Origin: Corbicula japonica
Lineage: Eukaryota > Mollusca > Bivalvia > Venerida > Cyrenidae
Assembly (NCBI GenBank): GCA_038501625.1
Contig: JAZAYU010000008.1
Span: forward strand, 9,548,938 to 9,612,937
DNA: 64,000 nt
Reading direction: 5' to 3'
Every line of letters starts with the position of its first letter. The stretch's first letter is position 1. This document shows positions 1 through 64,000 of this stretch, in pieces. Made by a program: the position numbers and the translations under genes. Below the pieces are notes generated by a model. It was not told the origin of the DNA and made no database searches. It saw nothing but the letters and a program-made list of their open reading frames with translations.

Positions 1-87
1 TTTGAAAACCATGCAGAGATCTAAATAAAAGTTAGAAGACTGTAGAGCTGTAAAACATTTCTGCAGTTAAACTTATGCTTTAAGTCC

Positions 88-371
88 TTGCATCATTGTT
101 GAGTAAAGATTGGGTTGGAATTAATTCACCGAGGCGAATTGTTAATTTATACGAGCACCAGAGGGGAAAATGTTAGGTTGGTTCACCCTAGAATCTGTTT
201 TAAAACAGTGGCTAGTATGACTGTTTCAAGGCGGTAAACAACAAGGTCCTCATTTTCGTATATTTTGTGTTGTCTTTGATTATATTATAAACTCATGTTC
301 TGTATACTTTTTGACTGTGTGGACAGTCTGTGTTTTCCCATATCAGTTATTCCTGGTATGCATATTTCACT
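88..371 (+). repeat. Penelope-like element 3'-end fragment
   Basis: A diverged copy of the dispersed 3'-terminal sequence that also follows the reverse transcriptase near 16-20 kb. It ends with the family's typical terminus (mattcctg-atgcatattt). It is 5'-truncated and contains no coding sequence. Orientation is that of the element's sense strand. Confidence 0.7.
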
Positions 372-3185
372 TATATGTACATGTAACATGATCATACTGA
401 TTAAAGGGCAGTCTACAGTCGCCGTTGCACTTTCATCGAATAAAAAGAAAATAACAAAAATCCATTTAAGGGCATAGTGATGTTCAATAAAACTTTGCAC
501 AAAAATGTCATTTGTGTATCTTTATTTAAGATTAAGAAAATTTCCATAAAATTTCATTGACATCCAAATACAAAAAACAATGAACACAAAATATCAATTT
601 AAATACGCACCTAAGTAATATGACACTGAGAACTGTGTTTCCTAGTCGCATAAATTTGTGACGAAGGAATACAAAGTTGATTTCTCTCTACATAATTGAA
701 AGTCTTTTAAAACGGCACAACACATTGTTGACAGTATCATAGTACTTTTGCCGGAACTTAAAACAATTTGCAGTGTGCAGAGTAATATTAAACTGCATTT
801 AAGCGCAATGGAGCCTTTGATAATCTTCTTGTTAATTGATAAAAGTGTCATGTCGACTGCCGACCGCCCTTAAAAACGACAATGTTGTCAAATTGTCTGT
901 AGTTCTGGCTTATCTTGAGGTCAGCTCCTGGTCTGAAAACAATAATTTAAGAGAATTGTAAATAATTTACTACAAACTTGAAGATTGTTATAATAATAAT
1001 TGTTATTAAAGATTACATAGATAAACGCGTACAACTAACTATTATAATAGCTAAATAAAAAATGTTGTCTTTATTATATATTTACGTTTTTAAAACAAAA
1101 ACTGCAGGTTGAAAATCACTATGTTTTGGTACAAGACTTTAGGGTAATATAACTCCGTAACTCGCTAGTGTGCAAACAATCTAAAACACACCCACAACAT
1201 AATATGGGTTTAGAAAAATGTTGCCTACAAAAGACTCCATGAGAGAGAAGCAAACCCGTATGTAGATAATCTATTTCTGTAATATCGAAGCAAATATTTT
1301 GTATTTATTTAACTTTAAACTTTTCAAGATGTTTATTCGACAAAAGTTTTCGAAAAGACTATTAATTGTTAAAAGGCAAAATATTTTAACTTTTTCTAAA
1401 ATCACGAAAAGGAATTTCTAATAATTCGAGACCAATTTTTCGTAATTCAGTTTTGAAGGTCGGAAGAAAAGTAAGTCGACATAATACTTGGGATAATAGG
1501 ATTGATTATTTGAACACTCCTGAAAACCGGCTGCAGCCTGTTACACGATAATCAGCTTAATAATGTACTTGGAATAGACAGACTAAACAAACACTAAATA
1601 CTTTATGCATGAAGCCGTTATAACTGAAGCAAATAGAAAAAAATATTATTTTTACAACATACCTGCAAAACACTGAAGAACAATAAGGAATCAATATATT
1701 CATTGCTGTCTATATAATATTTGTTTACAAGCGGAAATAATCTTTAAAGAACAATACAAACACTGAAGTAAATGTTTTGTTGTTTTGTTTTATTTTGAAT
1801 GGGAGTAAGGGCCATGGCTCCAACAATTTACCAGAATAATTTGCTAATTACAACAAACTCAATTAAGATAGAGAAGAAAGTAGCTCTTGGACCAGAAGCA
1901 CACTTGGTTCTCTTCTTATTAATTATATTGCGAAAGGCTGGTGACAACAACTTTACCGCTCACCAGAGACTATGTCTTTGAAAAAGTAAAGAAATATCAG
2001 TTTAAACAGTTTTCCGAACAAATTGAAGAACTTTTCAAAGTTAATACACAAAACTTCCCACGGATTCCAGAATTTCAAACCTGGATGTGATTTATTATAC
2101 TGTGAGTGAAAAGAAATTTCATTGAATTTGATTTGATGATTTACTGTTGATGTATGTCCATATTTATGGATTGGCTGTAGATATGAAATGCACATGCCTT
2201 AATTTCTCTTTACTTTGACCTCCCATCTTTTGTTGGTAACCGCCATCTTGATTTGAATTTAAGTTTCTCACATACACTGTCAAGAAACCAGGAGCCGTGA
2301 CGTTTGCATCTTGTTTGTTTTCTTCCTGAAAATAATCAGAAAACAAAGCAGCACAACGCAACAAGAAAATCAAACAAGATAGAGTGCTGATTAATATTTT
2401 ACTAAACTTGACCTTAAGGGTGTGGTGGGCGGGAAACAAAATATTCAACAAACAATAACTTCAAAACTATAAATTTTCCAATTTTACCAACGCCCAAATA
2501 ATCCTCTTGTTGTGTACAAATCCGGAAACGAAAAGGGGGTTAAGCTAAAAGACCGTCTACCGACCTGAGACGTATTGGATTATTCCTCTTGTAACCCGTT
2601 CAAGCGAGGAACGCTTAAACTATATTATGTGATTTTATAATGTAGACAAACTATTTTTATTAAAAGCAACTGCCAATATTTCTATTTGATAATGGCTGTC
2701 GTTATATACCGATTTCTTTTCAAATTGCTCACCATATTTTAACTTTGTTATGATCATGTCATCCGTACACCGCAAACACTAGCCATGGTTTACTTAGACC
2801 AATTTGTAAATGTAACTTCATTTTTAGTAAATGATACTGGCAAAAAAAACCCTGTTATACTTTTTTTCAATAATTTTTTGAACGAAATACATTTTCTTAA
2901 TTTATATTTACGAAAAGGTTATCGGAAGTTTATTTGTCTAACCAATGAACATAAAACTTGAACGCTAAGTATAACAATGAAAAATAATTCGTATTCAACA
3001 TTCGATTTCCTATAAAGTATAAATAATGTTAAGGTTGATATTTCAGAGTGTTCTGCAGAGATAAAACTTAGAACACGCGTCTATGGAAATGTTTTGACAA
3101 AATTCTATTCTAAACAAATGATGTATTAAGTCTTTAACTTACCCCCAGAAGAACTAACCATACGCTTAGAATATAATAAAAAAAG
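372..3185. other. AT-rich upstream sequence, no gene seen
   Basis: Only short open frames occur (60-95 codons), on both strands, with no recognisable domain, exon pattern or repeat structure. I see no promoter or RNA gene that I can support. Confidence 0.5.
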
Positions 3186-3189
3186 TGGA

Positions 3190-3640
3190 ATATGCATATC
3201 AGGAAACGATACACTCACAAAACACAGCCTCCCTACGTAGCGAAAAGAAGGAGAGGAAAAGCTAGCATGTTTGTTATAAGTATGTCAATTCAAATAAGAC
3301 CCCACAAACAATTCACGATAAAGAGAACCCTCGGGGATATCGCCTTGGAACGTTCAGTGGCAAAACATATTGCCATTGACACTTTAAACCTGGTTCTAGG
3401 GTGCACCAACCTCAAACTTGCCCCCAACAGGTTCTCATATCAACAAACAAGTACAAGTTGTCTTGGTGAAATAACTCCAACTCACCCATCAGCTTAACAA
3501 TGTTGCATGCAAAAGCTCACAAACATATAAAACATAAGAAGCTATAAGCATTGCAAAGCCAAATGGGCGAGTACCCGATGATCTAACCGAGACCATGCCC
3601 CCTGGAGTCAAATTAACAAGAACACGAGTGATTAATCAAA
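3190..3640 (-). repeat. Penelope-like element 3'-end fragment
   Basis: Same 3'-terminal repeat family as at 6387-6932, in the opposite orientation. The terminus lies at the low coordinate (atatgcatatcagg). The conserved internal block (gttctagggtgcaccaacctc and relatives) and the segment leading towards the RT stop are both present. The open frame over it (3192-3497) is a repeat shadow, not a gene. Confidence 0.75.
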
Positions 3641-3649
3641 CATAATCAC

Positions 3650-5300
3650 CATGATCATATCTTCACCAATAGATAGTATTGAACACAGGTAAAATTGGCA
3701 TACGGTATAACATGATCATTATTTCCAGATCAGCCCATTTAATACAAACTTAAAATCACTTACCATTTTGAGAGTTCACTTTGTCGTTAATTATTTGTAA
3801 GGCCAAAGTTTTAATCATATTGTGAAACTAATCTCTATCTCCCTCTTATTATTAACAGTAGTTGTTTGGGAAAGCTGTGTTTTCTGCTGATATAGTATAC
3901 TTACTCCACTTTCGATGGAGTTTTTTTGCCGCAAAAAAAGTTCAAATAAGTTACTCCAAGTAAAACAAACCATGAAACATCTTGTATTCTTAATTGCACA
4001 GAAAAAAGACAATGTGAAACATATCAGTTAACATTAAAAACTAAATAATTTTACTCGAAAAAGAGAAGAAAATGCTCGACGAAAATTTTAATTATGGCAA
4101 ATGTAGTGAAATTTCGTATTATATGACTTAAGAATCGAATCGTTAAACCATTCTCATTTGGATTTGATTAAATCATCTAACAATTTCAGTCAGCTTAGCA
4201 AAAATTATTATTAATATATCAACGCGAGATATAGTTTGTGTATGTGACAAGTTACATTCAATTCAAATCGTTCGCACTCCGGAAGCATTAATTAAGAATC
4301 CTTAATGATATTTCTTGGAGTTGACATGCAAAATAATGTCTCATGCAAACCCATTTTCCAAAGTATATAATCTTCTTAAGACAATCTTATGCTAATATGT
4401 TATTTTATGACATTTTGTGTGTGCAGCATATGTGTCTAGGACAAGAGAACAAAACTCTTAGATTTAATGTAAACCGGGGCAAAATTCCTATTCGGACACC
4501 TCTGATGTTTCCTTACATGTGTAAGAATAGTTATATTACTAAAATTTTAATAAGGATCTTCTGTTATGATTATGTTTAGATTTGTGTTCAAGACGATTGC
4601 CACACATTAAATTTTGCAACTATTTTGACTGAAACTTTGCACGATTACAATACAGAGCCATTATATACAAATATTAAATTCAACAGTAACGTTTCAGCGA
4701 CTTTTAAAGTTTTTTTTTAACTCTTTTACGAGGTAACCTTATACTGAAATGAAAATCTTATATAACCTCAAAATGTCTTTTTAAACTGGAAAAGCACTTA
4801 ACCTTATTTACCGATAACTCAAACATATAAATACATTCTTTTACATGAGATCAATAGGCCTTTGTATAAAAAAGTGTTTTCTTTTAGAAAAAAAGAGTTA
4901 GATATTATTGTTTGCATACTTTATTTTTTTGTACTGGTTTGAAAAATATTTGTAAATTTTTCATGCAAGATTGTGACCTATGTTTCTCTTAAGTTATTTA
5001 AAAAGAATAGTCTTTAAATAATATTTTGGTAATTCTTTTGCAATGTCTTTTGGTCAGAAGTTGAGAAATTTTTATTTAATTTTTATTTTCAACCAAAAAA
5101 CCCCTCTTTGTATGATTTAGAAGGATTTACATTTCTTGTTTTTCTCGATCATATGTGTTATTTCAAGTTGATATAGATAGTCAAGTTTTAATACCGTATA
5201 TTTAATCATGGAATGGTTCTGTTTTTATTATTGAAGGAAAAGAACAACTTATCAGTTAATAAGTTTTAAAACTGCGAATGAAGGTTTGAAGGTTTTAAAG
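3650..5300. other. AT-rich upstream sequence, no gene seen
   Basis: Long A/T runs and scattered short frames. Nothing recognisable as exon, RNA gene or known element. Confidence 0.5.
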
Positions 5301-5412
5301 CTGAGATTGGAAACCAGTCTTCAATCTCAAGCATCCGATTGGCTGAAATGGCGACCAGTCGCCATTTTAGCTAATCAGATGCTTGAGATTTGAGACTGGT
5401 TTCCATGCTCAG
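5301..5412. repeat. 112-bp near-perfect hairpin (foldback MITE-like)
   Basis: The two arms are reverse complements around gcgac-ca-gtcgc (5351-5362). They run from ctgagattggaaaccagtct on the left to its complement at 5393-5412. It lies about 100 bp upstream of the TATA box of the macroglobulin-family gene. Related arm sequence recurs near 45400-45490, so this is probably a small dispersed foldback element rather than a regulatory hairpin. Confidence 0.8.
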
Positions 5413-5517
5413 TTTAATAACATTGCGCAAAGGTTAGGCCCTGGGACAATTATTCAATAGATCTGCTCAAGATATGTATCTGGCCTAACTAGAAGGTAAT
5501 CTATGTGAGATCATCAG

Positions 5518-5525
5518 TATAAATA
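5518..5525 (+). promoter_or_regulatory. TATA box of the macroglobulin-family gene
   Basis: TATAAATA stands 48 bp upstream of the ATG at 5573. This would place transcription start near 5545-5555 with a very short 5' UTR. Position and match support a core promoter; no transcript evidence is available here. Confidence 0.6.
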
Positions 5526-5572
5526 GGCAATTCCTTACGTATTCCTTTAGAAAGGATGCAAACGTCAAAACA

Positions 5573-5579
5573 ATGGCAG
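5573..5579 (+). CDS. Exon 1 (start codon, 7 nt coding)
   Basis: ATGGCAG followed by a consensus donor gtaagc at 5580. It ends in phase 1, which joins exon 2 to give MAGLTRFLV. The TATA box 48 bp upstream supports this start. Confidence 0.7.
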
Positions 5580-8500
5580 GTAAGCTGAAATTTATTTCTT
5601 TTAAATCTTGGTAAAGATTATCTGTGTCTTTAAAGATAACTTTACTTCAAATTTGTGTCAGTGTGTTAAAGAATTTCATCAGAATTTATTACATCTCTTT
5701 GCGATTACACGATTCGAATGCATATGTATTTACAATTTTTTTCTGCAGTTATTTTGTGCTTTTGCGCCACATCAAATATATTCAGTATTTCAAATCTTTT
5801 TATATGGTACTCAACTTTGGGCGCATCACGGAAAAGAGAACCTTCATTCTGTTGACGTCAATTCTTGCCTCATCCGTTGTTCACACTGGCACTGTTCATT
5901 AAGATCCATCTTCCAAAAAGTTATTTCTTCTACATCAGGTTTGACGAGGTTCCTAGTTATATGTATGCTGTTGCGGTCAATCTCTGGGAGAACATCATGG
6001 TATGAATTTTTATCTTAAGTGCAAGTCTCAATTCGAATGTACCCTTCAGCGTTTATCTTGATATTTTAGAATATTGCCAAAGTGAATCACGCAGAAATAT
6101 AAGCAAACGTAACATGTAGACTACACAACCTATGGACAAAGCCAAAGTCTTTGTTCAACAGTTCAGGCTTTTTCTTTTAGATAATGTTATCAATTCATAA
6201 ATGAACACGTGTATGCTGTAAATACAAAAAGATTGGTCAAACTCAAATGTTTTGCGTTTAAGCATAGGGGCTGCAGCAACATACCTCGGTGAATGAACCA
6301 TACTCGATAGTCTCACTGACACAAGAGCATCTACGGTTGTAAAATCAAAACAAGATGTCATGATTATCGAACGTCTACTTTTGGAAGCACGACAGGGGCA
6401 GTGGTTTAAGAGTTTATGAAGGTTTATGGGGAAATCTTTTCTTAAAAGAACCTAGAAGTTCGATTTGTTTCTTTTATCCCTGTCATCGTGTTCTTGCTGA
6501 TTTTACTCCAGGAGCTCTGGTCTCGGTAAGATCATTAAGTGTCCGCCCTTTGGTTTTGCAATGCTATTAGATTCTTATGTTTTATATGTTTGTGTGCTTT
6601 TGCATGCAACATTGTTGAGCCGATAAGTGGGTTGGAGTTGTTTCACCAAGACAACTTGTATTTGTTTTGTGATATGAGAACCTGTTGGGGCAAGTGTGAG
6701 GTTGGTGCACCCTAGAACCTGGTTTAAACTCCCAGTGGCAATTTGTTTTGCCACTGACCGTTCCAAGGCGGTAATCCCTATGGTTCTCATTTTTGTTAAT
6801 TGTTAGTGGTGTCTTTTTTAAAACTGGTCATTTTATTAACCATGCTCTCTGCCTCTCTTCTTCTTGACTGTGTAGGGAGGCTGTTTTTTCTGAATATGGC
6901 GATTCCTGATATGCATATTTCACATTTTTGTTTTAATTTTGTTTAGATACCTTCATAAACATGATAAACTGTAAAACTCCTGCCACCGCCGTTTTAAAGT
7001 CTTAAACTTTATGTTTAAAAGCAAAAGTTAAATTTCTGTGTATGTTTACACGTTACATCTAACATATTTTTATCCTGTTTACCTAATCAGCGTTTTAATT
7101 TTTTAGGCATGTGCCTGTATTCACACCCTCATATTTTCGCCCGGGTTCGGATTTTCTTGTTACAGTGGATATGCACGATTATATAAACGTAGCCGGTGGT
7201 GTGTACGACGTGTCAGCTGACTTCCAAACTTCACCGGGCTATACAACTAGAGTTTCCGCTAACGCCACATTGACAACAGGTTTGAAATGGGTGTTCTTAA
7301 CCTAAACCATTCTTGCAATTTCTCATATTAATAAAGTTTAATATTGCTTGTCATGGCAACGATGAAAGAAAATGTTCTTTTAGAAATTAAATTCTTTATC
7401 TTTTATTTATTCGCAAATGACGTCAAATATATTTTAAGCTTAATAGCTGACATTCTATAAAAAGGTTTTTGATTTTAGAAAGGCATCACGTATGCTTTAA
7501 TTGAATGACGAAAATAAAAATATGTGGATCTGTTTGTTTTTATCCAACGAAATATGATTTTAATCTTATAATTTCAGATAAATCGAGGACTAATATAAAC
7601 CTTCAGGTATGGCAGCCTTTGTTGCTTAAAAAATCATATTTATATATTATATAAATTATATTAAATATTTTTTCTTTTTATATTGTACGTCTTTTTCTTC
7701 CTATAATTCACTAAATACACTGACTGCAAATGAACACGCAACACTCTATTTGGAATATTTTTGATGTGTGTAAATTAATAAACTGGCAAAGGTAGATGTG
7801 TTTTGAAATCAATAAGTAACCAATCGATACATTAATGATCCACTGATATTTTCATTTTTCTCTCCTACTGTAACCCCGTACAAACCCATGAAATTTTCGT
7901 TTGGACATGTAGACAAGCATGAATAACCTTAAAAACAATTTCATCTGTTAACTTTATTTAATGCTACACGCATCTTCAGTTTTCAAGTTTTACTTTATAC
8001 ACATGTGATTATGCCAAGGCTTTCAGACAACCAGCGACATGAGGTTTCGGGCATGATCCAAGGAGGGATGTCCCGACGTGAAATCGCTCAATAAAGTGAT
8101 GCGTTTTCATTGGCTGTCAGTTTATCAATCGGAAATGACTACCAAATCATTAAGATTTTATTATCCCGAATAATTTCTTTGGTACATTTAACTTTAGATA
8201 TCGACACAAGTTTTAGCTTTCCAAAAAGCTAGTCGGTCATTAGCAGATAAATTTACAGAATAAGTATGTATTCGTGCTTGCATTTACTTTTTGACCAATG
8301 GAAGTCAATGCTATGTCCAGTTTTCTGCCGATCAATGTAAAGTAGATTGTATCTGACAAACTATTTGTGAATTTAGTTGTCCATTGCTGTTACTCCAAAG
8401 CATGTAAACAAAAGTTGAACGGCTGATGTTTGATTTTTTTGAAAAAATAAATTAGGATGTTGATGCCTTTATTATTTTTACTTAAGCTTTATGCTGCTCA

Positions 8501-11500
8501 TATTTTTTTTTGTGTTAGAACGGTTTTCTCTGAAACTATTACAGAAACTCGAGAAGCACTATTTGTATTTAAATTAATTTATAAAATTCTCGTTATGCCA
8601 CTGTTCTGAAAAATTTTCACAATTATTTATTTACTTTAAAGGAAGGTTTTTCATTGCTTGAAGTATATTCTAGTAGATCGCCCTTACATAGTAATGATAG
8701 TGCATGTGTTGTCTACCTTACTTTACCGAAACCAGATCCGTTATATTGCATGTGTATGTGGTAGCAGACATCGGGGTCAGGGGTATCCCCGGAAATCTTT
8801 TAAAAGTTAAACTCAATGTGGATTGCAACTGCGACGAGTCTAATCGTTCACTATTAGATTATATTTTGACGAATTGGCACTAAACATTGAAGACCAGAAT
8901 AAACTTATTTCAGGTATGAGTTTCTTTGGTATGTTGTTCACTAATTTCAGAGTTCTCATGCAAACGGTTTTTCTTTTGTTTTAGTATGTGCTTTGTAATT
9001 AGAACATGAATTAGATTAAATTGAGCTTGCAAACATTAGTACATCCTTTTTTTGCGCAACAAGCTCAAAATAAGGCACTGTTATACAAATCTTTGAGAAA
9101 GAGCATTGTATATAAATGTCCCTCTGAATGAGTAAGTGCAAATAAAAGATAAAATGTAATTGCACTGGATATCGCAAACAAATTTCAAAATCCCAGACTT
9201 CCCTAAGTTTACTTTAAACAATGGTCATCTCACATCCGCTAAACTTCTGTTAACTTCTAAGAACATTCACAACATTTGCACTGGAAAGCACAAAAACAAG
9301 ATCTCTCTTTAAAAGTCAATATTTTTACAATTAAGCAAAGTTCTGAACATTTCTTTCGTCCTTAATGCTTATTTAAATCCTCTTGTCATATGCTATAAGC
9401 CTCCACTATTTCACGACCATATGTTTGGTGATTTATACCACATGTTAGAAAAAAAAATTAATGTGAACGCATGAGTAGAAGTTTTCGTCAATTTTCAAAG
9501 TGAACGCAGTGTTAGGAGTTTTTTGAGACCCGCATTTTTTCATATAACATGGCACACACCTATATAGAAGTTTTTGTCAATTTTCAGTGAATGCAGTGAC
9601 AGGAGTTTTTTTGAGACCCGTATTTTTTCATATAACATGGCATACACCTATATTGACATCATTAAAACAAAAAAAAAACAACAAGAAAATGTGCAAGAAC
9701 CTGTAATATATTACATGTTGAAGTTCTAAATAAATAACAATACCAACATTCAAACGAAATTGTTGACGATCAGAATAGTAATTATAATCAGTTCGAGTTT
9801 CTGTCAGGCTGCTGTTGCAAAATGGTAAGATTTATCACCAGCTTAAATGCATTACTTAAAAAAACCCGGAAATATATATAAGTAAACTTATTTTGTATGA
9901 CATCAAATAAAATTTAAGCGCTTTTATTTCAAAGCTGCTTTTTAACTTCAGGGTCATTTATTTTTTTGGTTAAAGGTTATGCTAATGACCGACTAGCTTT
10001 TTGTAAACTTGTGTTTACAGACAGCATTTCCGCCAATGTCGGATATTCGTGAGTCTCTAAGAAAAACATAAACGTTTTTTTTGCTTTTCGACGAACAAAA
10101 CCAAGATAATTACGAATCTATTTCATATATGGCATCATTCTGAACAGTTGTTTGATTCAAATAAAGGATCAGTTCAACTTATTTGCATCTAAAATTTTGC
10201 TATAAAGGTTTGCATCACGTCACTATATAAATAAGGATGCATAACATTATTTCTATACGCTGTATAACATACAACATACGTATGTATGGAAGCATATTTG
10301 CGCCACAACTTAACCATATAAAGTAACGTGAAAAAAGGAGGATTTCGCAAAAAAAGTTTTTTTTCGCGAAAACAGATAAATTACACACGAAAGAAATTAA
10401 CACGAATTTATTTCTGATAATGCTCTAAAATGCCTCAACATAAAGATGTAGTATCCATGAAAGTAATGGAGGATTTCACGAAAACAGATTTTTTTCTCGA
10501 AAACAGATAGCTTTTTTTTTCGCGAAAACATCCATAATTTTCACGTTATTTTATGTGGTTAAGTTGTAGCACAAATATGCTGCCATAATTTTTAGATAAC
10601 TGGCATCTTTCTTGAAATTGTTACGCTTTCATGAAAAGTTATCTGTTTTTCGTTTCACGAAATCTGATTTCGTGAAATCTTCCATTATTTTCATGCAAAA
10701 ATATCTTTCGTGAAATTTTTAAGGTTTCGTGAAAAGTTTTGTGTTTTCGTGAAATCCTCCATTATTTACATTAACACTTTATCTTTATGTTGTGGCAGTT
10801 TAGAGCACTAACAGAAATAAATTCGTGTTAACATAACTTTTTTAATCGTGAAAATATGGATGTTTTCGCGCATAATAATTTTTTTGCGAAATCCTCCATT
10901 ATTTTACGTTATTTTATGTGGTTAAGTTGTGGCACAAATATCCTTCCATACGAAACATATTTTTGCATGAAAATAATGGAAGATTTCACGAAATCAGATT
11001 TCGTGAAACGAAAAACAGATAACTTTTCATGAAAGCGTAACAATTTCACGAAAGATGACAGTTATCTAAAAATTATGGAAGCATATTTGAGCCACAACTT
11101 AACCACATAAAATAACTTGAAAATAATGGAGGATTATGCAAAAAAAAGTTTTTTTTCGCGAAAACATCCATATGTTAACGACAACAAAAAGTTTGTGAAA
11201 TTTTCAAGGTTTATGAAAAGTTATCTGTTTTCGAGAAAACAAAATCTGTTTTCGTGAAATCCTCGATTATTTTCATGGATACTATATCTTTATGTTGAGG
11301 CAATTTAGAGCATTATCAGGAATAAATTCGTGTTAATTTCTTTCGTGTGTAATTTATCTGTTTTCGCGAAAAAAAACTATTTTATAAGAAATCCTCCATT
11401 TTTTTCACGTTATTTTATATGGTTAAGTTGTGGCACAAATATGCTTCCATAGTTTCGTGAAAATTTTAAGGTTTCCTGAAAAGTTGTGTTTTTGTGAAAT

Positions 11501-14500
11501 TCTCCATTATTTACGTGAAAACTTTATCTTTATGTTGTGGCAGTTTTGAGCACTAACAGGAATAAATTCGTGTTAACATAACTTTTTATTGTCGTGGAAA
11601 TATGGATATTTTCGCGAAAAAAAACTTTTTTTGCGAAATCCTTCATTATTTTTACGTTATTTTATGTGGTTAAGTTGTGGCAAAAAATGCTTTTATACTT
11701 TTCTTTCAAGTAGGGAGAACGAAATTGCATTCGCAAGCTTTAGACGGGCGGTTTTGTCTAAAGTGACAACGTCCGGTGCCGCTGTTGACCGGTGTTACCC
11801 TTCAAAGTTCAAGTTTGGTCCATTATAATATCTCGGTCAGGGTGACCGACAATTAAAATAAGTATACAAGTAACACGATTATCAACACTGAAGTCTTTTC
11901 CGGTAAACATCTTCTATATCAAGCAATCTAACGTCAGCCTCTACACTATCTGTTTGCGTCCGTAAACAGGCGGCATAGTCTAAATTCCATTCCGTCTGGT
12001 ACGTGATATCACTGTTAACCGGTGTTCAGACTAAAGATCTCAAGTTTGGTCGATTATAATGTCGGTCATCAGGATGACCGACAATTAATTTCTATCATCA
12101 GTTCTTAGAAAAGATGGAGTGAACCAATGTGTGATCTAATTATTAGTGCGGACACTTAAACACTGCAACCCACGAATGAATATGTAAGGAAATATGTTAT
12201 GAGTTAAAAAAATTTGGTTGTCAGAATACAAACGCATCAATGACATTCTTTCAAGTAACAAAGGGACGAAGACGGGACGTATTATAAGATTAGCTATGCC
12301 GGGCGGACGCGCTATTTCCTGGCGTTTGTTCGGATCATAACTCTGACAATATCAAGGCTGTTGACTTGACACTTTATAGAATAGAGATAGGCCTCATTGA
12401 GACGGAGTACAGTGCACATTAAACATAGCACTGCACTTCACTTCATAATTTTGGAATTATTCCCCTAAATTTTATTGTCTGGAGCATATTTTTTTAGAAA
12501 TTTCCCATTTGTTTAATTATATTTTGCGGAATTTTACTCCTACATATCGAATCTTTTGACTTGAAATATGATCCATAGATAGGTCTTGTTGAGTAAAAGT
12601 GCAGTAACTCTTTACTTTATGATTTTAGAGTTGTGTCCGTTTGTTTAATTTTCTTACTCCTACGTTGTCAAAGCGATTGACTTTCCCTCATTGAAATTTC
12701 ACAGGTAGATAGATCTCATTGAGACGGTGTGATGTGCACACAAACCGTCAATGTGCACTTCACGATTTTGTAGTGATTCCTTCAAGTTAAATTTTCGTGC
12801 TTAGTGTTTATCTGGACCATACTCCTACATTATCAAAGCTATTGACTTGAAACTTCATAGACGGATAGTTTTTGTATTAAAATATGGAAAAGTGCTCAAG
12901 AACCACCATTCTGCTCTTCTTACTTTTCAGTAACACCGTTTTCCACACAAATTAATCTTATATGTAAATATCTATATATTTGATATTATTCCACTTTGAG
13001 TGCAGTCCACAATCATTCCTTGCACCGTACAACAATTTGGCCGTTTGGCGGATAAAAGATGTTTTATGTTATTCTCCTTGAATTTTTCTTGCAAAATAAG
13101 AGTGACGGACGAATTTGCTCTTCCTTGCGGTGCTCTTGTTTATTTTTTTAGATTCCAGGATCGGTCAACGGCGATTATTATGGACACAGGATATATTTAC
13201 AAATATTCAAGGCAGATAATCGTTACCGCCTAGGATACAGCTATATTTACACGTATCGTATGCAAGATAAATTTCAAGACACAATCCTTATTCAGACCGA
13301 CAAAGGTTTATATAAAGCTGGACAAACAGGTAACTCTTAAACATGAATAATTTACATGAATTTGTACTCAATATTAAATTTATCAGGAAATATATAACAT
13401 AAACATATTTTATACATGGACGGCCTGTAACGGAAATGGAGAAATTAATACGTTTCACTTTTTTATTCACAAATATGAAAAAAAAAACAGTTGTTGAATT
13501 TTTTTTTTGTATTAATTGTATCCTTAATAATTAAATAAGACAACTTAAACATACAAGAAATATGATAAACAACAAACACTCCTGGATCGCCTCCCCACTG
13601 AATCAGTAATGTATGGAACAATCCGCTTGTTTCTTGTCCATGGATTATAACAGTGATATTTTGGCTAACCAGGAAATGCAGATGCTAATTATGTTTGCAA
13701 ATTTCTTACAAAAAACATGGACATTTTTGAATCGCCGGTTGATAGCCGGTTTTATTGTAATCGTATCCGAATAGACTAGTCATCCTTAATGTGTCAAATT
13801 CTGTGCTCAATAAATCCATGATATTCCTTTTTTTTAAATCGTCAGTTTAAAAGTGAGAATTTTTCAATCTTTCTTGCATCCAAATAAAATTTCATTGTTT
13901 AAATCAAGGTTTTTACTAAAATCGTACGGTTCTATGTTTATATAAAAGGCTGTGTTTTATACCTGAACCCAATTGCTAGCACAAAACTTTCACTGAACAG
14001 CTCGATATGAATCCAGGCGTGTTATCGAAAGGGATGTTAAAAAGTTTTTTCTGCTCTTCACAGTATTTTGAACATTTTCCTTTATAAACCAATGTGTTGA
14101 CTCATGTAAATTTCCAAAAATTATAGATTTCTTTTTCAAATAATTAATTTTTTAAAGAAACATAAATAAAACTTATATTTCCTAAAAACACACATTTACG
14201 CTACTTTTTAGTAACCCTCATATCTTTCTTGGGTCGGAATAGATATACGTATTTAGGGTCATCTACTAATAGCTATTATTTAAAATAATGCGTGACCCAT
14301 AATTCGTCCGGAAAACATTTTCCTGAAAAACTAAAAATACGAAATATTTTTTAAAATATTTTTTATTCTGATATAGCAATATAATATATATATTATGACC
14401 TAATAATTTTTTTCTAGTAGCAATGTAATTATTTTTGTATTGGTTTGTACACATTATATTGAGTTTGTTCATTTAATAACAACGATTGAGCATTACATTT

Positions 14501-17500
14501 TTGCATTTATTCTTAATTGGTGTAAGTTTATGGGACATTAATTGACCAGTTTACGATGTTTATTTTGAATAAATTATTCGGTTTTTGAAGAGCTTAAATT
14601 GTATCAAAATATCAAAAAAAAAGTTTTCTTTTTTCCAATTATAGTTAAAAACAAATGAAAAAGGCGATTAGATTGAGTTAATGAATAATTACCTGAACAT
14701 GGACTCTGGGAATCCTCAGATTCCATTACTGTGATCCCTGTGGCAGAGCTCATGAAACAGCACAGTAAGGAAGGGTTCAATGTGGCAGAGCTCACGAAAC
14801 AGGACAGTAAGGAAGGGTTCAATGTGGCAGAGCTCACGAAACAGGACAGTAAGGAAGGGTTCAATGTGGCAGAGCTCACGAAACAGCACAATAAGGAAGG
14901 GTTCAATGTGGCAGAGCTCACGAAACAGGACGGTAAGGAAGGGTTCAATTATAAAGTCCATATGACAAAGTTTATGATAAGGTAATAATATATATAATCG
15001 TTGTCATAAATGTAGAATTCCGTTCAATATGTTTTTTTTTCATTTTAGTCAGTCTAAGAGTGATGATGATCAATCAACTAAGGCAGATACAAAACACGCC
15101 TATCACCATCAATATACATGTGAGTGTTATATGAGTGTTGACAATGTAAATTGCATTGATTTCGACAACAAAAATCGGATTTCAAAAAGGCAAAATTTGA
15201 AGTGAAATGTGCAGATCAGATATAGCCACAATCAGAAAACACCGCCTCCCCACGCAGCGAAAGAGTGAAAGAGAGCAATTGTTTTGATAATATTTATTTC
15301 AAATAAGACACAACAAACAATTAACGAACAAGAGAACCATTGGAGTTACCGGAATGGTCAGTGGCAAAAACAATTTGCCACTGGGGGTTTAAACTAGGTT
15401 CTAGGTGAACCAACCTCACACTTTCCCCAACAGGTTCTCATATCAACAAACAAGTACAAGTTGTTTTCGTAAAATAACTCCAACCCACCCATCACCTTTA
15501 CAATGTTGCATGCAAAAGCACACAAATATATATAACATTAGAAGCTAATTACTTACTGAGATTAAAACCAACTATTTAGTCCTGGGCTAGGCGGAGTGGA
15601 CTGTAATAATTCATTTCAATTATTGTCCATGAAAAGCCTACATTTTTTATGTATCGTGTTTGGTGGCTTTCAATATTATCATTCAGAAATTTAATCCGGT
15701 TCAGTTGATTCGGTTTCTTTGTTTTCGTGTTCTTGTTTTCTCTTTAAGATTTGGATAAATAAATTAACGTGTTTGCCTTTGACCATATCGAGACTGAGAT
15801 TGTTATTGCTTTGTTTTCATAATTGTAGATTGAGTCTTATTTTCAAATTAGTAATATTTTAAATCTCTATTTGCATAATTAGTCTATGTTGTGAGACTTT
15901 TGCTGAATCAGCATCTTCTCCAGGTGTTCTGGTCTCAGTAAGATCATTGAGTCACCACCTTTCTTGTTTGACAATTCCATTACCTTCTTATGTTTTTGTA
16001 CGACTATGAGCTTTTGCAAACAACAGTGTCGAGTTGATGGATGGGTTGACAAAGTAATATGCATATCAGGAATCGCCACACTCAAAAAACACTAAACAAA
16101 TAGCCACTGGGGGGGGGGGGGGGGTTAAACCAGGTTCTAGGATGCACCAACCTCACACTTGCCCCAAAAGGTTCTCGTATCACAAAACAAGTACAAGTTG
16201 TCTTGGTGAAATAACTCCAACCCACCCATCGGCTCAACAATGTTGCATGCAAAAGCGCACAAACATATAAACCATAAGAAGCTGATAGCATTTCAAAGCC
16301 ATAGGGTAGGTACTCAATGATCTTACTGAGACTACTCTGGTCAAAAGTTCTAAGTGCACACTTTTCAATTTTGAATATCTCAAAGTAAGCTTATTCTAAT
16401 TGAATGAAAGTTTGACACAATGTTAATTATGATCAAACAATAATATTTTTTTGAAAACCGTTCACATGATTTACGTATTACGTCATCCACGTCGGCATAC
16501 GCTATTTATGCGTAATCCCCGTGCGGCAATAAAAATTATTTTTTTACAATCGTTTTTGTTTTTCACATGTTCACCGACTCCAGACAAACACGAAAAACAC
16601 ACCAACAAATTGTAACCATGGAACGGTTGACGTCAGCAGACAACGACATTGCCGTCAAAATTCTTTTCACTGGCACAAATTCAAATTTGTTCTAAAAAAA
16701 TTGACGGTTTTTGTTAATGCAAAAGAAATACCATATTTTTGCATATTTAATTAGTTTTAGAAGAAAATCAAACGATATTATTTTCTAGATTGATAACGTT
16801 GCTTACGTTGAACGCTGACGCTACTCAATTACGTCATTCAATATTTATGTAAAACAACGTAAACTCGAAAATATTAGTGTTGCATTTGTTGGATAAGTGT
16901 CCAATAAATAAAAATTTAAAACTAAAATTTATAGAAATTCAATAAACTTTAAAAATCGAATGATTCGAAAATGACGTTCATTTGGTCAAAAAGCGTGTCC
17001 GGAAACTGGTCAGTTTTATCAAAATGAAAACATTTTTTCACTTGGAAAGGCTGTTACAAATATATCATAGAGAATTGCTTCATCCCAAACTGCTAGACAA
17101 TTTAAAAACTTTTGGCACAAAACATTGTTTAAAAACATGGAATTTCCTCCTTGAAATCCTGTAAAAACGTTATGGATAAAATAGAGAAGAGTGCGTTGGC
17201 TCATCGTGCCCAGCAGACCATTACAAAGCTACAGGAAGCTATTTTAGTGCAATGGAATGGCAAACTACAGTATTTCCTTTAAATTTGCATGAAATTTAAA
17301 TTATACAGAGATGAGAAAACGATCAAAAATGATGGCTGATGCAGTGATAATTAACTTGAGAATTGCTTTCTGAGTATTAGTGAGCTAAAATGTTATTATT
17401 TTTTAATCTGGTTAAGCAGACATAAATGTTTTGGTGTGCTTGAACAGAATATTGATTCTTCTTCATTGTAATTTACACTATTTTGAAAGATTGAATCAAA

Positions 17501-20500
17501 TAATTTGAAAAATCAACATTTATCAAGTGTGCACTTAGAACTTTTGACTAGTGTAGAGCTCCTGGAGTAAAATCAGCAAGAACACGATGAAAGGGATAAA
17601 AGAAACGAATCGAGCCTCAAGGTTCTTTTAAGAAAAGATTTTCCCATAAACCTTCATAAACTCTTAAACCCCTGCCACCGTCGTGCAACCAAAGAGGTAA
17701 GCATAATGATCAACTGTAGATGGGTTAATCACCAGGCCTGAAGAGCGCTGTAAAATATCATGTTGGTAACCTTTCTTTTTAAATTTACAGATGGTTTTTA
17801 CAAATAACCGAGAGAAATACACATTGCCTTTTATATTCTTAAGTTTATAAATTAAATCTCCATAAAACAATGGCTGTGAAATACCTTGTTGCAATAGTGA
17901 TTTTAAACTGCATTTGTATGTATGAATGAGATCTGGGTATCGGCGATAAAACCCTGTTTTAAAAGTTTTCTGTTATGCACAGATTACGTTCATTGAAATC
18001 ATTTACATCGTTGCAAGCTCTTGAAAAGCGAACAAGCTGTGAGATATAAACCCCGTAAGATGTTGCACGAGGAACATCGCCGTCTAAAAACGGAAAATTT
18101 ACAATATTAAAATTAAAATCATCTCTTTTATCGTATATTTTAGTAGTGACTTTACCATTTTCAATAGACAGATTTAGATCAAGAAAGTTTGCTTGCTTTT
18201 CTGAAGTGTTCGCTTTATTAAGCTGTAGTTCTTTAGGATAAATCTTATTTACCAGTGATGGAAAATGGTTATTATCTATATTTAATAAATCATCAAGGTA
18301 TTAAAAGCTGTAATAATATCATCTTGATGTTTGGTAGAAAGAGATAACATAAAATCTCTTTCATAACAGTATAAAAACAGATCAGCAACAAGGGGTGCAC
18401 AATTAGTACCCATTGGAATGCCAATTACTTGTTTATAAATAGAGGTACCAAACCTCAAATAAATATTATCTAATAAAAATGTGAGCGCCTGGGTAAGGTC
18501 TTGACAGGTCCATGAAGTATAATTATCATAAGAACCATCTGTTAAAGAATGCCCTATGTTCATTACAAGCAATAAATGTTGTTGTTTTCTTTAGCAAAAG
18601 TTTTTTCAGCGAGACTGTTAGCTTGTCTTTTATCAAATTATGAGGGAGAGAAGTATAAAGAGTTGAAAAATCATAAGTAGACAAACAGAACGCCTGAAAA
18701 TTATTTGAGTTAAGCTTCTTCAAAACGTCATTTGAATTTTTATAGACCAAAATAATTTTTTGCCCGTGGTTTCAAAAACTTTTTCGCAATACCTAATTAC
18801 ATGTTCTTTTATAGCTGTAAGACAAGATGTTAAGAGCACGGATAATTTTGTTGTAGTACAAAAAGGTGAAATATGCATATCAGGAATTGCCACATTCAGA
18901 AAACAACAGCCTCCCCACACAGTCAAGAAGAAGAGAGGGGGAGAGAGCATGGTTAATAAAATAATCAGTTTCAAAAAGGACGCCACTAACAAAAAACAAA
19001 AATGAGAACCCGAGGGGTTACCGCCTTGGAACGGTCAGTGGCAAATCAAATTGCCACTGGGGGTTTAAACCAGGTTCTAGGGTGCACCAACCTCACACTT
19101 GCCCCAACAGGTTCTCGTATCACAAGACAAGTACAAATTGTCTTGGTGAAATAACTCCAACCCACCCATCAGCTCAACAATGTTGTATGCAAAAGCATAC
19201 AAACATAAAAACATAAGAAGCTAATAGCATTGCAAAGCCAAAGGGCGGGTACTCAATGATCTTTCCGAGACCAGAGCATCTGGAGTAAAATCAGCAAGAA
19301 CACGATGACAGGGATAAAAGAAACAAATCGAGCTTCTAGGTTCTTTTAAGAAAAGATTTCCCCATTAACCTTCATAAACTCTTAAACCCCTGCCACCGTC
19401 GTGCAATCAAAGAGGTAAGCATAATGATCAACTGTAGAAGGGTTAATCACTAGGCCTGCAGAGCGCTGTAAAATATCATGTTGGTAACCTTTCTTTTTAA
19501 ATTTACAGATGGTTTTTACGAATAACCGGGAGAAATTAACAACTAGAGTTTGCAATAAATCTTGCTTTGTACGGTGTTTTATGCATTTTAGGCAACCAAT
19601 ACATAGCAGGTACTTTGTCTTGTTTCGGCTCAACACTGATTCTAAATTTTGTAATTTGTAGAGTGTGTGCATTAACAATATCACTCTCAGATTAAGAGGT
19701 CAGTGTATAAGCATAAGGGCTATTAAGCTCTTCAGTTTGAACATTAATATAGTGTATACGTCACACTATAATTACATTATTAGCAGCCTTATCAGCAGGT
19801 ATTAAAACAAATATGTTGTGAAAATCTTGAATACCCTTTTTCAAATGTCGAAAGTTAAAACGAGGTCGAGGTGGTAATAAAGCTATGTTTCTTTTATAGA
19901 AGGATATACGAGTGTCAATTATTTTGAATATTTTTTTCCAGTTTGAAAGAGCATTAGGCTCAGCATGTTCTCGTTTACACCATTTATTGCAAAAAGAGTT
20001 TAAAGACTCTGCAATTTCCGCGCGACAGGTATTAAAGTCGATGTCTGATGGAATTCTATATTTCGGAAGATAACTCACCTAGACAACATGTACCGTATTT
20101 GTTATACTAGAATTTGTCATGGCAAGTGTGAGGTGTGTGCATCTTAGAACCTGGTTGAATATCCAGTTGCATACTGTTTTGTGACTGACCGTTGCGAGGC
20201 GGTAACCACTCAATGTCTCTTTTTCGTAAGTTGATTGTTGTGTGTTATTTGAACCCATGCTCTCTTACACTCTCCGCTTTTAGACTGTGTGGTAGGCTGT
20301 GATTTAGTGTGGCTATTCCTGATATGCATATTTTATAGTTTAATATGAGAACGGCTTTCATGGTTTATTCAACCATCATGCAAATAATTGTTAACGAAGC
20401 GACTAACTTACTGTGTATAAACACAGAAAACCTCTTAACATCTTATCCTTATGTTAGTTTTATAAATTCACTATTAATCGACAACAGAACAATATACTAT

Positions 20501-23500
20501 ATTTTATAGTATCAGCATGTTTATTGTCGTATTTCTTATCAATTAATATAGGATGGTGATGGAAATCGAGTAAGAAGATGGGAAAATGTTACTGATCCTA
20601 GTGGTGTGATCGTGAAACAGATGGAGATGTCTGAGTACCCTGTGCTAGGTGCATGGACCATACGAGCAAACAGCCAGGTATTATTCATAATTTGAGTTCA
20701 ACACATTTTCAGAAAACTTATTATTTTAATGAAAAATGTGTGGGTAACTTAATAAAGATGTTAACTCTGTTTCGATATATTGGCCGCTTTAACAAGGGTT
20801 CTTGTCTTGTTAGTAGCTGGTGGTTTTTGTTTGGATTTGTCATACTATTGTCCGTTCCATATATGTGTTCGAATAGATCAACAGGGAACTATGAAGACCC
20901 TAAACCACGACAAATAAGAAAATATTGCAGTCTCGGTTTGATTGAGCCTGTTCATGGGCAGTCATGGAAATGCTTTTTACTGCCCACGCCGCCTGGCCCC
21001 GGGTTGAGCGCAACTCAATATTTACACCAATTAACAGCAAACTTTTTATCCATCCTAAACGATGGAATGCATATGACGGTGAACATGAACCTTTCAGATA
21101 AAAAAATGGGGTTGCCCTTAACGAGAAAAAAATGGGCGAAACTAAACAGAATGAAATTTTGACAGGGGATCTGAGAATATAAATCCTGCATATCACATAT
21201 AAAAGCAGAAAATATATCCTTGGGATGATTGTACAATACCAAAAACTATAGTGGCTGGGATATTGTAACCACCCATCTATAAACTGTATATACCACTCAT
21301 CATTAAAGTTGCAATAGAAAGGGGCATAACTCAAAGAATTGGTAAACAGGAGTTATCATTTGTGTTATCACCGATCACTTTGATCATGCGTACAGTACAA
21401 TTTTGATACATCCCAAACGATGGTATGCATATGGCGGTGAACATGGAACCTTCAATGCGGTATTTTCAGATTAATACCATTCCATGTTCAGCGGCGTATG
21501 GTCCCCAGATAAAAGAATGGGTTTGCCCTTAAACGAGAAAACAATGGGCAGAACTAAACAGAATAGAATTTTGAGAGGGGATCATAGAATATAAATCCTG
21601 CATATCACAGACAACGCCAAAGGCAAAATTTAAAAAGCAGGAAGTATATCCCTGGGTGTGATTGAACAATATCCAAATTTATATTGGCTGGGATATTGAA
21701 ACCACCAAATATAAACTGGCCGAAATATTAAAAACAAAAATTAAATTTAGAAGTACTATTAAGATAGTACATAAATATCGTGCTCGACGACCTTCAAAGG
21801 CCGTAACTGATAACAGCACTGATTGAATGTACGCGGAGACTTTTTACAGCCGTCACACGGCACAAACAACTCTACTTTGATATTGAAAAGTTTGCAAGTT
21901 TGCAAGCAGTCAGTGTTGTATGAACGTGGAGTACGCTCATATGCCTTCTTTTTGATTATAATAAAAGGTTTATGTACAGGAAGAATTTCGAGTTCGATGA
22001 TCGTGTATCGAGCGCGGATGTTTTCTTGAAGGAATGTACGCATTGCATTCCTAGTTTCTGAAAATCATATTTGTTTTTTTTATTTATCAAATATGAATGT
22101 TTCACAGAAAATAATATGTTATTTTCTTTCTTGTTATCTAAGAATACGTCTGGTACACAGTCATTCGATGTTCAAGAGTTTGGTAAGCAACCACATCTTT
22201 TTTAATATTGTTTTACATTGACAATGCAAACATTTTAACATTGCGACCAATTCAAAAATCAGTATCATGTTCAGAAACCACATCTTTTTAATATTGTTTT
22301 ACATTGACAATTCAAACATTTTAACCTTGCCACCAATTCAAAAATCAGTAACATGTTCAGAAAGCTTTGCTGACGTATATTGATACTTATTTTAAATTCT
22401 CTCTAAAGTACTGAAATGGCCAAAATTAAGATGAGACACAACGTTACTGTACTGTTTCTCAAGACTCTCTTATACAAAGTTTATATTAAAAACGTCTAAC
22501 ACGAATCGCCTATATTTGTTATGATTTCAAGTATGAAGATACATAAGTATTTCTCTGTTTTGTCCAAGTATTACCCAAGTTTGATGTAACTCTGGAACTA
22601 CCCGAGATCGTGTCCAGAAGTGACGGTTATATCAATGGAGAAGCGAAAGTGATGTAAGTTTTCTTGTTTTGCTCTGTTTCTCTTTCATTTTAACATCTAA
22701 CCTTGCATCACATCGGTGTTGATTCGAACCGGACCCTGTTGGATTTTGGGCATTGTTGACATTATTGACATCAAGCGGCCACAATTCCTTTTTTGTGATG
22801 ATGCCATATGCATGTGATAAACAATTAGATAACCCATAAAATATCATAAATTATAGCAAATAGATAGGAAAGTTTTAAGTTGATATGTAGTAATTAATAA
22901 AAACTATATACAGCTGGAGAAGCAATGTTGAAGACTCTTGCTCGGTGACAGAGAAAAAAAACGTTTAATCATTCATATTAAAATAAGATTAAAACTTTAT
23001 AAATTTACCATTTTTTTGTTTGTTGAAGCAATGTTGAAGACTCTTGCTCGGTGACAGAGAAAAAAAAAGTTTAATCATTCATATTAAAATAAAATTAAAA
23101 CTTTATAAATTTACCATTTTTTGTTGACTATAAACAATAAAAACTATATATTTTACGCTTTACAGTTAAAGTAAAAAGAAAAAAGGATATATTTTAATGA
23201 TGAAATATATGTTGAAGAAAAAGGTCATCCTAATGTTTGTATTGGTACATCAAGTACAAAAAAATCAGCTGGTCTTTCGTTTTAATTGTAAATTTATTTA
23301 ATTAATGTGTCCATTGTAGGAATTTATTTTTAAAAATTGTCATAAAAACACCATGGCGATATGTTCTTGTATTTCCTGTAAAGCGTTTTTTCACAATTAA
23401 TAGTGTTTTTAGAAACTTTTTGGATAAATAGTAACTTGAGATAACATTTGATTTGAGTTTTTGAAAAAGTTCTTGGAAAATATATCGGACATATGCAATT

Positions 23501-26500
23501 TTACCCGTGTTGTAATCATTCACCAGACTCTAGACCTCGGCATTTTAGGTATACGTTTGGTAAGGGTGTTGCCGGTACTTTGGAGCTGATACTGTCCAAT
23601 GGAAAGAACTCGTATAGCAAAATATACCAGGTAAAGGCTGAAATGCAGTCGTTTGATCATATCAATTCTGAAACGGACATATTATGAATATAATAGGGTA
23701 TTGTTTGTCTAGTTTCGAATTCCACATTTTAACATGCTTGTTAATACAACACATTAAACCCCACCATAGAATTGCTACTTAATTTGATGTAATAATTGTA
23801 AAGGAGCTCATATGGACCTTTACAATAAAAATGACATTTTTGTAGTCTCTTTAAGCATCAAAGGCAAGTAATCACATAAGAATAACGACAAATTCCTTGT
23901 TTATTTATCTAAAAAATCCGTTAAGGAGCACCAACATCGAAATGCTTTTAGATTGAGTCAGGTATTGAACTACAAAAAGTCATGAGATTGTTGTTGTAGT
24001 TGGATGATGGACAAGTCAAACTGAATCTGCCAATTGCGGATGTAGAAGAAGCTTTGCAGCCTTTAAATTCAAAGTATGTTTTTGTTTTATTCATTATTTA
24101 CCAATTATTATGTGAGCTAATAAAGCCTAAAAACTGTTTCGCTTAATAAAAACATTTAACAACAGCTGTTAGGACACCAGTAAAATGCGACACATATGTT
24201 TAACAAAACTGATCAAAGTGTTCATGCCTCCTCAATTCTAAATGAATGTCACATTTCTACTCTCTCGTGCAGCACCTACACAACCTTTTCGAGGATTAAT
24301 CTAGCCTAGCCTTACTATAAATATTGATCTATCTTGGAACAAACCTGTTCGTGTGTTAAAGCTTTTTAAGAAACATCAAAAGGGTGAGGTATGGAATATC
24401 CATATTTGTGACGCCTGCTATAGCAGGTAGACACAAATGGATCATATAGACTGGTGGCATCGGTGGCGTCTTCGTCGGCGTCGACGGTGTCGTCCGGTAG
24501 TCATTCACTTTTAACTTTAAAAACTAAATGTTGCCTATAACTTTGAAAATACTTGTCCCATTCGCTTAATACTTGTATTATATATCATCAGCATGAACCA
24601 AGCAATCCATTACATGAAGAATGATAACTCCTGTTTATCATTGTTTTGAGTTATGCCCCTTTCAAATGCAACTTTAACATGAAACTGAATTTTGCTTATT
24701 TTTTTTGAAAGTAGTCCATTAATTTAATACTTGGACTATATCATCTGCATGATCAAAGTCATCGTTGACAACACAGTTGATAACTCCTGTTTCAATACTT
24801 TGAGTTATGCCCTTTTCAAATGCAACTTTAATAATGGGTGGTATATACGGCCTATAGACGGGTGGTTTCAATATCCCAGCCACTATAGTTTTGGATATTG
24901 TTAACTCACCCCAAGGATATATTTTCTGTTTTGTTTTTTTTTAATTTTGCCTTTGGCGTTGTCTGTGTTATGCAGGATTTATATTCTCAGATCCCCTGTT
25001 AAAAATTTCATTCTGTTTAGTTCCGTCCATTGTTTTCTCGTTTAGGGCAAACCCATTCTTTTACCTGGGGACCATATGCCTCTGAACATGGAATAGTATT
25101 TACATGTATCTGAGAATACCGCATTGAAGGTTTCATGTTCGCCGTCATATGCATTCCAGCGTTTGGGATGGATCAAAATTGAACTGTTTATTGTTGTAAA
25201 TATTGAGTTGCGCTCAACGCGGGGCTAGGCGGCTTGGGCAGTAATATGTATTTCCATTACTGTCCATGAACAGGCTCAATCAAACCGAGCCTGTAATATT
25301 TTCATATTTGTAGTGTTCGGTGGCTTTCAAAGTTCCCTTTTCATCTATTCTAATGCGAGGCTGAATGTTGCCTTTAACTTTGAACGTACTTGTCCTATTC
25401 ACTAAAAACTTGGAATATATCATTTGCTGTGTCAATAAGAACGATAACTCCTATTTTACTATTTTTGAGAAATGTCCCTTTCAAATGCATCTTTAACATG
25501 AAACTGAATGTTGCCTTTATCTTTAAAAGTACTTATCCTACTCAATTTATATTTGAAATATATATCATCTGCATGAAAAAAGCCATGGGTGACAAAATAA
25601 AATGATAACTCCTGTTTCACTTGTTTAGTAATTCCCCATTCAAATGCAATTGTAGGCGACACATGTGTTCCAAGGAACACCAAATTCTAGTTTCGCTTTA
25701 CGCGCTACAAGTTTGTCTTCCAGTAAAATCGTGAGACATGGTTCGACTGCAGACTGGTGGTCATCAGCACCTAGAGACCGGTGGTGGTCGTCAACCACAA
25801 CAGCACGTCCTAACAATCAATACAAGCAAACTGTTCTTACAGTTATGCTAAAGGCTATTGCAACCGAGGATCTGACAGGCCTCACGAGGAATTATACCGG
25901 GAAAATTACAATAGTGGCATATAACGCAATGTTGAAGATAGATGGTGGCGTCAGAACTAGATATTTTAAACCTAACGAAACTTTCGAAATAAAGGTAATG
26001 TTTGTTCAGGGTTTCTTTAAGGTCAGTCTAGTCTGGTGCCTTTATTAGCAACCGACAGACACCTAACTTGTCCAGTGTTCTTTACAGAATTGTTTAAAGG
26101 TTTCTTGGGAACTCTTGAAAAAGTATTTTGAAGTTCGATTATTTTTAATTTATACTATCGTGTTATTGCTAATTTAACTACAAATGCTCTGTCTTTGTAC
26201 GATAATTAAGTACCTTCCTTTTGCTAAACCATGCTATTATTTTATATGTTTGTGTGTTTTTGTGTACAACATTGTCGAGTTGATCGGTGGGTTAGAGCTG
26301 TTTCACCAAGAAAAAAAATTGTGCTTGTTTGTTCATATAATAAGACGAGCAAGTGAAAGGCTGGTGCACTTTGGAACTTGGTTAAAAACCCTATGGAAAA
26401 ACGCTGTGTCACTGACAGTTCAGTAGTAAATTTATTAACTACTGATGATAAATGCTAATACCGTCTATGGTACCTCAAAATTAAAAGAATGTTTGGGATA

Positions 26501-29500
26501 AAATATTGGACACTCAGGTGTGGTTATCGCAGATTAGATTTATACTACACTCTTGTTTGTAGTGTCTCGTTATTGAGATTGATCCTGTTGTTTATTCTTT
26601 CCAGTTTTAGCCATGGGGTCCGACGCGGTTTTCCCGATATGGATTTTCACAATGTACTAGATAAATATCAAAGCAAAGGCTACCCCATACGGTTAATACC
26701 AAGTAAGAGAAGAGAAAAACGGTCTGTTAATTTGACTGTAACGTCTAAGTATGATAAATATATATCCCATAACATTAAAGTAGACACATTCCATGAACAA
26801 CAGCCGATTTTAGCTTTTTTAAGAAACGCCATAAGTGTTGTAATTGTAGGGTTTTGTTGCAAGCTATTCTGGATCGGCCTACGACGGTCTGGCAGGCGAG
26901 GATTACCAAGTTACTTCACAATTAAAGTATCTACTCCGTTCAGGGCCGTACCTCTCAGATGAACAAAAAGAGTTAATCCTTGATGATAAGAATTCTTTTG
27001 TTCTTCAATGTGACACAAGTGCTTATGATGCAAACAAGATGTATCACATTTATCTACAGGTTAGTTTTCATGTGATATTGTAAATGGTATAAATATTTGT
27101 CAAATAGTGCATGGTCATTATTTTTTTATTTTATGTGTATTGATCCCAAGTTTCAAAATCTTTATTGTAAGTCTTCAGTGTTACATGGGTGCTTTTGTTG
27201 CAATGACATTTTATAATATGTACCTACAGCTAGTTTTGATGTGTTATTGAAAAACAACACAACATTTTATACAATATATGCCTAATGGTTAAGAGTAATG
27301 GCGGGGAAAGACAAGCAAAGTGCCTGAGGGGCGCTTTGTGGGCTTTGTCCGCCTTTAGGTAATGCGTATGCAGCTTGTAATTAATGGAAATGATCAATTT
27401 AAAAAATGAAAATTTATACTCGACGGACCAAAATTTGGTTCCCCTTTCATCGCGCCATATTGAATATTGAATATTGGTTACAGACCTTCAATTGAATTTT
27501 TATTGACATCTATTATAACCTTTCACCAGATTCTGAATTTACTAATAGTACAGTTTTCAAGAGAACCAACCTAGAGACACCATAAGCATGACCGATAAAC
27601 ATTTTCGGCATTTTAGCTTGAAGTGTATCACCCCATTCTCTGCGGAACTTTTGTTTACATTCTGTGAAAAATAATTATTAAAATGAATTTCATTCACTGT
27701 AAGGCATAAAATAAATCATATACATTGTACTCTTATGTTATGTTATGACAAATTATATATTGGTTGTTTCTATTTCAATTTTCCAGTTTCAACAAAAATA
27801 TTATTACACTATTTAATTACACTATTTTTACACTATTGAAACTTTTTGTACCGTATGATCCATGTCCTATGATGTTGTGTAATGCCAAATGAATAAGATT
27901 TCATGCTTGTTATTTATTTTGTGTCAAATGTAAAATGCTCGTTATGTCGTTAATATTTGCGCTAAATGAAACGTTGTGCAAATAGAACTACGTTGCGCGG
28001 TTTAAGGTGGAACGCGACACTGCGAATTTTCGAATTTCTTTATGAAATTTGGTATGGTATTTATTGACGATGACTCCAGCATGAATCCGCAAACCGTTTT
28101 TTGATAAATCAAATAGTTTTTTAGTATTTGCCTTCAAAGTTATCAACGCCAGTTTTCTGAGGTGACGTCGACGACGCTCGCCGAACACTTTTTCGGGGCT
28201 GGCCGAAAATTGGGGTTGTTTAATTTCATTTATTCTTTCACAGGTGAATTGGCGCTTAACATATTTCCGGTGATATAAGATGTAACATATTGTGACCAGT
28301 TTTGACAACGTTGTGTACCGTTAAACGCCGTTTTTGCGTTAAAAATGACGTCGAGTTTTGCCTTTTTTCTGTCGACTTTTTCAATATTGTGAAAAATTCC
28401 CGAATTTAATTTTTGATTTTTTTGCTTAAATAGTTTGAAAAAAGCAATTCTAATCGAATAAGCGAATAAAATTCGGGGGTCACCGACTTAGTTATTGCTC
28501 TATTACCGTTTTAAGTACTCCTATCCCCTTTTGAAGAAATACTGGTTTTTTTTTTGGAAATTTTAGAAAAAAAAAAGTTTATTAATTAAAAACTTCGCCA
28601 AAAGACACAACAGAGGAAGTTGAAATGAATTATAACATAAAAATGACAACTTATCGATTTCTCTTTTGTTATTTTGTCAAAAATATCTTTAAAAACGCTA
28701 CTACCGGTAAAAAACTAATATTTTGTTTATTTTATACCTGACGAAGACTAAAAATGTTGTATAAAACTTCAGCGAAATTCATGGATAATTTGGATTGAAA
28801 ATGCGTTTTAATTGTTTCTTATTTTGTTCTGACGGATTTATGAACCATTGATGTTTTATTAATCGCCTGCGTCTATGACACTGAAATTGCTTTGTTGCTG
28901 GTGTCAAACTTCAACTGACCAAAGTAAAGGAATTAAATAAAAACTATTCTTGTGTGTGTATTTGGACATGCAAATAAAGAGACTATGTTTTATTCAAGTA
29001 GCCAGCTGGAAAAGTAAATGGATTTTACACATTAGATGCCTAATAAGCGCAAATTTTAACTGTTCTAGGATGAAAGTTTCCGAATGGTAAATGCAAATTT
29101 ATTCTTGTTTCAAAATTTCAAAACAAGCACCATTTTTTATAATTCAGTGTTTTTTACAGATTAAAAACGAAATCAATTTGAACAAAATGGCTGACTTTCT
29201 ACAAAATGGCTCTAGGGCAGATGTATTCATACGCCAAAACACATGTCCATAATCCATTCTTGCATGATAAAACGAATAACAGGTTTGTTTCTTTTGAGAA
29301 CAGGTGATATTGGACGGCCAATATCTCAGAAAAGGCTAGACAGCGCCTCTCCTTTCCTAGGACCATATCGGCCTTGTCCAATATTACCTGTAATCAAAAG
29401 ACAGTAACCTGTAATTCGTTATACAGTCCACACTCGTTGTGTCAAACTCGCTTAAGTCGAAACATCTCGAATTAATTTTATGGTCCCGTCAAAATGTGTT

Positions 29501-32500
29501 CTTATTACATATAAACTTAACGATGATGGATTTTTAACATGTAATACGCGAGCTCTAGCGAGCGAGCCCCCGAAGGGGGCTCGCGAGCGGGCGAGCGTTT
29601 ACGGTAACATGCGTATGTAAAATAGGATAGTTTACCGAAGCTCCAAACCTTCTACAACGTTTACAGAATCTACAGGAAGTTGGGTTCCTTGACACCGGTT
29701 TATTAGTCTTGACCCCCTGACCTTATCATTACTGAGAGCTGTACGACGGGAACCAGGTAGCGGTTAATTAGAGTTATGTTCTCCTGATAGCCTCGTTTTC
29801 AATGAGGCAATGAATTACTACGCGACGGTGTAAATAGGCATTGCCAACATAACCATAATGTAGTCAGTGTTTATTTATTTTTCAATCCGTCCTTTTTAAT
29901 AAATACATGTTTATGTATTTGTGTTTTCAATTAAATTTGTCATAACGAAATTCCCATAATAATAGTTATGTCTAAATCTTTTGTAACTAATGAGAAAAAG
30001 GTTATGACGTCTGTCCCTTAAATGGATGGTGTTTCAACTGTTTACAACGTCACGAGAACGCTTTCAATTTTTTTACTGAAAATGAGCGATGTTACACGAT
30101 AGTACAGGAGGCTTTTTTGTCAATAAATGTTAACAAAGAAACAAGCTAACCGTTTTGTATTTTCCTATTTTAATTTTACCAAATAAATAATATTTCGCAC
30201 ATTCTCCGTGTAACTTTGTCCTATAGCGCGTACTGACGACGTTACCATTTCTATATCCGATTCTTAAATGCAGTCCAGCAGGGCGTAACTCCGCCCATTA
30301 GTGACGTAATTTCTATCCCAGAGTTCGTTGCGCACGCTGTCAATGAAATCGAGGCTGTCAAATCTTAGCGGCTGCTGTATTAAAGTTTCTGAAACTGCCA
30401 GTTATATTTTCGTTGTCCCTTTCAACAGGAAGATATTTTTGTCGAATTTAACCTGGGGCCACTTAACCTTTGAATTATTTTCCAGGTCGAAGATGGTAAA
30501 CTGGCTATTTTTACATAGCATCGCTTTGTTTACGTAACAAATGGCATGAAAAATTGGGTCACTTTCTTATTGCAAGTCTTCTAAATACAAAATAATCCAG
30601 AAAACATCATATTTGGCTTTTTGGCGGTTTTTTTTGTTTTGTTACCTTTTTTCTTCTTGACTGTTTTATAAACACTTTAACATGATGGCAAACTACTGGC
30701 AAAGCTCTCAGTGGCGTAGCTACTATAAGGCCATGTTGGCCCGGGCCTACAAGTTTGACAGGAAAATAACGCTTTCCAAAGTTCCAAAAATACAATAAAA
30801 AATAACGGGGTTGTATGGTAGCAGGTTCAAGCCTTTTTCGTCGAATCAAAATGTCTTTGGCTTTGATTTGCCATCAGGGAAAATGATTATTTCATATGTC
30901 AGATGTAAATGTAGACCTTCGTTCCAAATCTCTGTGTTGTCACGCTTTCTTTGCATTTGCTATATAAAATCTCCACATGTTTAATGCCTCTTGGGGGGGG
31001 GGGGAGAGGCAACCGCCACTTGGAACCCCTAATATGTGCCTACAACTTATTAAAAGCTGGCTACGCCCCTGGCTCTTAAAGGTATTTGCATATCAATAAC
31101 CAGTTGTTTGCAGTACATCAGGTGCCTGGAGATGGAGATTGTTTTTTCCACTGCATTAGATTTGCTTTGCACAGAAATCTGGACAGTTCTAAAATTTTTA
31201 GAAATCTTATTTGTTTCAAAATTGCCAATGCATGGCCAACTTGGCAGGAAAAAGTTAAATTGATCCATGGGGATTTTTTAACTGCAGTTATTTAGTTATA
31301 AACAATGGTGGGCTGCAGCTTGTGAAGTTGAGGCTGCCACACAGCTTTTATCTTGCCGAATAAAAGTATTGTACAAGGCGATACAAGTTAGGTCAAGTAA
31401 CATTTTCAGATCAAACTTATGGTACAAATGAGTCAAAGACAATACACTTGCTTCTAAGGAATGAACATTTTTCATTCTTAGAAAAGGTGATGACAGAGAA
31501 ATCAGTATCTAATGTCATCAACAATGCTTTAAAAAGCTCTCAAATGAATAATTGAAAAGCTGCACGTATAAGATTTCATGTTGCCTATTTTGATTCTAGC
31601 TTCACCCTCATACATGTGGTATCTATGCTGGGTTATTAGCACCCAGATATTCACAGCTGGAATTTTGCAAATGTCTATAAGACTATATCATGTTCTTAAA
31701 TTTAGTGCACCAGCAATTGATCATTTGCCAAAGTTATTTCAGCTTCTGTAAATATCATTCATTTCTACCATCTGAAAATGACATGTGTATTTTGAATTTT
31801 ATATTTTTGATAAGTATTACACCAACAGAACAGTGTGCATTATATATATACATGCGTTATTCAGGATACAGCCAAAAAACATTTCTTTAGATCTGTCATT
31901 TGCATGTTATTTTCTATTTCTCGGGAGCAAAATTAATGTAACTATGCAATTCCTAAATTCCAGCTTCTGGTTTTCAGTGATATCACATTTGTGAATTATA
32001 TTTAATTTTGATTAGTACAATTTTTATCCATCATTATTTTATTCTACACAATGTAGAATAAATGCTTTGAAAAAGGTTATAAAATGTTTATTTGTAATGA
32101 AATATATAAAAAATAGAAAAAATATTAAAAAAATTTAAAAAAAAATAGGCAACTGCGCCATCGTCGGGTCCCGAGTGCGAAAGCAGGAGGGGCTATTTTT
32201 TATTGGAAAGACATGTATGTGATATGTTATATGTACCTGCTGGAATGTTTTATGCAAACAATAGTTAGTCTTCAACCTAGCTACAAAAGGTTAGTATTTA
32301 TGCCCTATTATTTAACAAAGCTTGAGCTCGCGTTGAGGCTTTGCCTTAGTTCATATTAAATATAATCAAGTGTATATATATTTTTTTCTGTTCTGTTTTG
32401 ATAAACTTATTAATCCATTGAAATGTTCATAAACGAGTACTAGCACTCACAATCATGTCAGCATTAGAAATATATTGGTATAATATTCGTGCATTGGCGC

Positions 32501-35500
32501 CAATTCGGATGTGTCGAACTTCGGATATCTCGAATTAAAATGTACGGTCCCGGCGACTTCGACACAACGAGTGTGGACTGTATATCTGGTGCTTATAGTA
32601 CATCATACAGATTCTTGCCGAAAGTTAAATGTTACTGGAGACTGGAAGTGTAAGGAGGGTTACACGTAAGAAAATGTTTTAGGTTCTCTTTTCGAGACTC
32701 CTCATTAATATGGCATTGTTAACAGATGTTAACCGTATATGGCAATATATTTTATTATCATGTTAATGTTAATTTACCAATTTCAGATTAATCTTACAAG
32801 CAGAGCCACTGGTTATGTTGTCTCGACTACTTGGAATTATTTTTATCTATCTTCTGGTGCGAAGGGCAATTACATAAGTATTATACAACTTACTAAAGGA
32901 AAATATTTTGTAAGTTGAGATGAAATATAACATAGTTATTGTAGATCCATAGCTTTACAACGACCTTGTTAATGCATGCACATTCATTTGAATTCTTATT
33001 AATTATTGATATTTGAAGAGAAATGCCGATTACAAAAACAACCGATAAGCGAAAGTCTTACATATATACATGTGTATATAATAAAATATAAAATGTTTGT
33101 CATCTGATTTTTCGATTTACCCACGGACATTTTTTAATGTTGATATTTCGTTCATGTTGAAGTGGATTAAAAGGATTAAAAAGTTAAGTTTGCTTTTTTA
33201 AAGTTTTATAAAAGATACAGATGAAATACTTTTCCTAGAGTTAATGGGTTAAAGATTGTCAATTTATACTATTTGAAATCATCTCAGAAGACATACACTC
33301 AAAAAAAAGTTCTAATTGGCCACTTTTTGTCCGTATGTTTTAATTAGAAAGACATTTAATTCACTCTTTATTTATGATTATATGCCAACAACAGTCTTCA
33401 ACTTAAACTTTAATCTTGTAATAATTGACTTTGGAACAGTTTGGTGAGAGTTATACTTAATTTTGCTAAAAATGCATTTCTTGCATAAAATGGTCAAGCA
33501 AACAGAAATTTGCTCTAAATTTTTATTTTGTTTTAATAGGACCCGTCCGTAGTAGGAAAAACATAAACATTTATTAATCAACTGCACATTTGTTTAAATA
33601 AATCCCCTTCAAAGTATCCAATTTTAAAATTACCTCCCTTTCAATTAAAGACTGTTCTAATTTTGACCCTGCGGTGTAAGTAAATGGTTTTGGATTCATT
33701 TAAGAAATCAATCAATAAAGATTAAAAAGACATTAGAGAATTAATTTCAAGACAAAACAGTTCTTTCCACAACCTCTCTTGAAGTAGGGAAGAAACGAAA
33801 CTAGCATACATTGTAAACAAATACAATTGATGACCACTTAGAACTTTTGTTGAGTGTATGTGGTAATCTTCGTGATGACCAACAAAAACTCTGATTTTCA
33901 CTTTTTCTTACAGAATGTTGGAGACAATATAAGGTACAAAGTATCGTTGATTGGAGAATCTGTTGTAACTGCTACCTACCGAGTGAGTAAAATTTTTTGA
34001 AAAAGAAATAATAAATATGTTATAACCCTCGCAAATATTAAGCATTTTACCACGGTATGTACCCAGATGATGAGAATCGCGGATAATGGTAGATTGTGAG
34101 AATAATGACAGATCGCCAGGTCGGAGGAAACACCATGAAGAGGTTAGTTATTGTATGAATTTCATGTTATTGTGATCGAATACTTATCTTTTGCGATAGA
34201 TAACAATCAAGCGATGTCCTAGCCTTCCTCTCATACCCATACATTTGGAATCGGCCTTCAGATAAAGTAAAACCAAGGAAAATGATCACGCAACATTCCA
34301 GATTTCTACAAAAAACTACGTTTTATGCCCATTTAAAATAAATTTAAACATTCTTTTTGTAAACGACACTGCTGTTATCAAAGCCCAAACATCGACAATC
34401 AAGATGCCACCCAGCTTTAGCCAGTAATATGAGTATATTCCTTAACAAACGTCTTTTTTCTGCGGCACCTGAAGCAAATTGGATAATGGGGATTCGCTTA
34501 GAAAAAGTGAATGGATAATGTAAATTCTTGACTGGATAATTGTATAGTTTCCCTTATTTCAACCTAAATACTATTTATTCTATTCTTTTTTGCATGTTCC
34601 ACCTCTTTCCGCAAACTGCTATCTTTATGAAACAATACCACCAGCTCTAGTGACAAGATAAATGACCCATTTATCTTAATGATCTCCCCAAATAGCATAA
34701 TTTCTTTCTGTCCCGAAGGCATCAACTAAGAACTAACCCAAAGCCTCTTAATACCCGGGTTAAACGAATCTGTATTTTTGGTGATAAATACATTAGTGAA
34801 TTACTATAACTATTATGGTCTAAGATACGTATTGACGTAATGGGCGCCAACCGTTATACATAAGAACGCTTTTGGGAGTGGCGTCCTTTGCCAATTGGGT
34901 AGTTACTGTTATAAAACTGTATCAATTAAGTAGCATGATTTAGTTGTCGTTTGAAAGTCTTTTGTTTTCATAGGAGTTCTTACTTGAGTGACATTGTCAT
35001 TACTATTCGTAATAAAAATGACCTCGTCCCTAACCGTAATTTTCTCATTTTTTAATTTTGGTGATTTTGGAATCAAGTCGGGTAGCATTTTTGTCCTGTG
35101 ACCACATTTTCCCGAAGTTTCGTCCAGCAGTAATTCGCGATATTTTATACACAAATCCTCGTGACAAATCACGGCATGCGCTATAAGTTCAGTCAAAGAA
35201 TTCCACTCCGCATCACATCTGTAACACTTCAATCTTTTAATCTTCAGTCTTTACCTGAAAAGGAAAATAAATAGTAAATTTTATGCATGCATAAATTGTC
35301 TGTTTGTCTGTGTTTAAGTTAAAATAGCACCGAGCAGGAAAATGATTTGGCTAGTGTTGGTGGTTACAAAAGCAACGCCCGAGATAAAAACTACATCACC
35401 TGCTAGAGTCTAAAAGATCTATTCATGAAAGTGAATATAAATAATATATATTTTAGATATTAAATCGCGAGATACTACGATATTCAATTGGGGACATCGT

Positions 35501-38500
35501 TGTTTCTCCTTTCGATCTCTTGAGCGAGATCACGAATCAACGATGCTAGATCGCTTTGGCGATGCGTGGTCGCGAAAATACGATTCGAGGTCGCGAAAGA
35601 ACGAGGACGCGATGATAATATAAAAGCGTGTTTTCTTGACGGCCTAAGGGCTTGACATCAAAAACGTGAAAAAGCAGGGGAGAACGCGATATATCGATGC
35701 TTCGTCGCGAAAGTAAGCTGCCAAGACCCGATTTAAATATCGCGTTCTCGCATCGTACTTTCGCGACCGCGCATCGTGTTTTCGCGATCTCGCATCGTTG
35801 CTACGTCTTCTCGCCGAAGATGTTGACAGCGACAGTGCTAAACAACTGATGGCCTCAACGGAACACCGTACAATACGATTTGTCATTGTAACGTTTTAAT
35901 TTGATTGTAAAGCTAAGACCAAAAACGTCATAAATACAATGAAAAGATGCATATGTTTTGTAATGATCACAGTGGATAGCAAAAAAAGAACTATATACAA
36001 GAGTTATTAAAATAAAATAATTTTATCTGAACATTTCAATTAGGAGAAACACTAAAACTCCACCATTATCCATTTAATGAATATTTGAATTTCCCATTAT
36101 CAACCGAGCGAATCCCCATTATCCAATTTGCTTCAGGTGCCTCAGAAAAAAGACGTTTGTTAAGGAATATACTCATATTACGGGCTAAAGCTGGGTGGCA
36201 TATTGATTGTCGATGTTTGGGCTTTGATAACAGCAGTGTCGTTTACAAAAAGAATGTTTAATTTTTTTAAATGGGCATAAAACGTAGTTTTTTGTAAAAA
36301 TCTGGAATGTTGCGTGATCATTTTCCTTGGTTTTACTTTATCTGAAGGCCGATTCCAAATGTATGGGTATGAGAGGAAGGCTAGGACATCGCTTGATTGT
36401 TATCTATCGCAAAAGATAAGTATTCGATCACAATAACATGAAATTCATACAATAACTAACCTCTCTATGGTGTTTCCTCCGACCTGGCGATCTGTCATTA
36501 TTCTCACAATCTTCCATTATCCGCGATTCTCATTATCTGGGTACACCGTGTTTACTGTATTGCTACTGTTTATATGCTTTAACTTTTTTTTATCAAGTAG
36601 ATCAAGCGGTTAACGACTTCACGACTTCACAAACGTCAACGTCAGATAGAGATTATGGGCTCTTATTTATATGCGATCAGTGGAGTTCGCGGCCTGGCGG
36701 CCTAGCCGCGTGAAGTTGGCGGACTAGCGGCGTGAAGTGAGCGGCCTAACGGTCGTTCGGCCTAGTAGCGTGAAGTTGGCGTCCTGGTGGACTAGCTCTG
36801 TGAAGTTGGCGCCCTAAATGTCTAATGAATAGATTATAGATATATAGATATATTTCGGCATAGGAAACATACAATGGTTTACATAATTGTATACTTGTGA
36901 ACAATTAAAATAAATATTACCAAAAATAACAATCATAAAAAAACTTTAGAAGCAGAGATAACCATGGAATGCTTCAAATACCAAGGATTACGCAATAAAG
37001 TGCAAGCACTAATTTCCATTGCGGTCCTTTGTATTGGTTGCATGACCCAGGGAGGCAAACTAGTAAAAAGTAAAATAATAATAAATAAGTATCACTTTGT
37101 AATTATCAAACTATCACAGTGGGTATGGTATACACTATAAAGGAAAAAATTAATCTACTTTGTAAATTAAAAAACTCTCTGTCACAGCAGAATTCAGCTA
37201 CGCCGAAATAAGTAAGTAAAACAAAAAATAAGATCATGAATATTTTTGCTAAAAAGTTCAAATATTTATTATAAGTTTTTCATTAAGAAATCTTTAATGG
37301 AGACTTAAAAATTGTTAAGATGCTTAATTGTTGTTAAAAATTAGGGTAAACTGTTCCAAAGTTTGGACGCTAAGAAACAAAACGATTTTGAGCCGGAGCC
37401 TTTTACCTTAGGGAGACCATATCCACCTTTATTGCTGAACCTTGTAGCTATGGACAGAGTCTTGAGATACAAAAAAATTCATCCATGTAACTAGGAGCCA
37501 AAGTGTTTCTAACCTTAAAAACATGACATAACAATAAATGGCGAACCCTTTTCTCAACACGTAACCAAGAAACATGATTAAAATGTTCTTAACAAATGCT
37601 GGTTCGGGCATCCAGATTAAGTACAAATCTTATCATTTAATTCTGAGTGGTTTGTAGCTTGTTTTTGAAACTTTGAGATAAACCATTATACCAAACTGAG
37701 CAGGCATAATCCAAGTGACATTGTACCAAAGACACAATAAGCAGCTTTTTCGTAAATTCTGAAAGAAACTCTTTTTTGCGGTAAAGGAATTTAAGACGTG
37801 AATTTGCTTTCATAAGAACAGCATCGGCCATATAATTAATAATTTACTTAATTTAACTAATATATAAAGGCGCTGAATCAAGTTCGAAATGCATTTCACG
37901 TACACTGCAACGTACATAACCTAAAACAAATGAAGTAGAACATATACGAGGGGTGTTCGAAAAGTTCGTAGAATGTGTGTATATCTCCCGTGTCTTTCAT
38001 TATATTTCTTTACAATTTTGCACAAGTATACTGCATTTGTCCATCATGTAATCCCTAAACAAGGAGAACGAGTTATAATTATGTTTGGACATATTGGTAA
38101 CCTTAGCAACCTAGTTAACGTGTCATGGCGCAGTCCACAATATGATATAAATAAAAATGGTTACAAAAAATGTAAACTTCATAAACGTCACATAACCTTA
38201 TGCAAGAACGGCGCGAAAACGCCAGGTGATAACATTACTTCATACTGACAGTTGATGAAAAATTCAAAACATTGACGCCGTCGTAACGGAAACTATAGCA
38301 GTTTCTTTACAGTCTGTGACATTCCATGCTGAAAAGTTATGACGTCGACAGGTGACGTTGAATTATGGAGTTTTGTGAAATTCTGGGTAACTTCAAATAG
38401 ATCACCGACGGATACGTTGAAAATGATTAAAACAACAGGAAATTTTAAAAAAATGCAATCAAGCCTGTGTGTACAAGTGGCACTCGCGTTTTAAAAGAGG

Positions 38501-41500
38501 AAGAGAGTCTATTCAAGACGATCCTTGGAGCTGCCGGTGTACCGTCCGTCGCAGTTTGTTCCATTTAAGACCGTGTAACTGAACTTACAAAACAGTCTCA
38601 GGTGATTGTATCATCATTCAATGAAGACTGGTAACATTAAGAAACATTAAGCAAATGGAAAGACAGGCATAAGAAGTGTGTGGAAATTGCTTGATGATTA
38701 TAGATGTGGAAGATGGGTCGTTTACTTGACTTCAATTACGCCTGAGATCTAAGCAACGTCATATTGATTTTGACGTGCCCCGGGTATGTGATACACACAA
38801 ATTTGTAATTTGCATAGTGTTGGTGTCCCTGGGTTAATCTTGCTGAATCTTCTAGAGATTAAAGAAAATATATTTAAATGTATGTATGTCTCTTTTTAGT
38901 TTGCTAACATAAATACTTTTTGTTTTATAATCAAATTCTACGAATTTCCCGAACAGCCCTCGTATTAAGATTTCATAATTTTGTGAAGTTGGCGGCCTAG
39001 CAGCCTGGTGACCTAAAAGTCTTATGAAAACAAGATTATTCACACGTAAAATAAAGGCTCCAAGTTATAAAAGCATCCATGACCATTGCAGAGTAAAAGA
39101 ACCAGGATCGCCTCAGGAACGGGGCTACTGCTACTTGTATTACCCAAAGATTAACTCCCTTATTGTTTTGTTCCGTAGCGACAGTAAATAAATCAAATAA
39201 AAGAAAGAAAAACGTTTATGCCACTTCGAGCAGCGGACGCAATGGTCAAGTGGTAACACTGTCTGACTATGAATCCATTGCAAAGATCTCGAGTAAGATG
39301 CCTCGCTTCTCAAACCAAATCTTATTATCGGTCTTTTGGATCAGTCCATACAACCTGGTCTCGTGTCAAGGTGCTTTACTCCTAGCACCTAAAATAAGAA
39401 CGGAGTTATTATACAAGAAAAACATATTTGATTTTATCCTTAAACAAAGATTAATTCAGTAATGATACCATCAAATTATAATTGCTTTTCCTCACCTACT
39501 GTTGTAGATTGTCTCTCAAAATGTGGTGGTTGCGGCTGGCGTGGGTCCATGGTTTACATTGTCAGCGGAAACTCCATATGAAATTGAAGTTAATGCCACA
39601 GAAGAGATGATTCCATCTTTCACAGTTGCTGCATGGTTTACATTACCGGACAACTCGTATCAATCATTAGAGGCGGCTTCTGTACGAACCGTTGTAGAGC
39701 CTCATAGTCAAGTAATTATATTTTGTTTTCGAAATATTTACACTCCAACTTCGTCTTCTACGATGGAGTCTTATTTTTCTAACAAATCATAATTTCTGAT
39801 GGTAAACAGTGTGACGTATTACTTTAAAAGGCGTGGCTACAGTAGAGCCGTTCATTATTTATTGGACGTTGCACAATGTTTTGACGTGTGACGTCGCCGA
39901 GCACGCACGTTTTGCCAAATGTATAAAACCCTGATCAAGAATGATCTGTATGGTTTGACGCATAACTTGCAGTTTTTTGCTAAATTACTACGCGACCGTG
40001 TAAAAAGGCACGCAATGTAGTTTGTAATTTATCATGCTGATGACATAAAGCAACCCCGATTCCTTTAAACTCATACCATATCCTTACGATAAATAACAGA
40101 ACACATGAAAAACATTTTGTTTTTGTATTATATGTATAGAGCACTTGGACAATCACTGTGCAGTGTGTGTGTGTGTGTGTGTGCTTAATGTAAACACATT
40201 TTTAACAAATCATACCAGTGAAACAATACATATATGCGTATAAGCATTTTACATATGTATAAACAAATGCTGCGAAACATCGGACAAATATATAAATCAA
40301 ACAGAATATTTATAAGCGATATTATCTTAACTGCCAATTTTTATTTTTTAAATTTGTCTTGTCCAGTCAATTGTCCAAAGCTGAATGCCTTATTCACTCA
40401 ATCACTTTAGCACGAAAACTTCGTGCAAAAAGGACATCTATCGGATACTTTATTCGACCAATGGAAATTAATTTTCTTCTAATTCACTATCATTCAACCG
40501 AAGAAAATTATATTTCCTTTAAACTCATACCATATCCTTACGATAAATAACAGAACACATGAAAAACATTTTGTTTTTGTATTATATGTATAGAGCACTT
40601 GGACAATCACTGTGAAATTAAAGAACGGGACATACAGGATAAAATAAAAATTGGCAGCTTTCTTCTTAAATCAAAATTACAATACAACCAAATATTAACA
40701 TTTACACTTGACATAATGTTCAGTTATGTTAATTTATGAAAACAAGAATTCATAAACCCAATGACAAAGAAACAGCTAAACGCTCTTTCAAGTTATCTTT
40801 GACATAACCGTCTTTCACATTCTCACTAGCCCATCGGCCATGTCTCTTGAACATACGTTCCTTGATGCCACATTCACTGTTCGCAGCAGCGGTAGCTCCG
40901 CCACTTCTTAACGAATGTAAAGAATACTTTGTAATATCACGAACGTGTGTTTTTAAAGCATTTAAAAACAGTTCACGTAAGTTAGTGTAGGAAGTCCTTG
41001 AACGGGAATTTCTAACTTTATATCCAGCATTTGTCTTTGACAAATTACAGAACAGATAATCATCTCCACCAAGGCCTGTCCACTTGATGTATTTCACAAT
41101 GTTTTCATAAGGACACAAAACAGTGCCTGTTTTAGCAATCGTTAGCCAGTGTCCATCCCTATAAATATCTGTTTTACTTTTCTCAATATAAATAGACATA
41201 TATGACTGCTCAAAAGCTATGTCTGATACCTTTATATTCAATAACTCAGCACTGCGCAAAAAACCTGCATACGCTTAAATAATAGCGCAGATAATTCTTT
41301 GATTTTTGATATTTTTCTCTTCATACATTGAATTATAAACTGCCAAAATAACATCAATAGAAATTGGTTCTTTCTTATTTACAGGTTTAGCTAAAATCCT
41401 TTTGGCGGATTCTAATATATTAATGCTAACTTTAGAATCGGTAGGAGAAATTAAACCATATAATTCATGAAACTATTTGATGGCATAGAAAGCTGTTATC

Positions 41501-44500
41501 ACTGGGACAGGACTATGCGCAGTTTGAATTAAAGAAGATAAATAAAGAGCCACAGTTAAAGTTTTAGCGGGCAAGACATCCCCACTCCCTAAAGAATTAC
41601 TAAAAACCCAATTCGACCAACGTTTAAATGCCAGCTCATACTTTTTAGAAGTGCTTGAAGCTCTTGATTTCATCAGTACTTCCGGGAGTAGGTCGATCTT
41701 GTCCGCCAAAACAGGTGGCAACTCATCTATTTCATTTTTGTGGATCTGAAAAAAAAGAGATTTAGAATAAAACATTTAATAAATACATTATTCACAAAAT
41801 AAAAAATCACTTCTTGTCAAAATAATGCTTTTAATATTAAAGAGCAAAAACTAAACTACCGTTATGAATATGAACAACAGTTACAGATAGTCATCATCAT
41901 CGTCATCATTCATGATCTTCGTCTGACTACGTGAAACAATCAAAATCTCGCAGTTCATATAAACAGATATTTATATAAGAATAATGTTCATTAATATTTC
42001 CGTTCCAGTGAACGTAAATAGCGCTCCAGTGAGTGTAAACAGTGCTCCAGTGAGCGTAAACAGTGCTCCAGTGAGCGTAAACAGTGCTCCAGTGAGCGTA
42101 AAACAGTGCTCCAGTGAGCGTAAACAGTGCTCCAGTGAGCGTAAAACAGTGCTCCAGTGAGCGTAAACAGTGCTCCAGTGAGCGTAAAACAGTGCTCCAG
42201 TGAGCGTAAAACAGTGCTCCAGTGAGCGTAAAACAGTGCTCCAGTGAGCATTTTCTTTTCTTTCTTTTTCAAAAAAGTGTAAAACTGCTCCAGTGAGCAT
42301 ATCAGATATTTCCAGTGAACAAAGCAAGTTAATAAGTAAAACTGTTCCGAAGAGCATTCCTTTAAAAACTACTCCAGTGAGCAAAACGAGAAAAAGTCTT
42401 CACGAAGAAATTGTAATTAACGGTTTAATCTTTATTAAACCTTGCTATTAAATCGGTGTATTGATGTTAAGGGAGACATCTCAAAAAAGGCAGCGTTCTT
42501 GAACTGAGGATTTATTTACCTTTATAGGTAATGTACAAGGCGAGCATGCCGAATCTCAAATCTGTATTACCAAAAATACCAAGACCGTTCTTACACTTAA
42601 CATAATATTTAGACTCTGTCGGCAGAACTAAATACTCTTTTACACTGGAAATAAAACATCCATTTGGACATAACAACGGCCAAAAAGGCGCTGATTTCCA
42701 CACAGGTACAACTAGTATCCCCTTTGCCTGATCTAAGCGCATTTTATTCAAAACCCTGTGGATAAGATAGAAAGGCGGTACAAACAGACCGAACTTCTTT
42801 GCCCAATTCACTGTAAATGCGTCAACTCCTAACGAACTAGAATTCCAAAACTTTGAATAAAATCTTGACAACTTAGCGTTGTGTTCTGAAGCGAACCAAT
42901 CTATACTCAATTTCCCAAATCTTGATTCAATCAGCGAAAACACTTCTGCTGATATACCCCAGTCGTCTTGATCAATAATTTTAGATAAATAGTCTGCTTT
43001 TTCATTGAGAAAACGAGGAATCCATTCCATTTCCAAAGAAATAGAATTGCGCAAACATATATCAAATATACTAATTGCGAGATCCTGTAATTCTTTGTTC
43101 ATAGAACCTTTGGTAACTATAGCAACAACGCCCTGATTATCTGAAAACCAGTTAACCCTCTGATTACTTAAAACGTGAACAAGCGATTTTAATACTGTCA
43201 AAACCGCAGAAAGTTCTCTCCAGGTGGAAGAGTTTCTTCTCTTGTCCAGTGACCATGCGACACGCCATTTATAGTATTAACAACATAACCAGCGAATCCT
43301 AAAGCTGAAGCATCACTGTAAACGACTCAAGAACCGATCTGAGACTGAAAAATATTTCTTAAATTTACAGAATCCAAACGTTCGAGCCAGAATTTTATCT
43401 GCGCGATACTGTTATCAGAAAGAGAAAAATATAAGAATCCCACGTGCGGGATTGTAGAATATCAAGACTCAAGTAACGAGTCATTATTTGTGTCACGTGA
43501 CCTACTATAATACTCATGGAATTATTACATCTAGAATAAACTCCGACGCACATATATTAGTCCAAAATTGAAAGTTTTTAACTATAGCAACAACGCCCTG
43601 ATTATCTGAAAACCAGTTAACCCTCTGATTACTTAAAACGTGAACAAGCGATTTTAATACTGTCAAAACCGCAGAAAGTTCTCTCCAGGTGGAAGAATTT
43701 CTTCTCTCGTCCAGTGACCATGCGACACGCCATTTATAGTATTAACAACATAACCAGCGAATCCTAAAGCTGAAGCATCACTAAACGACTCTAGAACCGA
43801 TCTGAGACTGAAAAATATTTCTAAAATTTACAGAATCCAAACGTTCGAAACAGAATTTTATCTGCGCGATACTGTTATCAGAAAGAGAAAAATATAAGAA
43901 TCCCACGTGCGGGATTGTAGAATACCAATACTCAAGTGACGAGTCATTATCTGTGTCACGTGACCTACTACAATACTCATGGAATTATTACATCTAGAAT
44001 ATACTCCGACGCACCTATATTAGTCCAAAATTTAAAGTTTTTTCTCAATCTTCCTTTTACAAGAATACTTTTTTGCCCCTGTTCGTATTCATGAAAGTCA
44101 TGAGTAAATCTAGTATAATCAAACTCATACTCATCTTTTAACAATGTTTCATTTTTTGGATGCTGGCTGGTTCCCGGGCTGTCTGAATGTATATGGGCAG
44201 TCTCGACGGAAATGGCTGAATTCTCAGCACGCGAAACAGGGACCAGGAGCGGCTGTACCGTAGCTTCCGGAAGTGCTATTGTAACGGGGTCCACCGAAGT
44301 AGGGACGAAAAAGGTTCCCTCTGCCAAACCCAGTGGTAGCTGATCTCTCGGGCGTGCCATAAACTCCAGGCATGTTGCGAACTGGAACATTAAAATCCAT
44401 GGAACTAAATCCCGTAGTTCCTGAACGTTTCGCGGTAGGGATTTTACTGGCTTGCTTCTCTTTTTCGCTTGTTTAGCTTTTTCGTCTATGCTACTATTGA

Positions 44501-47500
44501 GTTCGTATTGTATTTTATGTCCTTCAAATTTCCAACTTAAATTTTTCTTGGATTTCAATTTGTTCACTTCTGAAGTCACTGACCTTGAATTTCCTTGTAC
44601 TTCGTCCCTTAAAACTTGAAACTCCTGTCTCTGAGTTCTAAGTTCATCTAGCACAAGCTGCAGTTGACTACTAAACGCTTGTGAACTATCATTTATCTGC
44701 AAACCTTGACCACGTGGCCAAAAGTCCGAATTCTCCTCTGCCATAATAATTACACACACTATTATAAATTTAAATTTGTCTTGTCCAGTCAATTGTCCAA
44801 AGCTGAATGCCTTATTCACTCAATCACTTTAGCACGAAAACTTCGTGCAAAAAGGACATCTATCGGATACTTTATTCGACCAATGGAAATTAATTTTCTT
44901 CTAATTCACTATCATTCAACCGAAGAAAATTATATTTCTTAAATGCAGTACAGCAGAGTCGTAGCTCCGCCCTAAAAGTAGTTTATATCCCAGAGTTCCT
45001 AGCGCCAACGTACACAGGTCATGTCTTGGACCGTGAACTGTGTTTTATACATTGCGTTTTGCGACGAGTTGCTGCGAAAATGCGTGCAGTCATTCAGTTT
45101 GTCGTCAACGTGGCTGTTTCAACAGCTATACAAAAATGCCGTTGTATCACGAATTCTTCTCTTAATTTCTGTATTAATGAGAGTATATGTGTGTGTAAAT
45201 ATGAGGATTGAATCGATATTTGATGATCTCAATTTGGGTATGAAAAACAGTTGGATTGTTCGGGCTTCGGGCTTCACACACTTTAAACAACCCAACTGTT
45301 TTCCATACCCAAATGGAGATCATCGAATATCGATTCAATCCTTTCATAATATATCTGGTCCCAACATTATAAAAATGACAATAGAGAACCGACTAAAATC
45401 TCAAGGATGTGATTGGATGAACTGGATACTTTCTCCATTTCAGCCATGTAGATGCTTGAGATTCGAGCCTGATCTCCAAGCTCAGTTTTATAATCTTTGT
45501 CACATATTAATTAGTTGAAATATATTGATAAACGACAAGTACTTTGTACAGCTTTTATACTAATCTACATTTTCAATCATCTTGGTATAATATGCTCGAT
45601 TTATGAATATAAAGTTAGTTCCCGTTTCCCGGTTCCTTATTCCTTTTTCAGCGTTAAGTTGGTTCCTGTTTCCCGTTTCCTTTTTCGAAAAAGGAATAGG
45701 GAACTGAGACATACAGTTCCCGTTTCCCGGTTCCTTATTCCTTTTTCAGCGTTAAGTTAGTTCCTGTTTCCCGTTTCCTTTTTCCTTTTTCGAAAAAGAA
45801 ATAGGGAACTGATACATCTGTTCCCGGTTCCTTATTCCTTTTTTAGCGTTAAGTTAGTTCCCGTTTCCTTTTTCCTTTTTCGAAAAAGGAATAGGAACTG
45901 ATACATACAGTTGTTTTGTTGCTGCTCCTGTTGCTATTGTTGTTGTTGTTGTTGTTTCTGCTTACTTATCTGTCCTCATAATGTTCTGTATAGACAGGCT
46001 ACATACTACTTGGTTAATTTGATGAAAGCGAACATTGGTTCAGTGACTGATGGCTTCGTTTTCGGCTAGCGTGGCAGTTTTACACTATAAATTGTTAGAA
46101 ATAGACGACCTTATTGGCTTTTACAAAACTTTTTTTTGTAATTCCATAATTTTGATATCTTTTTCAAGGGCTTCAAATTGCCGCTCTTACTGTGTTTAGG
46201 CTGTCCTTTTTCTGATATGCAGATATAACCTGTTTGTACAGTTAAGCTCATGATAAGAATTTTAAATAAAACATGAAATAATTTCATTTCGCGGGGACGA
46301 ATTTTCGCTCAAAATTCACAAATGATAATTGCGAACGGGCATACATTCGTTCTATCCAGACATCAGACATCACATTACATGGTGCTATTCCGCCGAGTTT
46401 TGAATTCGGGCATTTTTCCTAGCGCGAAATTTATGAAAAGTAAAAATTAACTTTTTCCAAGAATTTTCTGTGTGAAAGAGAAATGTTCAAAAGGGAAGAT
46501 GATTTGACCTGCGTTACGAAAATCGTTACTATAATCTCCAGTTCCTTTTTCGAATCTGAATAAGGAATAAGGAACCAGTTCCCGTTTCCTTATTCGCGCG
46601 AAAAAGGAACTGGCAAATATAATGAAATGTAGTTGATTGTTTGTTTTCTGCGAGCAGTTTCTAGATAAAAGCCATTATTCTTAAAAAGGGGGAGATAACT
46701 TTAACACTGATTGATAATGTGTGTATGAGATCTGAACAAAAAACTTCAGTTCCTTTTTCGAATATGAATAAGGAATGAGGAACCAGTTCCCGTTTCCTTA
46801 TTCGAATCTGAATAAGGAATAAGGAACCAGTTCCCGTTTCCTTATTCGCGCGAATAAAGAACTGGCAAATATAATGAAATGTAGTTGATTGTTTGTTTCC
46901 TCCGAGCAGTTTCTAGATAGAGGCCATTGTTCTTAACAAGGGGGAGATAACTTTAACACTGATTGATAATGTGTGTATGAGATCTGAACAAAAAACTTCA
47001 GTTCCTTTTTCAAATCTGAAAAAGGAATAAGGAACCAGTTCCCGTTTCCTTATTCGAATCTGAATAAGGAATAAGGCACCAGTCCCCGTTTCCTTATTCG
47101 CGCGAATAAGGAACTGGCAAATATAATGAAAAGAAGTTGATTGTTTATTTTCTCCGAGCAGTTTCTAGATAAATGCTGCTGTTATGAACAAGGGGGAGAT
47201 AACTTCAACAATGATTGAAAATGTGTGTATGAAATCTGTACAAAACTTCTGTTCCTCTTTCGAATCTGAATAAGGAATAAGAAACCAGTTCCCGTTTCCT
47301 TATTCGAATCTGAATAAGGAATAAGGAACCAGTTCCCGTTTCCTTATTCGCGCGAATAAGGAACTGGCAAATATAATGAAATATGGTTGATTGGTTGTTT
47401 CCTCCGAGCAGTTTCTCGATAAAAGCCATTGTTCTTAAAAAAGGGGGAGATAACTTTAACACTGATTGACAATGTGTTTATGAGATCAGAACAAAAATCT

Positions 47501-50500
47501 TCAGTTCCTTTTTCGAATCTGAATAAGGAATAAGGAACCAGTTCCCGTTTCCTTATTCGGATCTGAATAAGGAATAAGGAACCAGTTCCCGTTTCCTTAT
47601 TCGCGCGAATAAGGAACTGGCAAAAATAATGAAATGTAGTTGATTGTTTGTTTCCTCCGAGCAGTTTCTAGATAAAAGCCATTGTTCTTAACAAGGGGGA
47701 CATAACTTTAACACTGATTGATAATGTGTGAATGAGATCTGAACAAAAAACTTCAGTTCCTTTTTCAAATCTGAATAAGGAATAAGGAACCAGTTCCCGT
47801 TTCCTTATTCGAATCTGAATAAGGAATAAGGAACCAGTTCCCGTTTCCTTATTCGCGCGACATAGGAACTGGCAAATATAGTGAAATGTAGTTGATTGTT
47901 TGTTTTCTCCGAGCAGTTTCTAGATAAATGCTGCTGTTATGAACAAGGGGAAGATAACTTCAACAATGATTAATAACGTGTGTATGAAATCTGTACAAAA
48001 CTTCAGTTCCTTTTTCGAATCTGAATAAGGAATAAGGAACCAGTTCCCGTTTCCTTATCCGCGCGAAAAAGGAACTGGCAAATATAATGAAATGAAGTTG
48101 ATTGTTTGCTTTCCGTGAGCAGTTTCTAGATAAGAGCCGCTGTTATGAACAAGGGGGAGATAACTTCAACAATGAATAAAAATGTGTGTATGAAATTTCA
48201 ACAAAACTTCAGATCCTTTTTCAAATCTGAATAAGGAATAAGGAACCAGTTCCCGTTTCCTTATTCGAATCGGAATAAGGAATAAGGAACCAGTTCCCGT
48301 TTCCTTATTCGCGCGAATAAGGAACTGGCAAAAATAATGAAATGTAGTTGATTGTTTGTTTTATCCTAGCAGTTTCTAGCTAAAAGCCATTGTTCTTAAC
48401 AAGGGGGAGATAACTTTAACACTGATTGATAATGTGTGTATGAGATCTGAACAAAAAACTTCAGTTCCTTTTTCGAATCTGATAATTAAGGAATAAGGAA
48501 CCAGTTCCCGTTTCCTTATTCGAATCTGAATAAGGAATAAGGAACCAGTTCCCGTTTCCTTATTCGCGCGAATAAGGAACTGGCAAATATAATGAAATAT
48601 GGTTGATTGGTTGTTTCCTCCGAGCAGTTTCTCGATAAAAGCCATTGTTCTTAAAAAGGGGGAGATAACTTTAACACTGATTGATAATGTGTTTATGAGA
48701 TCTGAACATAAAACTTCAGTTCCTTTTTCGAATCTGAATAAGGAATAAGGAACCAGTTCCCGTTTCCTTATTCGAATCTGAATAAGGATTAAGGAACCAG
48801 TTCCCGTTTCCTTATTCGCGCGAATAAGGAACTGGCAAAAATAATGAAATGTAGTTGATTGTTTGTTTTATCCTAGCAGTTTCTAGCTAAAAGCCATTGT
48901 TCTTAACAAGGGGGAGATAACTTTAACACTGATTGATAATGTGTGTATGAGATCTGAACAAAAAACTTCAGTTCCTTTTTCGAATCTGAATAAGGAATAA
49001 GGAACCAGTTCCCGTTTCCTTATTCGAATCTGAATAAGGAATAAGGAACCAGTTCCCATTTCTTTATTCGAGCGAATAAGGAACTGGCAAATAAAGTGAA
49101 ATGAAGTTGATTGTTTGCTTTCCGTGAGCAGTTTCTAGATAAGAGCCGCTGTTATGAACAAGGGGGAGATAACTTCAACAATGATTAATAATGTGTGTAT
49201 GAAATCTGTACAAAACTTCAGTTCCTTTTTCGAATCTGAATAAGGAATAAGGAACCAGTTCCCGTTTCCTTATCCGCGCGAAAAAGGAACTGGCAAATAT
49301 AATGAAATGAAGTTGATTGTTTGCTTTCCGTGAGCAGTTTCTAGATAAGAGCCGCTGTTATGAACAAGGGGGAGATAACTTCAACAATGATTAAAAATGT
49401 GTGTATGTTCTAGAAATGAGAATGCTTTTTAACTTGTTTTTATTCCTTAATCGTGTCTTTTGGCGTCAATTCACTTTTATCACAATATTGGATGATCGAA
49501 ATGTGCGCCGCAGCTTCTTCAAACGTCGCGATTTTTATTAGAAGTTAACATTTACTCATTAGCATGAAACCAGCACTACTCTTATACAAATTATGGCAAC
49601 TTTTTGAAACTTTGCATATTGATTTCAGAATTATCACCAATTAAGGCAACATTAACAATTAGCCGCTAAAATGGCACTGTGTAATGTATTAACTGTTTAA
49701 AGTAAATTTTTGAATTCAAAATCATGGCGCTTTTTGACGTGAGTCGCAAATCGCTATCTCGGTTTGATAAAGTGTGTGTAATTTCTTTATTTTAAAAGAT
49801 TTTCCGTTGAAGTTCAGCATACCTGTTACCAAATGATGTCTTAACTAACAGTGAAATTTGCTTAAAGATGTGTTCAGTAGTTTTCTTTTTATTCAAAAAG
49901 TCTACGATGTATTGGGACAACCCTCGTACACTGTATGAACATGCGACAAAACCTGTATATAATGAGTAAAGTGTTATAATGTATGTTTTTTTTCAAAATT
50001 TCTAGACATACATGTAAGTGACTGTTAAAAATTAAATAAATAACTGTTGAATTACTGAAAATTTCAATCAATCAAACTTAATTAATAATTTTACAATGAA
50101 TCATATATTTTTGATTAATATCAACCACATACCGTAAATTGGTTTATTTTGGCCTTGTTTAAAAATTTGCCTAATTGGCCACCATGATGAAAAGGCCAAA
50201 ATTAAACACACTAAAATATGTCACAGGTGAAAATTCAGCCCATTTAGTGCAAACACAACAACAATACAGATTGACTTTCACACGTCATCAACGCTGACCA
50301 CTATTTATCGCTTATCAAACCAACCAGATAAATCTCATAATTTTTAATTTAATTACTGTATTTCATTCAGTTTGTTGGATTATTGCGTGCTGCAATAAAT
50401 GTTCTGAGAATGTCGATCTTAAAATATTTTATGCATTACACGTGACAAAGAACGTATCTGTGTTTATTTTTTGCCACACAATGATAAATGGCCAAAATTA

Positions 50501-53500
50501 AACTGGCCAAAATAAAACACAGGTATTATGGGGCAAAATGGACAAAATATCACGACACCAAAATATCCCAATTTACGGTATTGAGGTCACTTAAGTTTTA
50601 GAAACATAAATGATCATCAGAAATACCTAATAATTAAGATAATACATTCATTATATATATATAGGATTTCTAAAATGTGACATGTCTTAATAGTTAATAA
50701 AAGTTTCATTTATCACAGAAGTTTTACTAAGATTTATTTAAAATTTTATCACACATGAGGAGGTTGGCTTCACTCGTGCCGGTGTTTGAATACCAGTTCT
50801 ACCCAGGAGGTCAAAACATCCGCCTGAAAGTATCGCTACTCCATTTAAGTCACCCCTGTCCAGGGGGTTAGACGTACCACCTGACAACAGAGGGTGACGG
50901 AGTGCATCGAGTATCTGCCACCCAGTCACGTTTTGATATAATAAATAAGATAATAAATAATACTGACTCATTAAAAGATTTTTATGACTAGCCTACAGTT
51001 TATACATTTCAGCTTGCATCTTAGTATAACTATAATTTTTATTTAGAACATATCATAATAATTATTACACTTTTGTTTCACGCGCTAGTCCTAGAGCCTG
51101 AGAGCACTCTTAACAAATTCCAGACATCAAGAACAAAACAGTCGTAAATATACAAGCATAGTTTTACAAATTGTAATAGTCAGTTTCACAAATATTAAGT
51201 CATATGTTATAAGTGACCATAGTAGCATGGTGAACAATTACCATTGAAAAAGGAAGTTGACAAGACTTTGCACATTAATAAAGTTGATATGGTGCAATCG
51301 TTATTTTTACTAATTCACAGTTTACATGCAATACACCTGCAGTCTTTACCATTCCAAGATGCTATAAGATTTTTGAATTGACTGAAGTTTGTGGTGTTTC
51401 TGTATTCTTCTGGTAAAGAGTTCCAAAGCACAGGAGCAGCAAACCTAAATGAGTTTTTACCGAATTTGGTAGATTTAACGCTTGGAATTTGTAGGATGTT
51501 AGAGTATCTGAAGCTGTAGCTGACATTCTTTTTTTTAACAATATTTTCCAAGACAACTGGAGCTAGACCATTTAAAATTTTAAAAGTTTCTAACGCCATT
51601 GTTCGCATGCGTCTAATGTGTAGGCTTGGGAGATTGATCTTAGCGAGAAGTTGGTCATAGGTTGATGTATAGTCTGAATATACAAAACGAAGTGCTCTTT
51701 CTTGTAATTTCTCCATCTTCATTGTATTTGTTGTAGAACAAAAATGCCATGCCATTGGACAGAAGTTAAAATTTGACAGTATAAAGGTGTGAAATATAGT
51801 TAACCTGTTAAGTTTACACAAGTTTTTGCCCAATTCTTTTCATAATATTTAGTTGTCTACCTGCCTTTCTGCATAGATTACTTATATGAACATCAAAGTT
51901 TAAGTTGTAATCAATATCTATACCTAACGGTTTTACAACATCATCACATGACAGTTTTGATTGACCAATATTGAATTCAGGTTTCTTATCATGAGTTTTT
52001 CTTCCGACAGCTATAGCTTGGAATTTATCAGGATTTGCCTGCATACAGTTAAAACTGAACCAATCAATTAGAATTTTGCTTTCTTCTTCTAGTACGGATA
52101 TAAGTTCGTTGTAATTTGGTGAGTGAAATGAAAGCGTGTTGTCATCAGCATAGTTATAAAGGTTACTTTTCTTAACAAAACAGAATATATCATTTATAAA
52201 GACATTAAAGAGAAGAGGGCCAAGAATAGACCCTTGAGGTACCCCCTTTTTAATGCTGTCCCATTTACTTACTACATTCCCAATTTTTATTTGTTGTTTC
52301 CTATCTGTAAGGTATGATTTTAGAAGAGAGACTGCCTTTTCAGAAAGACCATATGCATGTAATTTTGCAAGAAGTATGTCATGTGGGAGGCAGTCAAACG
52401 CCTTGGACAGATCCATTAGAATAGCAGCAACATATTCATTTTTGTCAAGTGCATATTTCCAATCTTCCAGTAATCTTAAAAGGGTTGTTTGACAGCCATG
52501 GCCCTTGCGAAAAGCACATAGGAAATTATTTAAAATCCTATCAAAATACTGCTCGACATTATAATTTTTGACATTGCCAGATATAATTATGTTTGAAAAG
52601 CCAATTATAACAATTTATTGTTTACAAGACCGATTTTGAAATTATGTAAACACTTATAATCCTATTCAGGCTATTGTTATATTGTTTTCAGTGTTGTATA
52701 CTTTAACTTACCGGTTATATCACGTGTTTTCTCGGACAGCAGGGTCTGGAACCCAGAGGAATGAAGTTTAATGATTATTGTCCTCTATTATTATATTATC
52801 TACATGTAGAAAACGACGGAAGTTTCATCAAAATAGCTAAATTAAAGAAATTTCAGTTTCATGGAAGTCGCCATTTTTTGTGTTTGACAGGTGCGCGCTA
52901 AAAACCTCGCGCCCGGAAACGGCTGTTTTTAGACTGATCGGGACCTAGGTCTACTCTTTATGAAACGCGTTTGTCACATTCGTAAATTCTTTCGTAAATG
53001 GGTATCGCAGTTTACGATACGACACTATCGTAAATTCTTAATGAAACGCAGCCAATATTTGTCAGTTCCTTAAGTTCCTTATATGACAGAGTAAGTAAAC
53101 GGGAACTAGTTCCATATTTCTTATAAAGATTCCAAAAAGGACCTGAGGTATCAGAATCAGAACAGCTTTCTCACACATAAAACTATCATTGTTGAAGCTA
53201 TATCACCTATAGTCAGATCAACGGATTTACCTTAAAGCCGATTTGGTAATAAAAAATTCAACTAAAATTGATCATATTTGCCAGTTCCTTATTCGCTCAA
53301 ATAAGGAAACAGGAACTGTTCATACAACTTTTCTCCCCCTTGTTCAGAACAACGGGTTTTATCTACAAACTGCTTTGAGAAAACAAACTATCAACTACAT
53401 TTGATCATATTTGCAAATTCAGAATCGAATAAGGAAACGGGAACTGGTTCCTTATTCCTTATTCAGATTCGAATAAGGAAACGGGAACTGGTTCCTTATT

Positions 53501-56500
53501 CCGTATTCAGATTCGAAAAAGGAACTGAAGTTTCTGTACAGATTTCATACACACATTATAAATCATTGTTGAAGTTATCTCCCCCTTGTTCATAACAACG
53601 GGTTTTATCTAGAAACTGTTCTGAGAAAACAAACAATCAACTACATTTCATTATATTTGCCAGTTCCTTATTCGCTCGAATAAGGAAACGGGAACTGGTT
53701 CCTTATTCCTTATTCAGATTCGAATAAGGAAACGGGAACTGGTTCCTTATTCCTTATTCAGATTCGAAAAAGGAACTGAACTTTTGTACAGATTTCATAC
53801 ACACATTATCAATCATTGTTGAAGTTATCTCCCCCTGGTTCATAACAACAGGTTTTATCTAGAAAGGGTTCGGAGAAAACAAACAATCCACTACATTTCA
53901 TTATATTTGCCAGTTCCTTATTCGCTCGAATAAGGAAACGGGAACTGGTTCCTTATTCCTTATTCGCTCGAATAAGGAAACGGGAACTGGTTCCTTATTC
54001 CTTATTCAGATTCGAAAAAGGAACTGAAGTTTTTGTACAGATTTCCTACACACATTATAATTCATTGTTGAAGTTATCTCCCACTGGTTCATAACAACGG
54101 GTTTTATCTAGAAACTGTTCGGCGAAAACAAACAAACAACTACATTTCATTATATTTGCCAGTTCCTTATTCGCTCGAATAAGGAAACGGGAACAGGTTC
54201 CTTATTCCTTATTCAGATTTGAAAAAGGAACTGAAGTTTTTTTGTACAGATTTCTTACACACATTTTCAATCATTGTTGAAGTTATCTCCCCCTTGTTCA
54301 TAACAACGGGTTTTATCTAGAAACTGTCCGGAAGAAAAACAATCAACTGCATTTCATGATATTTGCCAGTTCCTTTTTCGCTCGAATAAGGAAACGGGAA
54401 CTGGTTCCTTATTCCTTATTCGCTCGAATAAGGAAACGGGAACTGGTTCCTTATTCCTTATTCAGATTCGAAAAAGGAACTGAAGTTTTTGTACAGATTT
54501 CATACACACATTACAAATTATTGTTGAAGTTATCTCCCCCTGGTTCATAACATAGGGTTTTATCTAGAAACTCTTGGGAAAAAACAAACAATCAACTGCA
54601 TTTCATTATATTTGCCAGTTCCTTATTCGCTCGAATAAGGAAACGGGAACTGGTTCCTTATTCCTTATTCAGATTCGAATAACGAAACGGGAACTGGTTC
54701 CTTATTCCTTATTCAGATTCGAATAAGGAAACGGGAACTGGTACCTTATTCCTTATTCAGATTCGAATAAGGAAACGGGAACTGGTTCCTTATTCCTTAT
54801 TCAGATTCGAAAAAGGAACTGAAGTTTTTGTACAGATTTCATACACACATTATCAATCATTGTTGAAATTATCTCGCCCTTGTTCATAACAACGGGTTAT
54901 ATCTAGAAACTGTTTTGAGAAAACAAACAATCAACTACATTTCATTATATTTGCCAGTTCCTTATTCGCACGAATAAGGAAACGGGAACTGGTTCCTTAT
55001 TCCTTATTCAGATTCGAATAAGGAAACGGGAACTGGTTCCTTATTCCTTATTCAGATTCGAAAAAGGAACTGAAGTTTTTGTACAGATTTCATACACACA
55101 TTATCAATCATTGTTGACGTTATCTCCCCCTTGTTCAAAACAACGGGTTTTATCTCGAAACTGCTCATAGAAAACAAATATTCACCTACATTTCAATATA
55201 TTTGCCAGATCCTTATTCGCTCGAATAAGGAAACGGGAACTGGTTCCTTATTCCTTATTCAGATTTGAATAAGGAAACGGGAACTGGTTCCTTATTCCTT
55301 ATTCAGATTCGAAAAAGGAACTGAAGTTTTTGTACAGATTTCATACACACATTATCAACCATCGTTGAAGTTATCTCCCCCTTGTTCATAACAACGGGTT
55401 TTATCTAGAAACTGTGCGGAGAAAACAAACAACCAACTGCATTTCATTATATTTGCCAGTTCCTTATTCGCTCGAATAAGGAAACGGGAACTGGTTCCTT
55501 ATTCCTTATTCAGATTCGAATAAGGAAACGGGAACTGGTTCCTTATTCCTTATTCAGATTCGAAAAAGGAAATGAAGTTTTCGTACAGATTTCATACACA
55601 CATTATCAATCATTGTTGAAGTTATCTCCCCCTGGTTCATAACAACGGGTTGTATATAGAAACTGTTCGGAGAAAACAAACAATCAACTACATTTCATTA
55701 TATTTTCAAGTTCCTTATTCGCTCGAATAAGGAAACGGGAACTGGTTCCTTATTCCTTATTCAGATTCGAATAAGGAAACGGGAACTGGTTCCTTATTCC
55801 TTATTCAGATTTGAAAAAGGAACTGAAGTTTTTGTACAGATTTCTTACACACATTTTCAACCATTGTTGAAGTTATCTCCCCCTTGTTCGTAACAACGGG
55901 TTTTATCTAGGAACTGTCCGGAAAAAAAAACAATCAACTGCATTTCATGATATTTGCCAGTTCCTTATTCGCTCGAATAAGGAAACGGGAACTGGTTCCT
56001 TATTCCTTATTCGCTCGAATAAGGAAACGGGAACTGGTTCCTTATTCATTATTCAGATTCGAAAAAGGAACTGAAGTTTTTGTACAGATTTCATACAGAC
56101 ATTATAAATCATTGTTGAAGTTATCTCCCCCTGGTTCATAACAAAGGGTTTTATCTAGAAACTCTCCGGAGAAAACAAACAATCAACTGCATTTCATTAT
56201 ATTTGCCAGTTCCTTATTCGCTCGAATAAGGAAACGGGAACTGGTTCCTTATTCCTTATTCAGATTCGAATAAGGAAACGGGAACTGGTTCCTTATTCCT
56301 TATTCAGATTCGAAAAAGGGACTGAACTTTTTGTACAGATTTCATACACACATTATAAATCATTGTTGAAGTTATCTCCCCCTGGTTCATAACAACGGGT
56401 TTTATCTAGAAACTCTTCGGAGAAAACAAACATTCAAATGCCTTTCATGATATTTGCCAGTTCCTTATTCGCTCGAATAAGGAAACGGGAACTGGTTCCT

Positions 56501-59500
56501 TATTCTTTATTCGCTCGAATAAGGAAACGGGAACTGGTTCCTTATTCCTTATTCAGATTCAAAAAAGGAACTGAAGTTTTTGTACAGATTTCCTACACAC
56601 ATTATAATTCATTGTTGAAGTTATCTCCCCCTGGTTCAAAACAACGGGTTTTATCTAGAAACTGCTCGTAGAAAACAAATATTCACCTACATTTCATTAT
56701 ATTTGCCAGTTCCTTATTCGCTCGAATAAGGAAACGGGAACTGGTTCCTTATTCCTTATTCAGATTCGAATAAGGAAACGGGAACTGGTTCCTTATTCCT
56801 TATTCAGATTCGAAAAAGGAACTGATGTTTTTGTGCAGATTTCATACACACATGATAAATCATTGCTTAAGTTATCTCCCCCTGGTTCATAACAACGGGT
56901 TTTATCTAGAAAGGGTTCGGAGAAAACAAACAATCCACTACATTTCATTATATTTGCCAGTTCCTTATTCGCTCGAATAAGGAAACGGGAACTGGTTCCT
57001 TATTCAGATTCGAATAAGGAAACGGGAACTGGTTCCTTATTCCGTATTGAGATTCGAAAAAGGAACTGAAGTTTTTGTACAGATTTCATACACACATTAT
57101 CAATCATTGTTGAAGTTATCTCCCGCTGGTTCATAACAACGGGTTTTATATAGAAACTGTTCGGAGAAAGCAAACAATCAACTACATTTCATTATATTTG
57201 CCAGTTCCTTATTCGCTCGAATAAGGAAACGGGAACTGGTTCCTTATTCCTTATTAAGATTCGAATAAGGAAACGGGAACTGGTTCCTTATTCCTTATTC
57301 AGATTTGAAAAAGGAACTGAAGTTTTTGTACAGATTTCTTACACACATTTTCAATCATTGTTGAAGTTATCTCCCCCTTGTTCATAACAACGGGTTTTAT
57401 CTAGAAACTGTCCAGAGAAAACAAACAATCAACTGCATTTCATTATTTTTGCCAGTTCCTTATTCGCTCGAATAAGGAAACGGGAACTGGTTCCTTATTC
57501 CTTATTCGCTTGAATAAGGAAACGGGAACTGGTTCCTTATTCGTTATTCAGATTCGAAAAAGGAACTGAAGTTTTTGTACAGATTTCCTACACACATTAT
57601 AATTCATTGTTGAAGTTATCTCCCCCTGGTTCAAAACAACGGGTTTTATCTAGAAACTGCTCGTAGAAAACAAATATTCACCTACATTTCATTTCATTTG
57701 CCAGTTCCTTATTCGCTCGAATAAGGAAACGGGAACTGGTTCCTTATTCCTTATTCAGATTCGAATAAGGAAACGGGAACTGGTTCCTTATTCCTTATTC
57801 AGATTCGAATAAGGAAACGGGAACTGGTTCCTTATTCCTTATTCAGATTCGAATAAGGAAACGGGAACTGGTTCCTTATTCCTTATTCAGATTCGAAAAA
57901 GGAACTGAAGTTTTTGTACAGATTTCATACACACATTATCAATCATTGTTAAAGTTATCTCCCCCTTGTTCATAACATCGGGTTTTATCTCGAAACTGTT
58001 CGGAGAAAACAAACAATCAACGACATTTCATTATATTTGCCAGTTCCTTATTCGCTCGAATAAGGAAAAGGGAACTGGTTCCTTATTCCTTATTCCGATT
58101 CGAATAAGGAAACGGGAACTGGTTCCTTATTCCTTATTCAGATTCGAGAAAGGAACTGAAGTTTTTGTACAAATTCATACACATATTATCAATCATTGTT
58201 AAAGTTATCTCCCCCTTGTTCAAAACAACGGGTTTTATCTAGAAACTGTTCTGAGAAAACAAATATTCACCTACATTTCATAATATTTGCCAGTTCCTTA
58301 TTCGCTCGAATAAGGAAACGGGAACTGGTTCCTTATTCCTTATTCAGATTCGAAAAAGGAACTGAAGTTTTTGTACAGATTTCATACATACATTATAAAT
58401 CATTGTTAAAGTTATCTCCCCCTTGTTCATAACAACGGGTTTTATCTAGAAACTGTTCGGAGAAAACAAACAATCAACTACATTTCATTATATTTGCCAG
58501 TTCCTTATTCGCTCGAATAAGGAAACGGGAACTGGTTCCTTATTCCTTATTCAGATTCGAATAAGGAAACGGGAACTGGTTCCTTATTCCTTATTCAGAT
58601 TCGAAAAAGGAACTGAAGTTTTTGTACAGATTTCATACACACATTATCAATCATTGTTAAAGTTATCTCCCCCTTGTTTATAACAACGGGTTTTATCTCG
58701 AAACTGTTCGGAGAAAACAAACAATCGATTACATTTGATTATATTTGCAAGTTCCTTATTCGCTCGAATAAGGAAACGGGAACTGGTTCCTTATTCCTTA
58801 TTGAGATACGAATAAGGAAACGGGAACTGGTTCCTTATTCCTTATTCACATTCGAAAAAGGAGATTCTGGAGAATTCTTGGAAAAAGTAAATGTTTACTA
58901 TACATACATTCGTTTTTTTCGCGCTAGGAGAAAAGCGCGAATTTAAGACTCGGCGGAATTGCACCATGTTTTATTATTTCTAGAAATATATAATAGCGCG
59001 AATGTATGCCCGTTCACAATAATCACTTGTGGATTTTGAGCGAAAAAGGAAACGGGAAACAGGAACCAACTTAACGGTGAAAAAGGAATAAGGAACCGGG
59101 AAACGGGAACTGTATGTATCAGTTCCCTATTCCTTTTTCGAAAAAGGAAAAAGGAAACGGGAAACAGGAACCAACTTAACGGTGAAAAAGGAATAAGGAA
59201 CCGGGAAACGGGAACTGTATGTATCAGTTCCCTATTCCTTTTTCGAAAAAGGAAAAAGGAAACGGGAAACAGGAACCAACTTAACGCTGAAAAAGGAATA
59301 AGGAACCGGGAAACGGGAACTAACTTTATATTCATGCTCGATTTTAGTGTGGTTTTGACAAAATATTGCCATTAAAAATTGTTCAAAGCATTAAAATATA
59401 TTGTTTTTCTAATAAAGCTTTATAAAGTTGTTTTTCCAAAACACGAAATAAGTTTAATGATGACATGGTGGATTTAATTGTAAGAATCTAGGTTATCAAC

Positions 59501-62484
59501 TCAGTAACATGGTTACTTTTTTATAAGGAACATGGTTACTTTTTTATAAGGAACGCTTTCGGCTATGCAGCAAACGAGCAGTCAGACATGAAGTGAGATC
59601 ATTTCGGACAAAAAAAAATCTACAAATTGATAACCATTGCCCTGTGTTTATTATATTCTTTTCCAAAATATCAAGCAAATGCCAGTAGTAAGGTAGCAAT
59701 TAGATTCGGGTTTTATCTGTTGAAGGACGAGGAGCTGAGTGTATCTTTTAATAAGAATCCAATGCAACCCGGAAACGATGCAGAGTTGTCTTTTCTTGCC
59801 GTACCAAATTCAGACATCTACGTGCTTGCAGTTGACAAAAGTGTTCTACTTCTAAGTAAAGGCAACGATATAACAGAGGTACATATATGGTATATTCTAA
59901 ACACCAGATCTTGATATTACAGACAACATATTTCGTGTTCGGTGTCATTCTAAGTTCTTCTCCATCTATTTCAATATCAAATTAGCGTTGTTTGTGCCGT
60001 GTGGCGGCTTTATCATCGCTCCGTACATTTAATCAGTACTGTTATCAATTACCTTCTTTGAAGGCACAATACATAAACATATTGGGTAGCGCTCAACCCG
60101 ATGCCGTACGGTGTGGACAGTAATGTGCATTTCCATTGCTGTCAAAAAACTTACTCATTCAAACTGAGCCTGTAATAGTTTGATATTATTCGCCTTCGGT
60201 GGCATATTAAGGTCTTTTCTATCTTTTTCTTAAAAAGTAATTTTTTTAAACAAATTTTGGAACAAAAAACTTAAACTGCGATTAAAATGAAAATACGTCC
60301 TGTGTGCTTTTCTAAAGAAAACTATATATTTTTAGCAAAGACTTCCATCTCTCAGTGACAGCATGAACAACTACCCGTCATCGGACAGCTACAGTATATT
60401 AAACGTAAGTAAGGCAATTATTTGTCCAACTGTTCGCGACCAGGAAATTGAAGGTAAAACACATTTTTTCAAATAGTTGTCTGCACTCTAGCGATCTTAA
60501 TTTTTATCTGATCTTCTTCAAACTTGGTCAGAATGTTTATCTCAATGATATCTAGATCAAGTTTGTAACTGGGTTTCGTGACCCTAAAACCTAGGTTACC
60601 AGGTCAAATAAAGAAAAACCTTGACCGTACTCTAGCGGTCTTAATTGTAGTGGAATCTTCTTCAAACTTGGTAAGAATGTTTATCTTATTGATAACTTGG
60701 TCAAGTTTGCAACTGAGTCAAGTCACTCTTAAAACGAGGTCACTAGGTTAAGTTAAAGAAAAAGCTTGTCCGCACTCTAGCGGTCCTAACTTTGGTGGAA
60801 TCTTCTTCACAATCGATCAAAATGTATATATAGATGAAATCTAGGTCAAATTATAAAAATGCTTGTCCGCTCTCTAGTGGTCTTAATTTTGGTGCGATTT
60901 TTTAAAACTTGGTCAGAATGTTTATCTCAATGATGTCTAGTTCAAGTTCGAAAGTTCGTCAGGTGACCTTGAAAACTAGGGCACTAAGTTAAATTATAGA
61001 AAAAGGTTGTCTGCACTCTTCCAATCTGAAATTTTGGTCCGATCTTCTTCAAACTTGGTCAAAATGTCTATTTCAAAGATATCTAGGTCAAATTGATCTG
61101 AATTATGTGACCCTTAAAACTAGGTCACAAGGTCGAATTTAAGAAAAAACCTGTCCGCACTCTAGCGGTCTTAATTATGGTGGACTCTTCTGCAAACTTG
61201 GTCAGAATGTTTATCTCGATAATATCTAGGACCGTTTGGAAACAGGGTCATTTGACCTTGCAATAGAGGTCACAAGGTCAAATACTAGAAAAAGCTTATC
61301 TGCTCTCTATCGGTCTTACTTTTGGTGGGATCTTTTTTAAACCTGGTCAGAATGTTTATCTCAATGATATCTAGTTTAAGTTCGAAAGTGGGTTATGTGA
61401 CCTTGAAAACTAGGTCACTAGGCCGAAACATAGAAAAAGCTTGTCTGCACTCTTGAAGTCTTAATTTTTGTCCGACCTTCTATAAACTTGGTCAGAATGT
61501 CTATCTCAATGATATCTAGGTCACGTTCGAAACTGGGTCATGTGACTTTGTAAAATAGGTCACTAAGTCAAATTAAAGAAAAAGCGTGTCCGCAATCTAG
61601 TGGTCTTACTTTTGGTGGGATCTTCTTCAAACTTGGTCAGTATGTTTAACTCAATGATATCTAGGTCAAGTTTGTAACTGGGTCATGTGACCTTTAAAAC
61701 TAGGTCACTAGGCCGAAATATAGAAAAAGGTTGTCCATACACTAGCGGTCTTAGTTTTGGGTCGATCTTCTTCAAGCTTGGTCAGAATGTTTATCTCAAT
61801 GATATCTAGGTCGATTTCGAAACTGGGTCATGGTCCCGTAAATTGCCGAAAAAACTATTTAGTCCTGTACAATAGAAACTTCATTTTTGATTTGAATTTA
61901 ATAAGCATTTTAAAATACTTGAATACTATAAGATCCCTGTTCCTTTCTTAAACCAGCTAGATTCTATAATGGGTTCCAGAGTTATGGTCCTTGAAAGTGC
62001 CAAAGTAAGCTATTGTGACCTTTTCTCTACAAAAGCAGCTTTATTTTTCGACTTGATTTTACCAAAATTGCACACATCTCATGCAACCATTGAGCAGTTG
62101 TTGACAGGTGAGCGACCCAGGGTTTCATGGACCCTCTTGTTCTCTACTGTTCTAACTTTCTTAACGTACGCAAAATAATCATACACGTATAGCATTTATT
62201 TGTGCAAAGTTTGTTGGAAGTGCATTGTGCCGTCTGAGAAATTTTTTCATTGGCGAAAGGCGCGATACCTTAATAACAAGGGAACACATTTGACGGGAAG
62301 GAATGAAAATATTTATATTGTTTATTAATATTTATTGACGCATGTTTACAATTCCATGAAAACATACATATTTCCAACTTTTTAGAATGCATGTCTTTTC
62401 AGCAAGCAGGCATTAAGTTTACAGGAGTGTATGTGTACATGTATACAGAACATGCTGAAACAACCACACAATGGATCCTCACCA
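5573..62484 (+). CDS. Alpha-2-macroglobulin / thioester-containing protein family gene (CD109/TEP-like), N-terminal half, 19 exons traced
   Basis: A secreted or surface member of the complement-like macroglobulin superfamily (A2M, TEP, CD109), which traps proteases or opsonises targets. Nineteen exons were traced by GT-AG borders, phase and family motifs. They encode a signal peptide, then MG1 (SYFRPGSDF), MG2 and the MG2/MG3 link (IQTDK then YKAGQT), MG3 (DGNRVRRWENV), MG4 (VLPKFDV then YTFGKG), MG5 (YFKPNETFEIK), and further MG domains with LAVDKSVLLL. About 726 codons are present. Family members are usually 1,400-1,800 residues, so the TED, CUB and receptor-binding parts lie past 64000. 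The GCGEQ thioester is not in the window, so thioester status is unknown. Introns reach 20 kb and are full of mobile elements. The exon 16/17 phase does not match and exon 12's start is uncertain. I cannot separate TEP from CD109 or A2M on this half alone. Confidence 0.88.
5939..5999 (+). CDS. Exon 2 (signal peptide)
   Basis: The acceptor follows a pyrimidine tract (ttatttcttctacatcag). The donor is gtatga at 6000. With exon 1 it reads MAGLTRFLVICMLLRSISG followed by RTSW. The hydrophobic core FLVICMLL fits a secretory signal. An alternative acceptor 13 nt upstream (ending aaaaag) would also keep frame one but has a poorer tract. Confidence 0.72.
6387..6932 (+). repeat. Penelope-like element 3'-end fragment
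   Basis: A long copy beginning at the RT stop region (ggggcagtggtttaagag) and ending gcgattcctgatatgcatat. It includes the full 3' untranslated repeat, and serves as the best reference copy in the window. Lies in intron 2. Confidence 0.78.
7107..7279 (+). CDS. Exon 3 (MG1 domain)
   Basis: Acceptor ttaattttttag, donor gtttga. It encodes HVPVFTPSYFRPGSDFLV and onward. The FRPG motif is typical of the first beta strands of MG1 in the A2M/TEP family. It ends in phase 1. Confidence 0.88.
7578..7606 (+). CDS. Exon 4 (MG1 end, 29 nt)
   Basis: A mini-exon between atttcag and gtatgg encoding DKSRTNINLQ. Entry phase 1 and exit phase 0 match exons 3 and 5 exactly. Its support comes from phase and from the continuous MG1/MG2 reading (NINLQ then IPGSVNGDYYG). 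Confidence 0.75.
8011..8094 (+). pseudogene. Tc1/mariner-type transposase N-terminal fragment
   Basis: A 27-codon frame beginning MPRLSDNQRHEVSGMIQ and ending SRREIAQ before a stop. This resembles the first helix-turn-helix of Tc1/mariner transposases, with the typical G-MS-R-IA pattern. No further transposase follows, so it is a short relic in intron 4. Confidence 0.65.
9470..9652. repeat. Tandem duplication, ~90-bp unit, two copies
   Basis: Two adjacent diverged copies share gaagtttt-gtcaatttt, ttgagacccg and tttcatataacatggca. Non-coding. Confidence 0.75.
10285..11451. repeat. 1.17-kb imperfect palindrome rich in tttcgcgaaa motifs
   Basis: The outer ends are tatggaagcatatttg (10285) and its complement ending at 11451. 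Arms of about 400-500 bp pair in order: acttaaccatataaa, cacgaatttatttctgat-atgctc, and the cgaaatcagatttcgtga block. The centre is near 10850. No transposase is visible. Short frames inside are artefacts. Confidence 0.8.
11452..11700. repeat. Extra direct copy of the palindrome's central segment
   Basis: Matches about 10690-10950 in direct orientation (shared ctttatctttatgttgtggc, aaattcgtgttaacataact, gttattttatgtggttaag). It follows the palindrome immediately, so the structure is an array rather than a simple hairpin. Confidence 0.75.
11769..12090. repeat. Two diverged direct copies (~90 bp)
   Basis: Copies at about 11769-11857 and 11994-12090 share gaccggtgtt or aaccggtgtt, caagtttggtc-attataat and gaccgacaattaa. 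Non-coding intronic repeat. Confidence 0.6.
12340..12870. repeat. Degenerate tandem array (about four units)
   Basis: Repeating blocks of tatcaaagctattgactt, tgaaa-tt-atagatagat and ctcattgagacgg recur about every 110-200 bp. Similar low-grade arrays are common in bivalve introns. Confidence 0.65.
13152..13329 (+). CDS. Exon 5 (MG2 into MG3)
   Basis: Acceptor tgtttattttttta-g, donor gtaact. It encodes IPGSVNGDYYGHRIYLQIF and ends with ILIQTDKGLYKAGQT. The IQTDK-xxY-xxGQT block is a hallmark of the MG2/MG3 link. It has K-G-L where many relatives have K-P-I/L. Phase 0 in, phase 1 out. Confidence 0.92.
13330..14738. other. Intron 5 sequence, nothing recognised
   Basis: Very AT-rich DNA with poly-A/T runs. 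The short frames on the minus strand (for example 14266-14472) are low-complexity. I see no element or exon before the minisatellite. Confidence 0.5.
14739..14950. repeat. 42-bp minisatellite, five copies
   Basis: Tandem copies of a unit containing gtggcagagctcacgaaaca and gtaaggaagggttcaa. Because 42 is divisible by 3, several frames stay open on both strands. One + frame repeats VAELTKQDSKEGFN. The array lies about 100 bp before exon 6. An exon built on it would not restore phase into exon 6, so I read it as non-coding. Confidence 0.85.
15049..15119 (+). CDS. Exon 6 (MG3 start)
   Basis: Acceptor gttttttttttcattttag, donor gtgagt at 15120. It encodes VSLRVMMINQLRQIQ and TPITINIH, corresponding to the V-FRV-ILN strand that follows GQT in the family. 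Phase 1 in, 0 out, matching exons 5 and 7. Confidence 0.87.
15225..15570 (-). repeat. Penelope-like element 3'-end fragment
   Basis: Same family and orientation as 18866-19400. It contains ggttctaggtgaaccaacctc and atgttgcatgcaaaagc-c. Truncated, non-coding. Confidence 0.7.
15583..15700 (-). repeat. Family-B dispersed repeat fragment
   Basis: A short match to the repeat seen in full at 24836-25330 (gggctaggcgg, tattgtccatgaa-ag, ttggtggctttcaa). Confidence 0.55.
15893..16051 (+). repeat. Penelope-like element 3'-end fragment, abutting an opposite copy
   Basis: Contains ctccaggtgttctggtctca and the cttatgtttttgt block, then stops at gatgggttgac. The oppositely oriented element starts directly at 16052. 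Confidence 0.65.
16335..17553. mobile_element. 1.2-kb Tc1/mariner-like element with TA target duplication
   Basis: Terminal inverted repeats of about 27 bp (gtcaaaagttctaagtgcac) are flanked by TA at 16333-16334 and 17554-17555. It interrupts the Penelope 3' sequence between gatctta-tgagac and gagctcctggagtaaa, which are continuous in other copies. Short + frames (16982-17164 and the following text) may be decayed transposase. I see no intact catalytic D/D/D set. Confidence 0.75.
17664..18862 (-). pseudogene. Penelope-like reverse transcriptase, core and C-terminal part
   Basis: Minus-strand pieces encode LSVLLTSCLTAIKEHVIRYC, YDFSTLYTSLPHN, IGIPMGTNCAPLVADLFLYC and, in a shifted frame, the catalytic YLDD (18289-18300). 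They finish with the C-terminal segment ending HYAYLFGCTTVAGV. The palm motifs and the GTNCAPL-ADLF signature fit Penelope-like RTs. A frameshift lies just before YLDD, and others occur near 18530-18750 and 17900. The GIY-YIG endonuclease is not visible. Non-functional. Confidence 0.82.
18866..19537 (-). mobile_element. 5'-truncated Penelope 3' end inserted into the RT of another copy
   Basis: Carries the family terminus at the low-coordinate edge, the whole 3' untranslated repeat, and the last ~50 RT codons (19382-19537, DILQRSAGLVINPST). At both edges the host RT is cut between the residues ANSS and CTTTKLS. A short repeat (ttgta/ttgtta) at the edges may be the target duplication. Confidence 0.75.
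19538..20078 (-). pseudogene. Penelope-like reverse transcriptase, N-terminal part
   Basis: Frame 20078-19761 begins MSYLPKYRIPSDIDF and ends FVLIPADKAANNVIIV. The PADK-xxN-V motif is typical of the Penelope RT N-terminal region. After a frameshift the sequence continues through a NLESVLSRNKTK stretch and a WLPKMHK-type segment to the insertion point. It is the 5' half of the coding region resumed at 18862. Confidence 0.75.
20113..20340 (+). repeat. Penelope-like element 3'-end fragment
   Basis: Opposite orientation to the adjacent element. Contains ggcaagtgtgagg, gcatcttagaacctggtt, and the terminus gctattcctgatatgcatat. Truncated copy. Confidence 0.7.
20552..20677 (+). CDS. Exon 7 (MG3)
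   Basis: Acceptor atcaattaatatag, donor gtatta. It encodes DGDGNRVRRWENVTDPSGVI, then EYPVLGAWTIRANSQ. The D-xxGNR-R-W and LG-WTI motifs match the MG3 domain. 42 codons, phase 0 to 0. Confidence 0.92.
20935..21330 (+). repeat. Family-B repeat, left partner of an inverted pair
   Basis: About 400 bp whose reverse complement occurs at 24836-25300 (shared ttgagcgcaactcaatattt, atggaatgcatatgacggtg, ctgagaatataaatcctgca). The frames over it are repeat shadows. Confidence 0.85.
21375..22045 (+). repeat. Second family-B copy and linked repeat
   Basis: 21410-21740 repeats the central part of the preceding copy in direct orientation (gatggtatgcatatggcggt, aaacgagaaaacaatgggc). The adjoining 21770-21890 is found reversed at about 59960-60060. 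Confidence 0.7.
22143..22182 (+). CDS. Exon 8 (MG3/MG4 link, 40 nt)
   Basis: Acceptor ttcttgttatctaag, donor gtaagc. It encodes NTSGTQSFDVQEF plus one base. This is the xxSF-V-E-F/Y strand that precedes VLPKF in the family. Phase 0 in, 1 out. Confidence 0.85.
22188..22360. repeat. ~85-bp direct tandem duplication
   Basis: Two copies of ccacatctttttaatattg through aattcaaaaatcagta in intron 8. Confidence 0.8.
22569..22653 (+). CDS. Exon 9 (MG4 start)
   Basis: Acceptor ttctctgttttgtccaag, donor gtaagt. It encodes VLPKFDVTLELPEIVSRSDG then YINGEAKV. VLPKF-V is the diagnostic MG4 entry motif of the superfamily. Phase 1 in, 2 out. Confidence 0.93.
22915..23130. repeat. ~110-bp direct tandem duplication
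   Basis: Two copies of gaagcaatgttgaagactct followed by aaagtttaatcattcatatt and aaactttataaatttacca in intron 9. Confidence 0.85.
23549..23630 (+). CDS. Exon 10 (MG4)
   Basis: Acceptor ggcattttag, donor gtaaag. It completes a split codon and encodes YTFGKGVAGTLELILSNGK then NSYSKIYQ. Y-T-F/Y-GK-V-G is the family MG4 hairpin. Phase 2 in, 0 out. Confidence 0.92.
24000..24073 (+). CDS. Exon 11 (MG4)
   Basis: Acceptor attgttgttgtag, donor gtatgt. It encodes LDDGQVKLNLPIADVEEALQ then PLNS. Phase 0 in, 2 out. The mixed hydrophobic/acidic strand fits the segment between the MG4 hairpin and the ATVTE-like strand. Confidence 0.82.
24520..24835. repeat. Tandem ~140-bp units (two copies here, more at 25370-25650)
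   Basis: Blocks gaatgataactcctgttt, gagttatgcccctttcaaa, and aacatgaaactgaa recur at about 24600, 24770, 25440 and 25600. A reversed trace occurs at about 21290-21370. Confidence 0.65.
24836..25330 (-). repeat. Family-B repeat, right partner of an inverted pair
   Basis: Reverse complement of 20935-21330 with extra internal sequence (gccatatgcctctgaacatg region). Together the two copies bracket exons 8-11. Confidence 0.85.
25724..25994 (+). CDS. Exon 12 (MG4/MG5)
   Basis: Donor gtaatg at 25995. The downstream two thirds are clear: VLTVMLKAIATEDLTGL, then KITIVAYNAMLKIDGGVR, then TRYFKPNETFEIK (the family FKP-xxF motif). The start is chosen at the acceptor gtttgtcttccag because it gives phase 2 in and phase 0 out. 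That adds an unusual W/S/R/T-rich stretch (ADWWSSAPRDRWWSS) not expected in the family. Acceptors at 25712 or 25737 also keep frame. The 3' end is secure; the 5' end is uncertain. Confidence 0.8.
26085..26440 (+). repeat. Penelope-like element 3'-end fragment
   Basis: A diverged copy (tatcgtgttattgctaattt, tttatatgtttgtgtg-ttt, gtgcactttggaacttggtt). It lacks the extreme terminus. Frames over it are shadows. Confidence 0.65.
26850..27059 (+). CDS. Exon 13 (MG5/MG6)
   Basis: Acceptor gtgttgtaattgtag, donor gttagt. It encodes GFVASYSGSAYDGLAGEDYQ, then LILDDKNSFVLQCDTSAYD, ending MYHIYLQ. The G-V-xSY-xxDG start corresponds to the PDG hairpin after FKP-xxF. 70 codons, phase 0 to 0. A different long frame (26489-26962) overlaps but breaks continuity with both neighbours. 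Confidence 0.85.
27180..27262 (+). pseudogene. Decayed duplicate of the end of exon 13
   Basis: About 80 bp resemble 27014-27090: gtgcttttgttgcaa, atgtacctacag, agttttgatgtgttattg. The corresponding donor has become ctag instead of gttag, so it cannot splice at this site. Confidence 0.5.
27263..29260. other. Intron 13 sequence without recognised gene
   Basis: A minus-strand open frame (27988-28308, 106 codons, basic; contains FGERRRRHLRKLALITLKAN) is the only notable feature. I do not recognise a domain; it may be a repeat remnant. The rest is AT-rich with poly-T and poly-A runs. Confidence 0.45.
29268..29424. repeat. ~155-bp hairpin repeat next to a TIR element
   Basis: Arms of about 60 bp are reverse complements: aacaggtgatattggacggc on the left pairs with its diverged complement near 29370-29390, and cgaataacaggtttg pairs with the end at 29424. 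It adjoins the left TIR at 29422. Confidence 0.7.
29545..29605. repeat. GC-rich inverted repeat in an AT-rich setting
   Basis: Gagcccccgaagggggctc forms a strong hairpin, flanked by repeated gcgagc / gcgagcg words. The composition is unlike its surroundings. Confidence 0.7.
30267..30345. repeat. Dispersed repeat (family D)
   Basis: Cttaaatgcagtccagcagg through tatcccagagttcgttgcgc matches 44939-45005. A further shared word (ctacgcgac-gtgtaaa-agg) occurs at about 29818 and 39988. Confidence 0.6.
30709..31071. mobile_element. hAT-like MITE (363 bp)
   Basis: It starts cagtggcgtagcta and ends with the near-complement tggctacgcccctg. The caG-ggcgtagc terminus is typical of hAT MITEs. Gctct flanks both edges, shorter than the usual 8-bp duplication. 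A G-run occurs at 30991. Confidence 0.6.
31086..31560 (+). pseudogene. Decayed OTU-type cysteine protease domain
   Basis: Frame 31086-31295 carries VPGDGDCFFHCIRFAL, matching the OTU catalytic Asp-Gly-Asp-Cys motif. A shifted frame at 31305-31432 gives WWAAACEVEAATQLL then IKVLY, the second conserved OTU strand. A third at about 31424-31554 gives LLRNEHFSFLE with the catalytic-His context. Order and spacing fit one OTU domain of about 150 residues broken by two frameshifts. OTU domains occur in deubiquitinases and in some transposons. Its position inside TIRs suggests it was element cargo. The TIR assignment and any upstream coding are uncertain. Confidence 0.65.
32787..32909 (+). CDS. Exon 14 (macroglobulin domain)
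   Basis: Acceptor ttaccaatttcag, donor gtaagt. It encodes INLTSRATGYVVSTTWNYFY then GNYISIIQLTKGKYF. The xSYI-I strand corresponds to MG6 entry in the family. 41 codons, phase 0 to 0. Confidence 0.87.
33914..33982 (+). CDS. Exon 15 (macroglobulin domain)
   Basis: Acceptor cactttttcttacag, donor gtgagt. It encodes NVGDNIRYKVSLIGESVV then TATYR. VGD-xxV is the usual strand after the YI-I element. 23 codons, phase 0 to 0. Confidence 0.87.
34909..35232 (-). CDS. C2H2 zinc-finger ORF inside the long-TIR element
   Basis: A 107-codon frame beginning MKCYRCDAEWNSLTELIAH then AVICH. This gives C-x2-C-x12-H-x4-H, a canonical single C2H2 finger, followed by a basic, unstructured tail. It is the only recognisable domain between the TIRs. 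It may be the DNA-binding end of a lost transposase or a passenger. The start ATG is simply the first in frame; no upstream splice site was evaluated with confidence. Confidence 0.5.
   Translation of the reverse strand: MKCYRCDAEWNSLTELIAHAVICHEDLCIKYRELLLDETSGKCGHRTKMLPDLIPKSPKLKNEKITVRDEVIFITNSNDNVTQVRTPMKTKDFQTTTKSCYLIDTVL
35455..35890. repeat. CGCGA-rich repeat block
   Basis: Many copies of tcgcga with alternating gatctcg / acgatgc words form short direct and inverted repeats (gcatcgt-ctttcgcga-c). The minus frame 35644-35886 (DARSRK repeats) is a product of this composition. Confidence 0.65.
36660..36830. repeat. ~30-bp minisatellite (gtgaagttggcg-cctagc)
   Basis: About five diverged units of cgtgaagttggcggactagc. 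A partial copy recurs at 38983-39015. The two flank LINE and mariner relics. Confidence 0.75.
37327..37831 (-). pseudogene. CR1-like LINE, C-terminal fragment
   Basis: Frame 37831-37637 encodes RLKFLYRKKEFLSEF then SLVQCHLDYACSVWYNGL, the post-RT region common in non-LTR elements. After a frameshift, shifted pieces (FFVSQDSVHSY, then text around 37330-37430) continue to the ORF end. 5'-truncated and disrupted. Confidence 0.7.
37948..38760 (+). pseudogene. Decayed mariner transposon
   Basis: Starts with the mariner-style terminus ggggtgttcgaaaagttcgt. Further in, broken + frames give VYKWHSRFKRGRESIQDDP (about 38460-38530), the classic mariner helix-turn-helix/linker, and WKDRHKKCVEI (about 38655-38690) followed by stops. 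Several stops and frameshifts; the catalytic centre is lost. The right terminus was not found. Confidence 0.65.
39508..39711 (+). CDS. Exon 16 (macroglobulin domain)
   Basis: Acceptor cacctactgttgtag, donor gtaatt. It encodes IVSQNVVVAAGVGPWFTLSA, then MIPSFTVAAWFTLPDN, then EAASVRTVVEPHSQ. The SxG-V-x, P-xxx-VAxW and D-V strands match the MG region before the LAVDKSV segment. 68 codons, ending phase 0. Exon 17 needs phase 1, so either the true donor differs (for example 39707) or a small exon is missed. Confidence 0.86.
39830..40062. other. Intron 16 start, repeat-like flank of the Ngaro-like element
   Basis: Contains a word shared with 29818 (ctacgcgac-gtgtaaa-agg). No gene seen. Confidence 0.4.
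40066..40163 (-). repeat. Split direct repeat B2
   Basis: About 98 bp identical or nearly so to 40520-40615 (actcataccatatccttacg, tttgtattatatgtatagag). A (TG)n run follows at 40163. Confidence 0.85.
40350..40517 (-). repeat. Split direct repeat A2
   Basis: Matches 44765-44938 in direct orientation (aaatttgtcttgtccagtca, gcacgaaaacttcgtgc, ggacatctatcggatacttt). Confidence 0.88.
40518..40615 (-). repeat. Split direct repeat B1
   Basis: Direct partner of B2; abuts A2. Confidence 0.85.
40750..41775 (-). pseudogene. Tyrosine recombinase (integrase) of the Ngaro-like element
   Basis: One frame of about 342 codons with in-frame stops near 41470 (TAG) and 41277 (TAA). The N-terminal third (41775-41473) is the core-binding part (SRASSTSKKYELAFKRW). 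The C-terminal half carries the first catalytic Arg (FLRSAELL), H-xx-R in SLHSLRSGGATA, a GRW region, and a DGYV tyrosine. It would insert the cDNA by strand exchange rather than by a DDE integrase. The two nonsense codons make it inactive. Confidence 0.85.
42000..42390. repeat. 21/22-bp minisatellite, about 12-15 units
   Basis: Tandem cagtgctccagtgagcgtaa units, diverging at both edges (gctccagtgagcatttt, actccagtgagcaaaac). It lies between the RNase H and recombinase regions of the retroelement. The open frames over it (41971-42384) are artefacts. Confidence 0.9.
42512..43330 (-). pseudogene. RNase H region of the Ngaro/DIRS-like element
   Basis: Frame 43201-42512 contains VNWFSDNQGVVAIV (catalytic Asp), LEMEWIPRFLNEKADYLSK and LSIDWFASEHNAKLSRFYS. 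These are typical of DIRS-group RNase H and the region after it. Upstream, about 43330-43255, YSDASALGFAGYVVNT supplies the first RNase H Asp in another frame. A frameshift separates them near 43205. Confidence 0.78.
43116..44036 (-). repeat. 463-bp tandem duplication inside the retroelement
   Basis: 43116-43578 is repeated at 43579-44036 (start aactatagcaacaacgccct in both; end cacgtgacctactataatac in both). The second copy lacks two bases at gcatcact-aaacgac, so the copies differ in frame. Confidence 0.88.
43977..44819 (-). CDS. Gag-like ORF running into a truncated RT start
   Basis: A 280-codon frame. The likelier start is the internal ATG at 44743 (MAEENSDFWPRGQG), since upstream codons lie in the A1 repeat. 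It has a coiled-coil-like LVLDELRTQRQEFQVLRDEV stretch, a basic KAKQAKKRSK patch, and a Pro/Ala-rich middle. It ends ILVKGRLRKNFKFWTNIGAS-EYIL, which is where DIRS-group RTs begin; it then stops at the deletion. It probably encoded the particle protein. Confidence 0.65.
   Translation of the reverse strand: MNKAFSFGQLTGQDKFKFIIVCVIIMAEENSDFWPRGQGLQINDSSQAFSSQLQLVLDELRTQRQEFQVLRDEVQGNSRSVTSEVNKLKSKKNLSWKFEGHKIQYELNSSIDEKAKQAKKRSKPVKSLPRNVQELRDLVPWILMFQFATCLEFMARPRDQLPLGLAEGTFFVPTSVDPVTIALPEATVQPLLVPVSRAENSAISVETAHIHSDSPGTSQHPKNETLLKDEYEFDYTRFTHDFHEYEQGQKSILVKGRLRKNFKFWTNIGASEYILDVIIP
44765..44938 (-). repeat. Split direct repeat A1 (5' end of the retroelement)
   Basis: Partner of A2. Homology stops at 44938, where family-D repeat sequence begins. 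Confidence 0.88.
44939..45005. repeat. Dispersed repeat (family D)
   Basis: Taaatgcagtacagcagagt through cccagagttcctagcgc matches 30267-30340. The retroelement's 5' end abuts it exactly. Confidence 0.6.
45202..45345. repeat. 144-bp hairpin repeat
   Basis: Arms ggattgaatcgatatttgat / gggtatgaaaaacagttgg are reverse complements of sequence at 45298-45345, around a short loop (gggcttcgggcttc). The following 45400-45490 resembles the arms of the 5301-5412 hairpin. Long frames here (45021-45518) are not supported as genes. Confidence 0.8.
45603..45912. repeat. Left terminal repeat block (three ~105-bp units)
   Basis: Units of gttcccgtttcccggttcct, cagcgttaagtt-gttcc and tttttcgaaaaaggaatagg. 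Mirror image of 59040-59335. Confidence 0.9.
45913..46300. other. Insert in the left arm (~390 bp)
   Basis: Has no counterpart in the right arm. Contains (ttg)n near 45935-45955. At 46190-46235 there is a degenerate Penelope-type terminus (tgtttaggctgtcctttttc, tgatatgcagata). Likely a later insertion. Confidence 0.55.
46303..46475. repeat. Left subterminal block
   Basis: Ttttcgctcaaaattcacaa, gaacgggcatacattcg, cctagcgcgaaat and ctttttccaagaatt are found inverted at 58866-59045. Confidence 0.8.
46530..49410. repeat. Left tandem array, about 12 units of ~205-250 bp
   Basis: Each unit has a ~155-bp spacer (gagcagtttctagataaa, aagggggagataactt) and one or two ~46-bp subunits (aataaggaaccagttcccgt, ttccttattcg-atctg), ending gcgcgaataaggaactggca. 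Open frames in the array (for example 47205-47462) repeat RKREL-PYSLF and are artefacts. Confidence 0.92.
49411..50129. other. Central single-copy segment of the foldback element
   Basis: AT-rich, no gene or known domain seen. Confidence 0.5.
50130..50580. mobile_element. MITE-like element with taccgtaaattgg termini
   Basis: The ends taccgtaaattgg and ccaatttacggta are perfect inverted repeats over 13 bp, with further -tattttgg similarity. The interior repeats ggccaaaattaaac. 451 bp, non-coding. Confidence 0.7.
50740..51035. other. Central segment, no gene
   Basis: A GC-richer stretch (50750-50930) with a minus frame of 77 codons, not recognised. It may be a repeat. Confidence 0.4.
51040..52580 (-). 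mobile_element. CR1-like LINE, 5'-truncated
   Basis: Extends from about 52575, where RT similarity begins abruptly, to a 3' tail near 51040. It lies in the centre of the foldback element, so it inserted after that element formed or was carried by it. Confidence 0.7.
51315..52572 (-). pseudogene. Non-LTR reverse transcriptase (CR1/jockey-group-like)
   Basis: On the minus strand: AFRKGHGCQTTLLRLLEDW (about 52520-52460), MDLSKAFDCLPHDILLAKL (catalytic D), KKGVPQGSILGPLLFNVFI, and NYADDNTLSF (YADD box). A one-base frameshift near 51815-51835 leads into the C-terminal region (LSNFNFCPMAWHFC, ALRFVYSD, APVLWNSLPEEYR). Order and motifs are those of a LINE RT with its C-terminal domain. The endonuclease and N-terminal RT are missing. 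Confidence 0.88.
52581..53049. other. Central segment right of the LINE
   Basis: Contains a small inverted repeat (tttacgatacgacactatcgtaaa, about 53011-53034). No gene seen. Confidence 0.5.
53050..58865. repeat. Right tandem array, about 22 units, inverted relative to the left array
   Basis: Units of ~205-340 bp with spacer words caacgggttttatctagaaa and gaagttatctccccctt-gttc, and 1-4 subunits of ggaaacgggaactggttcct followed by tattccttattcagattcg. The first units (53050-53330) are degenerate. Both ggaactggttcc-type and cttattcgctcgaataag words are self-complementary. All RKRELVPYSLF frames (for example 56438-56671) are array shadows. Confidence 0.92.
58866..59039. repeat. Right subterminal block
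   Basis: Inverted match to 46303-46475 (gaattcttggaaaaagt, cgcgctagg, gcgaatgtatgcccgttc). Confidence 0.8.
59040..59335. repeat. Right terminal repeat block (three ~105-bp units)
   Basis: Mirror image of 45603-45912. Ends gggaactaactttatattca-t at 59335. Confidence 0.9.
59676..59878 (+). CDS. Exon 17 (macroglobulin domain)
   Basis: Acceptor ttctttt-ccaaaatatcaag, donor gtacat. It encodes NASSKVAIRFGFYLL, then LSVSFNKNPMQPGNDAELSF, then DIYVLAVDKSVLLLSKGND. The AVD-KSVLLL block is a strong A2M/TEP signature. Entry phase 1 does not fit exon 16's phase 0; exit is phase 0. Confidence 0.88.
59960..60200 (-). repeat. Family-B and linked repeat fragments
   Basis: 59960-60060 is reversed relative to 21780-21890 (gtttgtgccgtgtg, agtactgttatcaatta). 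60085-60200 resembles the end of 25200-25330. Confidence 0.6.
60336..60408 (+). CDS. Exon 18
   Basis: Acceptor actatatatttttag. It encodes QRLPSLSDSMNNYPSSDSYS then ILN. Two overlapping donors exist: gtaagt at 60405 (phase 0) and gtaagg at 60409 (phase 1). The second is chosen because exon 19's good frame needs phase 1. This is the variable region after LAVDKSV, near where A2M-type proteins carry the bait region. Confidence 0.72.
60470..61850. repeat. Tandem array, ~145-bp unit, about nine copies
   Basis: Each unit carries gtccgcactctagcggtctt, cttcttcaaacttggtcaga, atgtttatctcaatgatatc and aactaggtcactaggtc. This repeat type is widespread in bivalve genomes. It lies in intron 18. Confidence 0.9.
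61851..62385. other. Intron 18 end, no gene seen
   Basis: The + frame 61969-62178 has no recognisable domain and is not supported as an exon. Confidence 0.45.
62386..62484 (+). CDS. Exon 19 (last exon in the window)
   Basis: Acceptor atttccaactttttag, donor gtaagt. It encodes MSFQQAGIKFTGVYVYMYTE then HAETTTQWILT in the frame set by the 60408 donor. FQ-AG-xxx-T resembles the strand after the variable region. Ends phase 1; the gene continues beyond 64000. Confidence 0.75.
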
Positions 62485-62559
62485 GTAAGTACAGTTTCAA
62501 CGCCTGTGTTATTAAAAGATAAATAAAGCATCAGTATAAGAGTAACACTGAACTTGCCT

Positions 62560-64000
62560 AACATCGCCTAGCCACATTAGCACGATTACCAGCCCATCAC
62601 ACAACGCCGCCTAGCCATATTAGCTCGCTAAACAGCCCATCCCACTACACCACCTAGCCACATTAGCACGCTAACCAACCCATCCATATACACCGCCTAG
62701 CCGCATAAGCGTGCTAACAACCCCACCCCACTACAGGGCCTAGCCACATTAGCACGCTAACCACCCCATCTCATTACACCGCGTAGCCACATTAGCATGC
62801 GTAACATCCCATCCCACTTCACTGCCTAGTCCCTTATGCACACTAATCATCCCGTCCCACAACAACGCCTAGCCACTATACAATGCTTATTATGCCATCC
62901 CACTACAACGCTAAAGCCAGATTAGCATGATTACCATCCCTTTCCACTACACCATCTATCCACATAAGCATAATTACCATCCCTTCCAACAACACCGCCT
63001 TGTCACATTAACAGGCTAATCATCCCATCCCACTACAATGCCTAGCCAAATAATCCCGCTTATCAGCCCATTCCACTACACCGCCTTGCCACATTAGCAC
63101 GCTTACCATCCCATCCCACAACACCTCCTCATTAGCATGCTTATTATCCCATCCCACTACACCGCCTAGCCACATTAGCATGATTACCACCCCTTCCCTC
63201 AGCACCGCCTAGCCACATGAGCAAGCTAATCATCCCATCGCACTACACTGCATTGCCAAATTAGAAAGCAAACCAGCGCATCCCACTACAGCGCCTAGCC
63301 ACAAGAACATGCTAATCACCCCGTCTCACTACACCTCCTAGCCGCATTAGCAAGCTATCCATCCCATCCCACTACACCACCAAGCCACATTAGCAAGCTA
63401 TCCATCCCATCCCACTACACCGCCAAGACACATAAGCAAGCTGTCCATCCCATCCCACTACACCGCCAAGACACATTAGCAAGCTGTCCATCCCATCCCA
63501 CTACACCGCCAACCCACATTAGCAATCTATCCATCCCATCCACTACAGAGCCAAGCCACAGTAGCACGCTTACCAGCCCATTCCACTACAGAGCCAAGCC
63601 ACATTAGCAAGCTATCCAGCCCATTCCACTACAGAGCCAAGCCACATTAGCAAGCTTACCAGCCCATCCCACAACAGAGCCAAGCCACATTAGCACGCTA
63701 TCCATCCCATCCCACTACAGAGCCAAGCCACATTAGCACGCTATCCATCCCACACCACTTCAGAGCCTAGCCACACTAGCACGCTATCCATCCCATACCA
63801 CATCAGAGCCTAGCCACATTAGCACACTATCCATCCCATCCCAATTCAGAGCCTAGCCACATAAGCACGCTATCCATCCCATACCACATCAGAGCCTAGC
63901 CACATTAACACGCTACCGACCCCATCCCACTTCAAAGCCTAGCCACATTAGCACGCTATCCATCCCATCTTAATTCAGAGCCTAGCCACATAAGCACACT
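62560..64000. repeat. ~40-bp tandem array running off the window
   Basis: More than 35 diverged units of cctagccacattagcacgct and atcccatcccactacac. It is GC-richer and C-biased on the + strand. Minus frames inside are artefacts. The true right end is not visible. Confidence 0.92.

Follow-up and report, generated by a model that had tools for sequence, protein, structure and literature searches.

The element at positions 45603-59335 of the window (the whole 64,000-nucleotide stretch of Corbicula japonica DNA analysed here) is, with a probability of about 0.85, a decayed member of a noncoding foldback family of cut-and-paste DNA transposons with many genomic copies. This family has common exact termini, exact 9-bp duplications at 16 sites, inverted satellite-like arrays and a shared, ORF-poor centre.

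Structure and insertion site of the window copy

The window copy is about 13.7 kb long and is bounded by 84-bp perfect inverted repeats, beyond which the two ends continue for about 290 bp at gapped high identity. The left end starts with ATGAATATAAAG at 45603, while the reverse complement of the ATGAATATAAAG end stops at 59335, and the exact 9-bp direct repeat GCTCGATTT lies outside both ends as the left (45594-45602) and right (59336-59344) target-site duplication. The perfect inverted edges and the flanking direct repeat described in an earlier note on this DNA are thus upheld, and its claim that the whole block is a single inserted unit is supported by other genomic copies, a good share of which are flanked at these same ends by a 9-bp duplication of their own.

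The left terminal domain (45603-45909, plus strand) contains three units of about 100 bp starting with ATGAATATAAAG, while the right one (59042-59335, minus strand) contains 2.7 copies of a 105-bp unit and ends with CTTTATATTCAT; the tandem units occupy 45617-45912 and 59042-59321, respectively. Inside these lie the left subterminal block (45910-46540, plus strand) and the right subterminal block (58863-59041, minus strand), the latter being homologous to left positions of about 46302-46468. The left array (46541-49408, plus strand) consists of spacers and 44-bp cores with 12 spacer anchors at a spacing of 206-255 bp, and the right array (53169-58862, minus strand) has 22 spacer anchors, the innermost of which is degenerate. 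In the window arrays most anchors are spaced by about 250 bp, and each pair of successive anchors encloses one to four 44-bp cores (usually two). The two arms were previously said to follow one plan, which holds for the terminal units, the homologous subterminal blocks and the arrays, but the arms are of unequal length (about 3.8 versus 6.2 kb) and about 380 bp of subterminal sequence is present only on the left.

The centre contains two family-centre blocks along with a fragment of a non-LTR reverse transcriptase. The blocks (49409-50628 and 52548-53168, both plus strand) correspond to positions 4858-6082 (97.1%) and 7024-7643 (96.5%) of the 7643-bp centre of the full copy on contig C75. Compared with that copy, 4.86 kb of the centre beside the left array is missing, and a foreign stretch (50629-52547, minus strand) including the reverse transcriptase fragment (RVT_1) stands in for a further 941 bp. 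The window copy is a derivative that has lost the greater part of the centre, while a LINE fragment has taken the place of some of the rest. The reverse transcriptase ORF was rejected as a component of the family, as the stretch surrounding it and the C75 centre do not match. Among the 8000 candidates sharing most words, its relatives include one protein from Pinctada imbricata (69%), which agrees with a bivalve host.

The window copy likely sits in an intron. A Pfam search of the window gave an A2M_BRD match to the right of the element (59597-59914, plus strand) and none for two stretches that look exon-like by eye (25656-26048 and 39508-39792), while Rfam at gathering thresholds gave no match across the window. 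An empty allele was sought in the assembly and none was found, the unique part of each flank being present once. The right flank has a single full occurrence; the 11 further matches are to pieces of its exon region at 70-79% identity. The left flank also has a single full-length occurrence among the 40 candidates scored out of 6229, a limit set by a high-copy repeat inside the query; the other matches are to this repeat (about 45055-45343) and to weaker pieces.

Copies and target-site duplications in the genome

The earlier note proposed to look for further copies by their terminal sequence and to check each for its own 9-bp duplication, and its reading would have failed had no other copy shown such duplications at the same ends. 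Further copies exist, as the 20-bp terminus has 104 exact copies in the 1.07-Gb genome (reversed control, 0), and duplications at these ends occur at 16 sites. A perfect 9-bp duplication flanks 10 of the 27 adjacent plus/minus terminus pairs, so that the refuting outcome named in the note did not occur; the other 17, with intact termini, have unrelated flanks. This test omits the pair at 195435/217359 of contig C200, whose right flank is N, and contig C1179, where only 11 bp of left flank is available. Mismatched pairing as a control gave none of 702 with 0 or 1 mismatch and three with 2 mismatches.

Among 103 usable ends, which include both ends on C1179 (no exact mate), there are 17 exact 9-bp mates at the 16 sites, and 70 ends are without an exact mate. 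Counted by length over 5253 end pairs, exact mates number 6 at 6 bp, 1 at 7 bp, 1 at 8 bp, 17 at 9 bp and 0 at 10-12 bp, while shuffled flanks give a mean of 0.04 and a maximum of 2. The flanks of the termini differ from copy to copy except for three shared pairs. The smallest copies with 9-bp duplications are those on C331 (280 bp), which consists of terminal repeats alone yet has its own duplication, and on C173 (1.18 kb), while the most distant paired ends are 43.7 kb apart and are likewise flanked by a duplication. Neither the terminal 20-mer and the 26-mer array core in viral contigs nor the array core in bacterial and archaeal contigs gave any match, which has little bearing on eukaryotes as these collections are prokaryotic and viral.

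Arms, centres and coding content of the family

The arms of full copies are built of units of about 250 bp, the 20 arms read containing between 6 and 34 or more of them each, and arms of about 9 kb or more are found in some other copies; array length differs from copy to copy. For all 153 of 153 array monomers the best match in other copies is to an arm of their own type, which indicates that the left and right arms form separate lineages and lends no support to an exchange of units between opposite arms of one copy. The terminal unit and the array monomer align with a local score of 42, the maximum in 500 mononucleotide shuffles being 27.

Full copies carry a 7.6-kb centre, which is about 96-100% alike between copies; it is found at this identity in 16 of 19 other fetched stretches (0.4-5.6 kb each) and in the copy on C1, and partly in the window. 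The near-identity could in part stem from repeats collapsed during assembly. The centre on C107 is unlike that on C75, the window copy is internally deleted and the C331 copy has no centre. The family thus shows the traits of the foldback class, namely a discrete mobile unit with a 9-bp target-site duplication at independent sites, long inverted arms composed largely of tandem repeats, and a variable middle between them.

Six-frame Pfam searches covering 7.2 kb of the C75 centre, with stops read as alanine, gave nothing better than E 0.11. Long ORFs are absent: across the post-array sequence of 18 stretches the longest has 111 aa, and across 9 kb of the C1 copy it has 85 aa. The 8.7-kb copy on C107, considered as a coding autonomous partner, was rejected after a full read, its longest ORF (101 aa) extending into the arm. 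The earlier statement that no transposase is left agrees with the window copy, in which none was found, but this copy did not merely drop one, since the other copies read are also without long ORFs; the transposase-bearing copy that had been suggested as a search target was not found among the copies read.

Mobilisation and alternative explanations

A transposase encoded elsewhere in the genome may bind the terminal units, as suggested by the 280-bp copy of terminal repeats with its own duplication, and would then join both ends, cut, and insert the element at nicks staggered by 9 bp. The units of about 250 bp may have begun as copies of the terminal binding sequence, given the sequence common to both unit types, and unequal exchange inside a single arm would lengthen or shorten the arrays. 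The helper would most likely be a Mutator-like transposase, in view of the 9-bp duplication and the MULE genes in this genome, where PF10551 (MULE) has 56 matches, five of them in open frames of 834-1079 aa. None of the 56 lies between paired termini when positions are compared by eye, and as far as the search reached, it yielded no MULE with these termini. The duplication of exactly 9 bp falls within the 8-11 bp of Mutator (MULE) elements, but Mutator membership is only inferred, since no transposase is tied to the family. The same foldback transposon may instead be moved by a non-Mutator transposase, the foldback build being convergent, as this build is known in unrelated superfamilies (Galileo belongs to the P superfamily; PMC3573991), the authors describing Tetris mention exceptions to the Mutator rule (PMC4079207), and Pfam search of the C75 centre, ORF lengths and MULE positions link the family to no transposase. 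This is rather unlikely, as exactly 9 bp at 16 sites is the usual figure for MULE and Rehavkus elements (PMC6446971) and not that of the 7-bp flanks of Galileo (PMC3573991).

A segmental inverted duplication or palindromic satellite formed in place, with the 9-bp repeat arising by chance, would agree with satellite-like arrays in inverted order, but is scarcely conceivable given exact termini in such number with different flanks, and is refuted by the duplications among both adjacent pairs and all end pairs. The 17 pairs without a duplication point either to flank exchange or to assembly chimaeras. Chimaeras, which would mean that the real genome has fewer and simpler elements and are compatible with the transposon explanation, have about an even chance: a run of N starts exactly at the terminus C200:217359, contig C1179 starts 11 bp before a terminus, pairs without a duplication tend to be longer (p 0.03) and their contigs shorter (medians of 1.5 and 3.6 Mb for pairs without and with a duplication, p 0.06), and for some flanks the mate is found at another place. 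However, such pairs also occur inside contigs of 7-16 Mb (C5, C11, C28), and Galileo copies with unlike flanks are known and are read there as chimaeric (PMC3573991). Tentatively, the transposon may represent a giant, wholly noncoding mollusc foldback family, in which the arms are separately evolving, arm-specific satellites while the outermost ends stay identical, and in which ectopic exchange between copies has reassorted the flanking sequences of the majority of long copies, making it a major source of inversions and translocations in this genome.

Significance

The family indicates a cut-and-paste system able to move noncoding units of at least 14 kb, the extreme being a duplication-flanked pair of ends at a distance of 43.7 kb. 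Long satellite arrays lie between the ends of these units, which are far larger than the foldback elements compared from the literature. The family forms a natural series from 280 bp to tens of kb, with between 0 and 34 or more units in each arm, which allows one to ask which part of the arm movement needs and why arrays grow. One family thereby ties together the origin of satellites from transposons, chromosome rearrangement driven by foldback elements and the mobilisation of foldback elements without a transposase.

Comparison with known systems

Drosophila FB elements have inverted arms of short tandem-repeat units and a 9-bp duplication; compared by description, the present family is alike in its inverted tandem-repeat arms and 9-bp duplication, the FB units being short. 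Helentron/pearl-type elements of bivalves also carry satellite arrays and have Helentron ends, but are not known to have inverted arms or a 9-bp duplication, and the present family is set apart from them by its inverted ends and 9-bp duplication.

Rehavkus shares the 9-bp duplication and has a minisatellite preceding the 3' inverted repeat, and the Rehavkus/NOF combination of this duplication with a minisatellite beside an inverted repeat is found here, but Rehavkus encodes a PHD-finger transposase, and its inverted repeats measure 26-400 bp (PMC6446971). No Pfam match was found over 7.2 kb of the C75 centre, the other centres being judged by ORF length only. Complete arthropod MULEs are described as 1,875-9,972 bp long with inverted repeats of up to 1,193 bp (PMC13359780). 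Tm1, a Mutator/Foldback family of root-knot nematodes, resembles the present family in its composite inverted ends, which vary in length and contain internal repeats, and in its MITE-like small forms, and its duplications are mostly 9 bp (8-10 bp in 45 of 53 complete elements); it differs in its repeat unit of about 14 bp, its elements of 1.1 and 2.6 kb and a known transposase-coding form (PMC3169594).

Galileo of Drosophila has long inverted ends with internal tandem repeats (about 210 bp in one group), but belongs to the P superfamily, with 7-bp flanks and inverted ends of up to about 1.26 kb (PMC3573991). Membership in this group was rejected, as the duplication here is 9 bp, with a single mate at 7 bp in 5253 pairs, and the C75 centre has no Pfam match. 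The one foldback passage in a review of giant transposons concerns the Drosophila Ising elements (PMC6431247). Tetris of Drosophila virilis is described as a noncoding foldback element for which no transposase was found, and has, like the present family, a terminal flanking domain followed by tandem repeats (about 220 bp in Tetris) and a middle domain (PMC4079207). A stretch of 37 bp is common to its repeats and its terminal domain, as the terminal unit and array monomer are also similar here, its duplications are 8-10 bp (here 9 bp), and its allelic copies vary in array length (PMC4079207). Likened by description, Tetris has inverted repeats of up to 1,735 bp (PMC4079207), while the arms of the window copy reach about 3.8 and 6.2 kb.

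Structure of the window copy

The element at window 45603–59335 is 13,733 bp long and terminates on both sides in an 84-bp perfect inverted repeat, while GCTCGATTT directly adjoins it on each side as a 9-bp direct repeat, which bears out the inverted edges and the flanking repeat claimed in the earlier note. The common arm order described there also holds, as about three ~100-bp units are followed inward from either end by a subterminal block (~380 bp longer on the left than on the right) and then by an array. The array units are mostly ~250 bp and consist of a spacer and 44-bp cores, with 1–4 cores (usually 2) in each interval between successive spacer anchors, each of which marks one array unit. 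The left array has 12 such anchors and the right array 22, of which the innermost is degenerate.

Aligned with the stretch between the arrays (the centre) of the reference copy C75, the window copy retains positions 4858–6082 and 7024–7643, lacks positions 1–4857, and has 1.9 kb in place of 941 bp, where a reverse transcriptase fragment is found (PF00078, E 4e-24). A MITE-like stretch with 24-bp inverted ends (window 50129–50581) lies inside a block common to the family centre and was thus present before the copies diverged.

Copies in the genome

The assembly (1.07 Gb, 1630 contigs; the window is C8:9548938–9612937) contains further copies, as shown by at least 80 matches to the terminal 198 bp, with 40 of the 148 candidates scored. 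The terminal 20-mer has 104 exact occurrences, 56 in forward and 48 in reverse orientation (reversed control 0), 100 of which have positions among the matches listed. Flanks were read for all but two of the 104 exact ends and for two inexact ends, which makes 104 in total, 103 of them usable. The flanks are unlike from end to end, save for three pairs, C1446/C1125 (300/300 bp identical), C1553/C13 (60/60 bp) and C12/C12 (60/60 bp). The stretches fetched from C1446 and C1125 (L015 and L017) represent one insertion site on two contigs, and their array unit spacings differ despite the identical flanks, through either allelic array change or an assembly difference.

Copy C75 (17.7 kb, without a duplication) has 6 left and 29 right spacer anchors and a 7,643-bp centre, which is partly present in the window copy and is found at ~96–100% identity, over 0.4–5.6 kb each, in copy C1 and in 16 of the 19 other fetched stretches, L015 and L017 being counted separately. 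The other three are L011 and L024, which end inside the array, and L020, which has an unlike stretch. The 20 fetched arms contain from 6 to at least 34 units. The longest duplication-flanked pair of termini, C4, spans 43.7 kb and is known here from its ends, the C107 copy (8.7 kb) has an intact duplication and a centre different from that of C75, and the C331 copy (280 bp) consists of terminal repeats alone.

The 9-bp insertion footprint

A perfect 9-bp duplication flanks 10 of the 27 adjacent plus/minus pairs (window included), while the remaining 17 mismatch at 4–9 of the 9 flank positions. One of these 17, C99, may carry, as judged by eye, a duplication that includes a 1-bp indel. None of 702 mismatched control pairings has 0 or 1 difference, and three have 2. 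Comparison of all 103 usable ends (5253 pairs) at 9 bp gives 17 exact, 4 one-mismatch and 21 two-mismatch mates, versus 6 exact mates at 6 bp, 1 at 7 bp, 1 at 8 bp and 0 at 10 bp; composition-shuffled flanks give a mean of 0.04 exact mates (maximum 2). The 17 exact mates represent 16 sites, since C13 and C1553 have a common flank, and 70 of the 103 ends lack an exact mate. Properly ordered plus/minus ends on a single contig are found at 12 of the 16 sites, including C13 and C200, where an inner minus end intervenes before the mate (units of 43–46 kb; C200 spans a gap). The other four are odd in order or place: C545 (+/+), C693 with C11 (+/+), C147 with C529 (−/−) and C693 (inside-out). At the last (C693:155641–161882), 6.2 kb between two elements bears both halves of one duplication, which could reflect a tandem duplication, a circular form or a loop in the assembly.

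The pairs without a duplication have ends 17.7–37 kb apart, both termini exact, and flanks that are unrelated rather than decayed. Exchange between copies may have produced such flanks, which fits these data and resembles the case of the chimaeric Galileo copies described in PMC3573991. Chimaeric assembly at repeats fits as well, as an N run begins at the terminus C200:217359, another terminus lies 11 bp from the start of contig C1179, and pairs without a duplication tend toward shorter contigs (p 0.06).

Coding content and mobilisation

In agreement with the absence of a transposase claimed earlier, translation of 7.2 kb of the C75 centre in all six frames (stops as alanine) gives no Pfam match better than E 0.11. 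The longest ORF has 111 aa across the post-array parts of 18 stretches, against 101 aa for the C107 copy and 85 aa within 9 kb of the C1 copy. Frames reaching 203 aa occur in some of the arms, where they sit in or beside arrays. Two frames of the fetched stretch L028 (241 and 214 aa) pass through its N gap. The genome encodes at least 56 matches to the MULE transposase model PF10551 (150 of 166 candidates scored); a copy with such a gene between its arms, for which the earlier note proposed to look, did not emerge, as none of the matches listed sits between paired termini when positions are compared by eye.

The ends, the 9-bp duplication, the lack of long ORFs and the array difference are demonstrated for the family. 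We infer that the elements would move in trans, with a transposase from elsewhere recognising the terminal units. Terminal sequence alone is suggested to be enough, because C331 has its own duplication. A putative Mutator-like helper is most likely, though not proved, because 9 bp is the common duplication length of MULE and Rehavkus elements, according to the portion of PMC6446971 consulted.

Evolution of the arms

For each of the 153 spacers compared, which come from nine arms of seven copies, the closest counterpart in any other copy belongs to the same arm type, and all 69 spacers of the window copy and C75 are nearer to another copy's same-arm spacer than to any spacer in the opposite arm of their own copy. 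The left and right arms form distinct lineages, and the arrays therefore turn over within each arm, without sign of exchange between arms. Unlike the arm-specific arrays, the outermost 105 bp are alike between arms, with 102/105 matches in C75 and 98 matches, no mismatches and one 7-bp indel in the window copy.

Sequences around the element

A very high-copy repeat (window 45055–45343; 6229 first-look candidates) ends ~250 bp to the left of the element. Further left, window 40750–44819 (−) looks like a DIRS-type retroelement, containing a tyrosine-recombinase ORF (PF00589), an ORF with matches to a Dam model and, below threshold, to an RNase H-like model (RVT_3), and a 463-bp direct repeat (43114–44042). 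ORFs at window 17664–20078 (−), partly in two copies, are presumably of Penelope-type reverse transcriptase as judged by eye; the single piece scanned (18282–18590) has no Pfam match. Minisatellites of ~145-bp units (60477–61832) and 43-bp units (62561–63997) lie to the right of the A2M_BRD match.

Comparison with known elements

No foldback element of a bivalve, mollusc, oyster, mussel or clam is among the matches listed for the open PMC literature (titles and abstract starts; subscription literature and Repbase were outside this scope), and the sole foldback mention in the part of the oyster paper PMC8268682 consulted is a Tetris reference. The sizes here are well above those stated in the consulted portions of the sources for the inverted repeats of Galileo (~1.26 kb at most; PMC3573991), arthropod MULEs (up to 1.2 kb) and Tetris (up to 1.7 kb). 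The terminal unit and the array monomer contain a common stretch (local score 42 versus a maximum of 27 in 500 mononucleotide shuffles), resembling the 37 bp common to Tetris domains in the accessible text of PMC4079207. In build, the family belongs with the foldback elements and comes nearest to Tetris.
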